Below, piece after piece: positions 1-64,000 of a stretch of DNA of 64,000 nucleotides (position 1 is the first letter of the stretch; each line of letters opens with the position of its first letter). Where the stretch lies: the NCBI GenBank assembly GCA_949361645.1, contig OX442417.1, positions 9,168,912 to 9,232,911 on the forward strand, given 5' to 3'. Source of the DNA: Spongilla lacustris. Its lineage: Eukaryota; Porifera; Demospongiae; Spongillida; Spongillidae. A model generated the notes under the pieces. That model searched no databases. It saw only the letters and a program-made list of their open reading frames with translations, and had not been told where the DNA came from. The translations under genes and the position numbers were made by a program.

Positions 1-378
1 TCTAAATAGTGCACATTCTCATGTTCAATATCGCCTTCGAATGCATGTATTCTGTGTATATGTGTGTGTGTGTGTGTACACATTTGATCATACAATGTAT
101 GGAGCTGTATGTGGAACATCAGCAGTGTTGATATCAATGGTTATAGTCATGGTCTGTGTAGGTGTCTACATCAGATGTAAACATAAAGGTACAGTGATGG
201 TTGTGGTGCTGCACTCTAAATAGTGCACACTTCTGTAGGAAACATCAAAAGCACCCAAATTGAACTTGAACAGAACAATGCATATGAAGTGATTAACAAA
301 CTGTCATGTCCTTTGGATGAAGAGAACATGGAGCCATGTCCTGCATATGGAGTAGTGACTGTTATATATCCATCTTGA
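1..378 (+). CDS. 3' end of a single-pass membrane protein gene (two exons)
   Basis: Partial gene. The frame is open from position 2 and encodes a hydrophobic stretch (about 101-170: AVLISMVIVMVCVGVYI) followed by basic residues RCKHK, the usual look of a transmembrane helix with its cytoplasmic stop-transfer sequence. A good donor (AAAG|GTACAG, intron from 189) and acceptor (TTCTGTAG, intron to 238) give a 50-base intron. Splicing joins the frame to 239-378, encoding a 45-residue tail ending at TGA 376-378. The tail has two tyrosine motifs of the Y-x-x-aliphatic type (YEVI and YGVV), as found in signalling or endocytic tails. The ectodomain lies outside the window, so the family cannot be named. 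Joining the exons is inference from splice consensus and frame continuity. Confidence 0.55.
189..238 (+). other. Short spliceosomal intron (50 bases)
   Basis: GT at 189-190 after AAAG and AG at 237-238 after a pyrimidine-rich TTCTGT. Removing it keeps the frame open between the membrane helix and the tail, whereas reading through meets a stop at 221-223. Confidence 0.5.
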
Positions 379-1990
379 AATGATTGCATGTTCTAAATTT
401 GCAATGGCCCAGGCAATTTTAATGTAGTGGCGACTTATCCACATGTATCTTGTCAAACTCTTAATTAATTTAATAAGTCATTACATAATGCCTCTAACTA
501 CATCATCCTCTTATCTCTCTTATCCTACAAGAGAATTCTTTGTTGCTTTAATATTGTACCAATTTCCTGATAGATAATTTTTTGCTTTTTTTTCTGCAGT
601 ACTGTAAATGATAAGATAGTTCTGTCATTAATGTAGTACTATATTTTTTCACTTGTGTCCCAGCCTGCATGCATGCAAATCCTATTTTAATGTTGATACT
701 TGATCAGGTGAATATCTATATAACTAAATTGGAATTTTGATTAGTTAATTAGCCCATGATGGGATGACTGACAGCAGATTACATGTGTACCGTTTACATG
801 ATATACGTGGGATCAATGTACATGTAGAAGAGCTGCTGAATAGTGCTTTAAGCTGGCAGCCTTCATGCATGATGGATGGCCCATGGTGAGTCTGTTGAGA
901 TGACCACAGTTATGTGGGATGAGGGAATTGAAATATTGAGGTGGCCAAACATGATTAAGTCATAGACATAAACTTTTGCACAACTAGGCAAGATACCCAA
1001 AGGCTCATAATTATGCAGAACTGTGCACACTTTGGATGTACCAAGAAACCAAGTGTTTCCACAACACCAAATGTTAAGCAATTCAGGGAAGTTCAAAAAA
1101 GCTGTTTTTCACAACATCCTCAATTTGTTTAGTTTTTTGCAATTAGAACTTTGATGCAAAACAAATTCAGAGTAGAACAATTAATAAACAGGCACATGGG
1201 AAACATAATGAAAACACCACACTACTGCCCACACCCAGGACCACTGGTATGATATATCCTGCCATGTAGCTAGCAGCTGCAAAGTGTCACTCGCTTTGCA
1301 TGAGGACAAACATGATGTTGCTAGGCAGCGACATGGTGTCACAACAGCTGGGGCTGTTATTGCATACTATAGATTCACATGTATCTGTGTCCATGAAAAC
1401 TAGAAAAAAATAGTAATTCTATTTGAGGAAGTTGTCATATGAAACTGTAAAAAGTAAGCTCTTTGAATTCTACAATTTAGTAGTGTTTAACAAAAGGAGG
1501 ATATTCTTGTGTGTTAAACTGAGCTACAATATATAAACACTACCATTTGAGCACACACATATGCAAGCAAACAACAGTACATGTTACAAAGACAGCTGAA
1601 CACAAAATGGATACAATAGGTGGAGGTGTGCAGGTACAAAGGTTGCTGAAATAGTCATCAAAAGTACCACTACATATGTCATAGGGAGCACCAGTTTGGG
1701 CTGATATCTGAACACATAAAGACAAAACTAGTCCACACTCTAGTATCTTCCATCTAGAATGGCATGAAGCATTGGTCCCACCTGTTGACAGTAGAATTAC
1801 ATTCAAAGTGACAAAGTGCACACAGCCAAGAGATATTGTATAAGGTACTGTAGGCAATGTGACATTTGAGCTGGGATGGTATTTCTCTTCTACATGTACA
1901 TGTACAGAATATAGTTTCATTTCAAAATCAGTGCTAAGTATACATGTAATACAACAGCATTCAGCTACATGTAAATAGACACATGTACAA
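379..1990. other. No convincing gene
   Basis: AT-rich sequence downstream of the membrane-protein tail. The only long open frame is on the minus strand (1540-2040). Part of it is CA-repeat translation, but 1545-1920 is non-repetitive and could hold an exon with a hydrophobic segment (IVSILCSAVFVTCTVVCL). No splice pattern or family supports it. Confidence 0.4.
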
Positions 1991-2763
1991 TCAACACACA
2001 CACGCAACACACACAAAACAACACACACACACACACACACACATGTATGGTCAAAGGAAATGCAACTGAAAAAAGGTGTGCAGGAATTTTAAGTTACAGC
2101 TTACAATTAACACACACACACATGGTTAAAAAAAGGTGTGTATAAATTTTATGCAGCTTACAATTAACACACACACATGGTTAACAAAGGTGTGTATAAA
2201 TTTTAAGTTACAGCGTACAATTAGCACCACACACACAACACAACACATACACAACATACACACAACACACAAACACACACATGGTTAAAAGAAATGCATT
2301 CAGCTGAAAAAAGGTGTGCAGGAATTTTTAGTTACAGCTTACAATTAACACACACACACACACAACACACATGGTTAAAAGAAATGCATGCAACTGAAAA
2401 AAGGTGTGTAGGAATTTTAAGTTACAGCTTACGTATAACACACAACACACACATACACAACACACAACATGGTTAAAATTAATGCATTCAGCTGAGAAAA
2501 GGTGTGCAGGAATTTTTAAGTTACAGCGTACAATTAACACACACATGGTTAAAATGTCACCCAAAAAAGGTGTGTAGGTATTTTAAGTCACAGCCTACAA
2601 TTAACACACACACACACACACACGGTTACATGTAAATGAAATGCATGCAACTGAAAAAAGGTGTGTAGGTATTTTAAGTCACAGCCTACAATGAACACAC
2701 ACACACATTGTAAAAGTTACAGCTTACAATTAACACACACACACAATACACACACACACACGT

Positions 2764-2823
<60 letters not shown>

Positions 2824-4154
2824 AAAATCAATGCATTAAGCTGAAAAAAGGTGTGCAGGAATTTTAAGTTACAGCATACGATTAACACACACACACACAA
2901 TTCCACACACAAACACACACAAAACCACACACACACACACACACACAAAACAACCACACACACACACACAAAACAACACACACACACACACACACACACA
3001 CAAAACAACACACACACACATACACACACACACATGGTTAAAAGAAATGCATGCAACTGAAAAAGGTGTGCTGGAATTTTTAGTTACAGCTTACAATTAA
3101 CACACAAACTCACACACAACACACACACACATGGTTAAAAGAAATGCATTCAACTGAAAAAAGGTGTGCAGGAATTTTCAGTCACAGCTTACAATTAACA
3201 CACACACATGGTTAAATGTCACTGAAAAAAGGTGTGTAGGAATTTTAAGTCACAGCTTACAATTAACACACACACACACATGGTTAAATGAAATGCATTC
3301 AGCTGAAAAAAGGTGTGCAGGAATTTTTAGTTACAGCTTACAATTAACACACACAAACTCACACACAACACACACACACACATGGTTAAAATTAATGCAT
3401 TCAGCTGAGAAAAGGTGTGCAGGAATTTTTAAGTTACAGCTTACAATTAACACACACATGGTTAAAATGTCACTGAAAAAAGGTGTGTAGGTATTTTAAG
3501 TCACAGCCTACAATTAACACAAACACACACACACACACACAACACACACACATGGTTAAAGGAAATGCATGCAACTGAAAAAAGGTGTGCAGGAATTTTA
3601 AGTTACAGCTTACAATTAACACACACACACACATACATGTACATGTACACAATACGCACACATGGTTAAAATAAATGCATTCAGCTGAAAAAAGGTGTGC
3701 AGGAATTATGAGTTACAGCTTACAATTAACACACACACATACACAATACACACATACATGTACATACACAATACACACACACACACATGGTTAAAATTAA
3801 TGCATTCAACTGAAAAAAGGTGTGCAGGAATTTTAAGTTACAGCTTACAATTAAAACACACAAACACACACAACACACACACACACGGCTAAAACAAATG
3901 CATTCAGCTGAAAATAGGTGTGCAGGAATTTTTACATGTAGTTACAGCTTACAATTAACACACACACATACACAATACACACACATACATGTACATACTC
4001 AATACACACACACACATGGTTAAAATTAATGCATTCAACTGAAAAAAGGTGTGCAGGAATTTTAAGTTACAGCTTACAATTAAAACACATAAACTCACAC
4101 ACAACACACACACACACATGGTTAAAATTAATGCATTCAGCTGAGAAAAGGTGT

Positions 4155-5500
4155 GCAGGAATTTTTAACACACACATGGTTAAAATGTCACTGAAAAAAG
4201 GTGTGTAGGTATTTTAAGTCACAGCCTACAATTAACACACACACACACACACACACACACGGTTACATGTAAATGAAATGCATGCAACTGAAAAAAGGTG
4301 TGTAGGTATTTTAAGTCACAGCCTACAATTAACACAAACACACACACACACACACAACACACACACATGGTTAAAGGAAATGCATGCAACTGAAAAAAGG
4401 TGTGCAGGAATTTTAAGTTACAGCTTACAATTAACACACACACACACATGGTTAAATGAAATGCATTCAGCTGAAAAAAGGTGTGCAGGAATTTTTAGTT
4501 ACAGCTTACAATTAACACACAAACTCACACAACACACACACACATGGTTAAAATTAATGCATTCAACTGAAAAAAGGTGTGCAGGAATTTTAAGTCACAG
4601 CTTACAATTAACACACACACACAAATGGTTAAATGAAATGCATTCAGCTGAAAAAAGGTGTGCAGGAATTTTTAGTTACAGCTTACAATTAACACACAAA
4701 CTCACACAACACACACACACATGGTTAAAATTAATGCATTCAGCTGAGAAAAGGTGTGCAGGAATTTTTAAGTTACAGCTGACAATTAACACACACATGG
4801 TTAAAATGTCACTGAAAAAAGGTGTGTAGGCATTTTAAGTCACAGCCTACAATTAACACACACACACACACACACACACGGTTACATGTAAATGAAATGC
4901 ATGCAACTGAAAAAAGGTGTGTAGGTATTTTAAGTCACAGCCTACAATTAACACAAACACACACACACACACAACACACACACATGGTTAAAGGAAATGC
5001 ATGCAACTGAAAAAAGGTGTGCAGGAATTTTAAGTTACAGCTTACAATTAACACACACACACACACATACATGTACATGTACACAATACACACACATGGT
5101 TACAATAAATGCATTCAGCTGAAAAAAGGTGTGCAGGAATTTTTAGTTACAGCTTACAATTAACACACAAACTCACACAACACACACACACATGGTTAAA
5201 ATTAATGCATTCAACTGAAAAAAGGTGTGCAGGAATTTTAAGTCACAGCTTACAATTAACACACACACACAAATGGTTAAATGAAATGCATTCAGCTGAA
5301 AAAAGGTGTGCAGGAATTTTTAGTTACAGCTTACAATTAACACACAAACTCACACAACACACACACACATGGTTAAAATTAATGCATTCAGCTGAGAAAA
5401 GGTGTGCAGGAATTTTTAAGTTACAGCTGACAATTAACACACACATGGTTAAAATGTCACTGAAAAAAGGTGTGTAGGCATTTTAAGTCACAGCCTACAA
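4155..5500. repeat. Duplicated ~648-base block within the array
   Basis: The unusual unit with AAAATGTCACTG followed by TAGGCATTTT occurs at 4803 and again at 5451. The units around each copy follow in the same order (for example the variant with AACTCACAC tracts). This is a segmental tandem duplication of several basic units with an offset of 648 bases. Confidence 0.7.
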
Positions 5501-5548
5501 TTAACACACACACACACACACACACACACGGTTACATGTAAATGAAAT

Positions 5549-6216
5549 GCATGCAACTGAAAAAAGGTGTGTAGGTATTTTAAGTCACAGCCTACAATTA
5601 ACACAAACACACACACACACACAACACACACACATGGTTAAAGGAAATGCATGCAACTGAAAAAAGGTGTGCAGGAATTTTAAGTTACAGCTTACAATTA
5701 ACACACACACACACACATACATGTACATGTACACAATACACACACATGGTTACAATAAATGCATTCAGCTGAAAAAAGGTGTGCAGGAATTATGAGTTAC
5801 AGCTTACAATTAACACACACACATACACAATACACACACACGGCTAAAACAAATGCATTCAGCTGAAAATAGGTGTGCAGGAATTTTTACATGTAGTTAC
5901 AGCTTACAATTAACACACACACATACACAATACACACACATACATGTACATACACAATACACACACACACACATGGTTAAAATTAATGCATTCAACTGAA
6001 AAAAGGTGTGCAGGAATTTTAAGTTACAGCTTACAATTAAAACACACAAACTCACACACAACACACACACACACACACACATGGCTAAAACAAATGCATT
6101 CAGCTGAAAAAAAGGTGTGCAGGAATTTTTAGTTACAGCTTACAATTAACACACACACACATGGTTAAATGTCACCGAAAAAAGGTGTATAGGAATTTTA
6201 AGTCACAGCTTACAAT

Positions 6217-6289
<73 letters not shown>

Positions 6290-6541
6290 GCATTCAGCTG
6301 AAAACAGGTGTGCAGGAATTTATAGTTACAGCTTACAATTAACACACACACACATGGTTAAATGTCACTGAAAAAAGGTGTATAGGTCACAGCTTACAAT
6401 TAACACACACACACACACAATGCATTCAGCTGAAAAAAGGTTGGCAGGAATTTTTAGTTACAGCTTACAATTAACACACACACACATGGTTAAATGTCAC
6501 CGAAAAAAGGTGTATAGGAATTTTAAGTCACAGCTTACAAT

Positions 6542-6636
<95 letters not shown>

Positions 6637-8359
6637 GCATTCAGCTGAAAACAGGTGTGCAGGAATTTATAGTTACAGCTTACAATTAACACACACACAC
6701 ACATGGTTAAATGTCACTGAAAAAAGGTGTATAGGTCACAGCTTACAATTAACACACACACACACAATGCATTCAGCTGAAAAAAGGTTGGCAGGAATTT
6801 TTAGTTACAGCTTACAATTAACACACACACACACACACACAAAACAACACACACACACACATGGTTAAAAGAAATGCATGCAACTGAAAAAGGTGTGCAG
6901 GAATTTTAAGTTACAGCTTACAATTAACACACACATGGTTAAAAGAAATGCATTAAGCTGAAAAAAGGTGTGCAGGAATTTTTAGCTACAGCATACGATT
7001 AACACACACACACAAAACAACACACACACACACACATGGTTAAAAGAAATGCATTCAGCTGAAAACTGGTGTGCAGGAATTTATAGTTACAGCTTACAAT
7101 TAACACACACACACACATGGTTAAATGTCACTGAAAAAAGGTGTATAGGTCACAGCTTACAATTAACACACACACACAATGCATTCAGCTGAAAAAAGGT
7201 TGGCAGGAATTTTTAGTTACAGCTTACAATTAACACACACACACACATACACATACACACATACATGTACATACACAATACACACACACACATGGTTAAA
7301 ATTAATGCATTCAGCTGAAAAAAGGTGTGTAGGAATTTTAAGTTACAGCTTACAATTAACACACACATACACAATACACACATACATGTACATGTACATA
7401 CACAATACACACACACACATGGTTAATATTAATGCATTCAGCTGAAAAAGGGTGTGCAGGAATTTTAAGTTACAGCTTACAATTAACACACACATGGTTA
7501 AAAGAAATGCATTCAGCTGAAAAAAGGTTTGCAGGAATTTTAAGTTACAGCTTACACACACAATACACACACACATGCTTAAAATCAATGCATTAAGCTG
7601 AAAAACGGTGTGCAGGAATTTTAAGCTACAGCATACGATTAACACACACACACACACAAAACAACACACACACACATGGTTAAAAGAAATGCATGCAACT
7701 GAAAAAGGTGTGTAGGTATTTTAAGTCACAGCCTACAATTAACACAAACACACACACACACACAACACACACACATGGTTAAAGGAAATGCATGCAACTG
7801 AAAAAAGGTGTGCAGGAATTTTAAGTTACAGCTTACAATTAACACACACACACACACATACATGTACATGTACACAATACACACACATGGTTACAATAAA
7901 TGCATTCAGCTGAAAAAAGGTGTGCAGGAATTATGAGTTACAGCTTACAATTAACACACACACATACACAATACACACACACGGCTAAAACAAATGCATT
8001 CAGCTGAAAATAGGTGTGCAGGAATTTTTACATGTAGTTACAGCTTACAATTAACACACACACATACACAATACACACACATACATGTACATACACAATA
8101 CACACACACACACATGGTTAAAATTAATGCATTCAACTGAAAAAAGGTGTGCAGGAATTTTAAGTTACAGCTTACAATTAAAACACACAAACTCACACAC
8201 AACACACACACACACACACACACATGGCTAAAACAAATGCATTCAGCTGAAAAAAAGGTGTGCAGGAATTTTTAGTTACAGCTTACAATTAACACACACA
8301 CACATGGTTAAATGTCACCGAAAAAAGGTGTATAGGAATTTTAAGTCACAGCTTACAAT

Positions 8360-8434
<75 letters not shown>

Positions 8435-8681
8435 GCATTCAGCTGAAAACAGGTGTGCAGGAATTTATAGTTACAGCTTACAATTAACACACACACACAC
8501 ATGGTTAAATGTCACTGAAAAAAGGTGTATAGGTCACAGCTTACAATTAACACACACACACACACACAATGCATTCAGCTGAAAAAAGGTTGGCAGGAAT
8601 TTTTAGTTACAGCTTACAATTAACACACACACACATGGTTAAATGTCACCGAAAAAAGGTGTATAGGTCACAGCTTACAAT

Positions 8682-8748
<67 letters not shown>

Positions 8749-9798
8749 GCATTCAGCTGAAAACAGGTGTGCAGGAATTTATAGTTACAGCTTACAATTA
8801 ACACACACACACACATGGTTAAATGTCACTGAAAAAAGGTGTATAGGTCACAGCTTACAATTAACACACACACACACAATGCATTCAGCTGAAAAAAGGT
8901 TGGCAGGAATTTTTAGTTACAGCTTACAATTAACACACACACACACACAAAACAACACACACACACACATGGTTAAAAGAAATGCATGCAACTGAAAAAG
9001 GTGTGCAGGAATTTTAAGTTACAGCTTACAATTAACACACACATGGTTAAAAGAAATGCATTAAGCTGAAAAAAGGTGTGCAGGAATTTTTAGCTACAGC
9101 ATACGATTAACACACACACACAAAACAACACACACACACACACATGGTTAAAAGAAATGCATTCAGCTGAAAACTGGTGTGCAGGAATTTATAGTTACAG
9201 CTTACAATTAACACACACACACACATGGTTAAATGTCACTGAAAAAAGGTGTATAGGTCACAGCTTACAATTAACACACACACACACAATGCATTCAGCT
9301 GAAAAAAGGTTGGCAGGAATTTTTAGTTACAGCTTACAATTAACACACACACACACATACACATACACACATACATGTACATACACAATACACACACACA
9401 TGGTTAAAATTAATGCATTCAGCTGAAAAAAGGTGTGTAGGAATTTTAAGTTACAGCTTACAATTAACACACACATACACAATACACACATACATGTACA
9501 TGTACATACACAATACACACACACACATGGTTAATATTAATGCATTCAGCTGAAAAAGGGTGTGCAGGAATTTTAAGTTACAGCTTACAATTAACACACA
9601 CATGGTTAAAAGAAATGCATTCAGCTGAAAAAAGGTTTGCAGGAATTTTAAGTTACAGCTTACACACACAATACACACACACATGCTTAAAATCAATGCA
9701 TTAAGCTGAAAAACGGTGTGCAGGAATTTTAAGCTACAGCATACGATTAACACACACACACACACAAAACAACACACACACACATGGTTAAAAGAAAT
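5549..9798. repeat. Two tandem copies of a ~2.1 kb higher-order block
   Basis: Unit order at 5549-7690 is repeated at 7690-9798. Distinctive units (TACATGTAGTTACAGC, AATTATGAGTTACAGC, GGTTGGCAGG, CGGCTAAAACAAATG) reappear at an offset of 2141 bases near the left end and 2108 near the right. The difference comes from CA-tract length changes in between. This points to a recent unequal exchange. Confidence 0.8.
6216..6634. repeat. Long pure (CA)n tracts
   Basis: Uninterrupted AC dinucleotides at about 6216-6286 and 6544-6634. Similar runs lie at about 2768-2820, 8362-8432 and 8682-8746. They are the longest simple tracts of the array and probable length-polymorphic sites. Confidence 0.9.
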
Positions 9799-11300
9799 GC
9801 ATGCAACTGAAAAAGGTGTGCAGGAATTTTAAGTTACAGCTTACAATTAACACACACATGGTTAAAAGAAACGCATTAAGCTGAAAAAAAGGTGTGCAGG
9901 AATTTTAAGCTACAGCATACGATTAACACACACACACACACAAAACAACACACACACACACATGGTTAAAAGAAATGCATGCAACTGAAAAAGGTGTGCA
10001 GGAATTTTAAGTTACAGCTTACAATTAACACACACATGGTTAAAAGAAATGCATTAAGCTGAAAAAAGGTGTGCAGGAATTTTTAGCTACAGCATACGAT
10101 TAACACACACACACAAAACAACACACACACACACACATGGTTAAAAGAAATGCATGCAACTGAAAAAGGTGTGCAGGAATTTTAAGTCACAGCTTACACA
10201 CACACATGGTTAAATGAAATGCATTCAGCTGAAGAAAGGTGTGCAGGAATTGTAAGTTACAGCTTACAATTAACACACACACACATACACAATACACACA
10301 CACATACATGTACATGTACATACACAATACACACACACACACACATGGTTAAAATTAATACATTCAGCTGAAAAAAGGTGTGCAGGAATTTTAAGTTACA
10401 GCTTACATAACACACACATGGTTAAAAGAAATGCATTCAGTTGAAAAAAGGTTTGCAGGAATTTTAAGTTACATGTACAGCTTACAATTAACACACGCAC
10501 ACAATACACACACACGCACTCACACATGCTTAAAATCAATGCATTAAGCTGAAAAAAGGTGTGCAGGATTTTTAAGTTACATGTACAGCTTACAATTAAC
10601 ACACACACAATACACACACACACACACACACATGGTTAAAAGAAATGCATGCAACTGAAAAAGGTGTGCAGGAATTTTAAGTTACAGCTTACAATTAACA
10701 CCAGGTTAAAAGGGTGTGTACATGTACATTGATGTACATGTAGGAATTTTAAGTTACAGGATACGATTAACATACACACACACAACACCACACACACACA
10801 CACAAAACAACACACACTCACACATGGTTAAAAGAAATGCATGCAACTGAAAAAGGTGTGCAGGAATTTTAAGTTACAGCTTACAATTAACACACACACA
10901 CACACATGGTTAAATGTCACTGAAAAAAGATGTGTAGGAATTTTAAGTCACACACACACACACATACACAATACACACATATGTACACAATACACACACA
11001 CATGGTTTATAGAAATGCATGCAACTTAAAAGGTGTGCAGGAATTTTAAGTTACAGCTTACAATTAACACACACAACACACACACACACAAACACACACA
11101 CATGGTTAAAATTAATGCATTCAGCTGAAAAACGGTGTGCAGGAAATTTAAGTTACAGCTTACTATTAACACACACACACAACACAATCTCCATTATACA
11201 AACTTTATTCCCCTCCCCACGTTTAAAATTCATCCAATTCTATTAATGAGGTATCATCACACACACCACTGTATATTTTTACCTACATGTAGACATACTT

Positions 11301-11405
11301 GGTTTTAGGGTTACGGGTAAGTTTAGAGATTATAGGGTTATATGTGTGGGTACATGTACATGTACATGTATGTTATAATTTCTAAACTTACCATAACCCT
11401 AAAAC
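11301..11405. repeat. Short inverted repeat / hairpin
   Basis: The left arm starts GGTTTTAGGGTTACGGGTAA at 11301. The right arm, ending CCATAACCCTAAAAC near 11405, is its near-complete reverse complement. Arms are about 32 bases with a loop of about 37 that contains an ACATGTACATGT run. It could be a minimal MITE or a cruciform-forming site; no flanking duplication was recognised. Confidence 0.6.
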
Positions 11406-11479
11406 GGTCCAGTGGCTTCACTTGAATCTAGCTTATGGGTGCCCATTAATCAGGATTGTGGATGAATCTAGCCCTAACA

Positions 11480-12858
11480 TGTTACCCATGACAACAACAA
11501 ACATGCTCTTTCCATCATACAGGAACTGGGTCCCCCACTAGGCCTTCATATCAACATTGTCAAATGTGAACAGTACAGCCCGTATGACCTAAGCCTTTTT
11601 CCATCTGGTGACATTTTTTTCTGTGGCAAGATTGTTGCCCAGAGGCGTGCAGAGGCCCTGCACCTACTAATCAACTGGAAGAGGTTGGCTCTGTTGATCC
11701 CCAGGTGGCACTGCTTCTTTTGAGGCTGTGTGGTAGTTTTTGTCGTCTGGTGCACCTGGCTAGATCAACTCCTCCTCCCTCATTTATCATTGATGGTCTT
11801 GCACTCTTTGATAATGATGTACGCCACTGTTTTGCCGAGTGCACCATAGTTGACACATCTGATGCAGCTTGGCAGCAAGCCCAACTTAGTTTAAGTCGTG
11901 GAGGCCTAGGGCTTCGTAACCTTTCCCTTCATTCACCTGCTGCTTACATAGCTTCTGCAATCGCATCCGACTGTAGCTCTCCACAAAGCAAACATCTTTT
12001 GCATGCTATTGACTTGTTCAATGCATTGGTATCTACTATTGATGAGCTCACCATTACCGCCATCACTACTACTAACTAACTCAAAAACTGTTATCTGCTA
12101 AATTGGAGGACCAGCAATTTACCAAGCTATTTGCTAATGCTTCACTGCCGGATAGGGCTCATTTACTTTCAATTTCCTCGCCTCACTCCTAAGCTTGGCT
12201 ATCTGTCACACCTTCCCCAAGGCTCAACCTTCATCTTGATCCCTCTGAGTTTCAAATTGCCATTAAGTGGTGGTTAGACCTTCCTGTGAGTCAAGGTCAG
12301 CTTTGTCCCCAATGCATGTCCCATTCTTTGGATCACTTTGGTCACCATGCTCTGTCATGTAAAAATGGCTCCGATGTGGTTTCCCGCCACAACAGAATCC
12401 GAGACACCCTTTTCGAGTTCTGTCAACGTGCAGGCTTGGGTGCGCAGCTTGAAGCTGGAAGCAGTCTGGGTCATGAAGCTCGACAAACGCGTCCTGCTGA
12501 TGTCCTCATCCCTAACTGGGAGTTGGGCAAGCCTGCTGCAATTGATCTTTGTGTCACATCCCCGCTTAATTCAGATATCCTCCAAGTAGCGTGTGTGACA
12601 CCAAGTTCAGCAGCAATGCTGGCAGAACAGAGGAAGCACCACAGTAATGATGCAAAATGTGGAGAGTTAGGTTGGGTTTGCATCACCCTGGTGGTAGAGT
12701 CCTATGGAAGTTGGGGACCAGAAGCTCAACGTAGTGCCGGAAGACTAGCCACCCGACTGGGGCAGCCTAAGTCCGTCATTACAAATCTGATCTATGGCAG
12801 ATTAAACTTGACCCTGATAGCCAACTCCAGGGCCATTCTATCTAGGGTATGTGTTTGA
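11480..12858 (+). pseudogene. RLE-type non-LTR retroelement fragment A (RT thumb to C-terminal nuclease)
   Basis: 5'-truncated retroelement. 11490-11600 encodes the stretch just after the RT catalytic box (LSIIQELGPPLG). 11705-12079 encodes the RT C-terminal region (LRLCGSFCRLVHLARSTPP, then LSRGGLGLRNLSLHSPAAYI). 12286-12858 encodes a zinc-binding segment (CPQC, then DHFGHHALSC) followed by RPADVLIPNW and AIDLCVTSPL, which looks like the PD-(D/E)XK restriction-like endonuclease at the C terminus of R2/CRE-type elements. Frames change between blocks, so it is dead. The tail is AT-rich with TATTATTATTT at about 12930. The match to fragments B and C is clear; the clade name is from memory and not settled. 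Confidence 0.7.
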
Positions 12859-15620
12859 CATTGTGTTGTGTGTTTAAATTGTATATATTATATGTACATT
12901 GTGTATACTGATGATAATATATACAAACATGTATTATTATTTTATAATTTCACCGTGATACACACATACATCGCAAATCCTAAGTTTTGGGGGATCTATA
13001 TGAGCAAACGCCAGGGCTAGCCTTGCAAGATCCTTTGCAGATGGCAGACATACAGGTCGATGCAATGGACTACTGGTCGTATTTGCCTAAGAATCTGTAT
13101 GTCCATTACACATAACATAATGATCATAATAGCACACAAAACACGCACAAACAACTACATGCACAGATTGTGTTCCTAAAAAGTGTTTAGGTATTACATG
13201 TATGTGTTAAAAATATAGTGGTGTGTGATGATAGCTCGTTATATGTAACGAATCGGGCGAATTTTAAGTAGAGGATTAAAGTTATGGATAACCTGTACAT
13301 GTAAATATCCTACATGTACATGTACGTAAGCTTACTGTAGGCCCTTTTTACTCCTTTCGCCCATGAATCCAACACTGTCATTCGGGGGAATGATGCAGTG
13401 ATCAAAGAACAGTATATGAGGTCTGGTAATGATCGCACATCAAGGGTAACAGGTCACTACAGCTGCTAGGCCTGTTCAAATGCCACGTACATGTGTAAAC
13501 TTTTTTAAATGACTCTACGATCACGTCAACACCCCGGTATGTGGCTGACAAGTATGCAGAACATAGTTAGGAGATAATTGCATACCGTTCGTTGTTGTCT
13601 GAGCTTCCTTCAGAGCACACTCAAATTAAAGACCACCGGACCAATACGCGATGTTAATTAAGTTTACCGAAAAATTATATGTAGCATCCTACGTTATCAC
13701 TCCCCAAATTAAATATCTTATTAATTCCTTGTAGAAGACGCCACATGAAAACCCACTGCCATAAAGATCGAAGAATGAGATAGTGTCACTCATTGGAATC
13801 TTGCCAAACCTGCCAATTCCAGAGTCAGTTGGATCGTGCTGCATTCACAAAATCATAATAAATCAGTCTGAAAATTAAATCCTTCAGCTGTGTGTTTGGT
13901 CAGGGATGGTTGTTGCCAAACATCAATTTACAATATTTTTTGGCAGTATACACTGAAGAACATATAATACTATTACAACTCTATAACCACAACTCTAACT
14001 GTATATATATATATTTTCACAATACATGTAGTAGTACTAAACAGGGAATACATTACATAAGGCAAAAACAGAAATAGGTAGGTGATAAGTTTTAACATGA
14101 GAGAACTGAGCACACATATACACACACATAAACTTATTCTTGCATGCTGGGAAGTCCTATGCCATTAACCAACTGTAATTGTAAATTATGATATAATTAT
14201 GTTTTAAGTTAAACCGGACAGATTGAATTACTAATACAATGTTCGATGCAAAAATGACATCAAAATAAGTACAATACAAGAAGATTCATGGATTAGGTAT
14301 ACTTATCATTTAGGAATTTTAAACTTTTTTAAACGTTTCACACAACTACATGTATACATGATGATGTCTATTGTAGAGTACCAGTGCTTGTTAAGAGTAA
14401 TTATATAAAGACCAATAATGGAAAATATATCTCACGAAACGTTTTGTATTGTCGTTTTCTGAACCTCAGAAAGTTCATTTCACAAATTTTCTTCCCGGCC
14501 TTTTACTCTGTTGTAATTTTTTTTTTCAGTCCAAACTGAACTCTCCTCTCTTTTGCTCTTTGTCGTTGCACCAGGCACACATACCTTACTTTGAGTGAGA
14601 GTCATCCATAGTTAAAAGTGTTTTATTTAGCTTAAAAGCACAGTGCAGTCAGATCTAAGCTATGTTGCCAGGAAGTGCTAGTCTGCAGAGCATAAACCAC
14701 TGAATGTGAAAGAGATGGATCAGCAAATATGTTTTGGGGATTATTTTTACTCAAATTTAGATAAAATAAAATAAAAACAATATCTTCCCAATTTCTATAC
14801 AAAGGTGCATGCTTCTTCATATTCTTGATAGATGTGTAATAGGAAATGCACAATGCATTTATGTTGGCATTTGTCCTGGTGGTAGTTTAGAAACTATATT
14901 TACTGTAAGTGTTTACTTTGGTTTGGTGTTTGTTAGTTTGGATTTAATGACAACACTAACCATGCATTTCTTATCTTAGGAGCTAAAAGGTTACCACTCA
15001 CTCAAATCATTGAACCTCTTGAGATCAATAACTGCTGTCTTCATTCTAAATAGCAACAATTGGAGCAGTTTGTTTCATGCAAGGTCGCGCATTTGCCTAC
15101 ATCTAATTACAATGAATACTTGGCTTGAAAAGAACAACAGTGCATTGGCGCCATTTAAATAATAGGATGATTTGCTAAGTATTCAAGCCATTAAGAACTT
15201 AGTTATTCAGTGAGTAATCACAAAATGTTTTATTGCAAGGAATGGCTACTAGTTTATGGTGTGAATATACAGAATCCAAGTTAATTATAATATAAATTAC
15301 AGTATAGTTTTTCACGCAGTCCTGCATGTACAAAACGCCTGGGTAGTTAAAGCATCTTTTGTGCATCATCCAAACCTACTCATATTACTGTAAAATAACT
15401 AATGTAAATATCTGTGACAGTTGCTTCAAAATCAGTCAAGATTCATTTCCACATTCTTGTAATCTATATTGAATGCGATTGATAAAAACCGATCATGAAT
15501 TAGGCAATGAATTGCATTCCACAAACCCATTGCCTTGTATGAAGTCGGACTAATAGAATCGAACAACTTTCGTCTTTTCTATAAATGAGACTTTTCTACC
15601 ATTAAAAAATACGTACAGTG
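12859..15620. other. No gene recognised
   Basis: About 2.8 kb of AT-rich sequence with short scattered open frames of fewer than 75 codons and no repeat structure or domain that I recognise. The first ~80 bases are probably the 3' tail of retroelement fragment A. Confidence 0.5.
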
Positions 15621-15877
15621 CTGGCTCACAAGAGCGAATAGTCAACCTCGCAAGAGCGAAAAATAAGGCACAATCATCGTGGAGTTAGGAAAACTGTGTT
15701 TGTGTTCATAGCGCAACCATACTGCTTTCATGCATCGATATGATCTGGCCATCACCAAATGAATTTTACTGATGAAAGCGGTATGGTTGTGCTATGAACA
15801 CAAATTAATTAACAGTTTTCCTAACTCCACGATGAATTTTTTCGCTCTTGCGAGGTGTGACTTTTTGCTGTAGCCAG
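15621..15877. mobile_element. Palindromic MITE (about 260 bases)
   Basis: Two ~110-base arms face each other. Left is CTGGCTCACA..., then CCTCGCAAGAGCGAAAAA, GTGGAGTTAGGAAAACTG and GTGTTCATAGCGCAACCATA. The right arm carries the reverse complements in the same order and ends GTAGCCAG. The loop is about 35 bases around 15740-15770. No transposase is present. Outer flanks are degenerate, so the target duplication is unclear. Confidence 0.75.
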
Positions 15878-15903
15878 TTTCGATCTATTTTTAGATCATC
15901 GAT

Positions 15904-16338
15904 TTACGGACCGACTTGCGATTTATCCAAGTACATGTAATTGATCTGAGGAGCACATCTTCTCTGGGCCAATAGACTTGTAACGCTAGCTATGTGGCTC
16001 AGCTGCTCAGGTGCAATGACTACTTCTACAAATAAACGAGTAAAAGAGGCTTTCTTTCGGTTAGATATATATGTGGTGACAAAGATGAAGGGTTGAGCTC
16101 GGAAGGACAGAAAAGCTTTGTCGATTTCGACAAGCCGACTACCGCCGTGGAAGAGCGACATCACTCGGATTCTACTGTGGAAGGTGCCGCGAACCATTTC
16201 TTCAAAAAATCGCTGGCCTCTGAAAGTTTGCCCATATGCACCTTTGTCTAAATCCTCCCTCCGCAAGGCTAGGCGATACTGTTCCAAGAGCACAGAAGAG
16301 GCTGGCTGAGAAGTGGGGAAACGATAGTACCTGTACAT
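15904..16338 (-). CDS. Hypothetical protein, 144 codons
   Basis: An ATG-started frame in complex, non-repetitive sequence between a MITE and the 3' end of the ankyrin-SecA gene. The product is basic and mixed in composition, with RREDLDKGAYGQTFRGQRFF in the middle and no signal peptide or clear membrane helix. I do not recognise a family. It could be a small single-exon gene, one exon of a longer gene, or chance. It runs in the same direction as the large gene and lies about 280 bases beyond its stop codon. Confidence 0.4.
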   Translation of the reverse strand: MYRYYRFPTSQPASSVLLEQYRLALRREDLDKGAYGQTFRGQRFFEEMVRGTFHSRIRVMSLFHGGSRLVEIDKAFLSFRAQPFIFVTTYISNRKKASFTRLFVEVVIAPEQLSHIASVTSLLAQRRCAPQINYMYLDKSQVGP

Positions 16339-16566
16339 GGATAGGGGTAGTGCAGTGTGTATGTATTAATATAACATAGATAGGACTCTAGCTCTGTGCT
16401 TGTATTGTATTGTATTGTATACAGTACACTATACATATCCTGAACATAGGTATTGTATTAACATTAATATTAAAAAAACATGTACAAGTAATAACAATAA
16501 TAATAATGTTTTAGGGCACTTGTGTGTAGTGTAGAGTAGTTAGTTCTTTGTTCTTGTGTGTATTCA

Positions 16567-16572
16567 TTTATT
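16567..16572 (-). terminator. Candidate polyadenylation signal (AATAAA)
   Basis: TTTATT on the plus strand reads AATAAA on the minus strand about 50 bases after the stop codon of the ankyrin-SecA gene. Position and sequence fit a eukaryotic poly(A) signal; cleavage is not shown. Confidence 0.45.
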
Positions 16573-16621
16573 TTACAGTGCCAATTTTACAGGGCAAACA
16601 CTATACATGTAATATGAAAAT

Positions 16622-19600
16622 TCAAGGAAGAGTTGCTGAACTAATAACGGACAACCAATCACAAAAATCTGCGACAGGGTCTGCAATCGTTTGGTTCAAC
16701 TTAGTGGTCCAGAATTCATTAAATTTCATTTTCACTTGTGCTTCATATGAGGTAAAAGAAACATGACTGTCAATATTGCCGCTCCGCATATCCAGTTCAG
16801 TGAAAAATACTGACCACTCTTCAACAAGCAGTTCAATATATATTTTCTTTAGTCCTTTCAATTCAGAATAGTGCATATTTCCCTTCAGTCCATTTCTAAC
16901 ACGTGCAATTTCATTTGAAACATACACAAACTTAGGATGTGATGGGTCATTCAACCAATTTCTTGATTTTTCCAATTTTGTTTCTATTGCCTTTTTAAGC
17001 AAATAGCAGTCCATTTGTTCCATTTTCATCCGCACTTCACTCAGAGCATCAAAGAAGACTTTTAAAACATGATCAAATAAAATGGATTCCCTCTTTGATG
17101 CCAATTTTCTTTTTTTAGATTCGTTATAAACACGGTCACTACGTTTTTCTCTTAAAGATTGAAGAAAATTAGGATTTTTCAATAGCTGCACCTTATCATT
17201 TTGGTCTGTATTAAGGGAACAAATAAGTGGATCTTCCAAACTAAGAATCATACTGCATGTTCCAGGCTGCCCCTGTCGTCCTGCTCTTCCATATCCTTGT
17301 TCCTCAACCCTGAGGTTTACAGGTAAAAAAGAGAAAATAAGATGTAATCCACCAGCATCAATGCTTTCTGTAGATAAAATTATATCAGTGCCTCGTCCAG
17401 CCAAGTTGGTTGCTATAGTTACTTGTCCTGCCTCTCCTGCTTTTGCAATGATAAATTCCTCATCTTCTTTCTGTTTCTCATTGAGAACAAAGTGAACAAT
17501 TCTTCTTTCCTTCAGCAACTTAGAAAATATTTCACTTTCACTGATAGTAGGAAACAAAATTAATATTGGACGCCTCAAAGCTTGTTGTTTCTTAATCTCG
17601 TTAATAAGGGCTTTAGTATGCTCAGTGACACAACTTACTAATTGACTAGGCTCTTCTTTCCTGTTGCATGGCTTGTGCGGTGGCACATCAAATGAGGCCA
17701 CTTTGTAAATTTCAGCAACTTCTTTTCTTTCAATATCTTCTCCCATTGTACCAGTTAAACCATAAATATTTTTATATAGGTTAAAGAAGGCTGGATGAGA
17801 CAAAGCTGCTGCAGTATCACTTTGTGTTTCTGGTTTTAAATGATTCATTACCTCAACAAATTCATGAACACCATTTGACCAGCGACTACCTATCATCACC
17901 CTTCCTGTGTTATCAGGATCAACAATCACAACCTTTAGCTTTTCATCATCATCTTCAGAAGAGCGTATCACATAATCATGATCAAGCCTTTTTCTGCTTG
18001 CTCCAAATGCACTATTTCTCCAAGTAATCAGCATGTCATCACTGAAAGAGTGTACCTGAGAAGAAAACCTGCCATTCTGATAATTTTGTAGTGCCAATCG
18101 AAGATACTGTGTTGAGGTGAGAAACAAAAATGCATTGTCTTGAAGTGCACACCATAAAGGTTCATACACCCATGACACATCTCTTGATGATGGATTTGCA
18201 ATTCTTGCAGAATTCAATGCAGTGTCAATTAAAAGATTGTCAACTTCATCCACAATAACCGCATCACATATTCTTGGCTGTCTCAAACCATTTCTGCTGA
18301 TAAAACGTAATCTTGTGTCTTGTATTGCATCAAACATAATGGAGAATTCAAAGTCTGTGTTAGTTCCAAAAAGTACTTGGGCATCAAAATTTTCTGGCTT
18401 AGGAGGCCTCTGGCAGATATGGGAGCAACGTATGCCAAAATACTCATAATAATCATGGTATTTGGTCTGGTCTCGAATTGCAAGATAATGATTTGCCGTG
18501 ATGATGTCAACATTGCGACCTTGACATGCCAGAAATGTTGCAATAATTGTGATGATTGTTGACTTTCCTTCACCAGTGCGTACTTGAGCAATGCGCCCCT
18601 TTAGGCCATCAGGTATGCTTAAAATGCCAAAGGCAGCTATAATTTGGGTGTTGTTGGGCAAAATTCCAAATTGTAGTCGAATGCACTGGCGAATTATGGC
18701 AAAGAGGTGTAACTGATTCTCTCTGCTGAAAGGAAGTTGACTTCCCAATTGTCGAGCTTCCTTTCCAAGCCAGTCAAGAGACTTACCAAAATAAAATTCC
18801 GATATCTTGATTATCAATTCATAATCTTTAACAAAACGAGCCATTTCAGCTTCTGACAAAGCAACATGAACAAAACGAGAAGCTGTTAAGAAATGTTTGC
18901 TCACTTCGTTTATTGGTTTTTCTGGAAAACGTTGCTCATAATCTTGTTTCAGTAAATCATGTAAGGACGTCAAAAGTGAATCTAAGGACAAGCACTTAGC
19001 CAATAATGTGACAACATCACCAGGTGTTTGGTTTTTCTTTGTTTCTTCCAGTTTTTTAGTTTTCCTTTTATTTTCTTCCAGTATGTTGTTGCTAAAATAA
19101 GGTAGCAGTTCCAACATCAATTGTGCTGCTTTTGCAAACATCTCAACTGGGTGCTGCACTTTAGCAGTGCCACAATTTATAAGTTTTTGGAGTACTTCAA
19201 TGCCGTATTCATCATGTAAACGTCTAGATAACACCAACCAGCTGCTTAAGCTTTTCCAATTTTCAGATGCAGCTTCAAGACCATTTGATACAACAGAACT
19301 GATTAATTTTTTTCCCTCATGACTTAGAGTGAGTTCATGATCCAGCTTTTGAAAAAAATTATACAACTGCTGAAATGAGCTGGAACAATGGTAGATTGAG
19401 TAAACTAATGCATGCGCAGTGAAAAATTCCAAATCGCCTGTGGTTTTTATGCTTGGTACCACTTTGGGTTCACATATCAATCCCCTTATCAGAAGATGTT
19501 TAGCAACAGGTCCAATGTAACCACTCTTTTGGACATGCTCAATAACTTTATAAGGTGGCAAATCATTTAACAAGAAGAGCTGGATTTTTTTTTGTTCCAG

Positions 19601-22600
19601 GTGGGATGATGGTATGCATTTCAAACATTTTACACCCCTCATCAAATAATCAGAATTTATTGTACAACTTATTGATTCTGATAATGGAGGTGTGCACAGT
19701 AAAGCTGCATCATCTTTGGTTAGTTCGAAAAAATCAATCCAATTCTGACAACAGGATTTCCATTTAATTAAGTCAATGTCAATCACTAAAATTGGCTTAA
19801 AATATTCTTCTGCCCATAGCAGCAGTGGGGTACCTTCAGATAGATTCTTGATAATTGTAGCTGTTTTTCTCCATTCGGTGACAGAATGCAAAATATGCCA
19901 TGGATAATGATCAAGAAAGAGCTCTGTCAGACGCTTGCCACATGAAGCATCGCACAAATGTTCCTTACACCAGCCCAACCAAGAAGTGAAATAGGTTGAA
20001 TGCTCTTTTCTTGAGATACATGATATGCTTGATAACCACTTCTCAACAGTTCTTGATGACAACAGTTCTAAATAGTGTTTGGCCTCTGCTTGTTGCTCAG
20101 ATGTGAACCACTGATGAATACTGCTCAGAGCAAAAGATTTCAGTTTATCTATGTTGGGAGGTGATGACCACGACAGATCTTTATTTCTATCATTCACATG
20201 TTCTAACCACACCGGTAAATGAATCCCGCACATATCTGTTTCATTCAGCTGGCAATCAACGACTAACCAATTTGTGATATCAGCTTCAGGTATATTTAAT
20301 GGTTGTTTGTGCCTTTTCAAAGCAACCAATAGTTCTGGTTTGGTATTTACAAGGCTCTGTGCAATTGACTTTGCTGTTTCTCCACATTTGTTCCTGAAAC
20401 TTATAAGTTGGGGCTGTAAAAGCAGTAAAAGATTAACTGCTTCTACAGCTGCCATCCTTACTGCCAAATGTAAAAATGTGTCTCCTAATTCAACAGAATG
20501 GTTCCAGTGACCTCTGATACGTTCCAATAAAGGCATTTGTAGACGCATTCTGATAAGTATGTATTGAGGCAACTTTTCCACTTCTGACTGGCTTGGCAAT
20601 TCTTTGCTCATTATAGTGACAACTTGAGTGATTTTTACATTAGGTTGCATAAAACAGGCCACAGAAGGTCGCAAACCACCACAAGATGGTTGTCTACAAT
20701 TTACATTATGACATAAAAGTTGAATTACTGCTCCACAATGTCCTTCAGATATTGCATTTAGTAATGGAGTGTTTCCTTCCTTGTCTAAAACATGGGGATG
20801 TGCTCCATGTGATAACAATTCTTGAATGATCACAACATGACCATGTTTGGCTGCCATATGCAATGGGGTTGAAAGTGTGGTAGAATCTGACATATTGGGA
20901 GAGCAGTTGGCTTCCAAAAGAATATTAGCACATAATGATGCATTGAATACAGCAGCAAAATGTAATGCATTTCTGCCGTACTGGTCAACTGCATTGACAT
21001 TTACATTCAAACTTAAAAGAAATCTCAAATTTTCAGCATTATCGGTCATACAACATGCTTTTATCATTTGCAAATCTTGCCCAGGTGCATGTATAGCAGT
21101 GGTGTGTAGAAATAATTGTATTAACTCTGGGCGCTTGGATGAAAAAGACAAACTAGCGGCTGCAATTCCATCTTCGTATTTTGCTGATGGGCATGCTCCT
21201 GCTATCAACAGTTCAGTACAAGCATTAACATGGCCTTGACGAGATGCCAGATGCAATGGTGATACTTTCGAAGTGGTATCTTCTGGCTTGGTTGAGTTCA
21301 CTCCATTCTGCTTCTTGACAATGATGCTAATTGCTTCTGCATTTCCCACCAGAGCAGCATAATGAAGAGCTGAAAAACCTTTTATTTCATCTGTAACATT
21401 CACATCAACACCATAAGCTATGAGTGAGCTAATCACTGGATGCAGCTGGCCCAGCACAGCATACATCAACAATGTTTTCCCACTCCTGTCTTTGGCAGAT
21501 AGGTCTTGCATTTTGTTCATCAAAAATACACTCATTTTTATTTCTTTGGCTCGTAATGCATGATGAAATGCATTTCTACCTTTCCTGTCTGTGACATTAG
21601 GATTTGCTCCTTTTGCCATCAATTCTCTAGTTATGGACTCACTACCTATGGCTGCAGCCATCATGAGTGCAGTAACACCTTTTTTGTCTGGTTTGTCTAC
21701 AGGAAAGGTTTGAAATGTATCCAGAAAATTGGAAACATCTTTTAAGTTCTTAGAACAGACAGCCAGGTGTAATAGTGTCCAACCATCAGGCCCAAAATTA
21801 GTTTCCAATGGACTTTCTATTGATTCCAGCAGGTTTAACAACCTTGCAATTTTCTTATGAGACATAGCTGGTATATAGAACTCACCACTTCGCTTTAGGA
21901 TTGTATTAAACTGCTCTTTAAAGTGCATTTGTAAATATGACAGTACACCATTTGATTGATCATCAGGCAGAATCATCAAAAAATGACCAAGTGACTTTCC
22001 ATTTTTATCCAAACCATCAACTCTCAGCTGATCAGTGCTCAGTTCCAAAAATGCTTTCAGGCCTGGCACCAGGATCAATGCAAATGGCAAAATTAATTCA
22101 TTACCATCTATATTGATGTAGATGCAATTTATTGGGAATCCTTTCAGAAGCAATTGCTCATATTCCCTGAGCTTTTCATTTTCAATTACAGACTGCAGTA
22201 ATACTCTGTCACTGTCAAATCGCACAAAACATCCTGACAAGGCTTCCCTTATGTAAACATTTTGTGCAAATGGTTGTAAATTCTGCATTAGTTCATTGAC
22301 AATGGGGACAGAAAAGGCTCCCTTCAAATAGAATCTGCGTAGGAGCTCAACATCATTTAGATCACATGCTGCAAAAAGAGCACATTCTTTTGTACAAGGA
22401 ACATCAGCCTTAGCACCATAGGCCAGCAAATTATCAATGATTTTACATTGACTTGTTATTGTGGCAAGGGCAAGTGCTGTTCTACCATCTATTACACTGT
22501 TTACACATACAAGAATGTCATTCACCTTCATTAGCTCCAAAACTGCCTCAACACGATTCCCATCTCCTGAGTGTATAGCATTGTGAAGTGCTAGCACACA

Positions 22601-25600
22601 CTTTTCTTTATCAATTGTCTTTTGTTCATCACCCAAGTGATTAAACAGCCATGATATAATCTTTTTTTTACAACCTCCAATATTTGCTGTCATCCAAATG
22701 TCTTTGGGCCAAAGATTAGGACTAACTATTTCAGAAATGGCACACAACAGTTTCAGATCATTATGCAATATGGCAATCTGCATGGAAGTTCGACCTTGTG
22801 AATCTTCCTTTTGAATACTACCACCCCAGGATGGAATCTGCTTGATAAAAGCAATTGATCCAATTTCAGCGGCCCATGTTATTATATTATATCCTGCAGG
22901 ATTTATTGTTTGATTCATATCACCAACTAAAGTTAGTAAAATTTCCAGGACTTTAATATTTCCACTTCGAATAACTGCATCAAGTACATGTTTACCATGC
23001 CAAGCATTTATTACCATCTCTGAAGTTACATATTTTCTCATCAAAATCAAGCACCGAATACTTGCATGTTCAGCAGCTAAATAAAGAAGTGTTTTGCCAC
23101 TCTCTAAGCCTTTTTTGATATTTCCTTGCACCAATGAATGTTCAGATAACCATTTTCGCAAAAAACCAATGTCATCAGCAATAACAAGCCAATGAACCAA
23201 GTCTCGGTTGCTATCTGATTTATAACTGACTCCTTTCTGCATAAGGTAATTAGCTAGTACTGTTTGACCATATTCTGCAGCAACTGCCAAACTAGAAGCA
23301 CCATGGTATACTTTATTACAGTCCACTTTCCCTTCTTGTGCTAAGCAAGAATATCTGAAATATTCCCCATTTACCAGTAGATAGTAAGAATAATCAAAAC
23401 CTAAATCATCATAACCATGAGTGGAAACTCCTTTCCTTACAAAGACATCACACACTCTGAACATTCTCAACTTAGCAGCCAAGATGATTTCAGCTGTAGT
23501 ACCAAATCCACTTTGTTGTGCCAATATCAATGCAATATCTTCAAATCCATTTTCCATTGCCAAAACAAGTGGAGTAGATCCATTTTTATTTTTGTGATTT
23601 ATTGATGCGTTCGCAGCAATCAGTAAAGTGACAACTTCACTATGACCTTTGGCTGAAGCACAATGCATTGCACTTGTTCCAGCTTTCAGTTGTACTTGAG
23701 GCTTTGGTGAAGCCATAAATAGCTCCTCAACAGTTATGCTCACATCTGGAATTCTTCCCGATTGTAACATGACCTGCAAAATAGCTACCTGGCCCAGTTC
23801 AGCTGCAAGATGCCATGGTGTCTTCCCATCACTTTTTCGTGGCTGCAGCAAGTTTAGCCCACGATTTATTAGTGCTGTGGCAGCTTTGTACAAAGACTGC
23901 TTTACTGCTTCATGTAATAAATTCTCTCCATTGTCCAGTATAAACAATAAATTTGACTCTACATGATTGATTAAAGTAATAGATGTTTCTTCATAATGGT
24001 TTTGTAATGCTACCCACAGTGCTGTTAGACCACATGGCAAACGATGGTTTACATTAGCTGAGTAGGCAAGTAATAGCTTTACTGTGTCATTGTGGCCTCG
24101 TGAAGCTGCTGCTATTAAAGGTGTTTCTCCACTATTTGTGCAACAGTTTATTTGGTCAGGCACTGTGCTAAGTAAAGCTTTCACACCTAGCACATTTCCT
24201 GAGCTGGCAGCAGTATGCAATGGCAAGATGCCACTCTCAGTTTTTGTGGTTACTGAAGCTGGAGCCTGATGAACAATAAAATTAGAAGTGTCAGTATCAA
24301 GTGATTCAACAACCTGATCCAATGTTGTTCTACCATACAGACCTACAGCAGCACTACACCAATCATCATCAAGTTGCACATTATCTGCCCCAAGCCTTGA
24401 CAAAAGTTTCGTCATGACATTCAACTCCATGTCCTTGTTAATTTTGCAAGCTTTTAAACTCAACAGCAGTGGCATATAACTGGTCACATCACTATTCATT
24501 TGAATTGTCTGTATTTTAAACACAGTATATTTATTTTCATCATGTTCTAAAATCTCAGTGCTGAACGTTTCAGGCTCCAGTTTCTCTGCCAAATCACATG
24601 CTTTACAGAAGAGGCCTTGCTCACTTTGCCACAATGGTTTTAAATCTAAGGTAGGTAACTTAACACTGCAGCCACCAACAATTCTTATGTTGTCACCAAT
24701 AGTGTGATAATAGCCACCATCTGCAATGGTGAGTGTAGAATGAGGATAATTGGAGACCAAATTATCATCTGAAGATGGATGGTCAAAAAGAATATCGGAA
24801 AGCCTTTCTCGTTTACTTGAATATTCATTGATTTTTCGCTTGGACTGAGAAACCCAATCCCTAAAAGCTTTCTTTTTAAGCTCAGTGACCTGCCTGTTGA
24901 CATCTACTTCCATCTTCTGTACTTCCTTTTTTATTGAAGCAGCAGTTTTGGCTGGTAGATCATGGCGTGCCTGTTGAAGCTCTCCAAATTTGTTTTGAAT
25001 TTGCTGGTGAATTGTATGTAGCCGATCACTTTCTTTTTGAAGCCTTTGATATTCTTGCTGCATTTGTTGACGAAATTGTGGTAAATTATTTTCAACTGTA
25101 GCATTTACATCTATATTCAAATAATTGTAATGTTTTGACAGCTGATTAGTGATCTCATGTCGCAGTTGTGCGTCTGTAATAGGGACTTGATGCAATTGTT
25201 GATTCACTGTGGATATTGCCTCATTACATTCTGTTGATTGGCTTTTCAGATGCTCCTCAGCACGATTCAAATCTTCACTTGCATGATTTGCCTGATCTAG
25301 TAAAGAATGTTCTATATGTTTTGTAAATTTCATGATTGACTTTTCCTTTTCCTCTACTATCTTCTGCAAAGTTTCATTTGGAAGTACTGGTTCTGCCAGT
25401 TTGGATTGACCCTTCTCGAATTGAATAATCAACATGTTTAGAAAAGTAATCTGCTCCTGCAGGTTAGGTTTTCTTTGTAAGTCCTCAATTCTTCCCAACA
25501 TGGGCATTGCTGTAAAAATTTCATCTGCAACAGTTTTAAAAATACGATGGTATGCCATTGCAAATTGTATCAAATGTTGGGTTACTGTTCTTGCATTCTT

Positions 25601-27331
25601 CTTCAAAAATTTCACATCTAACCCCATGGATACTACATCCAAAGGAATTACTTTTGTGACAATACTTTCAACTACACTCATTATTTGCTTTCGTGCTACT
25701 GCAGACGGCTCAGGAATGCGATGTTCGGTAAACTCCTTCAGTATCTGATCAAGTTTTACTCCCAATTTACCTTCCTCAGCTCGGCACTCTTGTATGAATG
25801 CTTTTACAGTTATATTTATTTTATGAAATGTGTAATAACGCACAGGAACTGGAGGTAGTATTTTTGGAAGTACAAAACTGACCACACTGGGGGCTTCTCT
25901 AAAACTTGGAATCCTTCCTGCCAGTTTCATGGTATTGAGATAATAAGCACAGAAGCTTATCACACCAAGCATGTGGAAGTATTCTGTGAATATGGGTATT
26001 TTAGGCATCCAGGTTTTTATCTGGTCTTTCATTGATGCATAAACGCTTTGTAGAGTTCCATAACTTGCTGGATATGATCCATGGTCTTTTTGAAAATTAT
26101 CAATGTATTCTTTGTAATCAGGCATTAGGTCAATGGTGTATTCAACATCAAAATCAGGTTCAATAACAAAAACTCCATCTTGTTCACGAGCCTCACGTAC
26201 TTGTGAAATAATGCGAAATGATGTCATGAACCTTGTTCTGAAAATTGATTCTGGGTTGTCTGACATGTCTTGTTCAGGACCTTCTAATCCTTCTCTTGCC
26301 ATCATTTCACGCAATGAGATGTATCCTGCATTGGGTAAGTGGTCTTGACAATAACGCTGCAAATCAATCAGATGACTTTTCAGAAATATTTTGTCCATGT
26401 TGCTTGACTTGTGCCAATTTTTCAGAAAGCTTTTGTCATAAACACCACCATTTAGAAACCCTTTCATGAAGTAATCTAAGAAGCAAATCACTTCTCCTAC
26501 CAGAGTATTCTGGTAGGCAGGATGAATTACTGGATAGAGGCAGCCCTCTTCATTAAAATGCAAGCTGAAAAATGGAAATGTGTCATGCAAATAAATACCA
26601 ATTGCCAATTCTCTCAAAATTTGCTTCAGCTCACCATTGCTGAAAGGCTGATGACAAGGGTCAACATTTTTGACTTTCACAACAAAAATATTCTCATGAT
26701 GTAATGCAAATGTAACTGAGTCCTTAAATTCATTTAGTACTCCAACTTTTGTGGCAACACCACCAATGACACTATTTTGCACAGCCCTATTAATAACACG
26801 CAACCCCATCATAGAATTATAGGACTCAGTAAGACCAAGCATATATAAAATGGAAGAAAACATGGTCTGATCCACACTGGGTTGTTTAAAGCACATAAAT
26901 TTCCAAAAGATGTTTAATACATTCCATCTTTGATCTGAGCTAAGTTTATCTAGACTGGATCTGTCACTATGTGAGAGCAAGCCAAAATTTGCCTTCTTCA
27001 TTAGTTCCAAATGAAGACTGTCAGGATGAAACTGTGGCAGAAGTGGACAAAAAGGAGAACAAATCCAATATATTGATGATAGATTATGGAATTCAAAACC
27101 AAATGGAAACTTTTGGTGCATTGGGTTTAAAGCAAAATACCTGAGTATAGATTGCATTGCCTCATTGATATGTTTTGAATCTGCTTGTGATTTTTTGGCT
27201 ACCACAGATTGATCAGATGTGTTTGATTTAACTTTAGGCTCATGTGGTTGATGAGATGTGCTTGGCATTGGCATTTCCTGAGTATTTGTTTTGTGCCTTC
27301 TGTCATTGTCATAAAGTTTTGCAAAAATATC
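16622..27331 (-). CDS. Giant ankyrin-repeat protein with C-terminal SecA-type motor (large terminal exon)
   Basis: One uninterrupted frame of about 3,570 codons. Residues counted from the in-frame ATG at 27355: 1-650 unrecognised helical region; ~660-855 coiled coil rich in Q/E/K; ~1040-2345 about 30 ankyrin-like repeats, many degenerate, the best at ~1800-2250; ~2350-2800 unrecognised helical region; ~2830-3450 SecA-like motor. Motor motifs: RTGEGKS with K2931; TANHYLA 2953-2959; FGTNTDFEFS; DEVD 3036-3039; VVIVD...TGRVMIGSRWSNG at 3142-3162, diagnostic of the SecA preprotein cross-linking domain; LTGT 3200; ATNLAGRGTDI to 3325; QGYGRAGRQGQPG 3353-3365 with both arginines. In bacteria SecA drives proteins through SecYEG. 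No SecA C-terminal zinc motif and no visible targeting peptide here, so substrate and location are unknown. A strong 3' splice site abuts codon 9, so the true start is probably in an upstream exon. Confidence 0.85.
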   Translation of the reverse strand, partial: DIFAKLYDNDRRHKTNTQEMPMPSTSHQPHEPKVKSNTSDQSVVAKKSQADSKHINEAMQSILRYFALNPMHQKFPFGFEFHNLSSIYWICSPFCPLLPQFHPDSLHLELMKKANFGLLSHSDRSSLDKLSSDQRWNVLNIFWKFMCFKQPSVDQTMFSSILYMLGLTESYNSMMGLRVINRAVQNSVIGGVATKVGVLNEFKDSVTFALHHENIFVVKVKNVDPCHQPFSNGELKQILRELAIGIYLHDTFPFFSLHFNEEGCLYPVIHPAYQNTLVGEVICFLDYFMKGFLNGGVYDKSFLKNWHKSSNMDKIFLKSHLIDLQRYCQDHLPNAGYISLREMMAREGLEGPEQDMSDNPESIFRTRFMTSFRIISQVREAREQDGVFVIEPDFDVEYTIDLMPDYKEYIDNFQKDHGSYPASYGTLQSVYASMKDQIKTWMPKIPIFTEYFHMLGVISFCAYYLNTMKLAGRIPSFREAPSVVSFVLPKILPPVPVRYYTFHKINITVKAFIQECRAEEGKLGVKLDQILKEFTEHRIPEPSAVARKQIMSVVESIVTKVIPLDVVSMGLDVKFLKKNARTVTQHLIQFAMAYHRIFKTVADEIFTAMPMLGRIEDLQRKPNLQEQITFLNMLIIQFEKGQSKLAEPVLPNETLQKIVEEKEKSIMKFTKHIEHSLLDQANHASEDLNRAEEHLKSQSTECNEAISTVNQQLHQVPITDAQLRHEITNQLSKHYNYLNIDVNATVENNLPQFRQQMQQEYQRLQKESDRLHTIHQQIQNKFGELQQARHDLPAKTAASIKKEVQKMEVDVNRQVTELKKKAFRDWVSQSKRKINEYSSKRERLSDILFDHPSSDDNLVSNYPHSTLTIADGGYYHTIGDNIRIVGGCSVKLPTLDLKPLWQSEQGLFCKACDLAEKLEPETFSTEILEHDENKYTVFKIQTIQMNSDVTSYMPLLLSLKACKINKDMELNVMTKLLSRLGADNVQLDDDWCSAAVGLYGRTTLDQVVESLDTDTSNFIVHQAPASVTTKTESGILPLHTAASSGNVLGVKALLSTVPDQINCCTNSGETPLIAAASRGHNDTVKLLLAYSANVNHRLPCGLTALWVALQNHYEETSITLINHVESNLLFILDNGENLLHEAVKQSLYKAATALINRGLNLLQPRKSDGKTPWHLAAELGQVAILQVMLQSGRIPDVSITVEELFMASPKPQVQLKAGTSAMHCASAKGHSEVVTLLIAANASINHKNKNGSTPLVLAMENGFEDIALILAQQSGFGTTAEIILAAKLRMFRVCDVFVRKGVSTHGYDDLGFDYSYYLLVNGEYFRYSCLAQEGKVDCNKVYHGASSLAVAAEYGQTVLANYLMQKGVSYKSDSNRDLVHWLVIADDIGFLRKWLSEHSLVQGNIKKGLESGKTLLYLAAEHASIRCLILMRKYVTSEMVINAWHGKHVLDAVIRSGNIKVLEILLTLVGDMNQTINPAGYNIITWAAEIGSIAFIKQIPSWGGSIQKEDSQGRTSMQIAILHNDLKLLCAISEIVSPNLWPKDIWMTANIGGCKKKIISWLFNHLGDEQKTIDKEKCVLALHNAIHSGDGNRVEAVLELMKVNDILVCVNSVIDGRTALALATITSQCKIIDNLLAYGAKADVPCTKECALFAACDLNDVELLRRFYLKGAFSVPIVNELMQNLQPFAQNVYIREALSGCFVRFDSDRVLLQSVIENEKLREYEQLLLKGFPINCIYINIDGNELILPFALILVPGLKAFLELSTDQLRVDGLDKNGKSLGHFLMILPDDQSNGVLSYLQMHFKEQFNTILKRSGEFYIPAMSHKKIARLLNLLESIESPLETNFGPDGWTLLHLAVCSKNLKDVSNFLDTFQTFPVDKPDKKGVTALMMAAAIGSESITRELMAKGANPNVTDRKGRNAFHHALRAKEIKMSVFLMNKMQDLSAKDRSGKTLLMYAVLGQLHPVISSLIAYGVDVNVTDEIKGFSALHYAALVGNAEAISIIVKKQNGVNSTKPEDTTSKVSPLHLASRQGHVNACTELLIAGACPSAKYEDGIAAASLSFSSKRPELIQLFLHTTAIHAPGQDLQMIKACCMTDNAENLRFLLSLNVNVNAVDQYGRNALHFAAVFNASLCANILLEANCSPNMSDSTTLSTPLHMAAKHGHVVIIQELLSHGAHPHVLDKEGNTPLLNAISEGHCGAVIQLLCHNVNCRQPSCGGLRPSVACFMQPNVKITQVVTIMSKELPSQSEVEKLPQYILIRMRLQMPLLERIRGHWNHSVELGDTFLHLAVRMAAVEAVNLLLLLQPQLISFRNKCGETAKSIAQSLVNTKPELLVALKRHKQPLNIPEADITNWLVVDCQLNETDMCGIHLPVWLEHVNDRNKDLSWSSPPNIDKLKSFALSSIHQWFTSEQQAEAKHYLELLSSRTVEKWLSSISCISRKEHSTYFTSWLGWCKEHLCDASCGKRLTELFLDHYPWHILHSVTEWRKTATIIKNLSEGTPLLLWAEEYFKPILVIDIDLIKWKSCCQNWIDFFELTKDDAALLCTPPLSESISCTINSDYLMRGVKCLKCIPSSHLEQKKIQLFLLNDLPPYKVIEHVQKSGYIGPVAKHLLIRGLICEPKVVPSIKTTGDLEFFTAHALVYSIYHCSSSFQQLYNFFQKLDHELTLSHEGKKLISSVVSNGLEAASENWKSLSSWLVLSRRLHDEYGIEVLQKLINCGTAKVQHPVEMFAKAAQLMLELLPYFSNNILEENKRKTKKLEETKKNQTPGDVVTLLAKCLSLDSLLTSLHDLLKQDYEQRFPEKPINEVSKHFLTASRFVHVALSEAEMARFVKDYELIIKISEFYFGKSLDWLGKEARQLGSQLPFSRENQLHLFAIIRQCIRLQFGILPNNTQIIAAFGILSIPDGLKGRIAQVRTGEGKSTIITIIATFLACQGRNVDIITANHYLAIRDQTKYHDYYEYFGIRCSHICQRPPKPENFDAQVLFGTNTDFEFSIMFDAIQDTRLRFISRNGLRQPRICDAVIVDEVDNLLIDTALNSARIANPSSRDVSWVYEPLWCALQDNAFLFLTSTQYLRLALQNYQNGRFSSQVHSFSDDMLITWRNSAFGASRKRLDHDYVIRSSEDDDEKLKVVIVDPDNTGRVMIGSRWSNGVHEFVEVMNHLKPETQSDTAAALSHPAFFNLYKNIYGLTGTMGEDIERKEVAEIYKVASFDVPPHKPCNRKEEPSQLVSCVTEHTKALINEIKKQQALRRPILILFPTISESEIFSKLLKERRIVHFVLNEKQKEDEEFIIAKAGEAGQVTIATNLAGRGTDIILSTESIDAGGLHLIFSFLPVNLRVEEQGYGRAGRQGQPGTCSMILSLEDPLICSLNTDQNDKVQLLKNPNFLQSLREKRSDRVYNESKKRKLASKRESILFDHVLKVFFDALSEVRMKMEQMDCYLLKKAIETKLEKSRNWLNDPSHPKFVYVSNEIARVRNGLKGNMHYSELKGLKKIYIELLVEEWSVFFTELDMRSGNIDSHVSFTSYEAQVKMKFNEFWTTKLNQTIADPVADFCDWLSVISSATLP

Positions 27332-27350
27332 CTGTAGTGAAAAAGATACA
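27332..27350 (-). other. Probable 3' splice site of the giant exon
   Basis: On the minus strand a pyrimidine-rich tract TATCTTTTTCACTACAG ends immediately before GATATTTTTGC (27331 downward). The junction is exactly between codons of the long frame. The eight residues before it (MYVSFSLQ) would then be intron read-through rather than protein. Confidence 0.6.
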
Positions 27351-27355
27351 TACAT

Positions 27356-28495
27356 GTGTAAAGAGCATTATGCTAAAATCCTCCCTATTGTAAAATCCAA
27401 AACCTTCATTTCAAAAACCATGAGTATACAAGATATAAAAAACATTCTTTCTGAGAAAGTTGGCAGTATATAGCAATGGTGGTGTAAAAAGGAAGGGAGC
27501 AAGGGATTTGATCCTAAGATATGATAAACACAATATCAATTACATTAAATAAGTTAATTACTATATATAGCACTATTAAAATTCTGATGCAATGCAAGCC
27601 CAGAGGAACTATTCAAGAACTTGCTGCATGACACTGCCAGGTGCAATTTTCCCTCAAAAAAGAACCCCAAGGTACATGGTTTAGTGTTCAGTGAACAATA
27701 AAATTGTACTGAGGGCCCTATCACACAATAAAGTCGTACTGAAGGCCCTATCACTACTTGTGGTAGCAAGTAGCATATAAAACAAAATATCATCGTCATT
27801 TCTGATCCCATCAGCACAGCTCATCTGCAGTAATTGTCGTTATTATTCACCATTATCTCAGTTAACAACCCAGCAGCCATTGGCAAGGCCTTGTTGCAAG
27901 TGTAATTGTGTAAATGCAAAAAATAATTAGTCTTGCATCGGTGCTAAATCAAAGCAATCTTACTCAAGCTGTACTCCAGGAAAACATGATAGGTGCTCAA
28001 ATGCCACACATTGTCTATCGCAATGTATCCATTCACTGCAAGGGTCCACATCACGCACTCATGATTGTCTGTCTACCACTGGCATCACCTACTGTGTGCT
28101 CCTTCTCTTCCCAGTTTAGAATCGGGCTCAATTTCGTCATCTGTACCATCCGTTATTACATCCTCATCTGAGCCAGCCTCCTGTAAACAGTTACATTGCA
28201 ACCAGCTAATCTAATTACAGCCTCTCAACCCTGAAACTCAGTGATGTTATTATCTCCTACATGAGACTCCTCTGCCAACAGAATGTGCCCAATCACCCGA
28301 GCACCATTATTCTGAAGTGGCTGCAATTAGATTGCAATCACAACCATCAACACCATTCAATGAATATTGCTGAGCTCACAGTTGTTGTCCCCACAACCTA
28401 CATTACATGTACCTTCTTACAGGAAACAGTGTGTTTTGATTGTTTGATTGTTTGTCATGAGCTGAATGCTCCTGCTCTCTCATGTAGCCTTTATA
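27356..28495. other. Upstream/intronic region, no gene recognised
   Basis: Probable intron and upstream part of the ankyrin-SecA gene, but no convincing upstream coding exon was found on the minus strand. A 31-base tandem duplication (AATAAA..CGTACTGA/TTGTACTGA..GGGCCCTATCAC) lies at about 27697-27757. Confidence 0.4.
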
Positions 28496-28747
28496 CGATG
28501 CTTATCTCAGAGTATTTATTTTTTTTGCTTTTTAGCCATAACTCTGCAACCAAACATGATGTTACAACCCAATTACACTTTTGGATTCAGCATGCATTTT
28601 TGCATCATGTTGTGAATATTTGGTGCATCACGTGATATGTTTATGTTTCTGGACTACTGCAAGTAACATAAGGTGAAAATGACATTTTTGTTGTGTAACT
28701 CATATGTAACTCATATACGCAATGGAGTAAAGGTTCACCATTACACC

Positions 28748-28917
28748 TGTAATGGTGACGTCAGCTGCGCATCGCAGGACAGTCTGAGACGCGCATCTTA
28801 CATGTCTGCACCCTGAACCTCACCTGACTGTTGGATATATAAGTCTCTATTTTTGTATGTATAGACACGTGCTATGTAACTGCCTGTGATTGGATCATTA
28901 CTCATATAATCGTTACA
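28748..28917 (+). repeat. 5' LTR of Gypsy-1
   Basis: 170 bases, TGTAATGG...GTTACA. A TATA box (TATATAAG, 28836-28843) gives a likely promoter. It carries TGACGTCA-like sequence (GTGACGTCAGC) at its start, a CRE-type motif. Confidence 0.93.
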
Positions 28918-28918
28918 C

Positions 28919-28936
28919 TGGCATAGTCGGCAGGAT
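28919..28936 (+). promoter_or_regulatory. Primer binding site, tRNA-Ser type
   Basis: TGGCATAGTCGGCAGGAT starts one base after the LTR. It complements the 3' end of eukaryotic tRNA-Ser (…CCTGCCGACTACG-CCA) at 17 of 18 positions, from memory of that tRNA. It overlaps the first two bases of the gag ATG. Confidence 0.7.
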
Positions 28937-29591
28937 GGCAAAACCAGTACTGCTTCCCGAACCTTTCAGCGGCGATGCGGCGGATTGGAACGAATGGTTG
29001 AGCCATTTCGAAAGCATTGCAGTGGTCAACAAATGGGAAACAGGCGTCGAAAAGCTGAAATGGCTCCGCGTACGCCTAACAGGAAAGGCACAGACAGCCT
29101 TCATGAAATTGCCAAGCGCCGCACGAGACGATTATGGTGAGTGCGTGAAAGCATTAAATAAACGTTTCGTTCCTGACAGCAGGAAAGACCTGTACGTCGC
29201 TGAGCTACAGACGAGGACGAAACGTCGAGAAGAGGACTGGGCCTCTTTCGGTGACTCTCTAAGGGTGCTTTCTGATAGGGCTTACCCAGACTTTGAGGAC
29301 AAAGCACGCGAACGCCTGGCCCTAAATCAATTCCTGTCGCAAATCGATAACCCTCAGGTTGCCTTTGGCGTAAAACAGAAACGGCCTGGCAACATGGATG
29401 AGGCAGTTGCAGCCACCATGGAATTGGAATCCTATCTGAAGGCATCTGGCGTTGGTAAGTCACACCAAACTAATTTTGTCACCCAACAACAGACAACCAG
29501 TTCACCAAGGCAAGAAGAAACCACTGCTATGGCAGGTACGTGCCACCATGGCGGACGACGACCTCCGAAGTACTTTACGGGTCCTGAGTGA
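28935..29591 (+). CDS. gag: Gypsy-1 gag, matrix/capsid part
   Basis: Structural protein forming the cytoplasmic particle that packages the RNA. I choose the ATG at 28935 because it lies directly at the end of the primer binding site and because Gypsy-2 starts at the same place (MA.P..MPE/LPE). The product has the usual gag capsid look: W-rich start (DWNEWLSHFE), then FVPDSRKDLYVAELQTRTKR and RLALNQFLSQI. It matches Gypsy-2 gag along its length. The frame stops at 29589-29591 before the zinc knuckle, which lies in another frame, so this copy has a shift at about 29530-29590. Confidence 0.8.
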   Translation: MAKPVLLPEPFSGDAADWNEWLSHFESIAVVNKWETGVEKLKWLRVRLTGKAQTAFMKLPSAARDDYGECVKALNKRFVPDSRKDLYVAELQTRTKRREEDWASFGDSLRVLSDRAYPDFEDKARERLALNQFLSQIDNPQVAFGVKQKRPGNMDEAVAATMELESYLKASGVGKSHQTNFVTQQQTTSSPRQEETTAMAGTCHHGGRRPPKYFTGPE

Positions 29592-29814
29592 ACGACTCCA
29601 CCGTTTGGAAACGTCTCTGAACTCAGGGGATAATGACCGTCCAGTGGTAAAGTCAGAAAGGAGAGGAGGTGGAAAGCGAAGACCCGTGGTGTGTTGGAAT
29701 TGCGGGGAGAAAGGCCACATTGCTCGGGCATGTAGAAATCGCCCCACAGAGCATCAGGGAAACTCCAGTCCCTCGGTGGCACGGGCCAGCCACGTGAGGG
29801 GAGACATCTTCTAG
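29548..29814 (+). CDS. Gypsy-1 gag, nucleocapsid part in a shifted frame
   Basis: Continues gag in another frame. A short leucine-rich helix (LRVLSERLHRLETSL) is followed by a basic stretch and one CCHC zinc knuckle (CWNCGEKGHIARAC), which binds RNA. An ATG at 29548 sits in the context GCCACCATGG, so separate initiation is possible, but a mutation in one long gag frame is simpler because Gypsy-2 shows the same domain order. The stop is at 29812-29814; pol continues in yet another frame. Confidence 0.7.
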   Translation: MADDDLRSTLRVLSERLHRLETSLNSGDNDRPVVKSERRGGGKRRPVVCWNCGEKGHIARACRNRPTEHQGNSSPSVARASHVRGDIF

Positions 29815-32117
29815 AGGCCCCAGACAATACCGTAACTTTACATACACTATCCGTAATGTGTGGTGTGAGTTTTCGTATTGTTGTATCGATAAGTACTGTT
29901 CCTGTTGAATGCTTAGTTGATACAGGAGCTGCAATTTCCCTCCTTCACGGAAACGTCTGGACGAAGATAGCGACTGGTGGTTTCGCACAAACGCTACAGG
30001 AATGGACTGGCCAGACGATTGTGGGGGTCAATGGGAACAAGCTGTCAATAAGTGGCTACAGTCAAATACCAATATCAGTGAAAGGTAAACAGTTCAATGC
30101 CAAGTTTGTTGTCACTGACAATATCAAGGTGGATGCAATCCTGGGGCTAGATTTTTTGAATGAGAACGGGTGCATGATTGACTGCGGCAAACGACTTATC
30201 ACTTTTCCCACTAAAGAGTTTTCCCTGCCGCTGGAGGACAGTCCCCGAGATGATGACACAAGATCCATTGGGTTAATTATTAACTCAGTAACAACAGTAC
30301 CCGCTGGATGCGAAATAGAATTAATGGTAACACCGGTGGAAAAGATTGGGAGGGGTGCGTGGATCTTGGAGGGGGAGGTTTCTGGCAGACATGGAGTCAT
30401 GGTCGCTCATGCGCTGGTGTGCCCCAATAACCAGTCGGTACCTATTCGTGTGCTCAACCCACGCGAGCAACCAGTGGTACTTAAGAAAGGAGAGCTAATC
30501 GCTAGGATGGAGCGGGTGGAACAAGAACCCAGTGGCATAAATGCAGTGGACGTCACTTCAAGCTCAACACGTCCAGAGCTATCCCCAGAAAACAAAGAAT
30601 TCCTGTGGAACATGGTATCAGAGGTTGGCGACCATATTTCGTCCACTGAGAAGGAGCAATTGTTTTCTGTTTTGTCAGCGTATGGTGACGTTTTCTCTTT
30701 TCATGATAATGACGTAGGGCACACCCTCGCAACGAAGCACAGAATAGACACCGGCAACGCCCCTCCTGTTCACTGCCCCCCTCGACGAATGCCTCATGCG
30801 CAGAAGGAGGAAGTCAGAAAACTACTTCGTGACATGCTGGAAAAAAGAGTAATCCAGCCGTCTGACAGTCCCTGGAGCTCCCCTATCGTACTTGTCAAAA
30901 AGAAGGATGGGTCTGTTCGATTTTGCATTGACTACAGAAAGGTTAATGCGATAACCAGAAAGGATGCATATCCTCTCCCTCGTGTTGATGACACTTTAGA
31001 TACCCTGGCCGGATCCAGACTGTTCACAACACTCGACCTAAAAAATGGGTACTGGCAAGTAGAGGTGGAGGAGACTGATCAACAAAAAACAGCTTTCAAT
31101 ACGTCAGACGGTCTGTACCAATTTAATATGATGCCGTTTGGGTTATGCAACGCCTCCGCGACGTTTCAACGGTTAATGGATAGAGTGCTCCATGGGCTGA
31201 AGTGGTACAATTGTTTAGTCTACATTGATGACATTGTGGTAGTAGGAGGCAGCATGCGGGAGCATTTACATAACCTGGGATGCGTGTTGGATAGACTGAG
31301 AGAAGCTGGACTGCGTGTAAAACCTTCAAAGTGTAGGTTTTTACAGAAGGAGGTCAAATTTCTTGGGCACGTAGTATCTGAAAATGGGATCTCAACCGAT
31401 CCTGGTAAAACCGAAGCAATCCAGAAATGGCCAGTCCCTCGTAGCAGGCGTGAATTGCAGCAATTCCTAGGCCTAGCAAATTACTATAGGCGATTCATAA
31501 AAAGCTTCGCGTTGATTGCCAAACCTCTCCAATATCTAACCGAAAAGAATGCCCCGTTTGAGTGGACTGCAGCATGTCAAAAATCCTTTGACGATCTACG
31601 CAAATGCCTAGCATCGGCTCCCATCCTTGCTTACCCCGACCACTCAAAACCATTCCTTTTAGGCACTGATGCAAGCGATGTCGGAATAGGTGCCGTCCTT
31701 TCACAAATCCAGGACAATGGGTCGGAAGGTGTAATAGCGTACGCTAGTCGATCACTCAGTAGACAAGAACAAAAGTATTGCGTAACCCGAAAGGAATTAT
31801 TAGCTGTGGTGGAGTTTACACATCATTTCCGACCCTACTTGTTAGGTAAGAAATTCACTTTAAGAACAGACCACAGTTCGCTAATATGGATGCAGAATTT
31901 CAAGGAACCAGAGGGGCAATTGGCACGCTGGTTAGAAAAGCTCCAAGAATATGATTTTTCCATTTTGCATCGTCAGGGTTCCCGTCACAGCAATGCAGAC
32001 GCCCTATCAAGAACTCCGTGTAGGCAATGTGGACGGGGTGATTTGTGCGGGAAAATAGTCGATGAAGTGTGTGCTGTGGATGCTTTTTGCCTTATATTCC
32101 TCAGACAAACTCTCTAG
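29815..32117 (+). CDS. pol: Gypsy-1 pol: protease, reverse transcriptase, RNase H
   Basis: An open frame of over 750 codons that is open across the end of gag, so it is probably expressed by ribosomal frameshift from gag; the first ATG is at 29856. An aspartic protease comes first (VDTGAAISLLH, catalytic triplet at 29919). Reverse transcriptase carries SPIVLVKKKDGSVRFCIDYR, MPFGLCNASATFQRLMD and YIDD (31221-31232). RNase H carries LGTDASDVGIGAVLSQ, then LRTDHSSL and NADALSR. All key residues are visible. The frame is lost near 32085-32090 in a T5 run, after which integrase continues in another frame. Confidence 0.88.
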
Positions 32118-33660
32118 ATGAAGTACGGCGCATGCAAGCTGAAGACAACATTGTTGGACCTGTTTTAGAAGCTGTTGAACGAGGCAAAGTACCAGAACCT
32201 GACGTTTCCAAGTCGTGGAGTAGGGAGAGCCGCCTGTTGTTACAACAATGGGACACACTTATCTGCAAATGTGGGGTGCTCTGGAGATGTGTCTCAGAGG
32301 GAAAGGAGCGTCGCCAACTGGTTCTACCGTATAGACTGCATGGGAGAGTCATTCAAGACCTGCATGAAGGTGCCGTTGTAGCTCATCTGGGAGAAGAAAA
32401 GGTACTGTCACAATTAAAAGAACGTTTCTATTGGCCAGGGTGCACCGAAGCGGTGAAGACTTGGTGTAGGTCGTGTACGACTTGCGCATCCAGGAAAATG
32501 ACAACTCCAGCCAGAAAGGCGGAATTGCACACTATCCAGACAGGTTACCCCATGCAGATGGTGAGCGTCGATATTATGGAACCTCTACCAGAAACACAAG
32601 ATGGCTGAAAGTATGTCTTGGTGGCTATTGATCACTTCACTAGATGGGCAGAAGTGTACGCCATAAAAAACCAAGAAGCCACAACAGTAAAAAACTTGTT
32701 GACGAGATGTTTTGCCGATTCTCGCCCCCCGAACAGTTACACTCGGACCAAGGTCGGCAATTCGAGTCCGAGCTATTAGCCGAAGTGTGCTCCCTGCTGA
32801 AGGTCAGGAAGTCCCATACAACTCCGTACCACCCACAGGGTAATGGTATGGTGGAGCGGTTTAATAGGACATTACTCAGCATGTTAGCTACCGTCACTCA
32901 CGACCATCCGGGGGATTGGGAACAACATATACGTAAAGTTTGCTTAGCGTACAATTCAAGTGTTCACTCAGCCACAGGATTTAGCCCCTTTTTCCTCATG
33001 TTTGGACGCGAAGCTAAGCTCCCTGTTGACCTCATGTACGGCTCCAACCGGATAGAGGAGAGGTGTGCAACGGAATACGCCCATAACCTAAGGGAGGGAC
33101 TTCAGTCTGCATATGCCCTGGTGAGAGAACACTGCAAGGCTGAGCATCGACGGCAAAAGGACATCTACGACGAGAAGGTCCACGGGAAACCCTTCGTCCC
33201 TGGAGAGCTGGTATGGCTACATTCACCAGCTGTCCCGCGCGGTCAGTCAAGAAAACTGCATCTCCCATGGAAGGGCCCATTGAAAATCCTAGAGCGCAAG
33301 GGAGATTGTGTATACAAAATCGCAAGGCCTAGGGGTAAGAAACCCCAATGGGTGCACTTCGACAGACTGAAGCCTTACGTTGGTAGAGATGCACACGACC
33401 AAGATGATGCAGCCGACAACCATTTCCCAGCCGCGCAGCAGACAAGCAGTCGAGACGACAATTCACAATCTGCAACAACAGTTCAGCAGCCAGTCTGTCA
33501 ACCTGCAATTGCTGATGAATTATTGGACGACGATGATGAGCAGCCCACCGAAAATAATGACCAGGATGAAGACGGTCCAGCTCCAGTGCCTGATCCACGT
33601 CGCTACCCGACCAGGGACCGCCGTCTTCCAGAGCGGTACGGACCGTACCTTCAACACTGA
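32085..33660 (+). pseudogene. Gypsy-1 integrase, broken by a shift, a TGA stop and a second shift
   Basis: The first block (to 32608) has the zinc-binding HHCC part (HEGAVVAHLGEEKV, then WCRSCTTCASRK) and the start of the DDE core (VSVDIMEPLP). An in-frame TGA at 32606-32608 interrupts it. The same frame resumes (YVLVAIDHFTRW) until an A-rich run near 32690. The last block (32700-33660) has the remaining catalytic core (LHSDQGRQFE and GMVERFNRTLL, so D, D and E are all present), then a C-terminal domain (GELVWLHSPA, WVHFDRLKPY) and an acidic tail. Integrase would insert the cDNA; this copy cannot encode it in one piece. Confidence 0.85.
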
Positions 33661-33673
33661 AAGAAGGGAGTGA

Positions 33674-33843
33674 TGTAATGGTGACGTCAGCTGCGCATCG
33701 CAGGACAGTCTGAGACGCGCATCTTACATGTCTGCACCCTGAACCTCACCTGACTGTTGGATATATAAGTCTCTATTTTTGTATGTATAGACACGTGCTA
33801 TGTAACTGCCTGTGATTGGATCATTACTCATATAATCGTTACA
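33674..33843 (+). repeat. 3' LTR of Gypsy-1
   Basis: I see no difference from the 5' LTR over 170 bases. It is followed by the second copy of the CACC target duplication. Confidence 0.93.
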
Positions 33844-34116
33844 CACCGTTACACTCTGCATGTCCATGAGCAGTTTGAGCTTTGCGCGCTATGTACATGT
33901 AGTTGTAGTTATGGAAATCAGTTCAAGATTATAACTAATTGAAGGTGAGTGGCAGTTATGGAAAAACTCTAGAAAAAATGAGGTAAGGTGTTGTGCATTG
34001 CAAAGTCCCTTAGTAGTTATATGAAAATTTGAACTTCAATCCTCTTTTTGATTCTAAGTTACAATGTGGCAAAGCAAACAGTTCCGTTATTGGACAGAAA
34101 TTTTGATCTAAGTCAC

Positions 34117-34548
34117 AGGGAATAATTTAACAGGTATCGCATCGCATTTTGCGATCCAGTTTTTAAAAGGTGCGAAACATTATCGCAGAAAACTGTGATG
34201 CAATCTATCCATGTTTGCAGGCAGGGACTTGCCAATCAAAAAGGCATCTGTACAAAGACCTGCTCGTGCAATTAACATACACACGTTGTATCAGCGAGAT
34301 TGTGCACACTCACGTGGCATTGATCGGTGGGGGGGGGGGGGGGCGGGCCTCTGAAAGCGATCCGAATGTACGCGGGCGTGTGCGTGGGATAGCTCTGCTG
34401 TAAATTCCTTCAATGCATTCCAATGATGAATCATATCACACTTCCAGGCAGGGACAAATCGCTATGCAGCTGAACCGAGTTGCTATAATCAACTTGGATT
34501 ATGCGTAGCAAAATTGCTATGCAATTTTTAAAAAGTAAAATACTCCCT
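34117..34548 (+). mobile_element. MITE: deletion derivative of the RING-like element
   Basis: The left end (AGGGAATAATTT...GCATCGCATTTTG) and the right end (AAAATTGCTATGCAATTTTTA...ATACTCCCT) match, in reverse orientation, the two ends of the 3.39 kb element at 38343-41732. Agreement extends inward for about 90 and 200 bases. The centre is missing and replaced by a G15 tract region. The ends are partly inverted repeats of each other. No clear target duplication remains. Confidence 0.7.
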
Positions 34549-35323
34549 GTTAGATGACATATCATTATTACAGCTTGATGATGCGTTACTTTGGTATAGT
34601 ATCAGGATGTGATGTACTAATTTACTATATTCTCTTCCACTGTACATTCTATACTGGTTAGGTATTGAATAAAGGTCTCCAGACTATGTTTGCCATTCCT
34701 TTCTTGGCCTTCACCTTGCTAGACCGCTCTTAGCCTTACAGGCCATGAACGGCTTCTACCTCCCAAAATCTGAGCTTTCTATTTCTGGTAACACCCGATA
34801 CATGTCTGAAAAGAACAAGTACCAAGAGTCACCGTCTTAACACTACTTTACGAGCCAAAACCATTGCATCATTACAATATTGTTTGTGATGTCAAAGTGG
34901 AAATAAATACCTTAATGTATAAGGAAACCAGTTAAACTAGTTTATCTGTCCAATAGTGGAATTTTTAACTATGGCCTTGCGATCGCAAAGGATAGCAATA
35001 CATATAATGATGTTTTTCCTTAACTGCCACCCACATAAAAAAATTTATAATCTTGAACTGATCTGCATAACTGCATGGTGAGCAAAGCGCACATGCAGAC
35101 TATACAAGTGTAATGGTATCATAAATTTGAAATGTTACAAAACACAAATTTATTTAACCTTACATTGCAGTTGTCCGGAAATGTAAACATATCACGTGAT
35201 GCACCAAAAAATTACAACATGATACAGAAATGGATGCTGAATCCAAAAATGAGATTGGTGTTTTTTTTACATCATATTTGGTTGCAGTTATGGCAATTTT
35301 TACTGTCTTTGTGATAAGCACTG

Positions 35324-36145
35324 TACAAGAGGGGGTTTTCCTGGCAAGGTTTGAGACCAATGGTCCAGGCAAAACATCCAAAGGGACCCCTTCCATCATT
35401 TAACATTGCCGAGCCAGTTCCTGAACCTTTTGTTTGCATAACTAGTATGTTATTAATTATTACATAATAACAGCAATACCTATTGGCTGGCAAAGCTCTG
35501 GCCAGTATGGCAATGGCCTGCATCATCAATTTTTGGCGGTCCACGGTTATTGCCTCAATTATGCTGACGGTTAAGGGGTTTCGTGCCGTATCACCTTTTT
35601 GACGGTTTTGACAGTTGACGGGCGAACCGCGGCATCACTGGTCTTGGGCCTTGGGGGAGGCGGGGGGGGGGGGGGGGGGGGGGGCGCCATTAGTGTATTT
35701 TGCCCCCGGGCGCCCAACACCTTCGCTATGCAGCCACTTACTCTATAACACTCACAGTCCCCACACAACCAGTCCTCCCACCCACCCACCCACCCACCCC
35801 TAGACACCCCTCATACATATGGTGTAATCAGACTGCCAACAGAGAAGTTGCCAGCTGCCACATTACACTTGAAATAGAGCCGGCCTCAAACACTGGCACG
35901 GATGTGAATGTTTTATCTGATTTTTCACTTATTGTGCATGCATGAAATTTATTTTAAGTATGTTGCATATATAGCAACTGAGATATAAAGCACAATTACT
36001 GCTGCAAGCTCCTTATTTAAACAGGTTAACAATTTCCAAATACTGACCAGATTATAACATTTACAACTTTGACTTATACCCAGAAAGGCAGAGGTGTTCA
36101 ACTCTAATGCATGCATTTTGAGGCAAATGTGTGTATGTGTGTGTG

Positions 36146-36184
<39 letters not shown>

Positions 36185-36610
36185 GTGTGTGTGTGTATGT
36201 ATGTATATGCATGTGTGTGTGATATGTGTACATGTGTCTGCATCGTGGTATATAAATATAATGCATTGCACAAATTTCTTGTATTGACAATTTACAATAC
36301 CAGAGGACTTGGACCTAAGCTCAGTTGCCTCTGATGCTGCACCCTGCTATTGTTCCCGCTGCAGACAAAACATTCGAGTTTAGCGGTGAGACAACAGCTA
36401 TTGGTCTACTGTCTGATGGGCAACAATCTCTGAGCTGGTTCAAAGCAGTGAGAGTACCACAAGCAAAAATATTGACACTTCTCTAGGAACCTTCCCAGAT
36501 GCCAAAAGGTAGACAACCCTGAACTAAGGTGAGGTTCAGTCTCTTGCCAGTAAGCCGAGAAATGGAACCCTGAGCTTGTACACCACTTCAACCATAGGTC
36601 TCAAATGCCA
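35324..36610. other. No gene; poly-G tract and GT microsatellite
   Basis: Holds a G-rich tract at about 35654-35683 (22 or more consecutive G), a short CCCA-type run at 35779-35800 and a (GT)n microsatellite at about 36128-36215. Open frames here are repeat translation. Confidence 0.6.
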
Positions 36611-36755
36611 AGGGTATGCAACGCTGTATGCTTGGAATCATAAGCATTGTGCTAGAACACTTCAGCCTTTCCAGCTGCTGACCCACTTCTGGCTCCCACT
36701 TCATTCAATGCAGTGGAGTTAATTGGAGAGACTACTGTTAGGTCAAAAGCAGCTG
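36611..36755 (+). repeat. Left arm of a near-identical 145-base inverted repeat
   Basis: Contains GGGTATGCAACGCTGTATGC, GCATTGTGCTAGAACACTTC and GTGGAGTTAATTGGAGAGAC. The reverse complement is at 37406-37554 with only a few differences. The 650 bases between the arms show no gene. Confidence 0.8.
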
Positions 36756-37405
36756 GCTTCCCAATCATCCAGTTGTAGCTGTGATGAAGTGGTCATCCCA
36801 AGCCATCATTTTTAGGCAGCCAAGAGGACTCATGACACAATATGACTGATAATAGATAAGCACAATTGGCTGGGGTTGAGACAAGGCACAGCTTGACAAA
36901 TTGATGGTCATCAATTCTGGTCAATAAGTCTTTTCGTCTTAGACAAGACTCCAGAAGAGACTACAGTTTTAGGGTTGAGACGCATTAGCCACTGATGAGC
37001 ATCATGCAATAAAATATGAAGAAGTGGCTGCTACAACATCTGAGCTGTAATTAAAGCACTCACACACCTTCCCTTTCCTTCCTGGATAGCAGTCAATGCA
37101 ACCTTTCTTTACTTTAGCACAAAAGCAAACCCTACAACGCGTTCCACTGCCATTGCATTTACAGCATGGCATGAATTATTAAAGATTATAACAATGTGTG
37201 GAAATAACATAAAATCACTTTATTGCCCCACGTGTATATCTGATTTGAATAAATATTTTCTGAATGTATGCTAAAATTGAAAATTTAATTTATACTATTC
37301 CAAGACATAGATGTTGTTAAAGATAACAGAGAAGAAAATTGATTTGAGAACAATTACAGTTCAACATTAAAGCACACTACCTGGTGACTTATAGTTTCAT
37401 TACAC

Positions 37406-37554
37406 CAAGCTGCTTTTAACCTAACAGTAGTCTCTCCACTTAACTCCACTGCATTGAATGAAGTGGGAGCCAGAAGTGGGTCAGCAGCTGGAAAGGCTGA
37501 AGTGTTCTAGCACAATGCTTATGATTCCAAGCATACAGCGTTGCATACCCTTGT
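37406..37554 (-). repeat. Right arm of the 145-base inverted repeat
   Basis: Reverse complement of 36611-36755. It directly precedes the coding remnant of retroelement B. Confidence 0.8.
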
Positions 37555-37639
37555 GCAATGTGGGCAGAGGGTTAATTCAGGGATATGTGGCATTTGGCAT
37601 AAGCCCCTTTCTCCAAAAAGCGTGTATTCATAGAGGGAG

Positions 37640-38342
37640 GATACAGTTAAGAAGAGGGAATATCCTTAGCACAGTATGGTCTCTTCAAATGGTAAGGCAT
37701 GCCAAGTACTGGTGTCATTTGGGTTAACATCTAACAATGCTGAAACATGGAACCTTTTAGTGGCTAAACATCCTGAGTGTCCTTGTCCTTCTTTTCCCAC
37801 CTTACTATCTATGGAGACTGTGCTCCCTCATGACCTTAATCTCATGGCTGTCCTTAGGTCCTTTCCAAAGCTAACATCAGCTGGACCGTCAGGTTCAACA
37901 CATCATTGATGCATCAGAGGTGCCCCTTCAGACACCCATCCTCCAATCTCTGAGGGATGTCATCAACCTCCTTGCAGCTGGCAGAGCTCCATCTGAGGTT
38001 TCAACTTTTCTTGCTGGTGGCAGTTTAACTGCCCTTAACAAGTCTAAACCTGGTAGTTCCATTGATGTCAGACCTATTGCTGTAGGTGAAAGCCTATGTC
38101 GCCTGACCAGCAAATGGCTTTGTGCAGTGGTGAAAGGGAAGTCAGCAGAGTTTTTACCACATCAGTTTGGTGTTGCTTGCAGCAATGGTGCGGAGAAGAT
38201 TGCCCATGGCTTGAGAGCATGTGTGAATAAATATTGGCTGGATTATGATTTCCTAAAAGTAAACGCCTTCAATATAGTTTCACAGTAGGCTATCCTCTCG
38301 GAGTCTAGCAAACACTTCCCTGAGCTGCTCCACAGTCCATTC
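37640..38342 (+). pseudogene. RLE-type retroelement B, 5' part (RT fingers)
   Basis: First half of a retroelement RT. 37676-37909 encodes a linker ending FPKLTSAGPSGS. After a frame change 37920-38342 encodes LQSLRDVINLLAAG, then IDVRPIAVGESLCRLTSKWL and HQFGVACSNGAEKIAHGLR, the finger region of this RT family. There is an in-frame TAG at 38286-38288. The reading is cut at 38342 by insertion of the RING-like element and resumes at 41741. Dead copy. Confidence 0.7.
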
Positions 38343-39394
38343 AGGGAATACTTTATTTTTAAAAATTGCATAGCAATTTTGCTCCGCAAAATCGAAATTC
38401 ATTAGCAACTTGGTTCAGTTACATCGCAATTTGTTCCCATCGAGATGTGTGATGATTTGTCATTTGAACACAAAGCAGAGCTAACCCACGGACACGCCCA
38501 CGTGCATTTGGATCGCTTTCAGGCGAACGAGTTGAACGACCACTACCCCCCTTCCCCTCCCCCACTATACAAAACGAGGGCACCATCACATTTAAAAGTT
38601 TTAATATTTGTAGATTTTGTCCACCCGTATTGGCACCGTCGCGTACGCGTTCTGGCATATTCATGTGCAGTACATACCACGTACATGTGCACGTAAACGT
38701 ACATTTTAATTAGTAATGATTTGGTAACTTGATAATTAATTTTGCGATACATCGCCTATTAATATAAAATTCAACACTCTCCTTCCCGAAGCCAGCTGTG
38801 TGTACGCTGCACGCCCATGTCATTCATACGCGTATGCGTACGCGCACAATCGTCACATTAATTGTGGCGATCGATGTCACGTGAGTGTGGCTGATGCACG
38901 GTTGTATGCGGCTGGAAATTAAGTCAACAATTAGATCATTTACGGTATTACCATATAGTTCTAAACTGATGGCTCATTATAGACATCTGATGTTTAAAAG
39001 CAAACCATGACTCAGCAGAACTAGCAAATCAAAAAGTGAAAACGAACTCAAACACTGCATTCCTTTTCCTGTCATGTCCAGTCAATGCGCACAATTGAAA
39101 TTCCACATAGATAGCACGCGCATACTGTTTAGCAAGGGCACGCGATATGTATTTAGAAAGAGGGTGTTACTAAATTCGACGACATAGCCTTTGGTGATTG
39201 AACTGGAAGGTAAGAGTACTACAGCAATGCTCAGGAGGCATGTGGCTACCAGAATTTACTAACCTGAAGTGGCAACGCATTTTCTGTCACCACGAACAAG
39301 CTGAGCGTATTGCATGAATAATCGACGTACGTTGTGGTTTTGCCTTATACATATAAACATTATAGGTATGGATTATTATTTCCATACATTGCAG

Positions 39395-39889
39395 AGTGTG
39401 TGGGCAGATGCTAACGAAGTACAGGGCAAAGAAAAGAACCAGCTCTGAGTGCATAGCATTCTCAGCTGAGCTGAAAATAGCTTTTGACATTGACACATCT
39501 GGGGATGATGTAACCCTGAGATGTTCTGCATGCAATGTAAGCTGGGTGTGTAGAGAACCATCTGTGCCATCACAAAGTGAGTGCATCACAAATGTGCAGT
39601 GATGCTATTTGAGTGGCAAAACAAGTAAACATATGACATCATGAGAGGTAAACACTTGGTAGAGGTCATCTTGAGAAGATTGCCCCTCCTCTAGTTCTCC
39701 ATAGTGAGCCTAGCCCACCTTTGGCAAGAGCTAACAACCTGTCAATGCTAAAGGAGCTGAAGTGTGCACTGTGCTCCAACACCCTCTCACAGCCACTGGA
39801 ACTGCTGTGTGGTGCACTGGTGTGCTCCAAATGCCTCCAGGAGTGGATAGCAGCATATGATGCTATGAACCGTCCATGCTGCTCAGAGG
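39395..39889 (+). pseudogene. Two-exon coding remnant with a RING-like segment
   Basis: Exon 39395-39576 follows acceptor CCATACATTGCAG and ends at donor CACAAA|GTGAGT. It encodes cysteine-containing sequence (DDVTLRCSACNVSWVC). A 118-base intron (39577-39694) ends CCCCTCCTCTAG. The next exon, open in the matching phase, encodes LKELKCALCSNTLSQPLELL followed by CGALVCSKC, spaced like a RING finger (C-x2-C...C-x4-C-x2-C) but with the usual histidine missing. It runs into a minisatellite and stops at 39896. Function unknown: RING segments occur in E3 ligases and in some transposases. Confidence 0.5.
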
Positions 39890-40290
39890 ACAGATAGTCC
39901 TCTGCTGCTCAAAGATGGTCCCATGTTGCTCAGAGATGGTCCCATGCTGCCCAGGGATGGTCCCCTGCTGCTCAGAGGACGGTCCCCTGCTGCTCAGAGG
40001 ATGGTCCCCTGCTACTCAGAGATGGTCCCCTGCTACTCAGCGGATGATCCCCTGCTGCTCAGAGATGGTCCCCTGCTACTCAGAGGATGATCCCATGCTG
40101 CTCAGAGGATGATCCCCTGCTGCTCAGAGGATGATCCCATGCTGCTCAGAGTATGGTCCCCTGCTGCTCAGAGGACGGTCCCCTACTGCTCAGAGGATGG
40201 TCCCCTGCTGCTCAGAGGATGGCCCCCTGCTGCTCAGAGGATGGTCCCTAGCTGCTCAGAGGATGGTCACCAGGATGGTCCCCTAGTCAT
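39890..40290 (+). repeat. 21-22-base minisatellite
   Basis: About 18 copies of GATGGTCCCCTGCTGCTCAG(AG) with 21- and 22-base variants. The first units grow out of the codons for PCCSED at the end of the RING-like exon, so the expansion probably began inside coding sequence. Confidence 0.9.
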
Positions 40291-40314
40291 TCTATCATCA
40301 AGTGTGATAATGCT

Positions 40315-40928
40315 GCTGTCAGATGTTCTGGAGCACTGTATACAGACTGCAGAGGGATATTAAGGATGGTGGCTATGAAGAGTATGAGTGTGTACCAATA
40401 CTTACACCTGAGGAGGAGAAGCAAGCAGTGGGATTACTGAAGAGGGCCATCTCTACCAGTCCTGACAAAGCCATCATACACCTTGCTACACATACTATAT
40501 ACACTCACTTCAGCCAATGACATTCATGCATGTCACCAGAGGTAACCAGGAAACTACAGCTGCCTACTCATCATGGACTAAAGTTCAGGTACATGTATTG
40601 CCGGCGATTAAGGCTGGGCTTGCCATACCTTGGAATACACTGAGGCTTCTAAGGTGATATGTCACAACATACAGCAAAAGGCTCAATTCTAACTCACTGG
40701 TGTTTCAGGTGGCTCAAATCATCAGGAATCTGTCTGGCTGGTGAGGAAAGGATGCACCATACATCCAGCCAAGTTGTTGGCGATAACCCTAAAGGAGAAA
40801 TAGGGCCTAGCCCCCTTTTCAGGGGGCCAAGTCAATTCATGCCAAATTCTTGGCTTGACATTTGCTCCAATCTACAACTACATGCAGAACCTGATGCGTA
40901 TTGTGCAAGAACACTTACTAAGTATTGA
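40315..40928 (+). pseudogene. Downstream coding remnants of the RING-like element
   Basis: 40323-40520 encodes YECVPILTPEEEKQAVGLLK and SPDKAIIHLATHTIYTHF in complex, protein-like sequence. Further open segments lie at 40659-40928. They probably belong to the same decayed gene as the RING-like exon. I do not recognise the family. Confidence 0.4.
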
Positions 40929-41740
40929 GCCACAATTCGTAGCTGCCATCCCCCCTCCAGCCAAGAGAGAAAAGAACAAATACTAATTCAGTTCAAGCTC
41001 AATCTATTTATGGAGTCAAATTTAGACCAAAAGAAATGTAAGGCTATGTTATAAACGCTCTGTCAAATTAAACTTCATTGCGCAAATATTAATTCCCTCA
41101 CCCCCAAAAAGACACCAAAATGGTGGATTTTCAAAGGCTAAGAATCTACTTCAGAAAACGCGTTGCCACTAACCTGTACCAAAATACGACAGTACGAACA
41201 ACTAACTTCACCGTGATAGCTTTCGCATGTTCCATCTCAGTCACCGAGCGTCGTTGTTGTTTTTTGAACACATGTAGTCGGTGATCGCGTGCGTAAGTCG
41301 ATAGGTTTGAAGAACCAGAGCCGACAGTTGGCAACACCAGGCCACGTGATTTTTGCTTACAATATAGTTCAAAGGTTTTTATCACTCCTAGTATGGCTTT
41401 TAGGTGTTGATTACGTTTTATGTACCTCGTGCACAGCTGGTTCTAAAGGGCATCGGTTGTCAGGTTCGTTGCTAAGGGTGTACATAACCATTTCAAATTT
41501 TCGGGGCGTAGGGCTTAGTTTCCACGCGTTCAATGAGAGCAGACCATTGTGGATGCAACATGGCGCCAGCTTTCTGATTGGAATTCTTTTGTACCATAAA
41601 AAAAGATCGCGTAGCATTTACACTGAGCGGATAGATTGCATCGCAATTTTATGCGACTATGTTTTGAAGTTGTTTCGCATCTTATAAAAACTGTATCACA
41701 AAATGCGATGCAAATCTGGTGAAATTATTCCTTGCCATTC

Positions 41741-42533
41741 TGTGGCACTCTTTGGGCAGCTTACATTTGGAACAAGGGGTTCAGCAGGGTAATCCTGCTT
41801 TTCTCCTTGGTTTTAAATAAGGTAGTGTCAGAAATTTAATTCTGTGAGTGCAGATTTGTCCTACCATGCCTGGTACCTGGATGATGGTGTGCTGGCTGGT
41901 TCCAGGTCTGCTGTTCTCCAAGCTCTCTCCATCATACAAGAAATTGGTCCTCCTATTGGTCTCATTGTAAACTAAATTACCAAACATGATGTCACCTCCA
42001 GAAATGAAAAGATTAACACACCCTATTAATAAATAATATTGTCATTTTGGGCATCCCCATTGGTGACAAGGCTCTTTGCTCCACCTTCATTTTGGAGAAA
42101 CATGAAGAAGCCTATCACAGGGCCCACCTGAGTGTTAAGGTATCCGAAGTAACCTCACCAAAGACCATAGCCACACTCGTACCCAACTGGTCTTTGGGTA
42201 AGCCAGCAGCCTTCGACTTGTCTGTGGCATCACTGCTTAACTCCAATGTTGTACGAAGCGGGACAAGCAGCAGGTCAGGCTGCCAGAGCTACTGAGCAGA
42301 GAAATCATGACAAAAATGATGTCAAATGCAAGGAGCTAGGGAGGGTTTGCATCTCCAAGGTGGTAGGGACAGAAACAATGGGGTCATTTTCACTTCTGGC
42401 CTCTCGCCTTGCAACTAGCTCCAAGAGGGCTAAGGCTGAGGTCCTAACTGCCTTATATGGCAGGCTGAATCTCAACTTTTTTAGAGCCAACACCACAGTC
42501 ATCCTCTCCAGATGTGTTGTCCCTGACTATTAG
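41741..42533 (+). pseudogene. RLE-type retroelement B, 3' part (RT palm to nuclease)
   Basis: Resumes the RT reading after the inserted element. The palm catalytic box YLDD is at 41874-41885 (WYLDDGVLAGS). It continues through a region like FSKLSPSYK and GIPIGDKALCSTFILEK. An internal deletion then joins to the C-terminal nuclease segment (LVPNWSLGKPAAFDLSVASL) and the terminal LNFFRANTTVILSRC. Several frame changes and stops. An ATT-rich microsatellite (42583-42602) follows, as is common at the 3' end of non-LTR elements. Confidence 0.7.
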
Positions 42534-42602
42534 CAATAGTAGGGTGTATTTATTTATCTTACTGCTGTAAGTGTACCAATTATTATCATTATTATTATTA
42601 TT

Positions 42603-43125
42603 GGCCATCATTCCTTGACATGCAAACGTGGTGGTGATGTGGTGACATGCCACAACAGATTAAGGGATGTTTTCATACAGCACTGTCAACTTGCACATGT
42701 TACCTGTCAAAGTAAAGATGGGAAGTGGATGTGGATTGGAGTAGGGCAGGACACGGCCAGCTGATGTTCTGATTCCTAATTGGTCATTAGGCAAGCCAGC
42801 TGCATTTGACCTTACTGTCGTATCACCGCTCAATGCCGAAGTATTACCTGAAGCGAGTGTGACAGCTGGGTAGCTTATGCAGCAAACAGAGAAAACTTAT
42901 CGCAAATGACCCCAAGTGCACTAGGTTAGGTTTGTATCCCCATTGCTGTAGAACATTATGGGTGCTGGGGATTGGAAGCCAAGCAAACACTATCCCGACT
43001 CATTAGCTTCCCAGCTGCATTGTTCCAAATCTCAACTCTATGGGTGACTTAACATAACTCTGACCAGTAAGGGCAAATGCTAGAGCTGTTAGCAAGGTGT
43101 GCAGGCTATAGTGGTAAACCAGGCG
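42603..43125 (+). pseudogene. RLE-type retroelement fragment C
   Basis: Begins in the zinc-binding region (GHHSLTCKRGGDVVTCHNRL), then LIPNWSLGKPAAFDL and a C-terminal part like VEHYGCWGLEAKQT. Frames shift repeatedly. It abuts the 3' microsatellite of element B, so two copies are joined tail to truncated head. Confidence 0.6.
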
Positions 43126-43202
43126 ACGAATTCTTAGTACAGGTATTTCACAGTTGTGTAATTATCTATTACATGTAATGTATTACAGAAGTATATAAAT
43201 AT

Positions 43203-44033
43203 ATGGGACAGTGTCCAGCAAAATCGGGCTTGTGGGGTTATAATTTTATTACTATAAAAATTGCAAGTTTCACTAAACAACACATCTTAGCGACGGTACT
43301 ACGTTTTCCTTTCAAATTTCGTGCATTTGTTCCCACACCATTTCTCTGTGTGAAAATCGATTTTTGTGATCTACACATTTTCCGTGCCGTGAATACATCA
43401 ATTTTTAACCCCGCTGGTTAGAATTCCTCATTTCTCCACGTACGGGTTTTGAAAACACGTCAAATTCGGATTGCACATAGAGGAGTCCTGTAGCTCTTGA
43501 TTTGCTCAGTTCGTTAATTTTATATCATCCGTTAAGGAGATACAGTTGAACAAACTACGGGCATGTTTTCCCGCTTGATTCGCGCCAATGATTTTGGCAA
43601 ATCGTGTCCCGCTCAGTGAATGGGAAGGCCGTGATTATATCATTGGCATGAATCAAGCAGGAAAATGTGCCTGTAGTTTGCTCAATTGTATCTCTGTAAC
43701 GGATGATTCAGAAACTAACGAACACAACAAATCAATAACTACAGGACTCCTCTATGCACACTCCGAATTTGACGCGTTTTCAACACTCGTACACAGAGAA
43801 ACGAGGAATTCTAACCCGCGGGGTTAAAAATTGTTGTATCCACGGCTTGGAAAATGTGTAGATCACGAAAATCGATTTCCACACAGAGAAATGGTGTGGA
43901 AACAAGTGTATGAAATTTGAAAGGAAAAGGTAGTACCGTCGCGAAGATGTGTTGTTTAGTACAACGTGCAATTTTTATAGTGATAAGATTATAACCCCAC
44001 AAGCCCGATTTTGCTGGACACTGTCCCATGTAT
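43203..44033. mobile_element. 830-base palindromic MITE
   Basis: Two ~400-base arms. Both ends read ATGGGACAGTGTCCAGCAAA from outside (left at 43203, right arm reverse complement to 44033). Internal blocks also mirror: CGGGCTTGTGGGGTTATAA, CACCATTTCTCTGTGTG, AATTCGGATTGCACATAGAG. There is no transposase, and the centre is about 43600-43625. Flanks are AT-rich (ATAAATAT / GTATATTA). Confidence 0.85.
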
Positions 44034-44042
44034 ATTATAATT

Positions 44043-44151
44043 ATACACATAAATACATACATACATACATACATACATACATACATACATACCCACATAC
44101 ATACATACATACATACATCATACATACATACATACCCACATACATACATAT

Positions 44152-44184
<33 letters not shown>

Positions 44185-44190
44185 CATACA
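44043..44190. repeat. (CATA)n and (CA)n microsatellites
   Basis: About 25 CATA units with occasional CCCA interruptions, then (CA)n at about 44162-44184, directly beside the palindromic MITE. Confidence 0.9.
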
Positions 44191-44200
44191 TACATATACC

Positions 44201-44674
44201 TTACTTATCCAAATAAAATGAAATGGTAAATTCAAATTCACCTTTTATTAATTTTAACATTGCTTAAACAACAAAAGCATTTGTTCTTAAACTATGTAAT
44301 GACAGCACAAGCAATGCATGCAAGTTTGAATTTCCGGGATGAGAATACAATTGATAAAAGTAATATGCATGAATATTGCACTGATTATTATTATTAACCT
44401 TGCCAATGTTTTCAAGCTGTTGCCTGCACTGAGGTGACAAGTCCAAATTACAGCGATCCATGATAAGTACCTAGTACACAACCTGTATATTGAAACATGG
44501 AATAAAAAGCTTTCACAACATAGTAATAAGTGTACTTTTATAGGCTGCATGCTGTGTAAGTGCATTCAGTGAGCAAAAATACTAGTGCCTATCCAATTCT
44601 AAATGTACTCTATGTAGAATTTGAAACAGTGTGAATATAATTTGCAAAACACCAGAATATGATTTGATTTGGAC
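44201..44674. other. No gene recognised
   Basis: AT-rich spacer between the microsatellite and the TTAA-flanked element. Confidence 0.4.
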
Positions 44675-45033
44675 TTAAGCCGATCATATGCTACATTTTA
44701 AATTAACTAATTGACTTCTGTTTAAATAGCATTTTTAAGTCGATTATCTATGTGCTGACATGACCAGTGGCAAATTCATTCACCTGTCCCCTCCCCCCAA
44801 TATTTTTTGCACGCCATATAGCTGCTAATACCTAATGTTTAAAAAGCATATGCACATATTTATGATACACAGCGATGTTATTCATTGCCGATAAGCTCAT
44901 ATTAAATTATATGCTATGGCAGAAGGGATTGAATGTGATGGAGTGTTACAATGACGAAGAATCATGAAGTATCTCCTAAACATATAAAAACAATAATATT
45001 TACTTCAAAACATTTAGAAAAATATTCTTTTAA

Positions 45034-45586
45034 CGATAGGTCAACCACTACATGTAGGCGTGTTAACCTACATGTAGGCGTTACAAATCACGTTATTCCA
45101 AACAATGAACAAATAGCCAAGGCTTGAAATATGCATAATCAGTACAGCAAAGAGGGCTACTTGCAAGGTGGTGTCAGAAAACAACGCCAGCTACTACGTA
45201 CGCTCTGGTTCGGACACGCCCCTCTTTTACTGAAGTTGTTCTAATTTTCTCAAAACTTTGCTATAAGCTTTTTCATTGTTTAGACAGCTATTTATTGACC
45301 TCTTGTCACCAAACATACGCAATTTACAACTTTTATGCCATCCGCCATCAAGATCGTAGGCAATTTTTATACGCTCATCCATCTCGATCGAATATCTACA
45401 GAGCCGATGGTTTAAGAGTCTCCGAATCGATTTAAAAATGAAGCCCAATGGTTTAGTGGTACATTATTAGAGCTGAAAGTTTTATGTGCCATTCAATCCG
45501 AGGACCAGCAGAGGTCGCAATATAATGCTACATGTAGGTTAAAACCACGTTTTTCGCCTACATGTAGGCGTGCGGTCAATCTATCA
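45034..45586. mobile_element. Nested TTAA-flanked element (553 bases)
   Basis: Ends CGATAGGTCAACCAC and, from the right, TGATAGATTGACCGC, flanked by TTAA at 45030-45033 and 45587-45590. Both sides carry CTACATGTAGGCG palindromes and related TTAACCTACATGTAG boxes inside the ends. It has a minus-strand frame of 73 codons (45227-45448) with no recognised family. Confidence 0.55.
45437..45515 (+). other. tRNA-like promoter boxes (possible SINE head)
   Basis: TGGTTTAGTGGTA resembles a pol III A box and ATTCAATCC, 30-odd bases on, a B box. The spacing fits a tRNA, but acceptor and anticodon stems do not fold cleanly, so this is at best a decayed tRNA-derived sequence. Confidence 0.2.
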
Positions 45587-46187
45587 TTAAGGGATGCAAA
45601 TATAGAAGAAAAAAAATTTATGAGTGACAAAGGCAGGTGATACTGGTTTCATTCATTGCAAGTTAAAAGGATATTTTTCTAAATGTCTAGAAGTTCAATG
45701 ACAAACATTCTAACACCATACATCACTAGATTTGGCGGGCTCAGGTGGATTAAGGCATGTGTAAGACAGCAATAATAGAATTAAATTCTTATAAATGATT
45801 TGATTGTTTACTATTTCCCACATGTAGCTGTATTAAAGTATTTTTAAAAGAAACAATAGGCAATTGATTGTAGTTTTCTAACCACTGGGTTAATGGGTTG
45901 CATAAGAGGGTCTGTAAGTCGATGATCTAAAAACGCTGCGTATTTTGTAAGGTTAGAAAAGGTCACAAAGAAGAGAAGAAACTTGTGTGATTATCTGCGC
46001 GGTTAGCTTTATAGCTTGATTTAGCAAGCCAACTGGTTACACCCAGCGACATATTTGAGTGACTCTTGTGTTCCCTGGCTGCCCCCAAAATTTGAACTTA
46101 GCCTCGCTTGTAAATAATGAAATATCATTGCCTAATTTTATGATCCATTTTTATTAGACGCATTCATGTAGCATATAATCGGCTTAA

Positions 46188-46602
46188 CCTTTGATTGTGA
46201 AGCAATTGTCACAGAATATAAATTTTTTTTTACATTATTAAAATCATAATGTTAAAAAGTATGAGGAGATTTGGATGATGCCCAAAGGGTGCTTTAAATA
46301 CCCAAGCATTTAGTTTTGGCCTACATGAAAAGAAAAAACCCACCAAAAATGGTTATAAGTATACATAATAATAATGATTATTATTATTATATAATTTATA
46401 CATATATATAATAAATACATTTGAACCTAGTACATTAACTTCGATTCTGTATATGCAAAGTATAAGCAAATAGCCATTCCTTACAATAAAACGTTTTGTG
46501 ACTAAGGTAAACTGCCAAATTAGAACGCGGTTTATTAAAATCCGTTCTTATCTTTAAAACTAAAAGGTATCACTTGGGACGAATCTATAAGTACATTCCT
46601 TA
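46188..46602. other. AT-rich spacer, no gene
   Basis: Low-complexity AT and ATT repeats (around 46365-46415) between the TTAA element and the target site of Gypsy-2. Confidence 0.5.
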
Positions 46603-46724
46603 TGTAATGCAACTAATGGTCAACACCTCAAGTGGACCCGTAGGGCTAGTTCTACACTATTTTATAGATGTATAGAGTGCATGTCTGTCTGTACACGTGT
46701 TCTCCATCAGTTTGCCGTATTACA
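46603..46724 (+). repeat. 5' LTR of Gypsy-2
   Basis: About 122 bases, TGTAATGC...TTACA. It shares GTACACGTGTTCTCCATCAG with the 3' copy but lacks two internal segments present there. Confidence 0.85.
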
Positions 46725-46725
46725 T

Positions 46726-46743
46726 TGGCGTAGTCGGCAGGAT
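46726..46743 (+). promoter_or_regulatory. Primer binding site, tRNA-Ser type
   Basis: TGGCGTAGTCGGCAGGAT fully matches the complement of the 3' end of eukaryotic tRNA-Ser as I remember it. It begins one base after the LTR, and its last two bases are the AT of the gag ATG (46742). Confidence 0.75.
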
Positions 46744-47513
46744 GGCCGCTCGACCATTAGTCATGCCAGAGATTTATAACGGCAACAGTTCATGAGATCA
46801 GTGGATTTATCATTTTGAAAACGTTGCTGTCGTAAATGACTGGGATGAAGATGCTAGGTTGCGGTGGCTCAAAGTTTGCTTAGCTGGTTGCACCCAAACT
46901 GCCCTTCAACGACTCCAAGATGCAGACTACAAGAATGAAGAAGGCATTGCAGGAGAGATTTGAGCCGTCGTGCAGGAAGGAGTGCTATCAAGCTCAATTT
47001 CAGACCAGGAAAAAGAAGAAGGAAGAGGGCTGGGCGGATTTTGCAGACAGTCTGAGAATGTTGGTGGACAAAGCGTATCCAGATTTGGAGGCAAAAGAAC
47101 AATTGGCACTGAACCATTTTGTCTCGCACATCGAAAACAGCCAGGTGGCGTTCAGCGTCAGGCAAAAGTGTCCAAAATCAGTGGATGAAGCTGTGAGCGC
47201 AACATTGGAAATGGAGACATACATGACGCGATGACTATTAGCAGCGTAGTGGAGGTGGAAGACATTACTACAGATCCTCTAGCTGTAAATGGCGTGACGA
47301 GTTCAATGGCCGACTTGATGAAGCAGTGCATTGATAGGCTGGAGAAACTCGAAATGAAGGTTAGCCAGCCACGACCATGGGCAGACGACGGAAGAGTGAA
47401 CCAGCTGCAGACGGGTGGGACGCCCTCGAAGATGCTGGAACTGCGGTCAAGCAGGGCACATTGCCCGTTTCTGTCAAGCTCCACGGCGCCAGGGAAATGA
47501 GAGACCCTCGGCG
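46742..47513 (+). pseudogene. Gypsy-2 gag remnant
   Basis: Starts MAARPLVMPEIYNG at the primer binding site and has an early TGA. After a shift it continues ALQERFEPSCRKECYQAQFQ and LALNHFVSHIENSQVAF, closely similar to Gypsy-1 capsid. Further on there is a helix (MADLMKQCIDRLEKLEMKV) and a zinc knuckle [14 protein letters not shown] readable at about 47433-47475. At least three frame changes. Confidence 0.8.
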
Positions 47514-47639
47514 GAATAACGGTTTACCAGCGGATATTTAATGACGCTTTTGCACGTAACCACGGAATTAAATTTCTGAGTTAATGTATTTTTAGGTATC
47601 ATGTGACCAGGGCGTGACAACTTTTGAACCGAGTGAGTT

Positions 47640-48283
47640 TTGAATGTAGAAGTTTTCAAAATCGGTCTCATCAGTGGATACGCTACACGCCAATGCCAAC
47701 TGATCGTTTGTACGATGTAGAAAAGGCAACTAGCGCTTGGATCGATATATTTGTTACAGACGCTGTGGTTGGCATGGACGCTGTCAAGCGGAGAGATGAA
47801 AACTGTTGTCATTTTATTACAAAGTAAGTACTTGGGAGTAGGAATAAGTGTTAGACACTCTTTATCGTCTACGCGGATTCTGAAGAAGAGTGTTTATTGC
47901 AACACTGCTATTGTGGGATTCAAATTTGATAATTCTTATTAGAACCACCGAATGATTTGGGAACATACGGCGCAGCTGAACACCGAGTCACTATGAAAAT
48001 TGTCAGCAAAGTATATCCAGTCGATAAGCTACGTGCCAATGCAAACCGATCTTTTTTACGATGTAGAAAAGTCATAAAATGCGATGAAGATAGTCCAAAC
48101 GGACGCGCTCGTTGACGTCGAAGCTATACAGAGGTAAGATTGAAACTCTTTGTTGTTTTATGATAAAGTGAGTACTTAGGAGTTGGAAGAAGTGTTAGAT
48201 AATCATGGTTGCCCACGCGGATTGTGCAGAAGAGTGTTTTTTGGGACGCTGTCATGGGGTATTGAAATTGATAATTCTATTCT
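47640..48283. repeat. ~345-base tandem duplication, diverged
   Basis: TACGATGTAGAAAAG occurs at 47711 and 48057, AGTACTTGGGAGT/AGTACTTAGGAGT at 47828 and 48171, and TTGATAATTCT near 47926 and 48269. Two imperfect copies lie between gag and the minisatellite. Origin not recognised. Confidence 0.6.
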
Positions 48284-49806
48284 GTATGCCTTGTGTGGGC
48301 ACAGTGCTTGTGCCTTGTGTGTGCACAGTGCTTGTGCCTTGTGTGTGCACAGTGCTTGTGCCTTGTGTGTGCACACTGCTTGTACCTTGTGTGCACAGTG
48401 CTTGTACCTTGTGTGTGCACAGTGCTTGTGCCTTGTGTGTGCAGTGCTTGTACCTTGCGTGTGCAGTGCTTGTACCTTGTGTGCAGTGCTTGTACCTTGT
48501 GTGTGCTCAGTGCGTGTACCTTGTGTGTGCACAGTGCTTGTGCCTTGTGTGTGCACAGTGCTTGTGCCTTGTGTGTGCAAACTGATTGTACCTTGTGTGT
48601 GCACACTGCTTGTGCCTTGTGTGTGCACACTGCTTGTGCCTTGTGTGTGCACACTGCTTGTACCTTGTGTGTGCAGTGCTTGTAACTTGTGTGTGCACAC
48701 TGCTTGTACCTTGTGTGCACAGTGCTTGTACCTTGTGTGTGCACACTGCTTGTACCTTGTGTGTACACAGTGCTTGTACCTTGTGTGTACACAGTGCTTG
48801 TATCTTGTGTGTGCACAGTGCTTGTACCTTGTGTGTACACACTGCTTGTACCTTGTGTGTACACACTGCTTGTACCTTGTGTGTACACACTGCTTGTACC
48901 TTTTGTGTACACACTGCTTGTACTTTGTGTGTGCACAGTGCTTGTACCTTGTGTGCACAGTGCTTGTACCTTGTGTGTGTACAGTGCTTGTACCTTGAGT
49001 GTGCACAGTGCTTGTACCTTGTGTGTGCACAGTGCTTGTACCTTGTGTGTGCACAGTGCTTGTTCCTTAAGTGTGCACAGTGCTTGTACCTTGAGTGTGC
49101 ACAGTGCTTGTACCTTTGTGTGCACACTGCTTGTACCTTGTGTGTGCACACTGCTTGTACCTTGTGTGCACAGTGCTTGTACCTTGTGTGTGCACACTGC
49201 TTGTACCTTGTGTGTACACAGTGCTTGTACCTTGTGTGTACACAGTGCTTGTACCTTGTGTGTGCACAGTGCTTGTACCTTGTGTGTACACACTGCTTGT
49301 ACCTTGTGTGTACACACTGTTTGTACCTTGTGTGTACACACTGCTTGTACCTTGTGTGTACACACTGCTTGTACCTTTTGTGTACACACTGCTTGTACCT
49401 TGTGGGTGCACACTGCTTGTACCTTGTGGGTGCACAGTGCTTGTACCTTGTGCGCACAGTGCTTGTACCTTGTGTGTGTACAGTGCTTGTACCTTGAGTG
49501 TGCACAGTGCTTGTACCTTGTGTGTGCACAGTGCTTGTACCTTGTGTGTGCACAGTGCTTGTACCTTAAGTGTGCACAGTGCTTGTACCTTGTGTGTGCA
49601 CAGTGCTTGTACCTTAAGTGTGCACAGTGCTTGTACCTTGAGTGTGCACAGTGCTTGTACCTTGAGTGTGCACAGTGCTTGTACCTTTGTGTGCACACTG
49701 CTTGTACCTTGTGTGTGCACATTGCTTGTACTTGTGTGTACACAGTGCTTGTACCTTGTGTGCACACTGCTTGTACCTTGTGTGTGCACAGTGCTTGTGC
49801 CTTGTG
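48284..49806. repeat. 24-base minisatellite, about 63 copies
   Basis: The unit is CTTGTACCTTGTGTGTGCAC followed by AGTG or ACTG (24 bases), with 20- and 22-base short variants and TGTACAC variants. Because 24 is a multiple of three and the unit lacks stops, long open frames occur in several frames on both strands (up to about 496 codons). None is likely to be a gene. Strings of variants recur in the same order (48760-49130 against 49200-49690), showing block duplication. Confidence 0.95.
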
Positions 49807-50443
49807 TTTCTGACATGTGAACTAAGCCCATCAAGATGTTGAAACCAAAGTAGGCCTTTATACTTCTGCAAGTGTACGTTTGTCCCATTTCTTGTACTTT
49901 GCAGGGTCCATGTGCTTTGATGCATAGATATTGGTCTCATCAACGATCATCTCCATCAGGTCATCAGGGAACAGGTGGCCGAAGACTTCAGCTCGATGTG
50001 TTGTCTAGTCGATGTGGAGTGTGGGACCACTCTGATCAGCAAATGCCCTGATCACCAATGGTGCTAGTGATGCAGTCCAATTTGGTTCTACACCTGTAAA
50101 ATGCATGGTCAGTGCACAAGTGAGGGTTGTTTCTTGCTTGAACATACTGTTTTCTGGTTCCTCCTCAACCAGGCCCGCCCTACAGTTCTTCAATGGTGGC
50201 ATCTGCTACATATTTTTGATATTGTTATGACTGTGGTTGCCACAAATAAATTCATACTTACATGTAGACACATGTGCAGCTTCATCGTGTAGTTCTTCTC
50301 CTGTGCCATCATCGTCCACTTCCATCACCATGTCGGGGAACTCATTGTCACTACCTTCTTGTATGGGCTCATCGAAATCGTCCGCCGTGTCAAGCATTTT
50401 CAACACATCATCTAACCGCAAGCGCTTCCGTCTCCATACCTGA
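49807..50443 (-). pseudogene. piggyBac-like transposase, N-terminal fragment
   Basis: The minus strand encodes RLRLDDVLKMLDTADDFDEP followed by an acidic stretch (EGSDNEFPD). A strong donor (ACAT|GTAAGTATG) and acceptor (ATATGTAG) define a 56-base intron at 50206-50261. Next come PNWTASLAPLVIRAF and SGPTLHID, then MEMIVDETNIYASKHM and IKAYFGFNILMGLVHMSE, the order typical of DDE_Tnp_1_7 (piggyBac/PGBD) proteins ahead of the first catalytic aspartate. The sequence then runs straight into the 24-base minisatellite, so the catalytic core is missing. A stop and frame changes confirm decay. Confidence 0.65.
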
Positions 50444-50724
50444 TTTTCGTTTATGTTACTACACTAATGAAGCTTTCTGTTACATCGAATAACGTACCCA
50501 CTGCTGCTATAGACTTTGTACGTACACAAAAACTGAGCACCTGGTAATACGCACAGTCCTCCCGCATGCAATTTTTCTTATAGCATGTAAATAATTTTTT
50601 TGTATACAAACCATGTTACATCACCTAAAAAAGTTTTCTAAGACACGCCACTTCAATGTCGAAACATGAACTAGGCGTCAAAGTTCATACGCTTCAGTAA
50701 ACAAATGTCGCGTCCGACCCATGT

Positions 50725-51009
50725 TTGAGTGCTGCTTGCAAGCGGCATTCGCCGTTCAGTGCTCAATCATTCCACCGCTTGTCCGCAGCATCCGCGGTTA
50801 AACCGATAAGCCAATCTGCCGAGGGACGAGTAGTGGCTTTGAACGATCGAACAAACATTGTTATTTCAACGGTGCCTCATGAATCGTTTTGCTTGAACGG
50901 TTTCATAAACGGGGTTAGGGTGCGCTTTCTGGTGGACACAGGTGCTAGCGTGTCATTACTTCACAGCGACGTTTGGCATCACATTTCTGCATCACATGTT
51001 GCATTACAA
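50725..51009 (+). pseudogene. Gypsy-2 protease region, 5' part
   Basis: Encodes an aspartic protease N-terminal half: VVALNDRTNIVISTVPHE, then VRFLVDTGASVSLLHSDVW with the catalytic DTG at 50935-50943. It is cut after the codons for HVALQ by the hAT-like insertion and continues at 53682. Confidence 0.8.
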
Positions 51010-53673
51010 GGCCGTAGATAAGGGCGGCACGTGCCCCCCCCCCCCCCCCCCCCCCCCCAAAATTTCTGTTACATTTTAAAATTATTACAGTGCAATCACG
51101 TGCTTGGCAATCGCAATGTCAATATTGAAGTATATTGTGCCGATACGGCCCGGGGTATCATCAAAGGAGGATTCTGATGTCCGACAAACTTCGGGTAGTA
51201 CAGGCTCAGCTGAGGTTATACTTCACGCAAGTGAATGTAGTAGCGAGCCTATAAGCGGGAGTAATGAAGTCGTAGGCCTATTGGAAGAATGCGGTCATGA
51301 TGAAGCAAATGCACCTGATTCACCATCCCCCACTACCAGTCCTGTGACCTGTACCAGAATTGTCCCATTAAAGCCCAATCAGCCCATTTCCTATGAGGCA
51401 GTTTGGTAGTAAGCGTCATAGCTTTTGTTACTCGTGGTATGAAAAGTACCGCTGGTTGCATTACATTGAAGAAGAAGATGCCGTCTTATGCTTCTATTGC
51501 GCTACTGCAGTTCAGTTAAAGATGCCAATGAGAGGATACATGGATGCAGTATTTAGTACTTCTGGATTCTTTAACTGGAAAAAAGCATTAGTTAAATTCA
51601 GCAAGCACGATCAATCAGCATGCCATTGCAATGCTATTAGCATGGTTGCAGCAGCTTCGACAGAGACAATGAATGTGGGTACACAACTAAGTGCTGAATA
51701 TACTGAACAGAAAGCTTTTAACAGAAAATGTCTTCTTGCAATTATGTCAAACATTCGCTTCTTAGCACGGCAAGGTTTGGCTTTACGTGGAGCGCATTAT
51801 GATGCTGATATAGCATTGGCGGGGAAAGAGAAAGTAATTTTATGCAATTGCTGCTTCTACAAAAAAACGAGATACCCAACTTAGATGCATGGTTGCAGAA
51901 GTCTCGTGATCGATTCACATGTCCAGAAATTCAAAATGAGTTTCTGCAGATTATGCACATTCTGTCCTTAGGAACATAGCTGCACAGCTCTCAGGCAGAT
52001 ACTATTCTATTATGGTTGACGAGACTACAGATGTGTCCAACAATGAACAACTGGTATTTTGTGTTTGGTATGTTGACAATAAGCTTATCAGTCATGAGGA
52101 ATTCATTGGCCTGCATTCCATGGATTGTATCTCAGCTGAACATATCACCCGAACTATTGAGGATATATTGCTGTGGCTTTCTCTACCTTTGCAGAATTGT
52201 CGTGGGCAGTTTTTTGACGGGGCAAGTTCAATGGCAGGGTGTAGAAATGGAGTATCAACTAAACTACTAGCAAAGGAAAGGCGAGCTTTATATACACATT
52301 GCTATGGTCATTCCTTGAACTTAGCAGTACAGGATGCAGTGAAAGCAAATCCAATTATTCATGATGCTTTGGATATGATTGAGGAAATGTCAAAACTAAT
52401 CAAAAAATCGCCTCGTAGGCAAGTAATTTTTCAGAAAGTGAAAAACGATATCGCTCTTGACTCTCCTGGGATAAGGCTGCTGTGTCCAACTCGCTGGACT
52501 GTAAAAGCAGAAGCTTTTACCTCAATTTCTGAGAACTATGAAGCCTTAATGGAGACATGGGCTGAAGCCAAACAGATCAACAACGACAGTGAAATGCGTG
52601 CTAGAATTGGTGGAGTGGCTAAGCAAATGGAGTCATTTGACTTTTTCTTCGGACTAGAGCTTGGAAGAATTGTGTTCAGCATGTCAGACAACTTATCAAA
52701 GGCACTTCAAGGCTCCTCTATATCCGCTAGCGAGGGTCAAAGCCTGATGAAGATGACATAGTGGCTTTTCAAGCAATAAGGTCAGAGGATTCCTTTCATG
52801 TGTTTTGGAAAACAATTGAAAGAAAACATCAGCTTTGCAAGGCCGTTCTGATAGCAGACCCCTCTCTACCTCGACAGAGGAAGGTACCAAAACATTTAGA
52901 GATAGGATCATCAGCTCCTGAGTTTGCAAACATTGTGGAAGATGTTTATAGAAAGACTTATTCATTGATTTTGTTGTGCAATCAATCAAAGATAGGTTCG
53001 ATCAGAATGGTTATAAAATGTTATCGAAACTGGAAGAGCTGCTGTGTGATTCGGAATGCAAGTTGGAGGATTATAGTGATGTAATGCAGCTATATGGTGA
53101 TGATTTTTAATCAGCAGCGCATGGCAAGCCAGCTGCTTATCCTGCATGCAAATCTTCCTCATGAGATTAAAAGCCTCGTAGACGGGATGAAATTAAAAGG
53201 CATCATTGCCTTTCTTCAGTCCCTCAGTCTTATCGAGAGTGAGCTATACACTGAAGTTATTAAGCTTGCCAAACTTATTATTGTCATGCCTGCCACCAAC
53301 GCAGTCAGTGAAAGAACCTTCAGTGCACTGCGATGATTAAAGACCTGGCTACAAAGTACAATGCACCAATCAAGGTTAAACTGGTGCATGCTACTGCATG
53401 TTCACAAAGATGAAACAGACAAGCTTGACCTTGCAACCATTGGCAATGAATTTGCAAGCCGCAATTCCAGTCGCCAAGAAGTGTTTGGTATTTTTCCTTA
53501 ATGAGTGTATATGATAACGCGCGCATGCATGCAAAATATGGTTCAAATCAAATTATGAAGAATTGTGCCTACATGTAGGCTTATACGTACAGGGCATACC
53601 TATAAAATTTAGACCACATTGACATTCAGACCTATTGTGCCCCCCCAAACTATAAAAATTATCTACGGCCCTG
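51010..53673 (+). mobile_element. hAT-like DNA transposon nested in Gypsy-2
   Basis: Flanked by a perfect 8-base duplication CATTACAA (51002-51009; 53674-53681), the hAT hallmark. The right end reads CAGGGCCGTAGATAA from outside. The left end begins GGCCGTAGATAA and appears to have lost its first three bases (CAG). A C25 tract lies at 51034-51058, near the left end. It encodes a broken transposase. The protease reading of the host element is continuous across the empty site. Confidence 0.88.
51393..53336 (+). pseudogene. hAT-like transposase (TTF zinc finger / DUF4371 type), broken
   Basis: The N-terminal block (to 51884) has a TTF-type zinc-finger pattern (WYEKYRWLHYIEEEDAVLC, then FYC). 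The middle block (52012-52761) has the RNase-H-like core: YYSIMVDETTDVSNNEQL, then GQFFDGASSMAGCRNG, YGHSLNLAVQDAV and LCPTRWT. The C-terminal block (to 53336) ends in the hAT dimerisation motif TNAVSERTFSALR. Homologous domesticated proteins are the ZMYM- and THAP0-like families. At least three frame changes break it, so this copy is not autonomous. Confidence 0.8.
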
Positions 53674-53681
53674 CATTACAA

Positions 53682-54480
53682 CCCTGGTCTGGACCTCGCC
53701 TAGTAGGAGTTGATGGATCGGAGTTACGTGTCTGCGGCTATGTAAAGCTGGCCCTAAAAATCGGAACTGCGTCTGTGTCAACCCCAGTTGTGGTTGTTGA
53801 TAACTTGATGGCAGAGGGTATGGATTTCTTGCGGCACCATCAGTGCAACATCAACATTCCTGACAGCAGTCTGACACTCTCACAACTGGGAATAACGGTC
53901 CCACTGCAGACGCCAACAACAAAAGCATATTCAGTCTCGCTCATCGACACCATCCATATTCCTCCGAGGTGTGAAGTGGAAGCAATGGCAACATCAGAGG
54001 CAATTGCCAATCAACATCGATTATGGCTTCTTGAAGGGCAATTATCAATTAAGTCACTAGTTGTTGCCAGAGCAGTCGTAGAGTCAACAGGACCCAGATT
54101 TCCCGTTCGTCTCCTGAATTTCAGTGACCTACCATGCACCTGCATGGAGGAACAAGAATTGGCATATTGCAGCAACTACATGAAAGCCAGGTGCATGTTA
54201 GTGCAGTCACACCTTCAAAAACCTCTTCAATTGATCCAGCACAGCCTGCATCTGTTTTTGGTGAAAAACTGAAGATTTTGAAGCAGTTATTGGATGCATC
54301 AGGATCAACTCTTCTTACTGAAGACCAGAAGGAAGCTTTCAAGTCACTAGTACTGCAGTATGCTGACATCTTTTTCTGTCGAGAAGATAATCTTGGTCGC
54401 ACATCTAAACTTTGTCACAGCATTGACACAGGATCAGCAGCACCTATTCGCCAACATGTCCACCGTATTCCTCCAGCTTA
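53682..54480 (+). pseudogene. Gypsy-2 protease remainder and RT linker
   Basis: Continues the protease (GPRLVGVDGSELRVCGYVKL, VVVDNLMAEGMDFL) and the linker to RT (IDTIHIPPRCEVEAMA; later ADIFFCREDNLGRT and CHSIDTGSAAPIRQ). A frame change near 54140 and a stop at 54479-54481 interrupt it. Confidence 0.75.
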
Positions 54481-54481
54481 G

Positions 54482-55710
54482 CGAACACTGGTAAAAGATC
54501 TGCTGGATAATATGTTGCACAAGGATATAGTTCAGCCATCACAGAGTCCATGGGCATCTCCAATCCAATGGCTCAGTATGGTTCTGTGCCGACTATCGTA
54601 AGGTGAATGTCGAAAGGATGCCTACCCTTTGCCACGGACCAATGACACCCTTGAGACGTTGTTAGACTCCACCTTAGACCTGGCAAGTGGCTATTGGCAG
54701 GTAGAGCTCACAGAGAATGATCGGCAAAAAACTGCCTTCTGCACCACTGAAGGCCTGTATGAATTCAAAGTTATGCCCTTTGGCCTTTGTAACGCCCCTG
54801 CAACTTTTCAGCGACTTATGGACATAGTCTTAACAGGTCTACAGTGGACCAGTTGTCTAGTCTACCTGGATGATATAATTGTCTTGGGGCGGATATTTAC
54901 AGAACATCTCAGCAATTTGGGCTCAGTATTTTCTCGCATTTGTGATGCAGGACTGAAGATTAAGCGTGAAAAGTGTTCATTCTTGAAAGAAAAAGTGAAG
55001 TATCTCAGCCACATTGTCTCCAAAGAAGGGATAGCTGCTGATCCTGAGAAGACAGCACTGTGAAGACTTGGCCAACTCCAACAAGTACCAAGGAGGTGCA
55101 ACAGTTCTTGGGATTGGCAAACTACTATTGTAGATTTATCAAGGACTTTGCACAAATTGTCAAACCACTGCATAAACTCACAGAGCGAACCTCATCATTC
55201 TTGTGGACCACAGAATGTCAAAAGCCCTTTGAAATCCTTCGTCACTTGTCATCACCACCAATATTGAGCTACCCTGACTTTACCAAGCCATTTATTCTTG
55301 ATACAGATGCCAGCAATGACGGAATCGGTGGAGTACTATCTCAGTTGGACAAGGATGGCAGAGAGCATGTAGTTGCATATGGTAGTCGTTTACTCACCAA
55401 GCCAGAATGAAACAACTGTGTCACGAGGAAGGAAGTGCTTGCTGTGGTCACATTTGTGACACATTTCCACACTTATCTGCTTGGGCACACTTTCACCCTA
55501 CGTACAGACCATGGCCCACTCACCTGGTTGTACAGTATGAAGGAACCTGAAGGCCATGTTGCCAGATGGTTGGAAAAGCTACAAGAGTACAATTTTGAAA
55601 TTGTGCACCGGAAAGGGTTAAGGCACATAAATGCTGACGCTATGTCTAGACTACCTTGCCATCAGTTTGGACTTAATGAAGAAGTCATACAGGAGAAAGG
55701 TCATCAGTAG
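54482..55710 (+). pseudogene. Gypsy-2 reverse transcriptase and RNase H
   Basis: RT motifs: DAYPLPRTNDTLETL, LASGYWQVELTENDRQKTAF, MPFGLCNAPATFQRLMD, YLDD (54863-54874). A stop after KTAL (55061-55063) needs a frame change into QQFLGLANYYCRFI. RNase H shows LDTDASNDGIGGVLSQ, a TGA at 55408-55410, then LRTDHGPLTWLY and HINADAMSRL. The lysine-rich SPWASPI...DYRKVN region is damaged by a deletion near 54575. Not functional. Confidence 0.85.
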
Positions 55711-55872
55711 CCCTTGTGCAACTATCTGGGTTTAGTGCTGAGGAAATACTAAATGATCAGAGGGAAGCCAGGATTTGAAGACAATTATTGAGGCAAAGAT
55801 GACCCAGACTCGCCCTCCTAACCCAAAGCCTAAGACAGGGCAATGTTCTGAACGGAGGCGGCTCTTGCAGTT

Positions 55873-57018
55873 GTGGGACCACTTGCTACTCAGAAATGGG
55901 TTATATATATTGACCGTAAACACCCTTCTACGGTCCAGTACCAGCTAGTAGTTCCTCCAAAGCTAAGGTCACAAGTCCTTAAGGAGATACATGAAGGTGC
56001 AATGGGGGGTCATTTTGGAGAAGAGAAGACCCTACAGAAACTGAAGGACAGATTCTACTGGCCAGGACACTGGAAGTCTGTGCAGGAGTGGTGTCATACC
56101 TGTCCTGCTTGTTCACAACGCAAGACACCCACACCAAAGAATCTAGCTCCCCTCCAAAGTGTTACTGTCAGACCCATGCAGATGGTTGCCATAGACATCC
56201 TTGGACCTCTACCGGTAACTCTGGCTGCAAATAAATACGTCTTGGTGGCTGCAGACTACTTTACCAAATGGATTGAAGCGTATGCAATCCGCAACCAAGA
56301 AGCAACCACCGTTGCCCACAAGCTATTAGATGAGATGTTTTGCCATTTTGCTCTGTCTGAAAAACTTCATTCGGACCAGAGCAGACAATTTGAAGCAGAG
56401 GTGACTACCCAGTTGTGCCAGTTTCTACAGATCGAAAAGACAAGGACAATACCATACCACCCACAATTAGATGGGTTGGTGGAATGGTTTAATAGAACGC
56501 TACTAAACATGCTTTCCACCTGCTCAATGGAACATCCTTCAGACTGGGATTTGTACTTGAGCAAGTTATGCCTGGCATACAACAGCAGTGTGCAGAGTAC
56601 CACAGGGTACTCCCCATTTTTTCTCATGTTTGGACATGAAGCGAGACTTCCCATTGACCTGATTTACAACCTTAATGGAGAGCAGGAGGAAACAGATGAC
56701 ACATCTTATTCCACATATGTGAATAAGCAGCGGGAACAGTTTGCTGAGGCATATGAGAAGGTACGACAGAACATCAGCCAAAAACAATGCTACCAGTCTC
56801 AGCAATACAATCGTAGGATCCATGGCAAGCCTTTTGATAAAGGCGAACTGGTTTGGCTGTTCAATCGTGCAATCAAAAAGGGCCAGATACGGAAGTTCCA
56901 CAGACCTTGGGGAGGACCATACAGGATCTGTGAACAGCTGTCTGATGTTACATACCGTGTTCAGCATATAGGGAACAATAAGTGCAAGGTCGTCCATTTT
57001 AATCGGTTGAAAAAATGA
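55873..57018 (+). CDS. Gypsy-2 integrase frame (largely intact remnant)
   Basis: The best-preserved frame of Gypsy-2. HHCC zinc-binding domain (HEGAMGGHFGEEKT, then WCHTCPACSQRK); DDE core with aspartates in VAIDILGPLP and LHSDQSRQFE and glutamate in GLVEWFNRTLL; C-terminal domain (KGELVWLFNRA, VVHFNRLKK). About 380 codons without a stop, although upstream pol is broken, so it could not be made as part of a polyprotein. The proline-rich tail continues in another frame at 57034-57246. Confidence 0.8.
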   Translation: MGPLATQKWVIYIDRKHPSTVQYQLVVPPKLRSQVLKEIHEGAMGGHFGEEKTLQKLKDRFYWPGHWKSVQEWCHTCPACSQRKTPTPKNLAPLQSVTVRPMQMVAIDILGPLPVTLAANKYVLVAADYFTKWIEAYAIRNQEATTVAHKLLDEMFCHFALSEKLHSDQSRQFEAEVTTQLCQFLQIEKTRTIPYHPQLDGLVEWFNRTLLNMLSTCSMEHPSDWDLYLSKLCLAYNSSVQSTTGYSPFFLMFGHEARLPIDLIYNLNGEQEETDDTSYSTYVNKQREQFAEAYEKVRQNISQKQCYQSQQYNRRIHGKPFDKGELVWLFNRAIKKGQIRKFHRPWGGPYRICEQLSDVTYRVQHIGNNKCKVVHFNRLKK

Positions 57019-57280
57019 CCTGAAAACATTCGGTTGCTACCGAGGAAACCTACTACAGGTGCATGTGATCCTCCGCCACAACCAGTTAGTTCCCCACCAG
57101 TGGGTTCATCATTGGAACTGCTGGAAGATGATGATGTTGATCAGGGTGCTGTTAATCCCGTTCCAAATGGACACCCACCCACTGCTCAACCCAATGTCAG
57201 ATACCCAGTTAGAGCACAGCGACCTCCTGATAGATTTCAAAGTTGAATATGTGGACATATTCTCAGTGGAGGGGGACATA

Positions 57281-57426
57281 TGTAATGCAACTAATGGTCA
57301 ACACCTCAAGTGTTAAGTGATCATATGATGGACCCTTAGGGCTAGTTCTAGAATATTCTACACTATTATATAGATGTATAGAGTGTCTGTCTGTACACGT
57401 GTTCTCCATCAGTTTGCCATAATACA
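57281..57426 (+). repeat. 3' LTR of Gypsy-2
   Basis: About 146 bases. It follows a purine-rich tract (GTGGAGGGGGA) and is followed by the CTTA target duplication. Confidence 0.85.
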
Positions 57427-57430
57427 CTTA

Positions 57431-58970
57431 TATAAAGACCGAAAAACTGACGTCGTTAAATGCTCAAATCAATCTGCTCAAACAAAGTAAGAACTGATTT
57501 TCAAAAATCGTTTTAGACAGGGCGGGGGGGCAAGCACACATTGGCCACAATAGAATGGGGTGATCGATAACTTCAAGTACATGCTTTCTTTACATCCTAT
57601 TTATGCTCATGCTACCTTAGTATCAGAACGCTTTTGAAATACTTGCTGCACCATTTACTGCCTTTTATTAGCCACCATCATCACCCTTACTGCCAGAGAA
57701 AAGCGTTTGTTTAGTGGAGATTCCATTTAATGCTCATCGGTCATCATAAAATCGTCCCTATCATCCCAGCAAGAAGTTCTTGGCCAAAAGTCACCAAAAA
57801 TAAATTGTTCATTTTAATATATGAAAGTTCAATGAAGTAAACGAATACATAATGTGTGTATAGCTGGATTCAATTTATGATGTAATATCGATTAGGCCTG
57901 ACAATAGCTGATACACTATTACATCAATTGAATGTGTAGACATTTGTGTAAGCAAAAGTAACACATGAATGTACAACTCTTATCTGTGAATACAAAAACA
58001 TTTGGTAGATCATATGTTATTGTATATCATGATCAGTAGTAGAATGTTTGATTATAGGGATATGTTTGATGACTTGCATTTGATGGTTACTACTGAAATA
58101 ATCAGATACTTTTACGAAGGACATATCCACTGCTGCATTTGCTTGGGTAGTTGGGACATAACGTTAACAGAAATTGGATTGCTCAAACATTTAAAAAAAT
58201 AATCTCCAATTAACGGTTAAAACATGCACGTTATCTGTTCCTGGCACCAAAAAATTTATATGCGTTTGGGTCTAGATACCACAAGGGCAATGTACTGCTT
58301 GAAAATGAAGACAAAACACCTTAAACTTGTAAGTGTTTTTGTAAATAAAGATACCCCATACGTTGGATCAACCGGGGATACTTTACAATGATATAATGAT
58401 AAACACGTTTAGTTGTAACGTGCATACATAGCTGGCTCTATATAGGTCATAGAGGCCAATCTACTGAAGGACGATCTTTAGTTTGGGACAGCCAGACTTA
58501 AAAAACATTTGGGCTAGTAGTAACGCGGGCCCGCGAATTATTATAATTTTTACATGTAGCGTTAGCAACGCTCGCGCTGTTATAGCTAGTATACTAGTAT
58601 ACTGCTAGATCAAACATGTGTAGACATATAAATGTTTGAGCTCCATCTATGATTTGGGCATACATGCATGTGTGCGTGATGGATCGATCAACTGTTCGAG
58701 AGATTGCGATCGTGTACATATACATGTATGTACGGTGGTCACTTTTTTTTAGTTTGCTAAAATCGTTATGCTTGTATCAGGCATGGTCCGGCGGCATGGC
58801 TATGGATAAAAGTGTAGATCCTACGTGCATTTGTATGCACTTTTTTTTTACGCCATCCCTTATTATATATCAAAGTGAAAAAAGAGGTACCAAGCAATAC
58901 GTGTACCCAACTGTGTATAGTGCTTTATTTTGCAAAACATCAATACACTTGCTAGACTATGTCCTCATTC
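57431..58970. other. No gene recognised
   Basis: AT-rich, with short frames lacking protein character. A G-run (57525-57531) and CATGTA palindromes are the only marked patterns. Confidence 0.4.
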
Positions 58971-59485
58971 TCTGATACAGTTGTGAAAAGCTGAAGTATG
59001 GAAATCACTCAGTGAAAATGATGAAGAGGTATTTATTTCTCTTGGTGTACAATCATTAATGTACAATATACTATCAACATGATAATAGAAGTGTGGAAAA
59101 GGAAAAGAGAGGGAAAGCCGGGGAGAATCAATTCAGAAGATATCAACATTTGATTGCAGAAGTGAGATATGATAGATTAAAAAAACCATTTAATGTTTTT
59201 TTAAAAATACATACATGTACAGTGTAATCTATTGTTTGTAATGTTATTTTGCAGAGAAGCCACTAAGCAAGAAAGTGGACTGCGGCAGTGATATAAATAA
59301 AGTAAGGGATTATTATTAATACCTAGCTACATTACTTATAATAAAAACCCATTCCAATCCATGCATATTGCAAACATCAGTATAAGCAACTCACATTTGC
59401 AATTCCCATAGTCATATTATTTTCTTTCTTTTTTTTTATAAACAGCAACCATCTCAAAATTTGAAAACACAAAATTGAGCTAGAG
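58971..59485 (+). other. Possible cluster of mini-exons
   Basis: Three short segments have good splice borders: 58980-59027 (acceptor TCTCTGATACAG, donor GAAGAG|GTATTT), 59255-59301 (acceptor TTATTTTGCAG, donor AATAAA|GTAAGG) and 59447 on (acceptor TTTTTTATAAACAG). Frames can be joined from the first to the second, ending in TGA, but the peptides are short and unrecognised. This could be the 3' end of a gene whose other exons I cannot see, or chance. Confidence 0.25.
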
Positions 59486-59570
59486 GTATAAAACTGTTTT
59501 GATGTTTTTTTAATTTATGAATGTATATATATATATATATGGAACGTTCTATGCGATTTTGATGCTTGTG

Positions 59571-59945
59571 AATTTTATATATATAGCATCCAATTCAAAG
59601 CGCTATATCTTCAAAAGGGTTTGCACTATTGACTTCCTATTTTCAGCACTTCATACTACACCATTTCTCTATGCTAAAATATATTTTGGGGTCTTGCGCT
59701 TACTCCGTGCCAGGATTGCAACGTCCGATACCACACCGGGTTCAAACCCGACATAACTTTAGGTAGGAGTAATCAAATCGCTTCAAATTCGGTTTGTAGG
59801 TAGAGAGGTCCTATACCTATTGATTTATTCTGTTCATTAATTTTCATACAAACCGTTACGGAGAAACAGCTGTGCAAAGTAGGTACACGTTTCCCGCTCG
59901 AATCGCGCCTTTATATGTACACGGAACAGTTTCCATTCTCCGGAG
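59571..59945. mobile_element. Diverged half-copy of the 830-base palindrome family
   Basis: Blocks such as CACCATTTCTCTATGCTAAA, CAAATTCGGTTTGTAGGTAG, GAGGTCCTATA, CCGTTACGGAGAAACAG and CGTTTCCCGCTCGAATCGCG follow the same order and spacing as one arm of 43203-44033 (for example AATTCGGATTGCACATAGAG, GAGTCCTGTA, CCCGCTTGATTCGCG). Identity is moderate and the second arm is absent. Confidence 0.6.
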
Positions 59946-60063
59946 CGCATGAATATTCAACTATTCCTATAGGGCGTGATAACCACACCTATAAGGTCAC
60001 CAAACAAACGGGCGGCTGAATTGTAGTGCTTGTTACGGTTGTTTTTCGGTGTAGATAAACGAT

Positions 60064-60250
60064 ATGGTGACGTATAACACGAGTGAAGGCGAGCTCGTCG
60101 AGTCACTGAATCAGTCGGCGGATGAGTTCGAACTGTACGAATACGACGATCGAAATTCAAGCTCGATACATTGGACGAGGATGGAGAGATTGAGAAAAGT
60201 AGCGATGGCGGTCGTACCACTGACGTTGGTGGTTGTATTAGTGATAGGGA
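60064..60250 (+). CDS. Probable first exon of a type II membrane protein
   Basis: ATG at 60064, then about 43 mostly polar and acidic residues (ELVESLNQSADEFELYEYDD), a basic patch (RMERLRK) and a hydrophobic helix (VAMAVVPLTLVVVLVIG). This is a cytoplasmic N-terminus with a signal anchor. A donor (AGGGA|GTGAGC) ends the exon at 60250. Beyond it the frame enters the C-rich repeat and soon stops, which supports an intron. The luminal or extracellular domain is outside the window, so the family is unknown; glycosyltransferases and TNF-like ligands share this layout. Confidence 0.5.
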
Positions 60251-60269
60251 GTGAGCAGCCCCTGAATTA

Positions 60270-62480
60270 CCAAACGAGCCACCAGCCCCACCCCCACATA
60301 GCCAGGGGCTAATGGGGCTAGGCCCTTCACTACAAGTTCACTCAGCAGCCCTGGGGCCAAAGAGGCCATCCCCACACAGCAGAACCACAAGCCCCCTCAC
60401 TGCAAGTGCACACTATATACCTTTGGAACCATTAAGCCTCATGCTGCAATTTAAATTAATGGCGTCACATTCCAAATAGTGGAGCCATCAAGTGGAATTA
60501 ACAGGCCCCATAATTCCAGCAAGGGAGCCACCAGCTAACCTGGCCAATGGAGCTAACATCCACAATGCCAGTGGAGACACCAGCCCTCTCGCAGATAGAT
60601 CATCAGACACCCACACTGCCAGCAGGGATGTGGCCCCCACAATAATGCCAGTGGAGATGCCAGCCCTCAGGCTGCAAATGGAATCAGCATCCCCAACAAT
60701 TTCAGGGGAGCTATGAACCACAGGTACCAACAACACGTGATGACCTCACTACCAGATCAATCATTAACCCTCACTCCGCAAGTGGTCTTAACAGGCTCCA
60801 CACACTGGGACCAAACCCCCCCCCCCCCCCCTCCCCACCCCCCACTACCTTTCTTTCAATGCAAGTTGAGTCAGCTGGGATCCCCACACAGTAGAACCAC
60901 CAGCCCACTCACCGCAAGCTCATGAACAATACCAGTGGAACCTGTAAAGTCTACACTGCAACTGAACTTAATAAATAAAGCCTCACACTGCAGCCAGCAG
61001 CCCATGGAACCATTCTTACAGAACACCCTCAGCTACCCAGGGCCAATGGGGTAGCCTCCACAAAGTCAGTGAAGATGCCACCCCAAGTTGAGTCAGCAGC
61101 CCCCACACAAACAAGGGCCAATAGGGCCAGCCCCACACAGTACAACCACCAGCCCCTCTCTGCTCACTTCAAATAGAGCCACTAGACCCTCTACCAGTAC
61201 ACACAAGTCCAGACGGCAGGCCACATGAGTGGAGCCCTCTCACCGATGGAGCCCAGCAAGGAAGTACCAGCTGCCACACAACCAGTGGTTAATCGAGCCC
61301 CCAGAATAATGCCAGTGGAGAAACCAGCCCTCGCACTGCAAGTGGATTCAGCAACCCCAAAAATTTCAGGGGTACACGTAAATGTACTTGAGGGGGAAAA
61401 GAAAACCACACATGCCCTCTTCAAACACTACAACAGAACAAGTGGAACTTTAAGCCCTCATAGTTAATACCTAGCAGTCCCACAGCCCCCCCCACCCCCC
61501 CCCCCCCCCCCCCCCCCCGCTACTACCTGTCCTACATGTACAATGAAAGAGGGGCCAATCAGCCAATGTGACAGTACAACCACCAACCCTCTTCATTAGT
61601 CAGGGAACATGTACCAAGAACACATGCCATCACTTACAAGTTGAACCTCAATGCAAGTGGACTTAACAGGCCCACCACACACTGGTGCCAGCCCTCGCCC
61701 CTCCTCCCCCCCCCCCCCCCCCCCCTCAGCCCCCTTCTGCTCACTACGTGTCCTTCACTGCAAGTTGCGTCAGCTGTCCATGAGCCAATGGGGGCCATAG
61801 AACTACCACTCCGCCTCACTGCAATCACACACTACCTTTGGAACCAACCATTAACCCCCATACTGCAAGTGAACTCAATACTGCAAAACCTGACCCCCAC
61901 ACTGCCAGCAAGGGAGCACCAGCTGTCACACAACCAGAGTGTCAATGTGGCCCCACTTAATGCCAGTGGAGAAGGCAGCCCTCACACTGTAAATTGAGTC
62001 AGTAGCCCCATGCAGCAATTTCAGGCGACATGTGCACATATACACATGTACCAATGGAATCACACATGCCCCCCTTCAAAACACTACCAATGGAACCAGT
62101 GGAACATTTAGCCCTCACAGCAAGTGGACTTATTCCTTAGCAGTCTCCACAGCGCCCACCCCCACCCCCCCCCCCCCACTACCTGTCCTTCACTGAAAGA
62201 GGGNNNNNNNNNNNNNNNNNNNNNNNNNNNNNNNNNNNNNNNNNNNNNNNNNNNNNNNNNNNNNNNNNNNNNNNNNNNNNNNNNNNNNNNNNNNNNNNNN
62301 NNNNNNNNNNNNNNNNNNNNNNNNNNNNNNNNNNNNNNNNNNNNNNNNNNNNNNNNNNNNNNNNNNNNNNNNNNNNNNNNNNNNNNNNNNNNNNNNNNNN
62401 NNNCACATGTGGTGTTATCAAACCGTTCACTGCCAGCCGTCAATGGGGCCTCCATAATAATGCCCATACTCTACAAATGG
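60270..62480 (+). repeat. C-rich degenerate tandem repeat array
   Basis: Variable units built from phrases such as GCCAATGGGGCCA, CCCTCACTGCAAGTGGA, CCCACACTGCCAGCAGGGA and ATAATGCCAGTGGAGA, with poly-C tracts at about 60818-60835, 61485-61519, 61706-61726 and 62160-62178. It probably lies in the first intron of the membrane-protein gene. Open frames here are repeat translation. Confidence 0.8.
62204..62403. other. Assembly gap (200 N)
   Basis: Exactly 200 unknown bases within the C-rich array; the round length suggests a placeholder. Confidence 0.99.
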
Positions 62481-64000
62481 TTCCCCTTCATGTGTGGGTT
62501 ACACTGGTAGTGAGGAGGCTGGTGACTTTGCTGACAGTGTGGGGTCTGCTAACTTCACTTGGGAAGGTGTGATGCATAATATTGTTGCCTTTATGGACTG
62601 TGCCTACGTGTGCAATTTACATGCAGTTGTATATTCCACATGTTACTTTTATGACATTTAAAATGGTACTTATTGCTCCATGTACATAAAGCACTAGTTT
62701 CCAGCAAGAGGGTACATGTACATTTTAGATGTACAACTCAAACCTTGTATGCCTTGCTTGCCTATATAAACCAACTACCACCCTAAATCAGTACTGATAG
62801 GGCAGGTAATGATATTCACCCACCAATAACAAGGCTTCACTTCACCTCAGATAAAATTGTGTGCACAGAAAACAGGTATACAGTGGCTCCAATAGGGACT
62901 GGTAATTTACACATAGTATGGGGGCTAGTAGCTCCACTGGTAGATGATGGCTTGCCTAAAAGTGTCGGGGTGCCAAGTCCATATGCAGTTTGGGGGGGGG
63001 GGGGGGGGGGGGGGGCTCTGGACCGTTGATTGTAAAGGACAGGAGCTGGCCCCAGTGCTAATATAAGTCCAATTGCAGTGAGGGCTAATGGTTCCACTGG
63101 TTCCATGTGTTGTGTTAGGAGCAGGGAATGTGTGGGTCCATTGGTACATGTAGTTCAGAGGGCTGGCATTATTGTGGGGTGACGCCTGGTTATGTGGCAG
63201 CTGATGGCTGACTGGACTTGCAGTGTGCCTAGTGGCTCCATTTGAAGTGAGCAGCGAGGGGCTGATGGTTGTACTGTGCGGAGCTGGCCCTACAGGCTCC
63301 TGTTTGTGTGGAGGCTGCTGACTCAACTTGGGCACTGGCTTTGTGGAGGCTACCCCATCGGCTCTGGAATGGTTCCATAAGTTGTGCATGGGCATGGACA
63401 TGTGAGGCTATTAAGTTCAGTTGTAGGGAACACTTTACAGGTTCCACTGGTATTGTTCACGAGCTTGAGGTGAGGGGGCTGGTGGTGGCCCCTCAAATGC
63501 TGACTCAACTTATATGCAGCAATAGAAAGGTAGCAGGGGCGTGGGCTGGCCTCAGTGCGTGGTACCTGCTAGGTCCACTTGTGGAGTGAGGATTAATGGC
63601 TCATCTGGTAGTGAGGGCATGTGTTATCGATACATGTAGTTAGTGACTCCCCTAAAATTGGTGGGGATGCTGACTCCATTTGCTGTGTGATGGCTGGCAT
63701 CTCCACTGGCATTATTGTGGGGGCCACATTTCTGCTAGCAGTGTGGGGGTATGATAACTCTATTTGTGAGAAGGCTGGTAGCTCCAATGTTTGAGCAGAG
63801 GTTCCATTGGCTTGCAATGAGGAAGGCTGGTAGTTGTACTGTGTGGGGATGGTCCCATTAACCCCCTCTTTCAGTAAAGGACAGGTAGTGGGGGGGGGGA
63901 GGCGCTGTGGAGGCTGCTAAGGAATAAGTCCACTTGCTGTGAGGGCTAAACGTTCCACTGGTAGTGTTTGAAGGAGGCATGTGTGATTCCATTGGTACAT
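62480..64000 (-). repeat. Same repeat family in inverted orientation
   Basis: From about 62480 the plus strand is G-rich and carries the reverse complement of the same phrases. 63850-64000 matches the reverse complement of about 62040-62203 almost base for base, including the poly-C/CACTACCTGTCC and TCACTGAAAGAGGG parts. 63593-63817 on the minus strand matches 60560-60730. A stretch at 62560-62800 has no repeat phrases. Confidence 0.75.

Follow-up and report, generated by a model that had tools for sequence, protein, structure and literature searches.

The window, meaning the whole stretch of 64,000 nucleotides that was analysed, corresponds to C3:9168912-9232911 in a 248.6-Mb assembly of 51 contigs, contig C3 being 17.8 Mb long. 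It contains a giant gene (C3:9185533-9196266) in which a long ankyrin array is followed by a C-terminal SecA-type motor at residues 2879-3385. The features of the gene and its borders were located as follows.

16622..27355, minus strand: open reading frame, 3,577 aa and stop; no internal stop, second copy intact as well
27332..27333, minus strand: probable 3' splice site, polypyrimidine tract and CAG/GATATTTTTGC; common to both copies, compared by eye
16622-27331, minus strand: coding exon, probable extent, placed by the probable 3' splice site
25376..27331, minus strand: N-terminal region, residues 9-660, no known family; without Pfam match at E 0.1
24806..25375, minus strand: charged stretch, probably coiled-coil, residues ~661-850; by composition
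20423..24223, minus strand: ankyrin array, residues ~1045-2311; Pfam Ank_2 and a profile built from the protein itself
18746..20422, minus strand: linker, residues 2312-2870, no known family; Pfam, plasmid search, model
17738..18721, minus strand: SecA DEAD-like domain, the first RecA lobe, including the place of the preprotein cross-linking domain and GLTGT; Pfam, motifs
17201..17671, minus strand: second RecA lobe, P-loop_SecA, residues 3229-3385; Pfam, motifs
16625..17200, minus strand: C-terminal helical tail, residues 3386-3577, positioned where SecA has its scaffold/wing; PF07516 unmatched
16567..16572, minus strand: AATAAA, 50 nt past the stop of the gene

The protein is 3,577 aa long, against roughly 3,570 residues in the original prediction, and the 10.7-kb frame is not interrupted by any intron. 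The span predicted earlier, 16622..27331, ended at the first base after the probable 3' splice site, whereas the open frame itself runs to 27355. A polypyrimidine tract, CAG and then GA[TC]ATTTTTGC were seen by eye at the same place in the printed sequences of the gene and of a second copy described below; this comparison lies beyond the blastn match between the copies, which stops at 27259. Because the probable splice site sits there, the first 8 codons of the frame are probably intron. In the second copy the first in-frame ATG was found only at residue 44, 15 codons past the probable splice site, yet the codons ahead of it resemble those of the window gene, and the true N terminus of the protein is therefore probably encoded in an upstream exon. 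Alternatively, translation may begin at residue 44 in the second copy and at the first ATG in the window gene. A search for the upstream exon returned only repeats common to both upstream regions. No AATAAA was present in the 160 nt past the stop of the second copy.

The N-terminal part gave no match when residues 1-1040 were searched against plasmids and residues 1-985 against phages, and an AF2 model of residues 60-660 alone was uninformative (mean pLDDT 34.7). Within the charged stretch, DUF2959 weakly matched residues 675-828 (Pfam, E 0.0014, under the cut-off). The array was recognised by Ank_2 in 11 stretches (Pfam, E 8.2e-91). About 30 ankyrin repeats had been predicted; the array of ~1,270 residues has room for ~38, but the profile built from the protein itself resolved only 12 clear units. 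The PADLOC matches, which covered the ankyrins or, in weak cases, the coiled-coil stretch, were set aside. For the linker, residues 2210-2880 had no match in plasmids, and helices were predicted by the model from residue 2650 onward with low confidence.

Pfam, NCBIfam, solved chains and Foldseek all favoured a SecA-type motor over an ordinary SF2 helicase, as had been predicted. In Pfam, SecA_DEAD (PF07517) matched residues 2879-3206 with an E of 1.2e-41 and P-loop_SecA (PF21090) reached 2.7e-34 with its best stretch at 3229-3329, against only 0.0044 for Helicase_C. In a sequence search, solved SecA chains matched to E 3.7e-61 and all 24 matches listed were SecA; with the motor model as query, the best 36 Foldseek matches were SecA as well. 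The margin of SecA over helicases came to about 39 orders of magnitude in Pfam and 26 in Foldseek, and the ordinary SF2 helicase was rejected on these grounds. The NCBIfam SecA models matched up to E 7.4e-89, every one under its curated cut-off, so that the protein is SecA-like and would not be named SecA by these models. When the motor model was compared with a viral fold library, no SecA-named protein was among the 50 matches listed. Besides many helicases, there was a weak resemblance of the model to DUF3638 proteins from giant viruses such as Hokovirus and Hyperionvirus, at 9-12% identity and an E of about 1e-9 to 1e-7.

Both RecA lobes are present with a SecA-type Walker A, DEVD, TGT and GRxxRxG. 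In the first lobe TGEGKS was located at residue 2927 and DEVD at 3036, in the second AGRGTD at 3319 and LPVNLRVEEQGYGRAGRQG at 3344; the motifs TGEGKS, DEVDNL, LTGT, AGRGTD and GRAGRQG are intact in both copies. A full motor had been predicted, which held for the two ATPase lobes; the wing/scaffold was unrecognised by sequence, and the SEC-C tail was not found. Among the three SecA profiles proposed with that prediction, PF07517 matched as given above, SecA_PP_bind (PF01043) matched in part (Pfam, E 2.7e-6, last 37 of 110 profile positions only) and SecA_SW (PF07516, wing/scaffold) had no Pfam match in the protein. The SEC-C zinc tail, which had no Pfam match in the window protein and was present in the E. 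coli and Priestia rows, is missing in many SecA2.

The clamp region has kept its length and not its sequence. From DEVD to TGT it measures 163 residues, compared with 160-190 in 11 of the 12 other SecA rows and 278 in Prevotella; the four bacterial giants measured (see below) differ from the window with 196-223. Since SecA_SW and most of SecA_PP_bind were unrecognised by sequence, the gripping of a polypeptide could be lost in this motor. In the motor model (mean pLDDT 66.3, C-terminal helices about 35-66) helices could be aligned with SecA up to or past residue 3553 with low confidence, the model having come from a SecA-rich alignment; 18 of its 21 other rows were not giants, and the model is therefore drawn toward SecA.

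Giant SecA-like relatives were found in intracellular bacteria and on contigs binned as viral. A plasmid of Legionella geestiana encodes a protein of 2,947 aa, in which a HEAT match (1.9e-9) is followed by the motor. Candidatus Megaera polyxenophila, from a Euplotes culture, carries SecA-like proteins of 5,225 and 1,589 aa side by side on a plasmid, and a plasmid of Candidatus Bandiella woodruffii, from the same host, encodes one of 2,966 aa. The IMG/VR contigs L018 and L019, binned as viral, hold giants of 3,554 and 3,556 aa, the former at L018:5180-15844; on L020, binned likewise, the giant is cut at 2,094 aa (L020:4637-10918). The uncut relatives span 1,589-5,225 aa, and the window protein with its 3,577 aa has long regions outside the motor.

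In a comparison of the window protein with seven bacterial or IMG/VR giants the similarity was confined to the motor, at 25-31% identity, and extended into the tail in one giant only, the 5,225-aa Megaera protein. The Megaera and Bandiella proteins resemble the window protein in their side of the motor tree, in the R-V-E hallmark treated below and in their large size, whereas their motor is not C-terminal and they lack similarity to it outside motor and tail. For the 5,225-aa protein there were sub-threshold HEAT/Arm matches and no repeats called otherwise, in contrast to the ankyrins of the window. The giants of L. geestiana, L018 and L019 share the hallmark and the size class, and those of L. 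geestiana and L019 the tree side, but they have long extra C-terminal regions.

The first scan of viral contigs yielded no relative, L018 and L019 having surfaced later by another route, and a degenerate DNA motif gave 0 matches in viral contigs. One ordinary SecA was matched in a scan of genome contigs. When 385 genomes were sampled from the class of a Pelagibacteraceae genome, a limit of E 1e-60 was passed by 8; two of these eight matches had the R-V-E hallmark (one with an internal stop) and six the ordinary motif. In the stretch L019:5183-20000, close to the giant gene, we observed an outer membrane protein of Protochlamydia type (3.3e-19) and a terminase match that stayed under the threshold. 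Sub-threshold RickCE-like matches were seen at residues 149-223 of the L019 protein and 775-848 of the L020 protein.

Ordinary SecA scored at least as high to the window as the giants did, with up to 237 bits in one piece for a Lactobacillus plasmid SecA against 204 bits for Megaera and 216 bits for L019, and for this reason a tree was needed. The first tree contained the window and 12 other rows of SecA, SecA2 or SecA-like type, together with four giants reached by way of the L. geestiana protein. A branch supported at 100/100 put the window on the giants' side, apart from the other SecA rows; with no root inferred for the trees, this amounts to a split that has the giants on one side and does not show them to be a clade, and plastid SecA was not among the rows. 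Six placements of the window with rows of the other side, in groups named after the tree was seen, were all rejected (p-AU 5.7e-4 or less). When long rows were dropped in four ways the split stayed, with supports from 99/99 to 100/100. An enlarged tree, which also took in the second copy, a giant each from IMG/VR and from an alphaproteobacterium, and another four SecA rows, kept the split at 100/100 with 8 rows against 16. A position inside the SecA or SecA2 rows tried was thereby rejected, and the motor, predicted to be of the bacterial SecA type, fell outside them on the side of the intracellular-bacterial giants.

As judged from these trees, the window motor is a deep lineage outside ordinary SecA, and a root placed among ordinary SecA would make it the sister of the bacterial giants. 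With midpoint rooting, window and copy fall with the ordinary SecA rows, apart from six bacterial giants (100/99). Measured by path, the rows closest to the window are ordinary SecA; in the first tree its identity to another row peaked at 33%, with a SecA of Variovorax. Several branches in the trees are long, and the program warns of them. The hallmark R-V-E before GRxxRxG was found in 9 of 9 giants, the window included, and in 0 of 35 others; all 35 of these, near copies counted, have R-[ILV]-D at this place. With bacterial SecA (B. subtilis, E. coli) and SecA2 the window motor shares the ATPase lobes, the motifs and the predicted overall fold, but it differs from them in R-V-E instead of R-[ILV]-D, in having no recognised wing/scaffold or SEC-C, and in the fusion to ankyrins.

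A second intact copy of the gene was found on the same strand 1.47 Mb away (C3:10655899-10666731). A six-frame SecA_DEAD search of the whole 248.6-Mb assembly gave two matches from two candidates, the window gene and this copy, and no other SecA. The motor had been predicted to be reused outside Sec export, which is a fair inference because the genome scan revealed no SecA beyond the gene and its copy. Over the 3,561 codons aligned, the two proteins agree in 2,952 residues (82.9%). By the method of Nei and Gojobori, in a script of our own, dS was 0.252 and dN 0.089, a ratio of 0.353; by region the ratio was 0.373 for the N-terminal part, 0.331 for the ankyrins, 0.399 for the linker, 0.259 for the motor and 0.355 for the tail. 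Random placement of the 1,206 substitutions would produce 39-75 stops (200 trials), whereas 0 were observed, and the residue-changing share of changed codons was 59.8% against 74-81% under random placement (100 trials). A blastn comparison (E 1e-10) of the window with 30 kb around the copy returned a single 164-bp repeat besides the gene, which matched at 16601-27259.

The intact diverged copy, the dN/dS of 0.35 (0.26 in the motor) and the 0 stops against 39-75 at random show that this is a maintained eukaryotic gene under purifying selection between its two copies, a selection which carries no information on function. The predicted eukaryotic and chromosomal nature of the locus was borne out by the 17.8-Mb contig of a 248.6-Mb genome. 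The host of the gene is plausibly an animal; its genome is large, with Gypsy-type retrotransposons.

The kind of gene is not new, a point missed by the original prediction. In the accessible text of PMC3639933 (2013) giant secA-domain genes are reported from insects, Daphnia and Wolbachia. Wolbachia wBol1-b has two of them, consecutively numbered: wBol1_1091 (4,488 nt) has full-length matches in mosquitoes, and wBol1_1092 (11,829 nt) is matched over its full length in the ant Harpegnathos and over nearly all of it in Daphnia. The gene pair of Megaera, short and long, at L017:609-21077 recalls this pair. The same text describes a eukaryotic secA clade separate from prokaryotic SecA with true introns scarcely indicated, and, between two Wolbachia strains, purifying selection on the longer gene (omega 0.266) and not on the shorter (0.945); it argues for transfer from eukaryotes to Wolbachia. 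Portions of PMC3639933 and PMC5062602 describe secA genes common to Wolbachia phage regions and insects. For the phage WO module, the part of PMC5062602 available counts SecA as a eukaryotic-like domain, a eukaryotic-like secA module of WOHa2 is named in that of PMC9203015, and SecA-like domains in Amoebophilus effectors appear in that of PMC3482391.

The insect, Daphnia and Wolbachia genes are like the window gene in the secA domain carried by eukaryotic genes, the giant size of the longer one, the scant sign of introns, the separation from prokaryotic SecA and the exchange with intracellular bacteria; this likeness is by description and not by sequence, and ankyrin repeats are unmentioned in the accessible text of PMC3639933. 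Since giant secA-domain genes were reported there in 2013, the giant SecA-like kind is already known, and the ankyrin-array form is a variant that we did not find described. No published ankyrin-SecA fusion was found in a literature search over titles and abstract openings, with subscription papers, preprints and supplements outside it. Within the same scope no follow-up on the biochemistry of the kind was found.

In its usual description SecA drives protein export at SecYEG in bacteria and plastids. Our preferred reading, with a probability of about 0.5, is that the window holds a maintained, duplicated eukaryotic giant SecA-like gene whose product is a soluble, ATP-driven polypeptide remodeller with ankyrins choosing the substrate, most likely in a host-symbiont or host-pathogen setting. 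The protein would work in the cytosol, away from any SecYEG channel. Its ankyrin solenoid would bind a protein, either substrate or partner; ATP would be cycled by the two RecA lobes, whose motifs are intact, and the clamp region would grip and pull the bound chain. As an outcome the target may be unfolded or stripped from a complex, during an interaction between host and symbiont or pathogen. The original prediction had likewise proposed a cytosolic unfoldase or a defence sensor as putative roles. Such a conflict setting appears the most likely because the kind occurs in intracellular bacteria, their plasmids, phage WO and hosts. On this reading the gene would be a concrete case of the SecA engine used without its channel, in a eukaryotic genome and in two selected copies fused to a protein-binding array, and it ties a eukaryotic SecA-type motor to giant proteins of intracellular bacteria. 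A bolder version, which we hold to be rather improbable, is that some animals use a cytosolic, channel-free SecA machine as innate defence, in which proteins from viruses or intracellular bacteria would be picked out by the ankyrins and unfolded by the motor, with symbionts holding an opposing version in their giant effector-like proteins.

It is somewhat unlikely that the motor was domesticated as a nucleic-acid translocase or an NLR/STAND-style signalling ATPase, with SecA lobes that switch state without threading protein, as the lead of SecA over helicases (about 39 orders in Pfam, 26 in Foldseek) and the kept clamp-sized insertion argue against both. Capture of a bacterial effector by recent transfer from an endosymbiont, the gene now drifting or of little service to its host, would fit the hallmark-bearing bacterial giants on plasmids of Rickettsiales and Legionella and on viral-binned contigs, the 10.7-kb frame without intron, and the shared phage-region and insect secA genes in the available parts of PMC3639933 and PMC5062602. 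We nevertheless hold it to be rather improbable: the similarity to the seven giants compared is one of the motor only (tail in one) at 25-31% identity, the motor sits deep in the tree, two copies are under selection and have a probable splice acceptor in common, and the transfer argued for in the accessible text of PMC3639933 runs from eukaryote to Wolbachia. A symbiont gene mis-assembled into a host scaffold, as the bacterial-type motor and the lack of introns in 10.7 kb might suggest, was rejected as exceedingly improbable in view of the 17.8-Mb contig with eukaryotic retrotransposons, the diverged intact copy 1.47 Mb off on the same contig, the AATAAA 50 nt past the stop, the probable splice acceptor and the absence of further SecA from the 248.6-Mb assembly.

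Just upstream of the 5' end of the gene lies a Gypsy-type coding region (28890-33660) with protease, RT, RNase H, integrase and a borderline gag, and a second one, with RT and integrase, lies at 54602-57018. The open frame at 51940-52758 matched DUF4371 (E 3.5e-11), a domain usual in hAT-like transposases. Nine kilobases at 2000-11200 consist of irregular tandem repeats, with AC runs and a unit of ~60 bases, and show a strong strand asymmetry (AT skew to 0.37). At 48289-49807 a 24-base minisatellite in 64 copies is open in several frames, and the long open frames there are repeat-derived.
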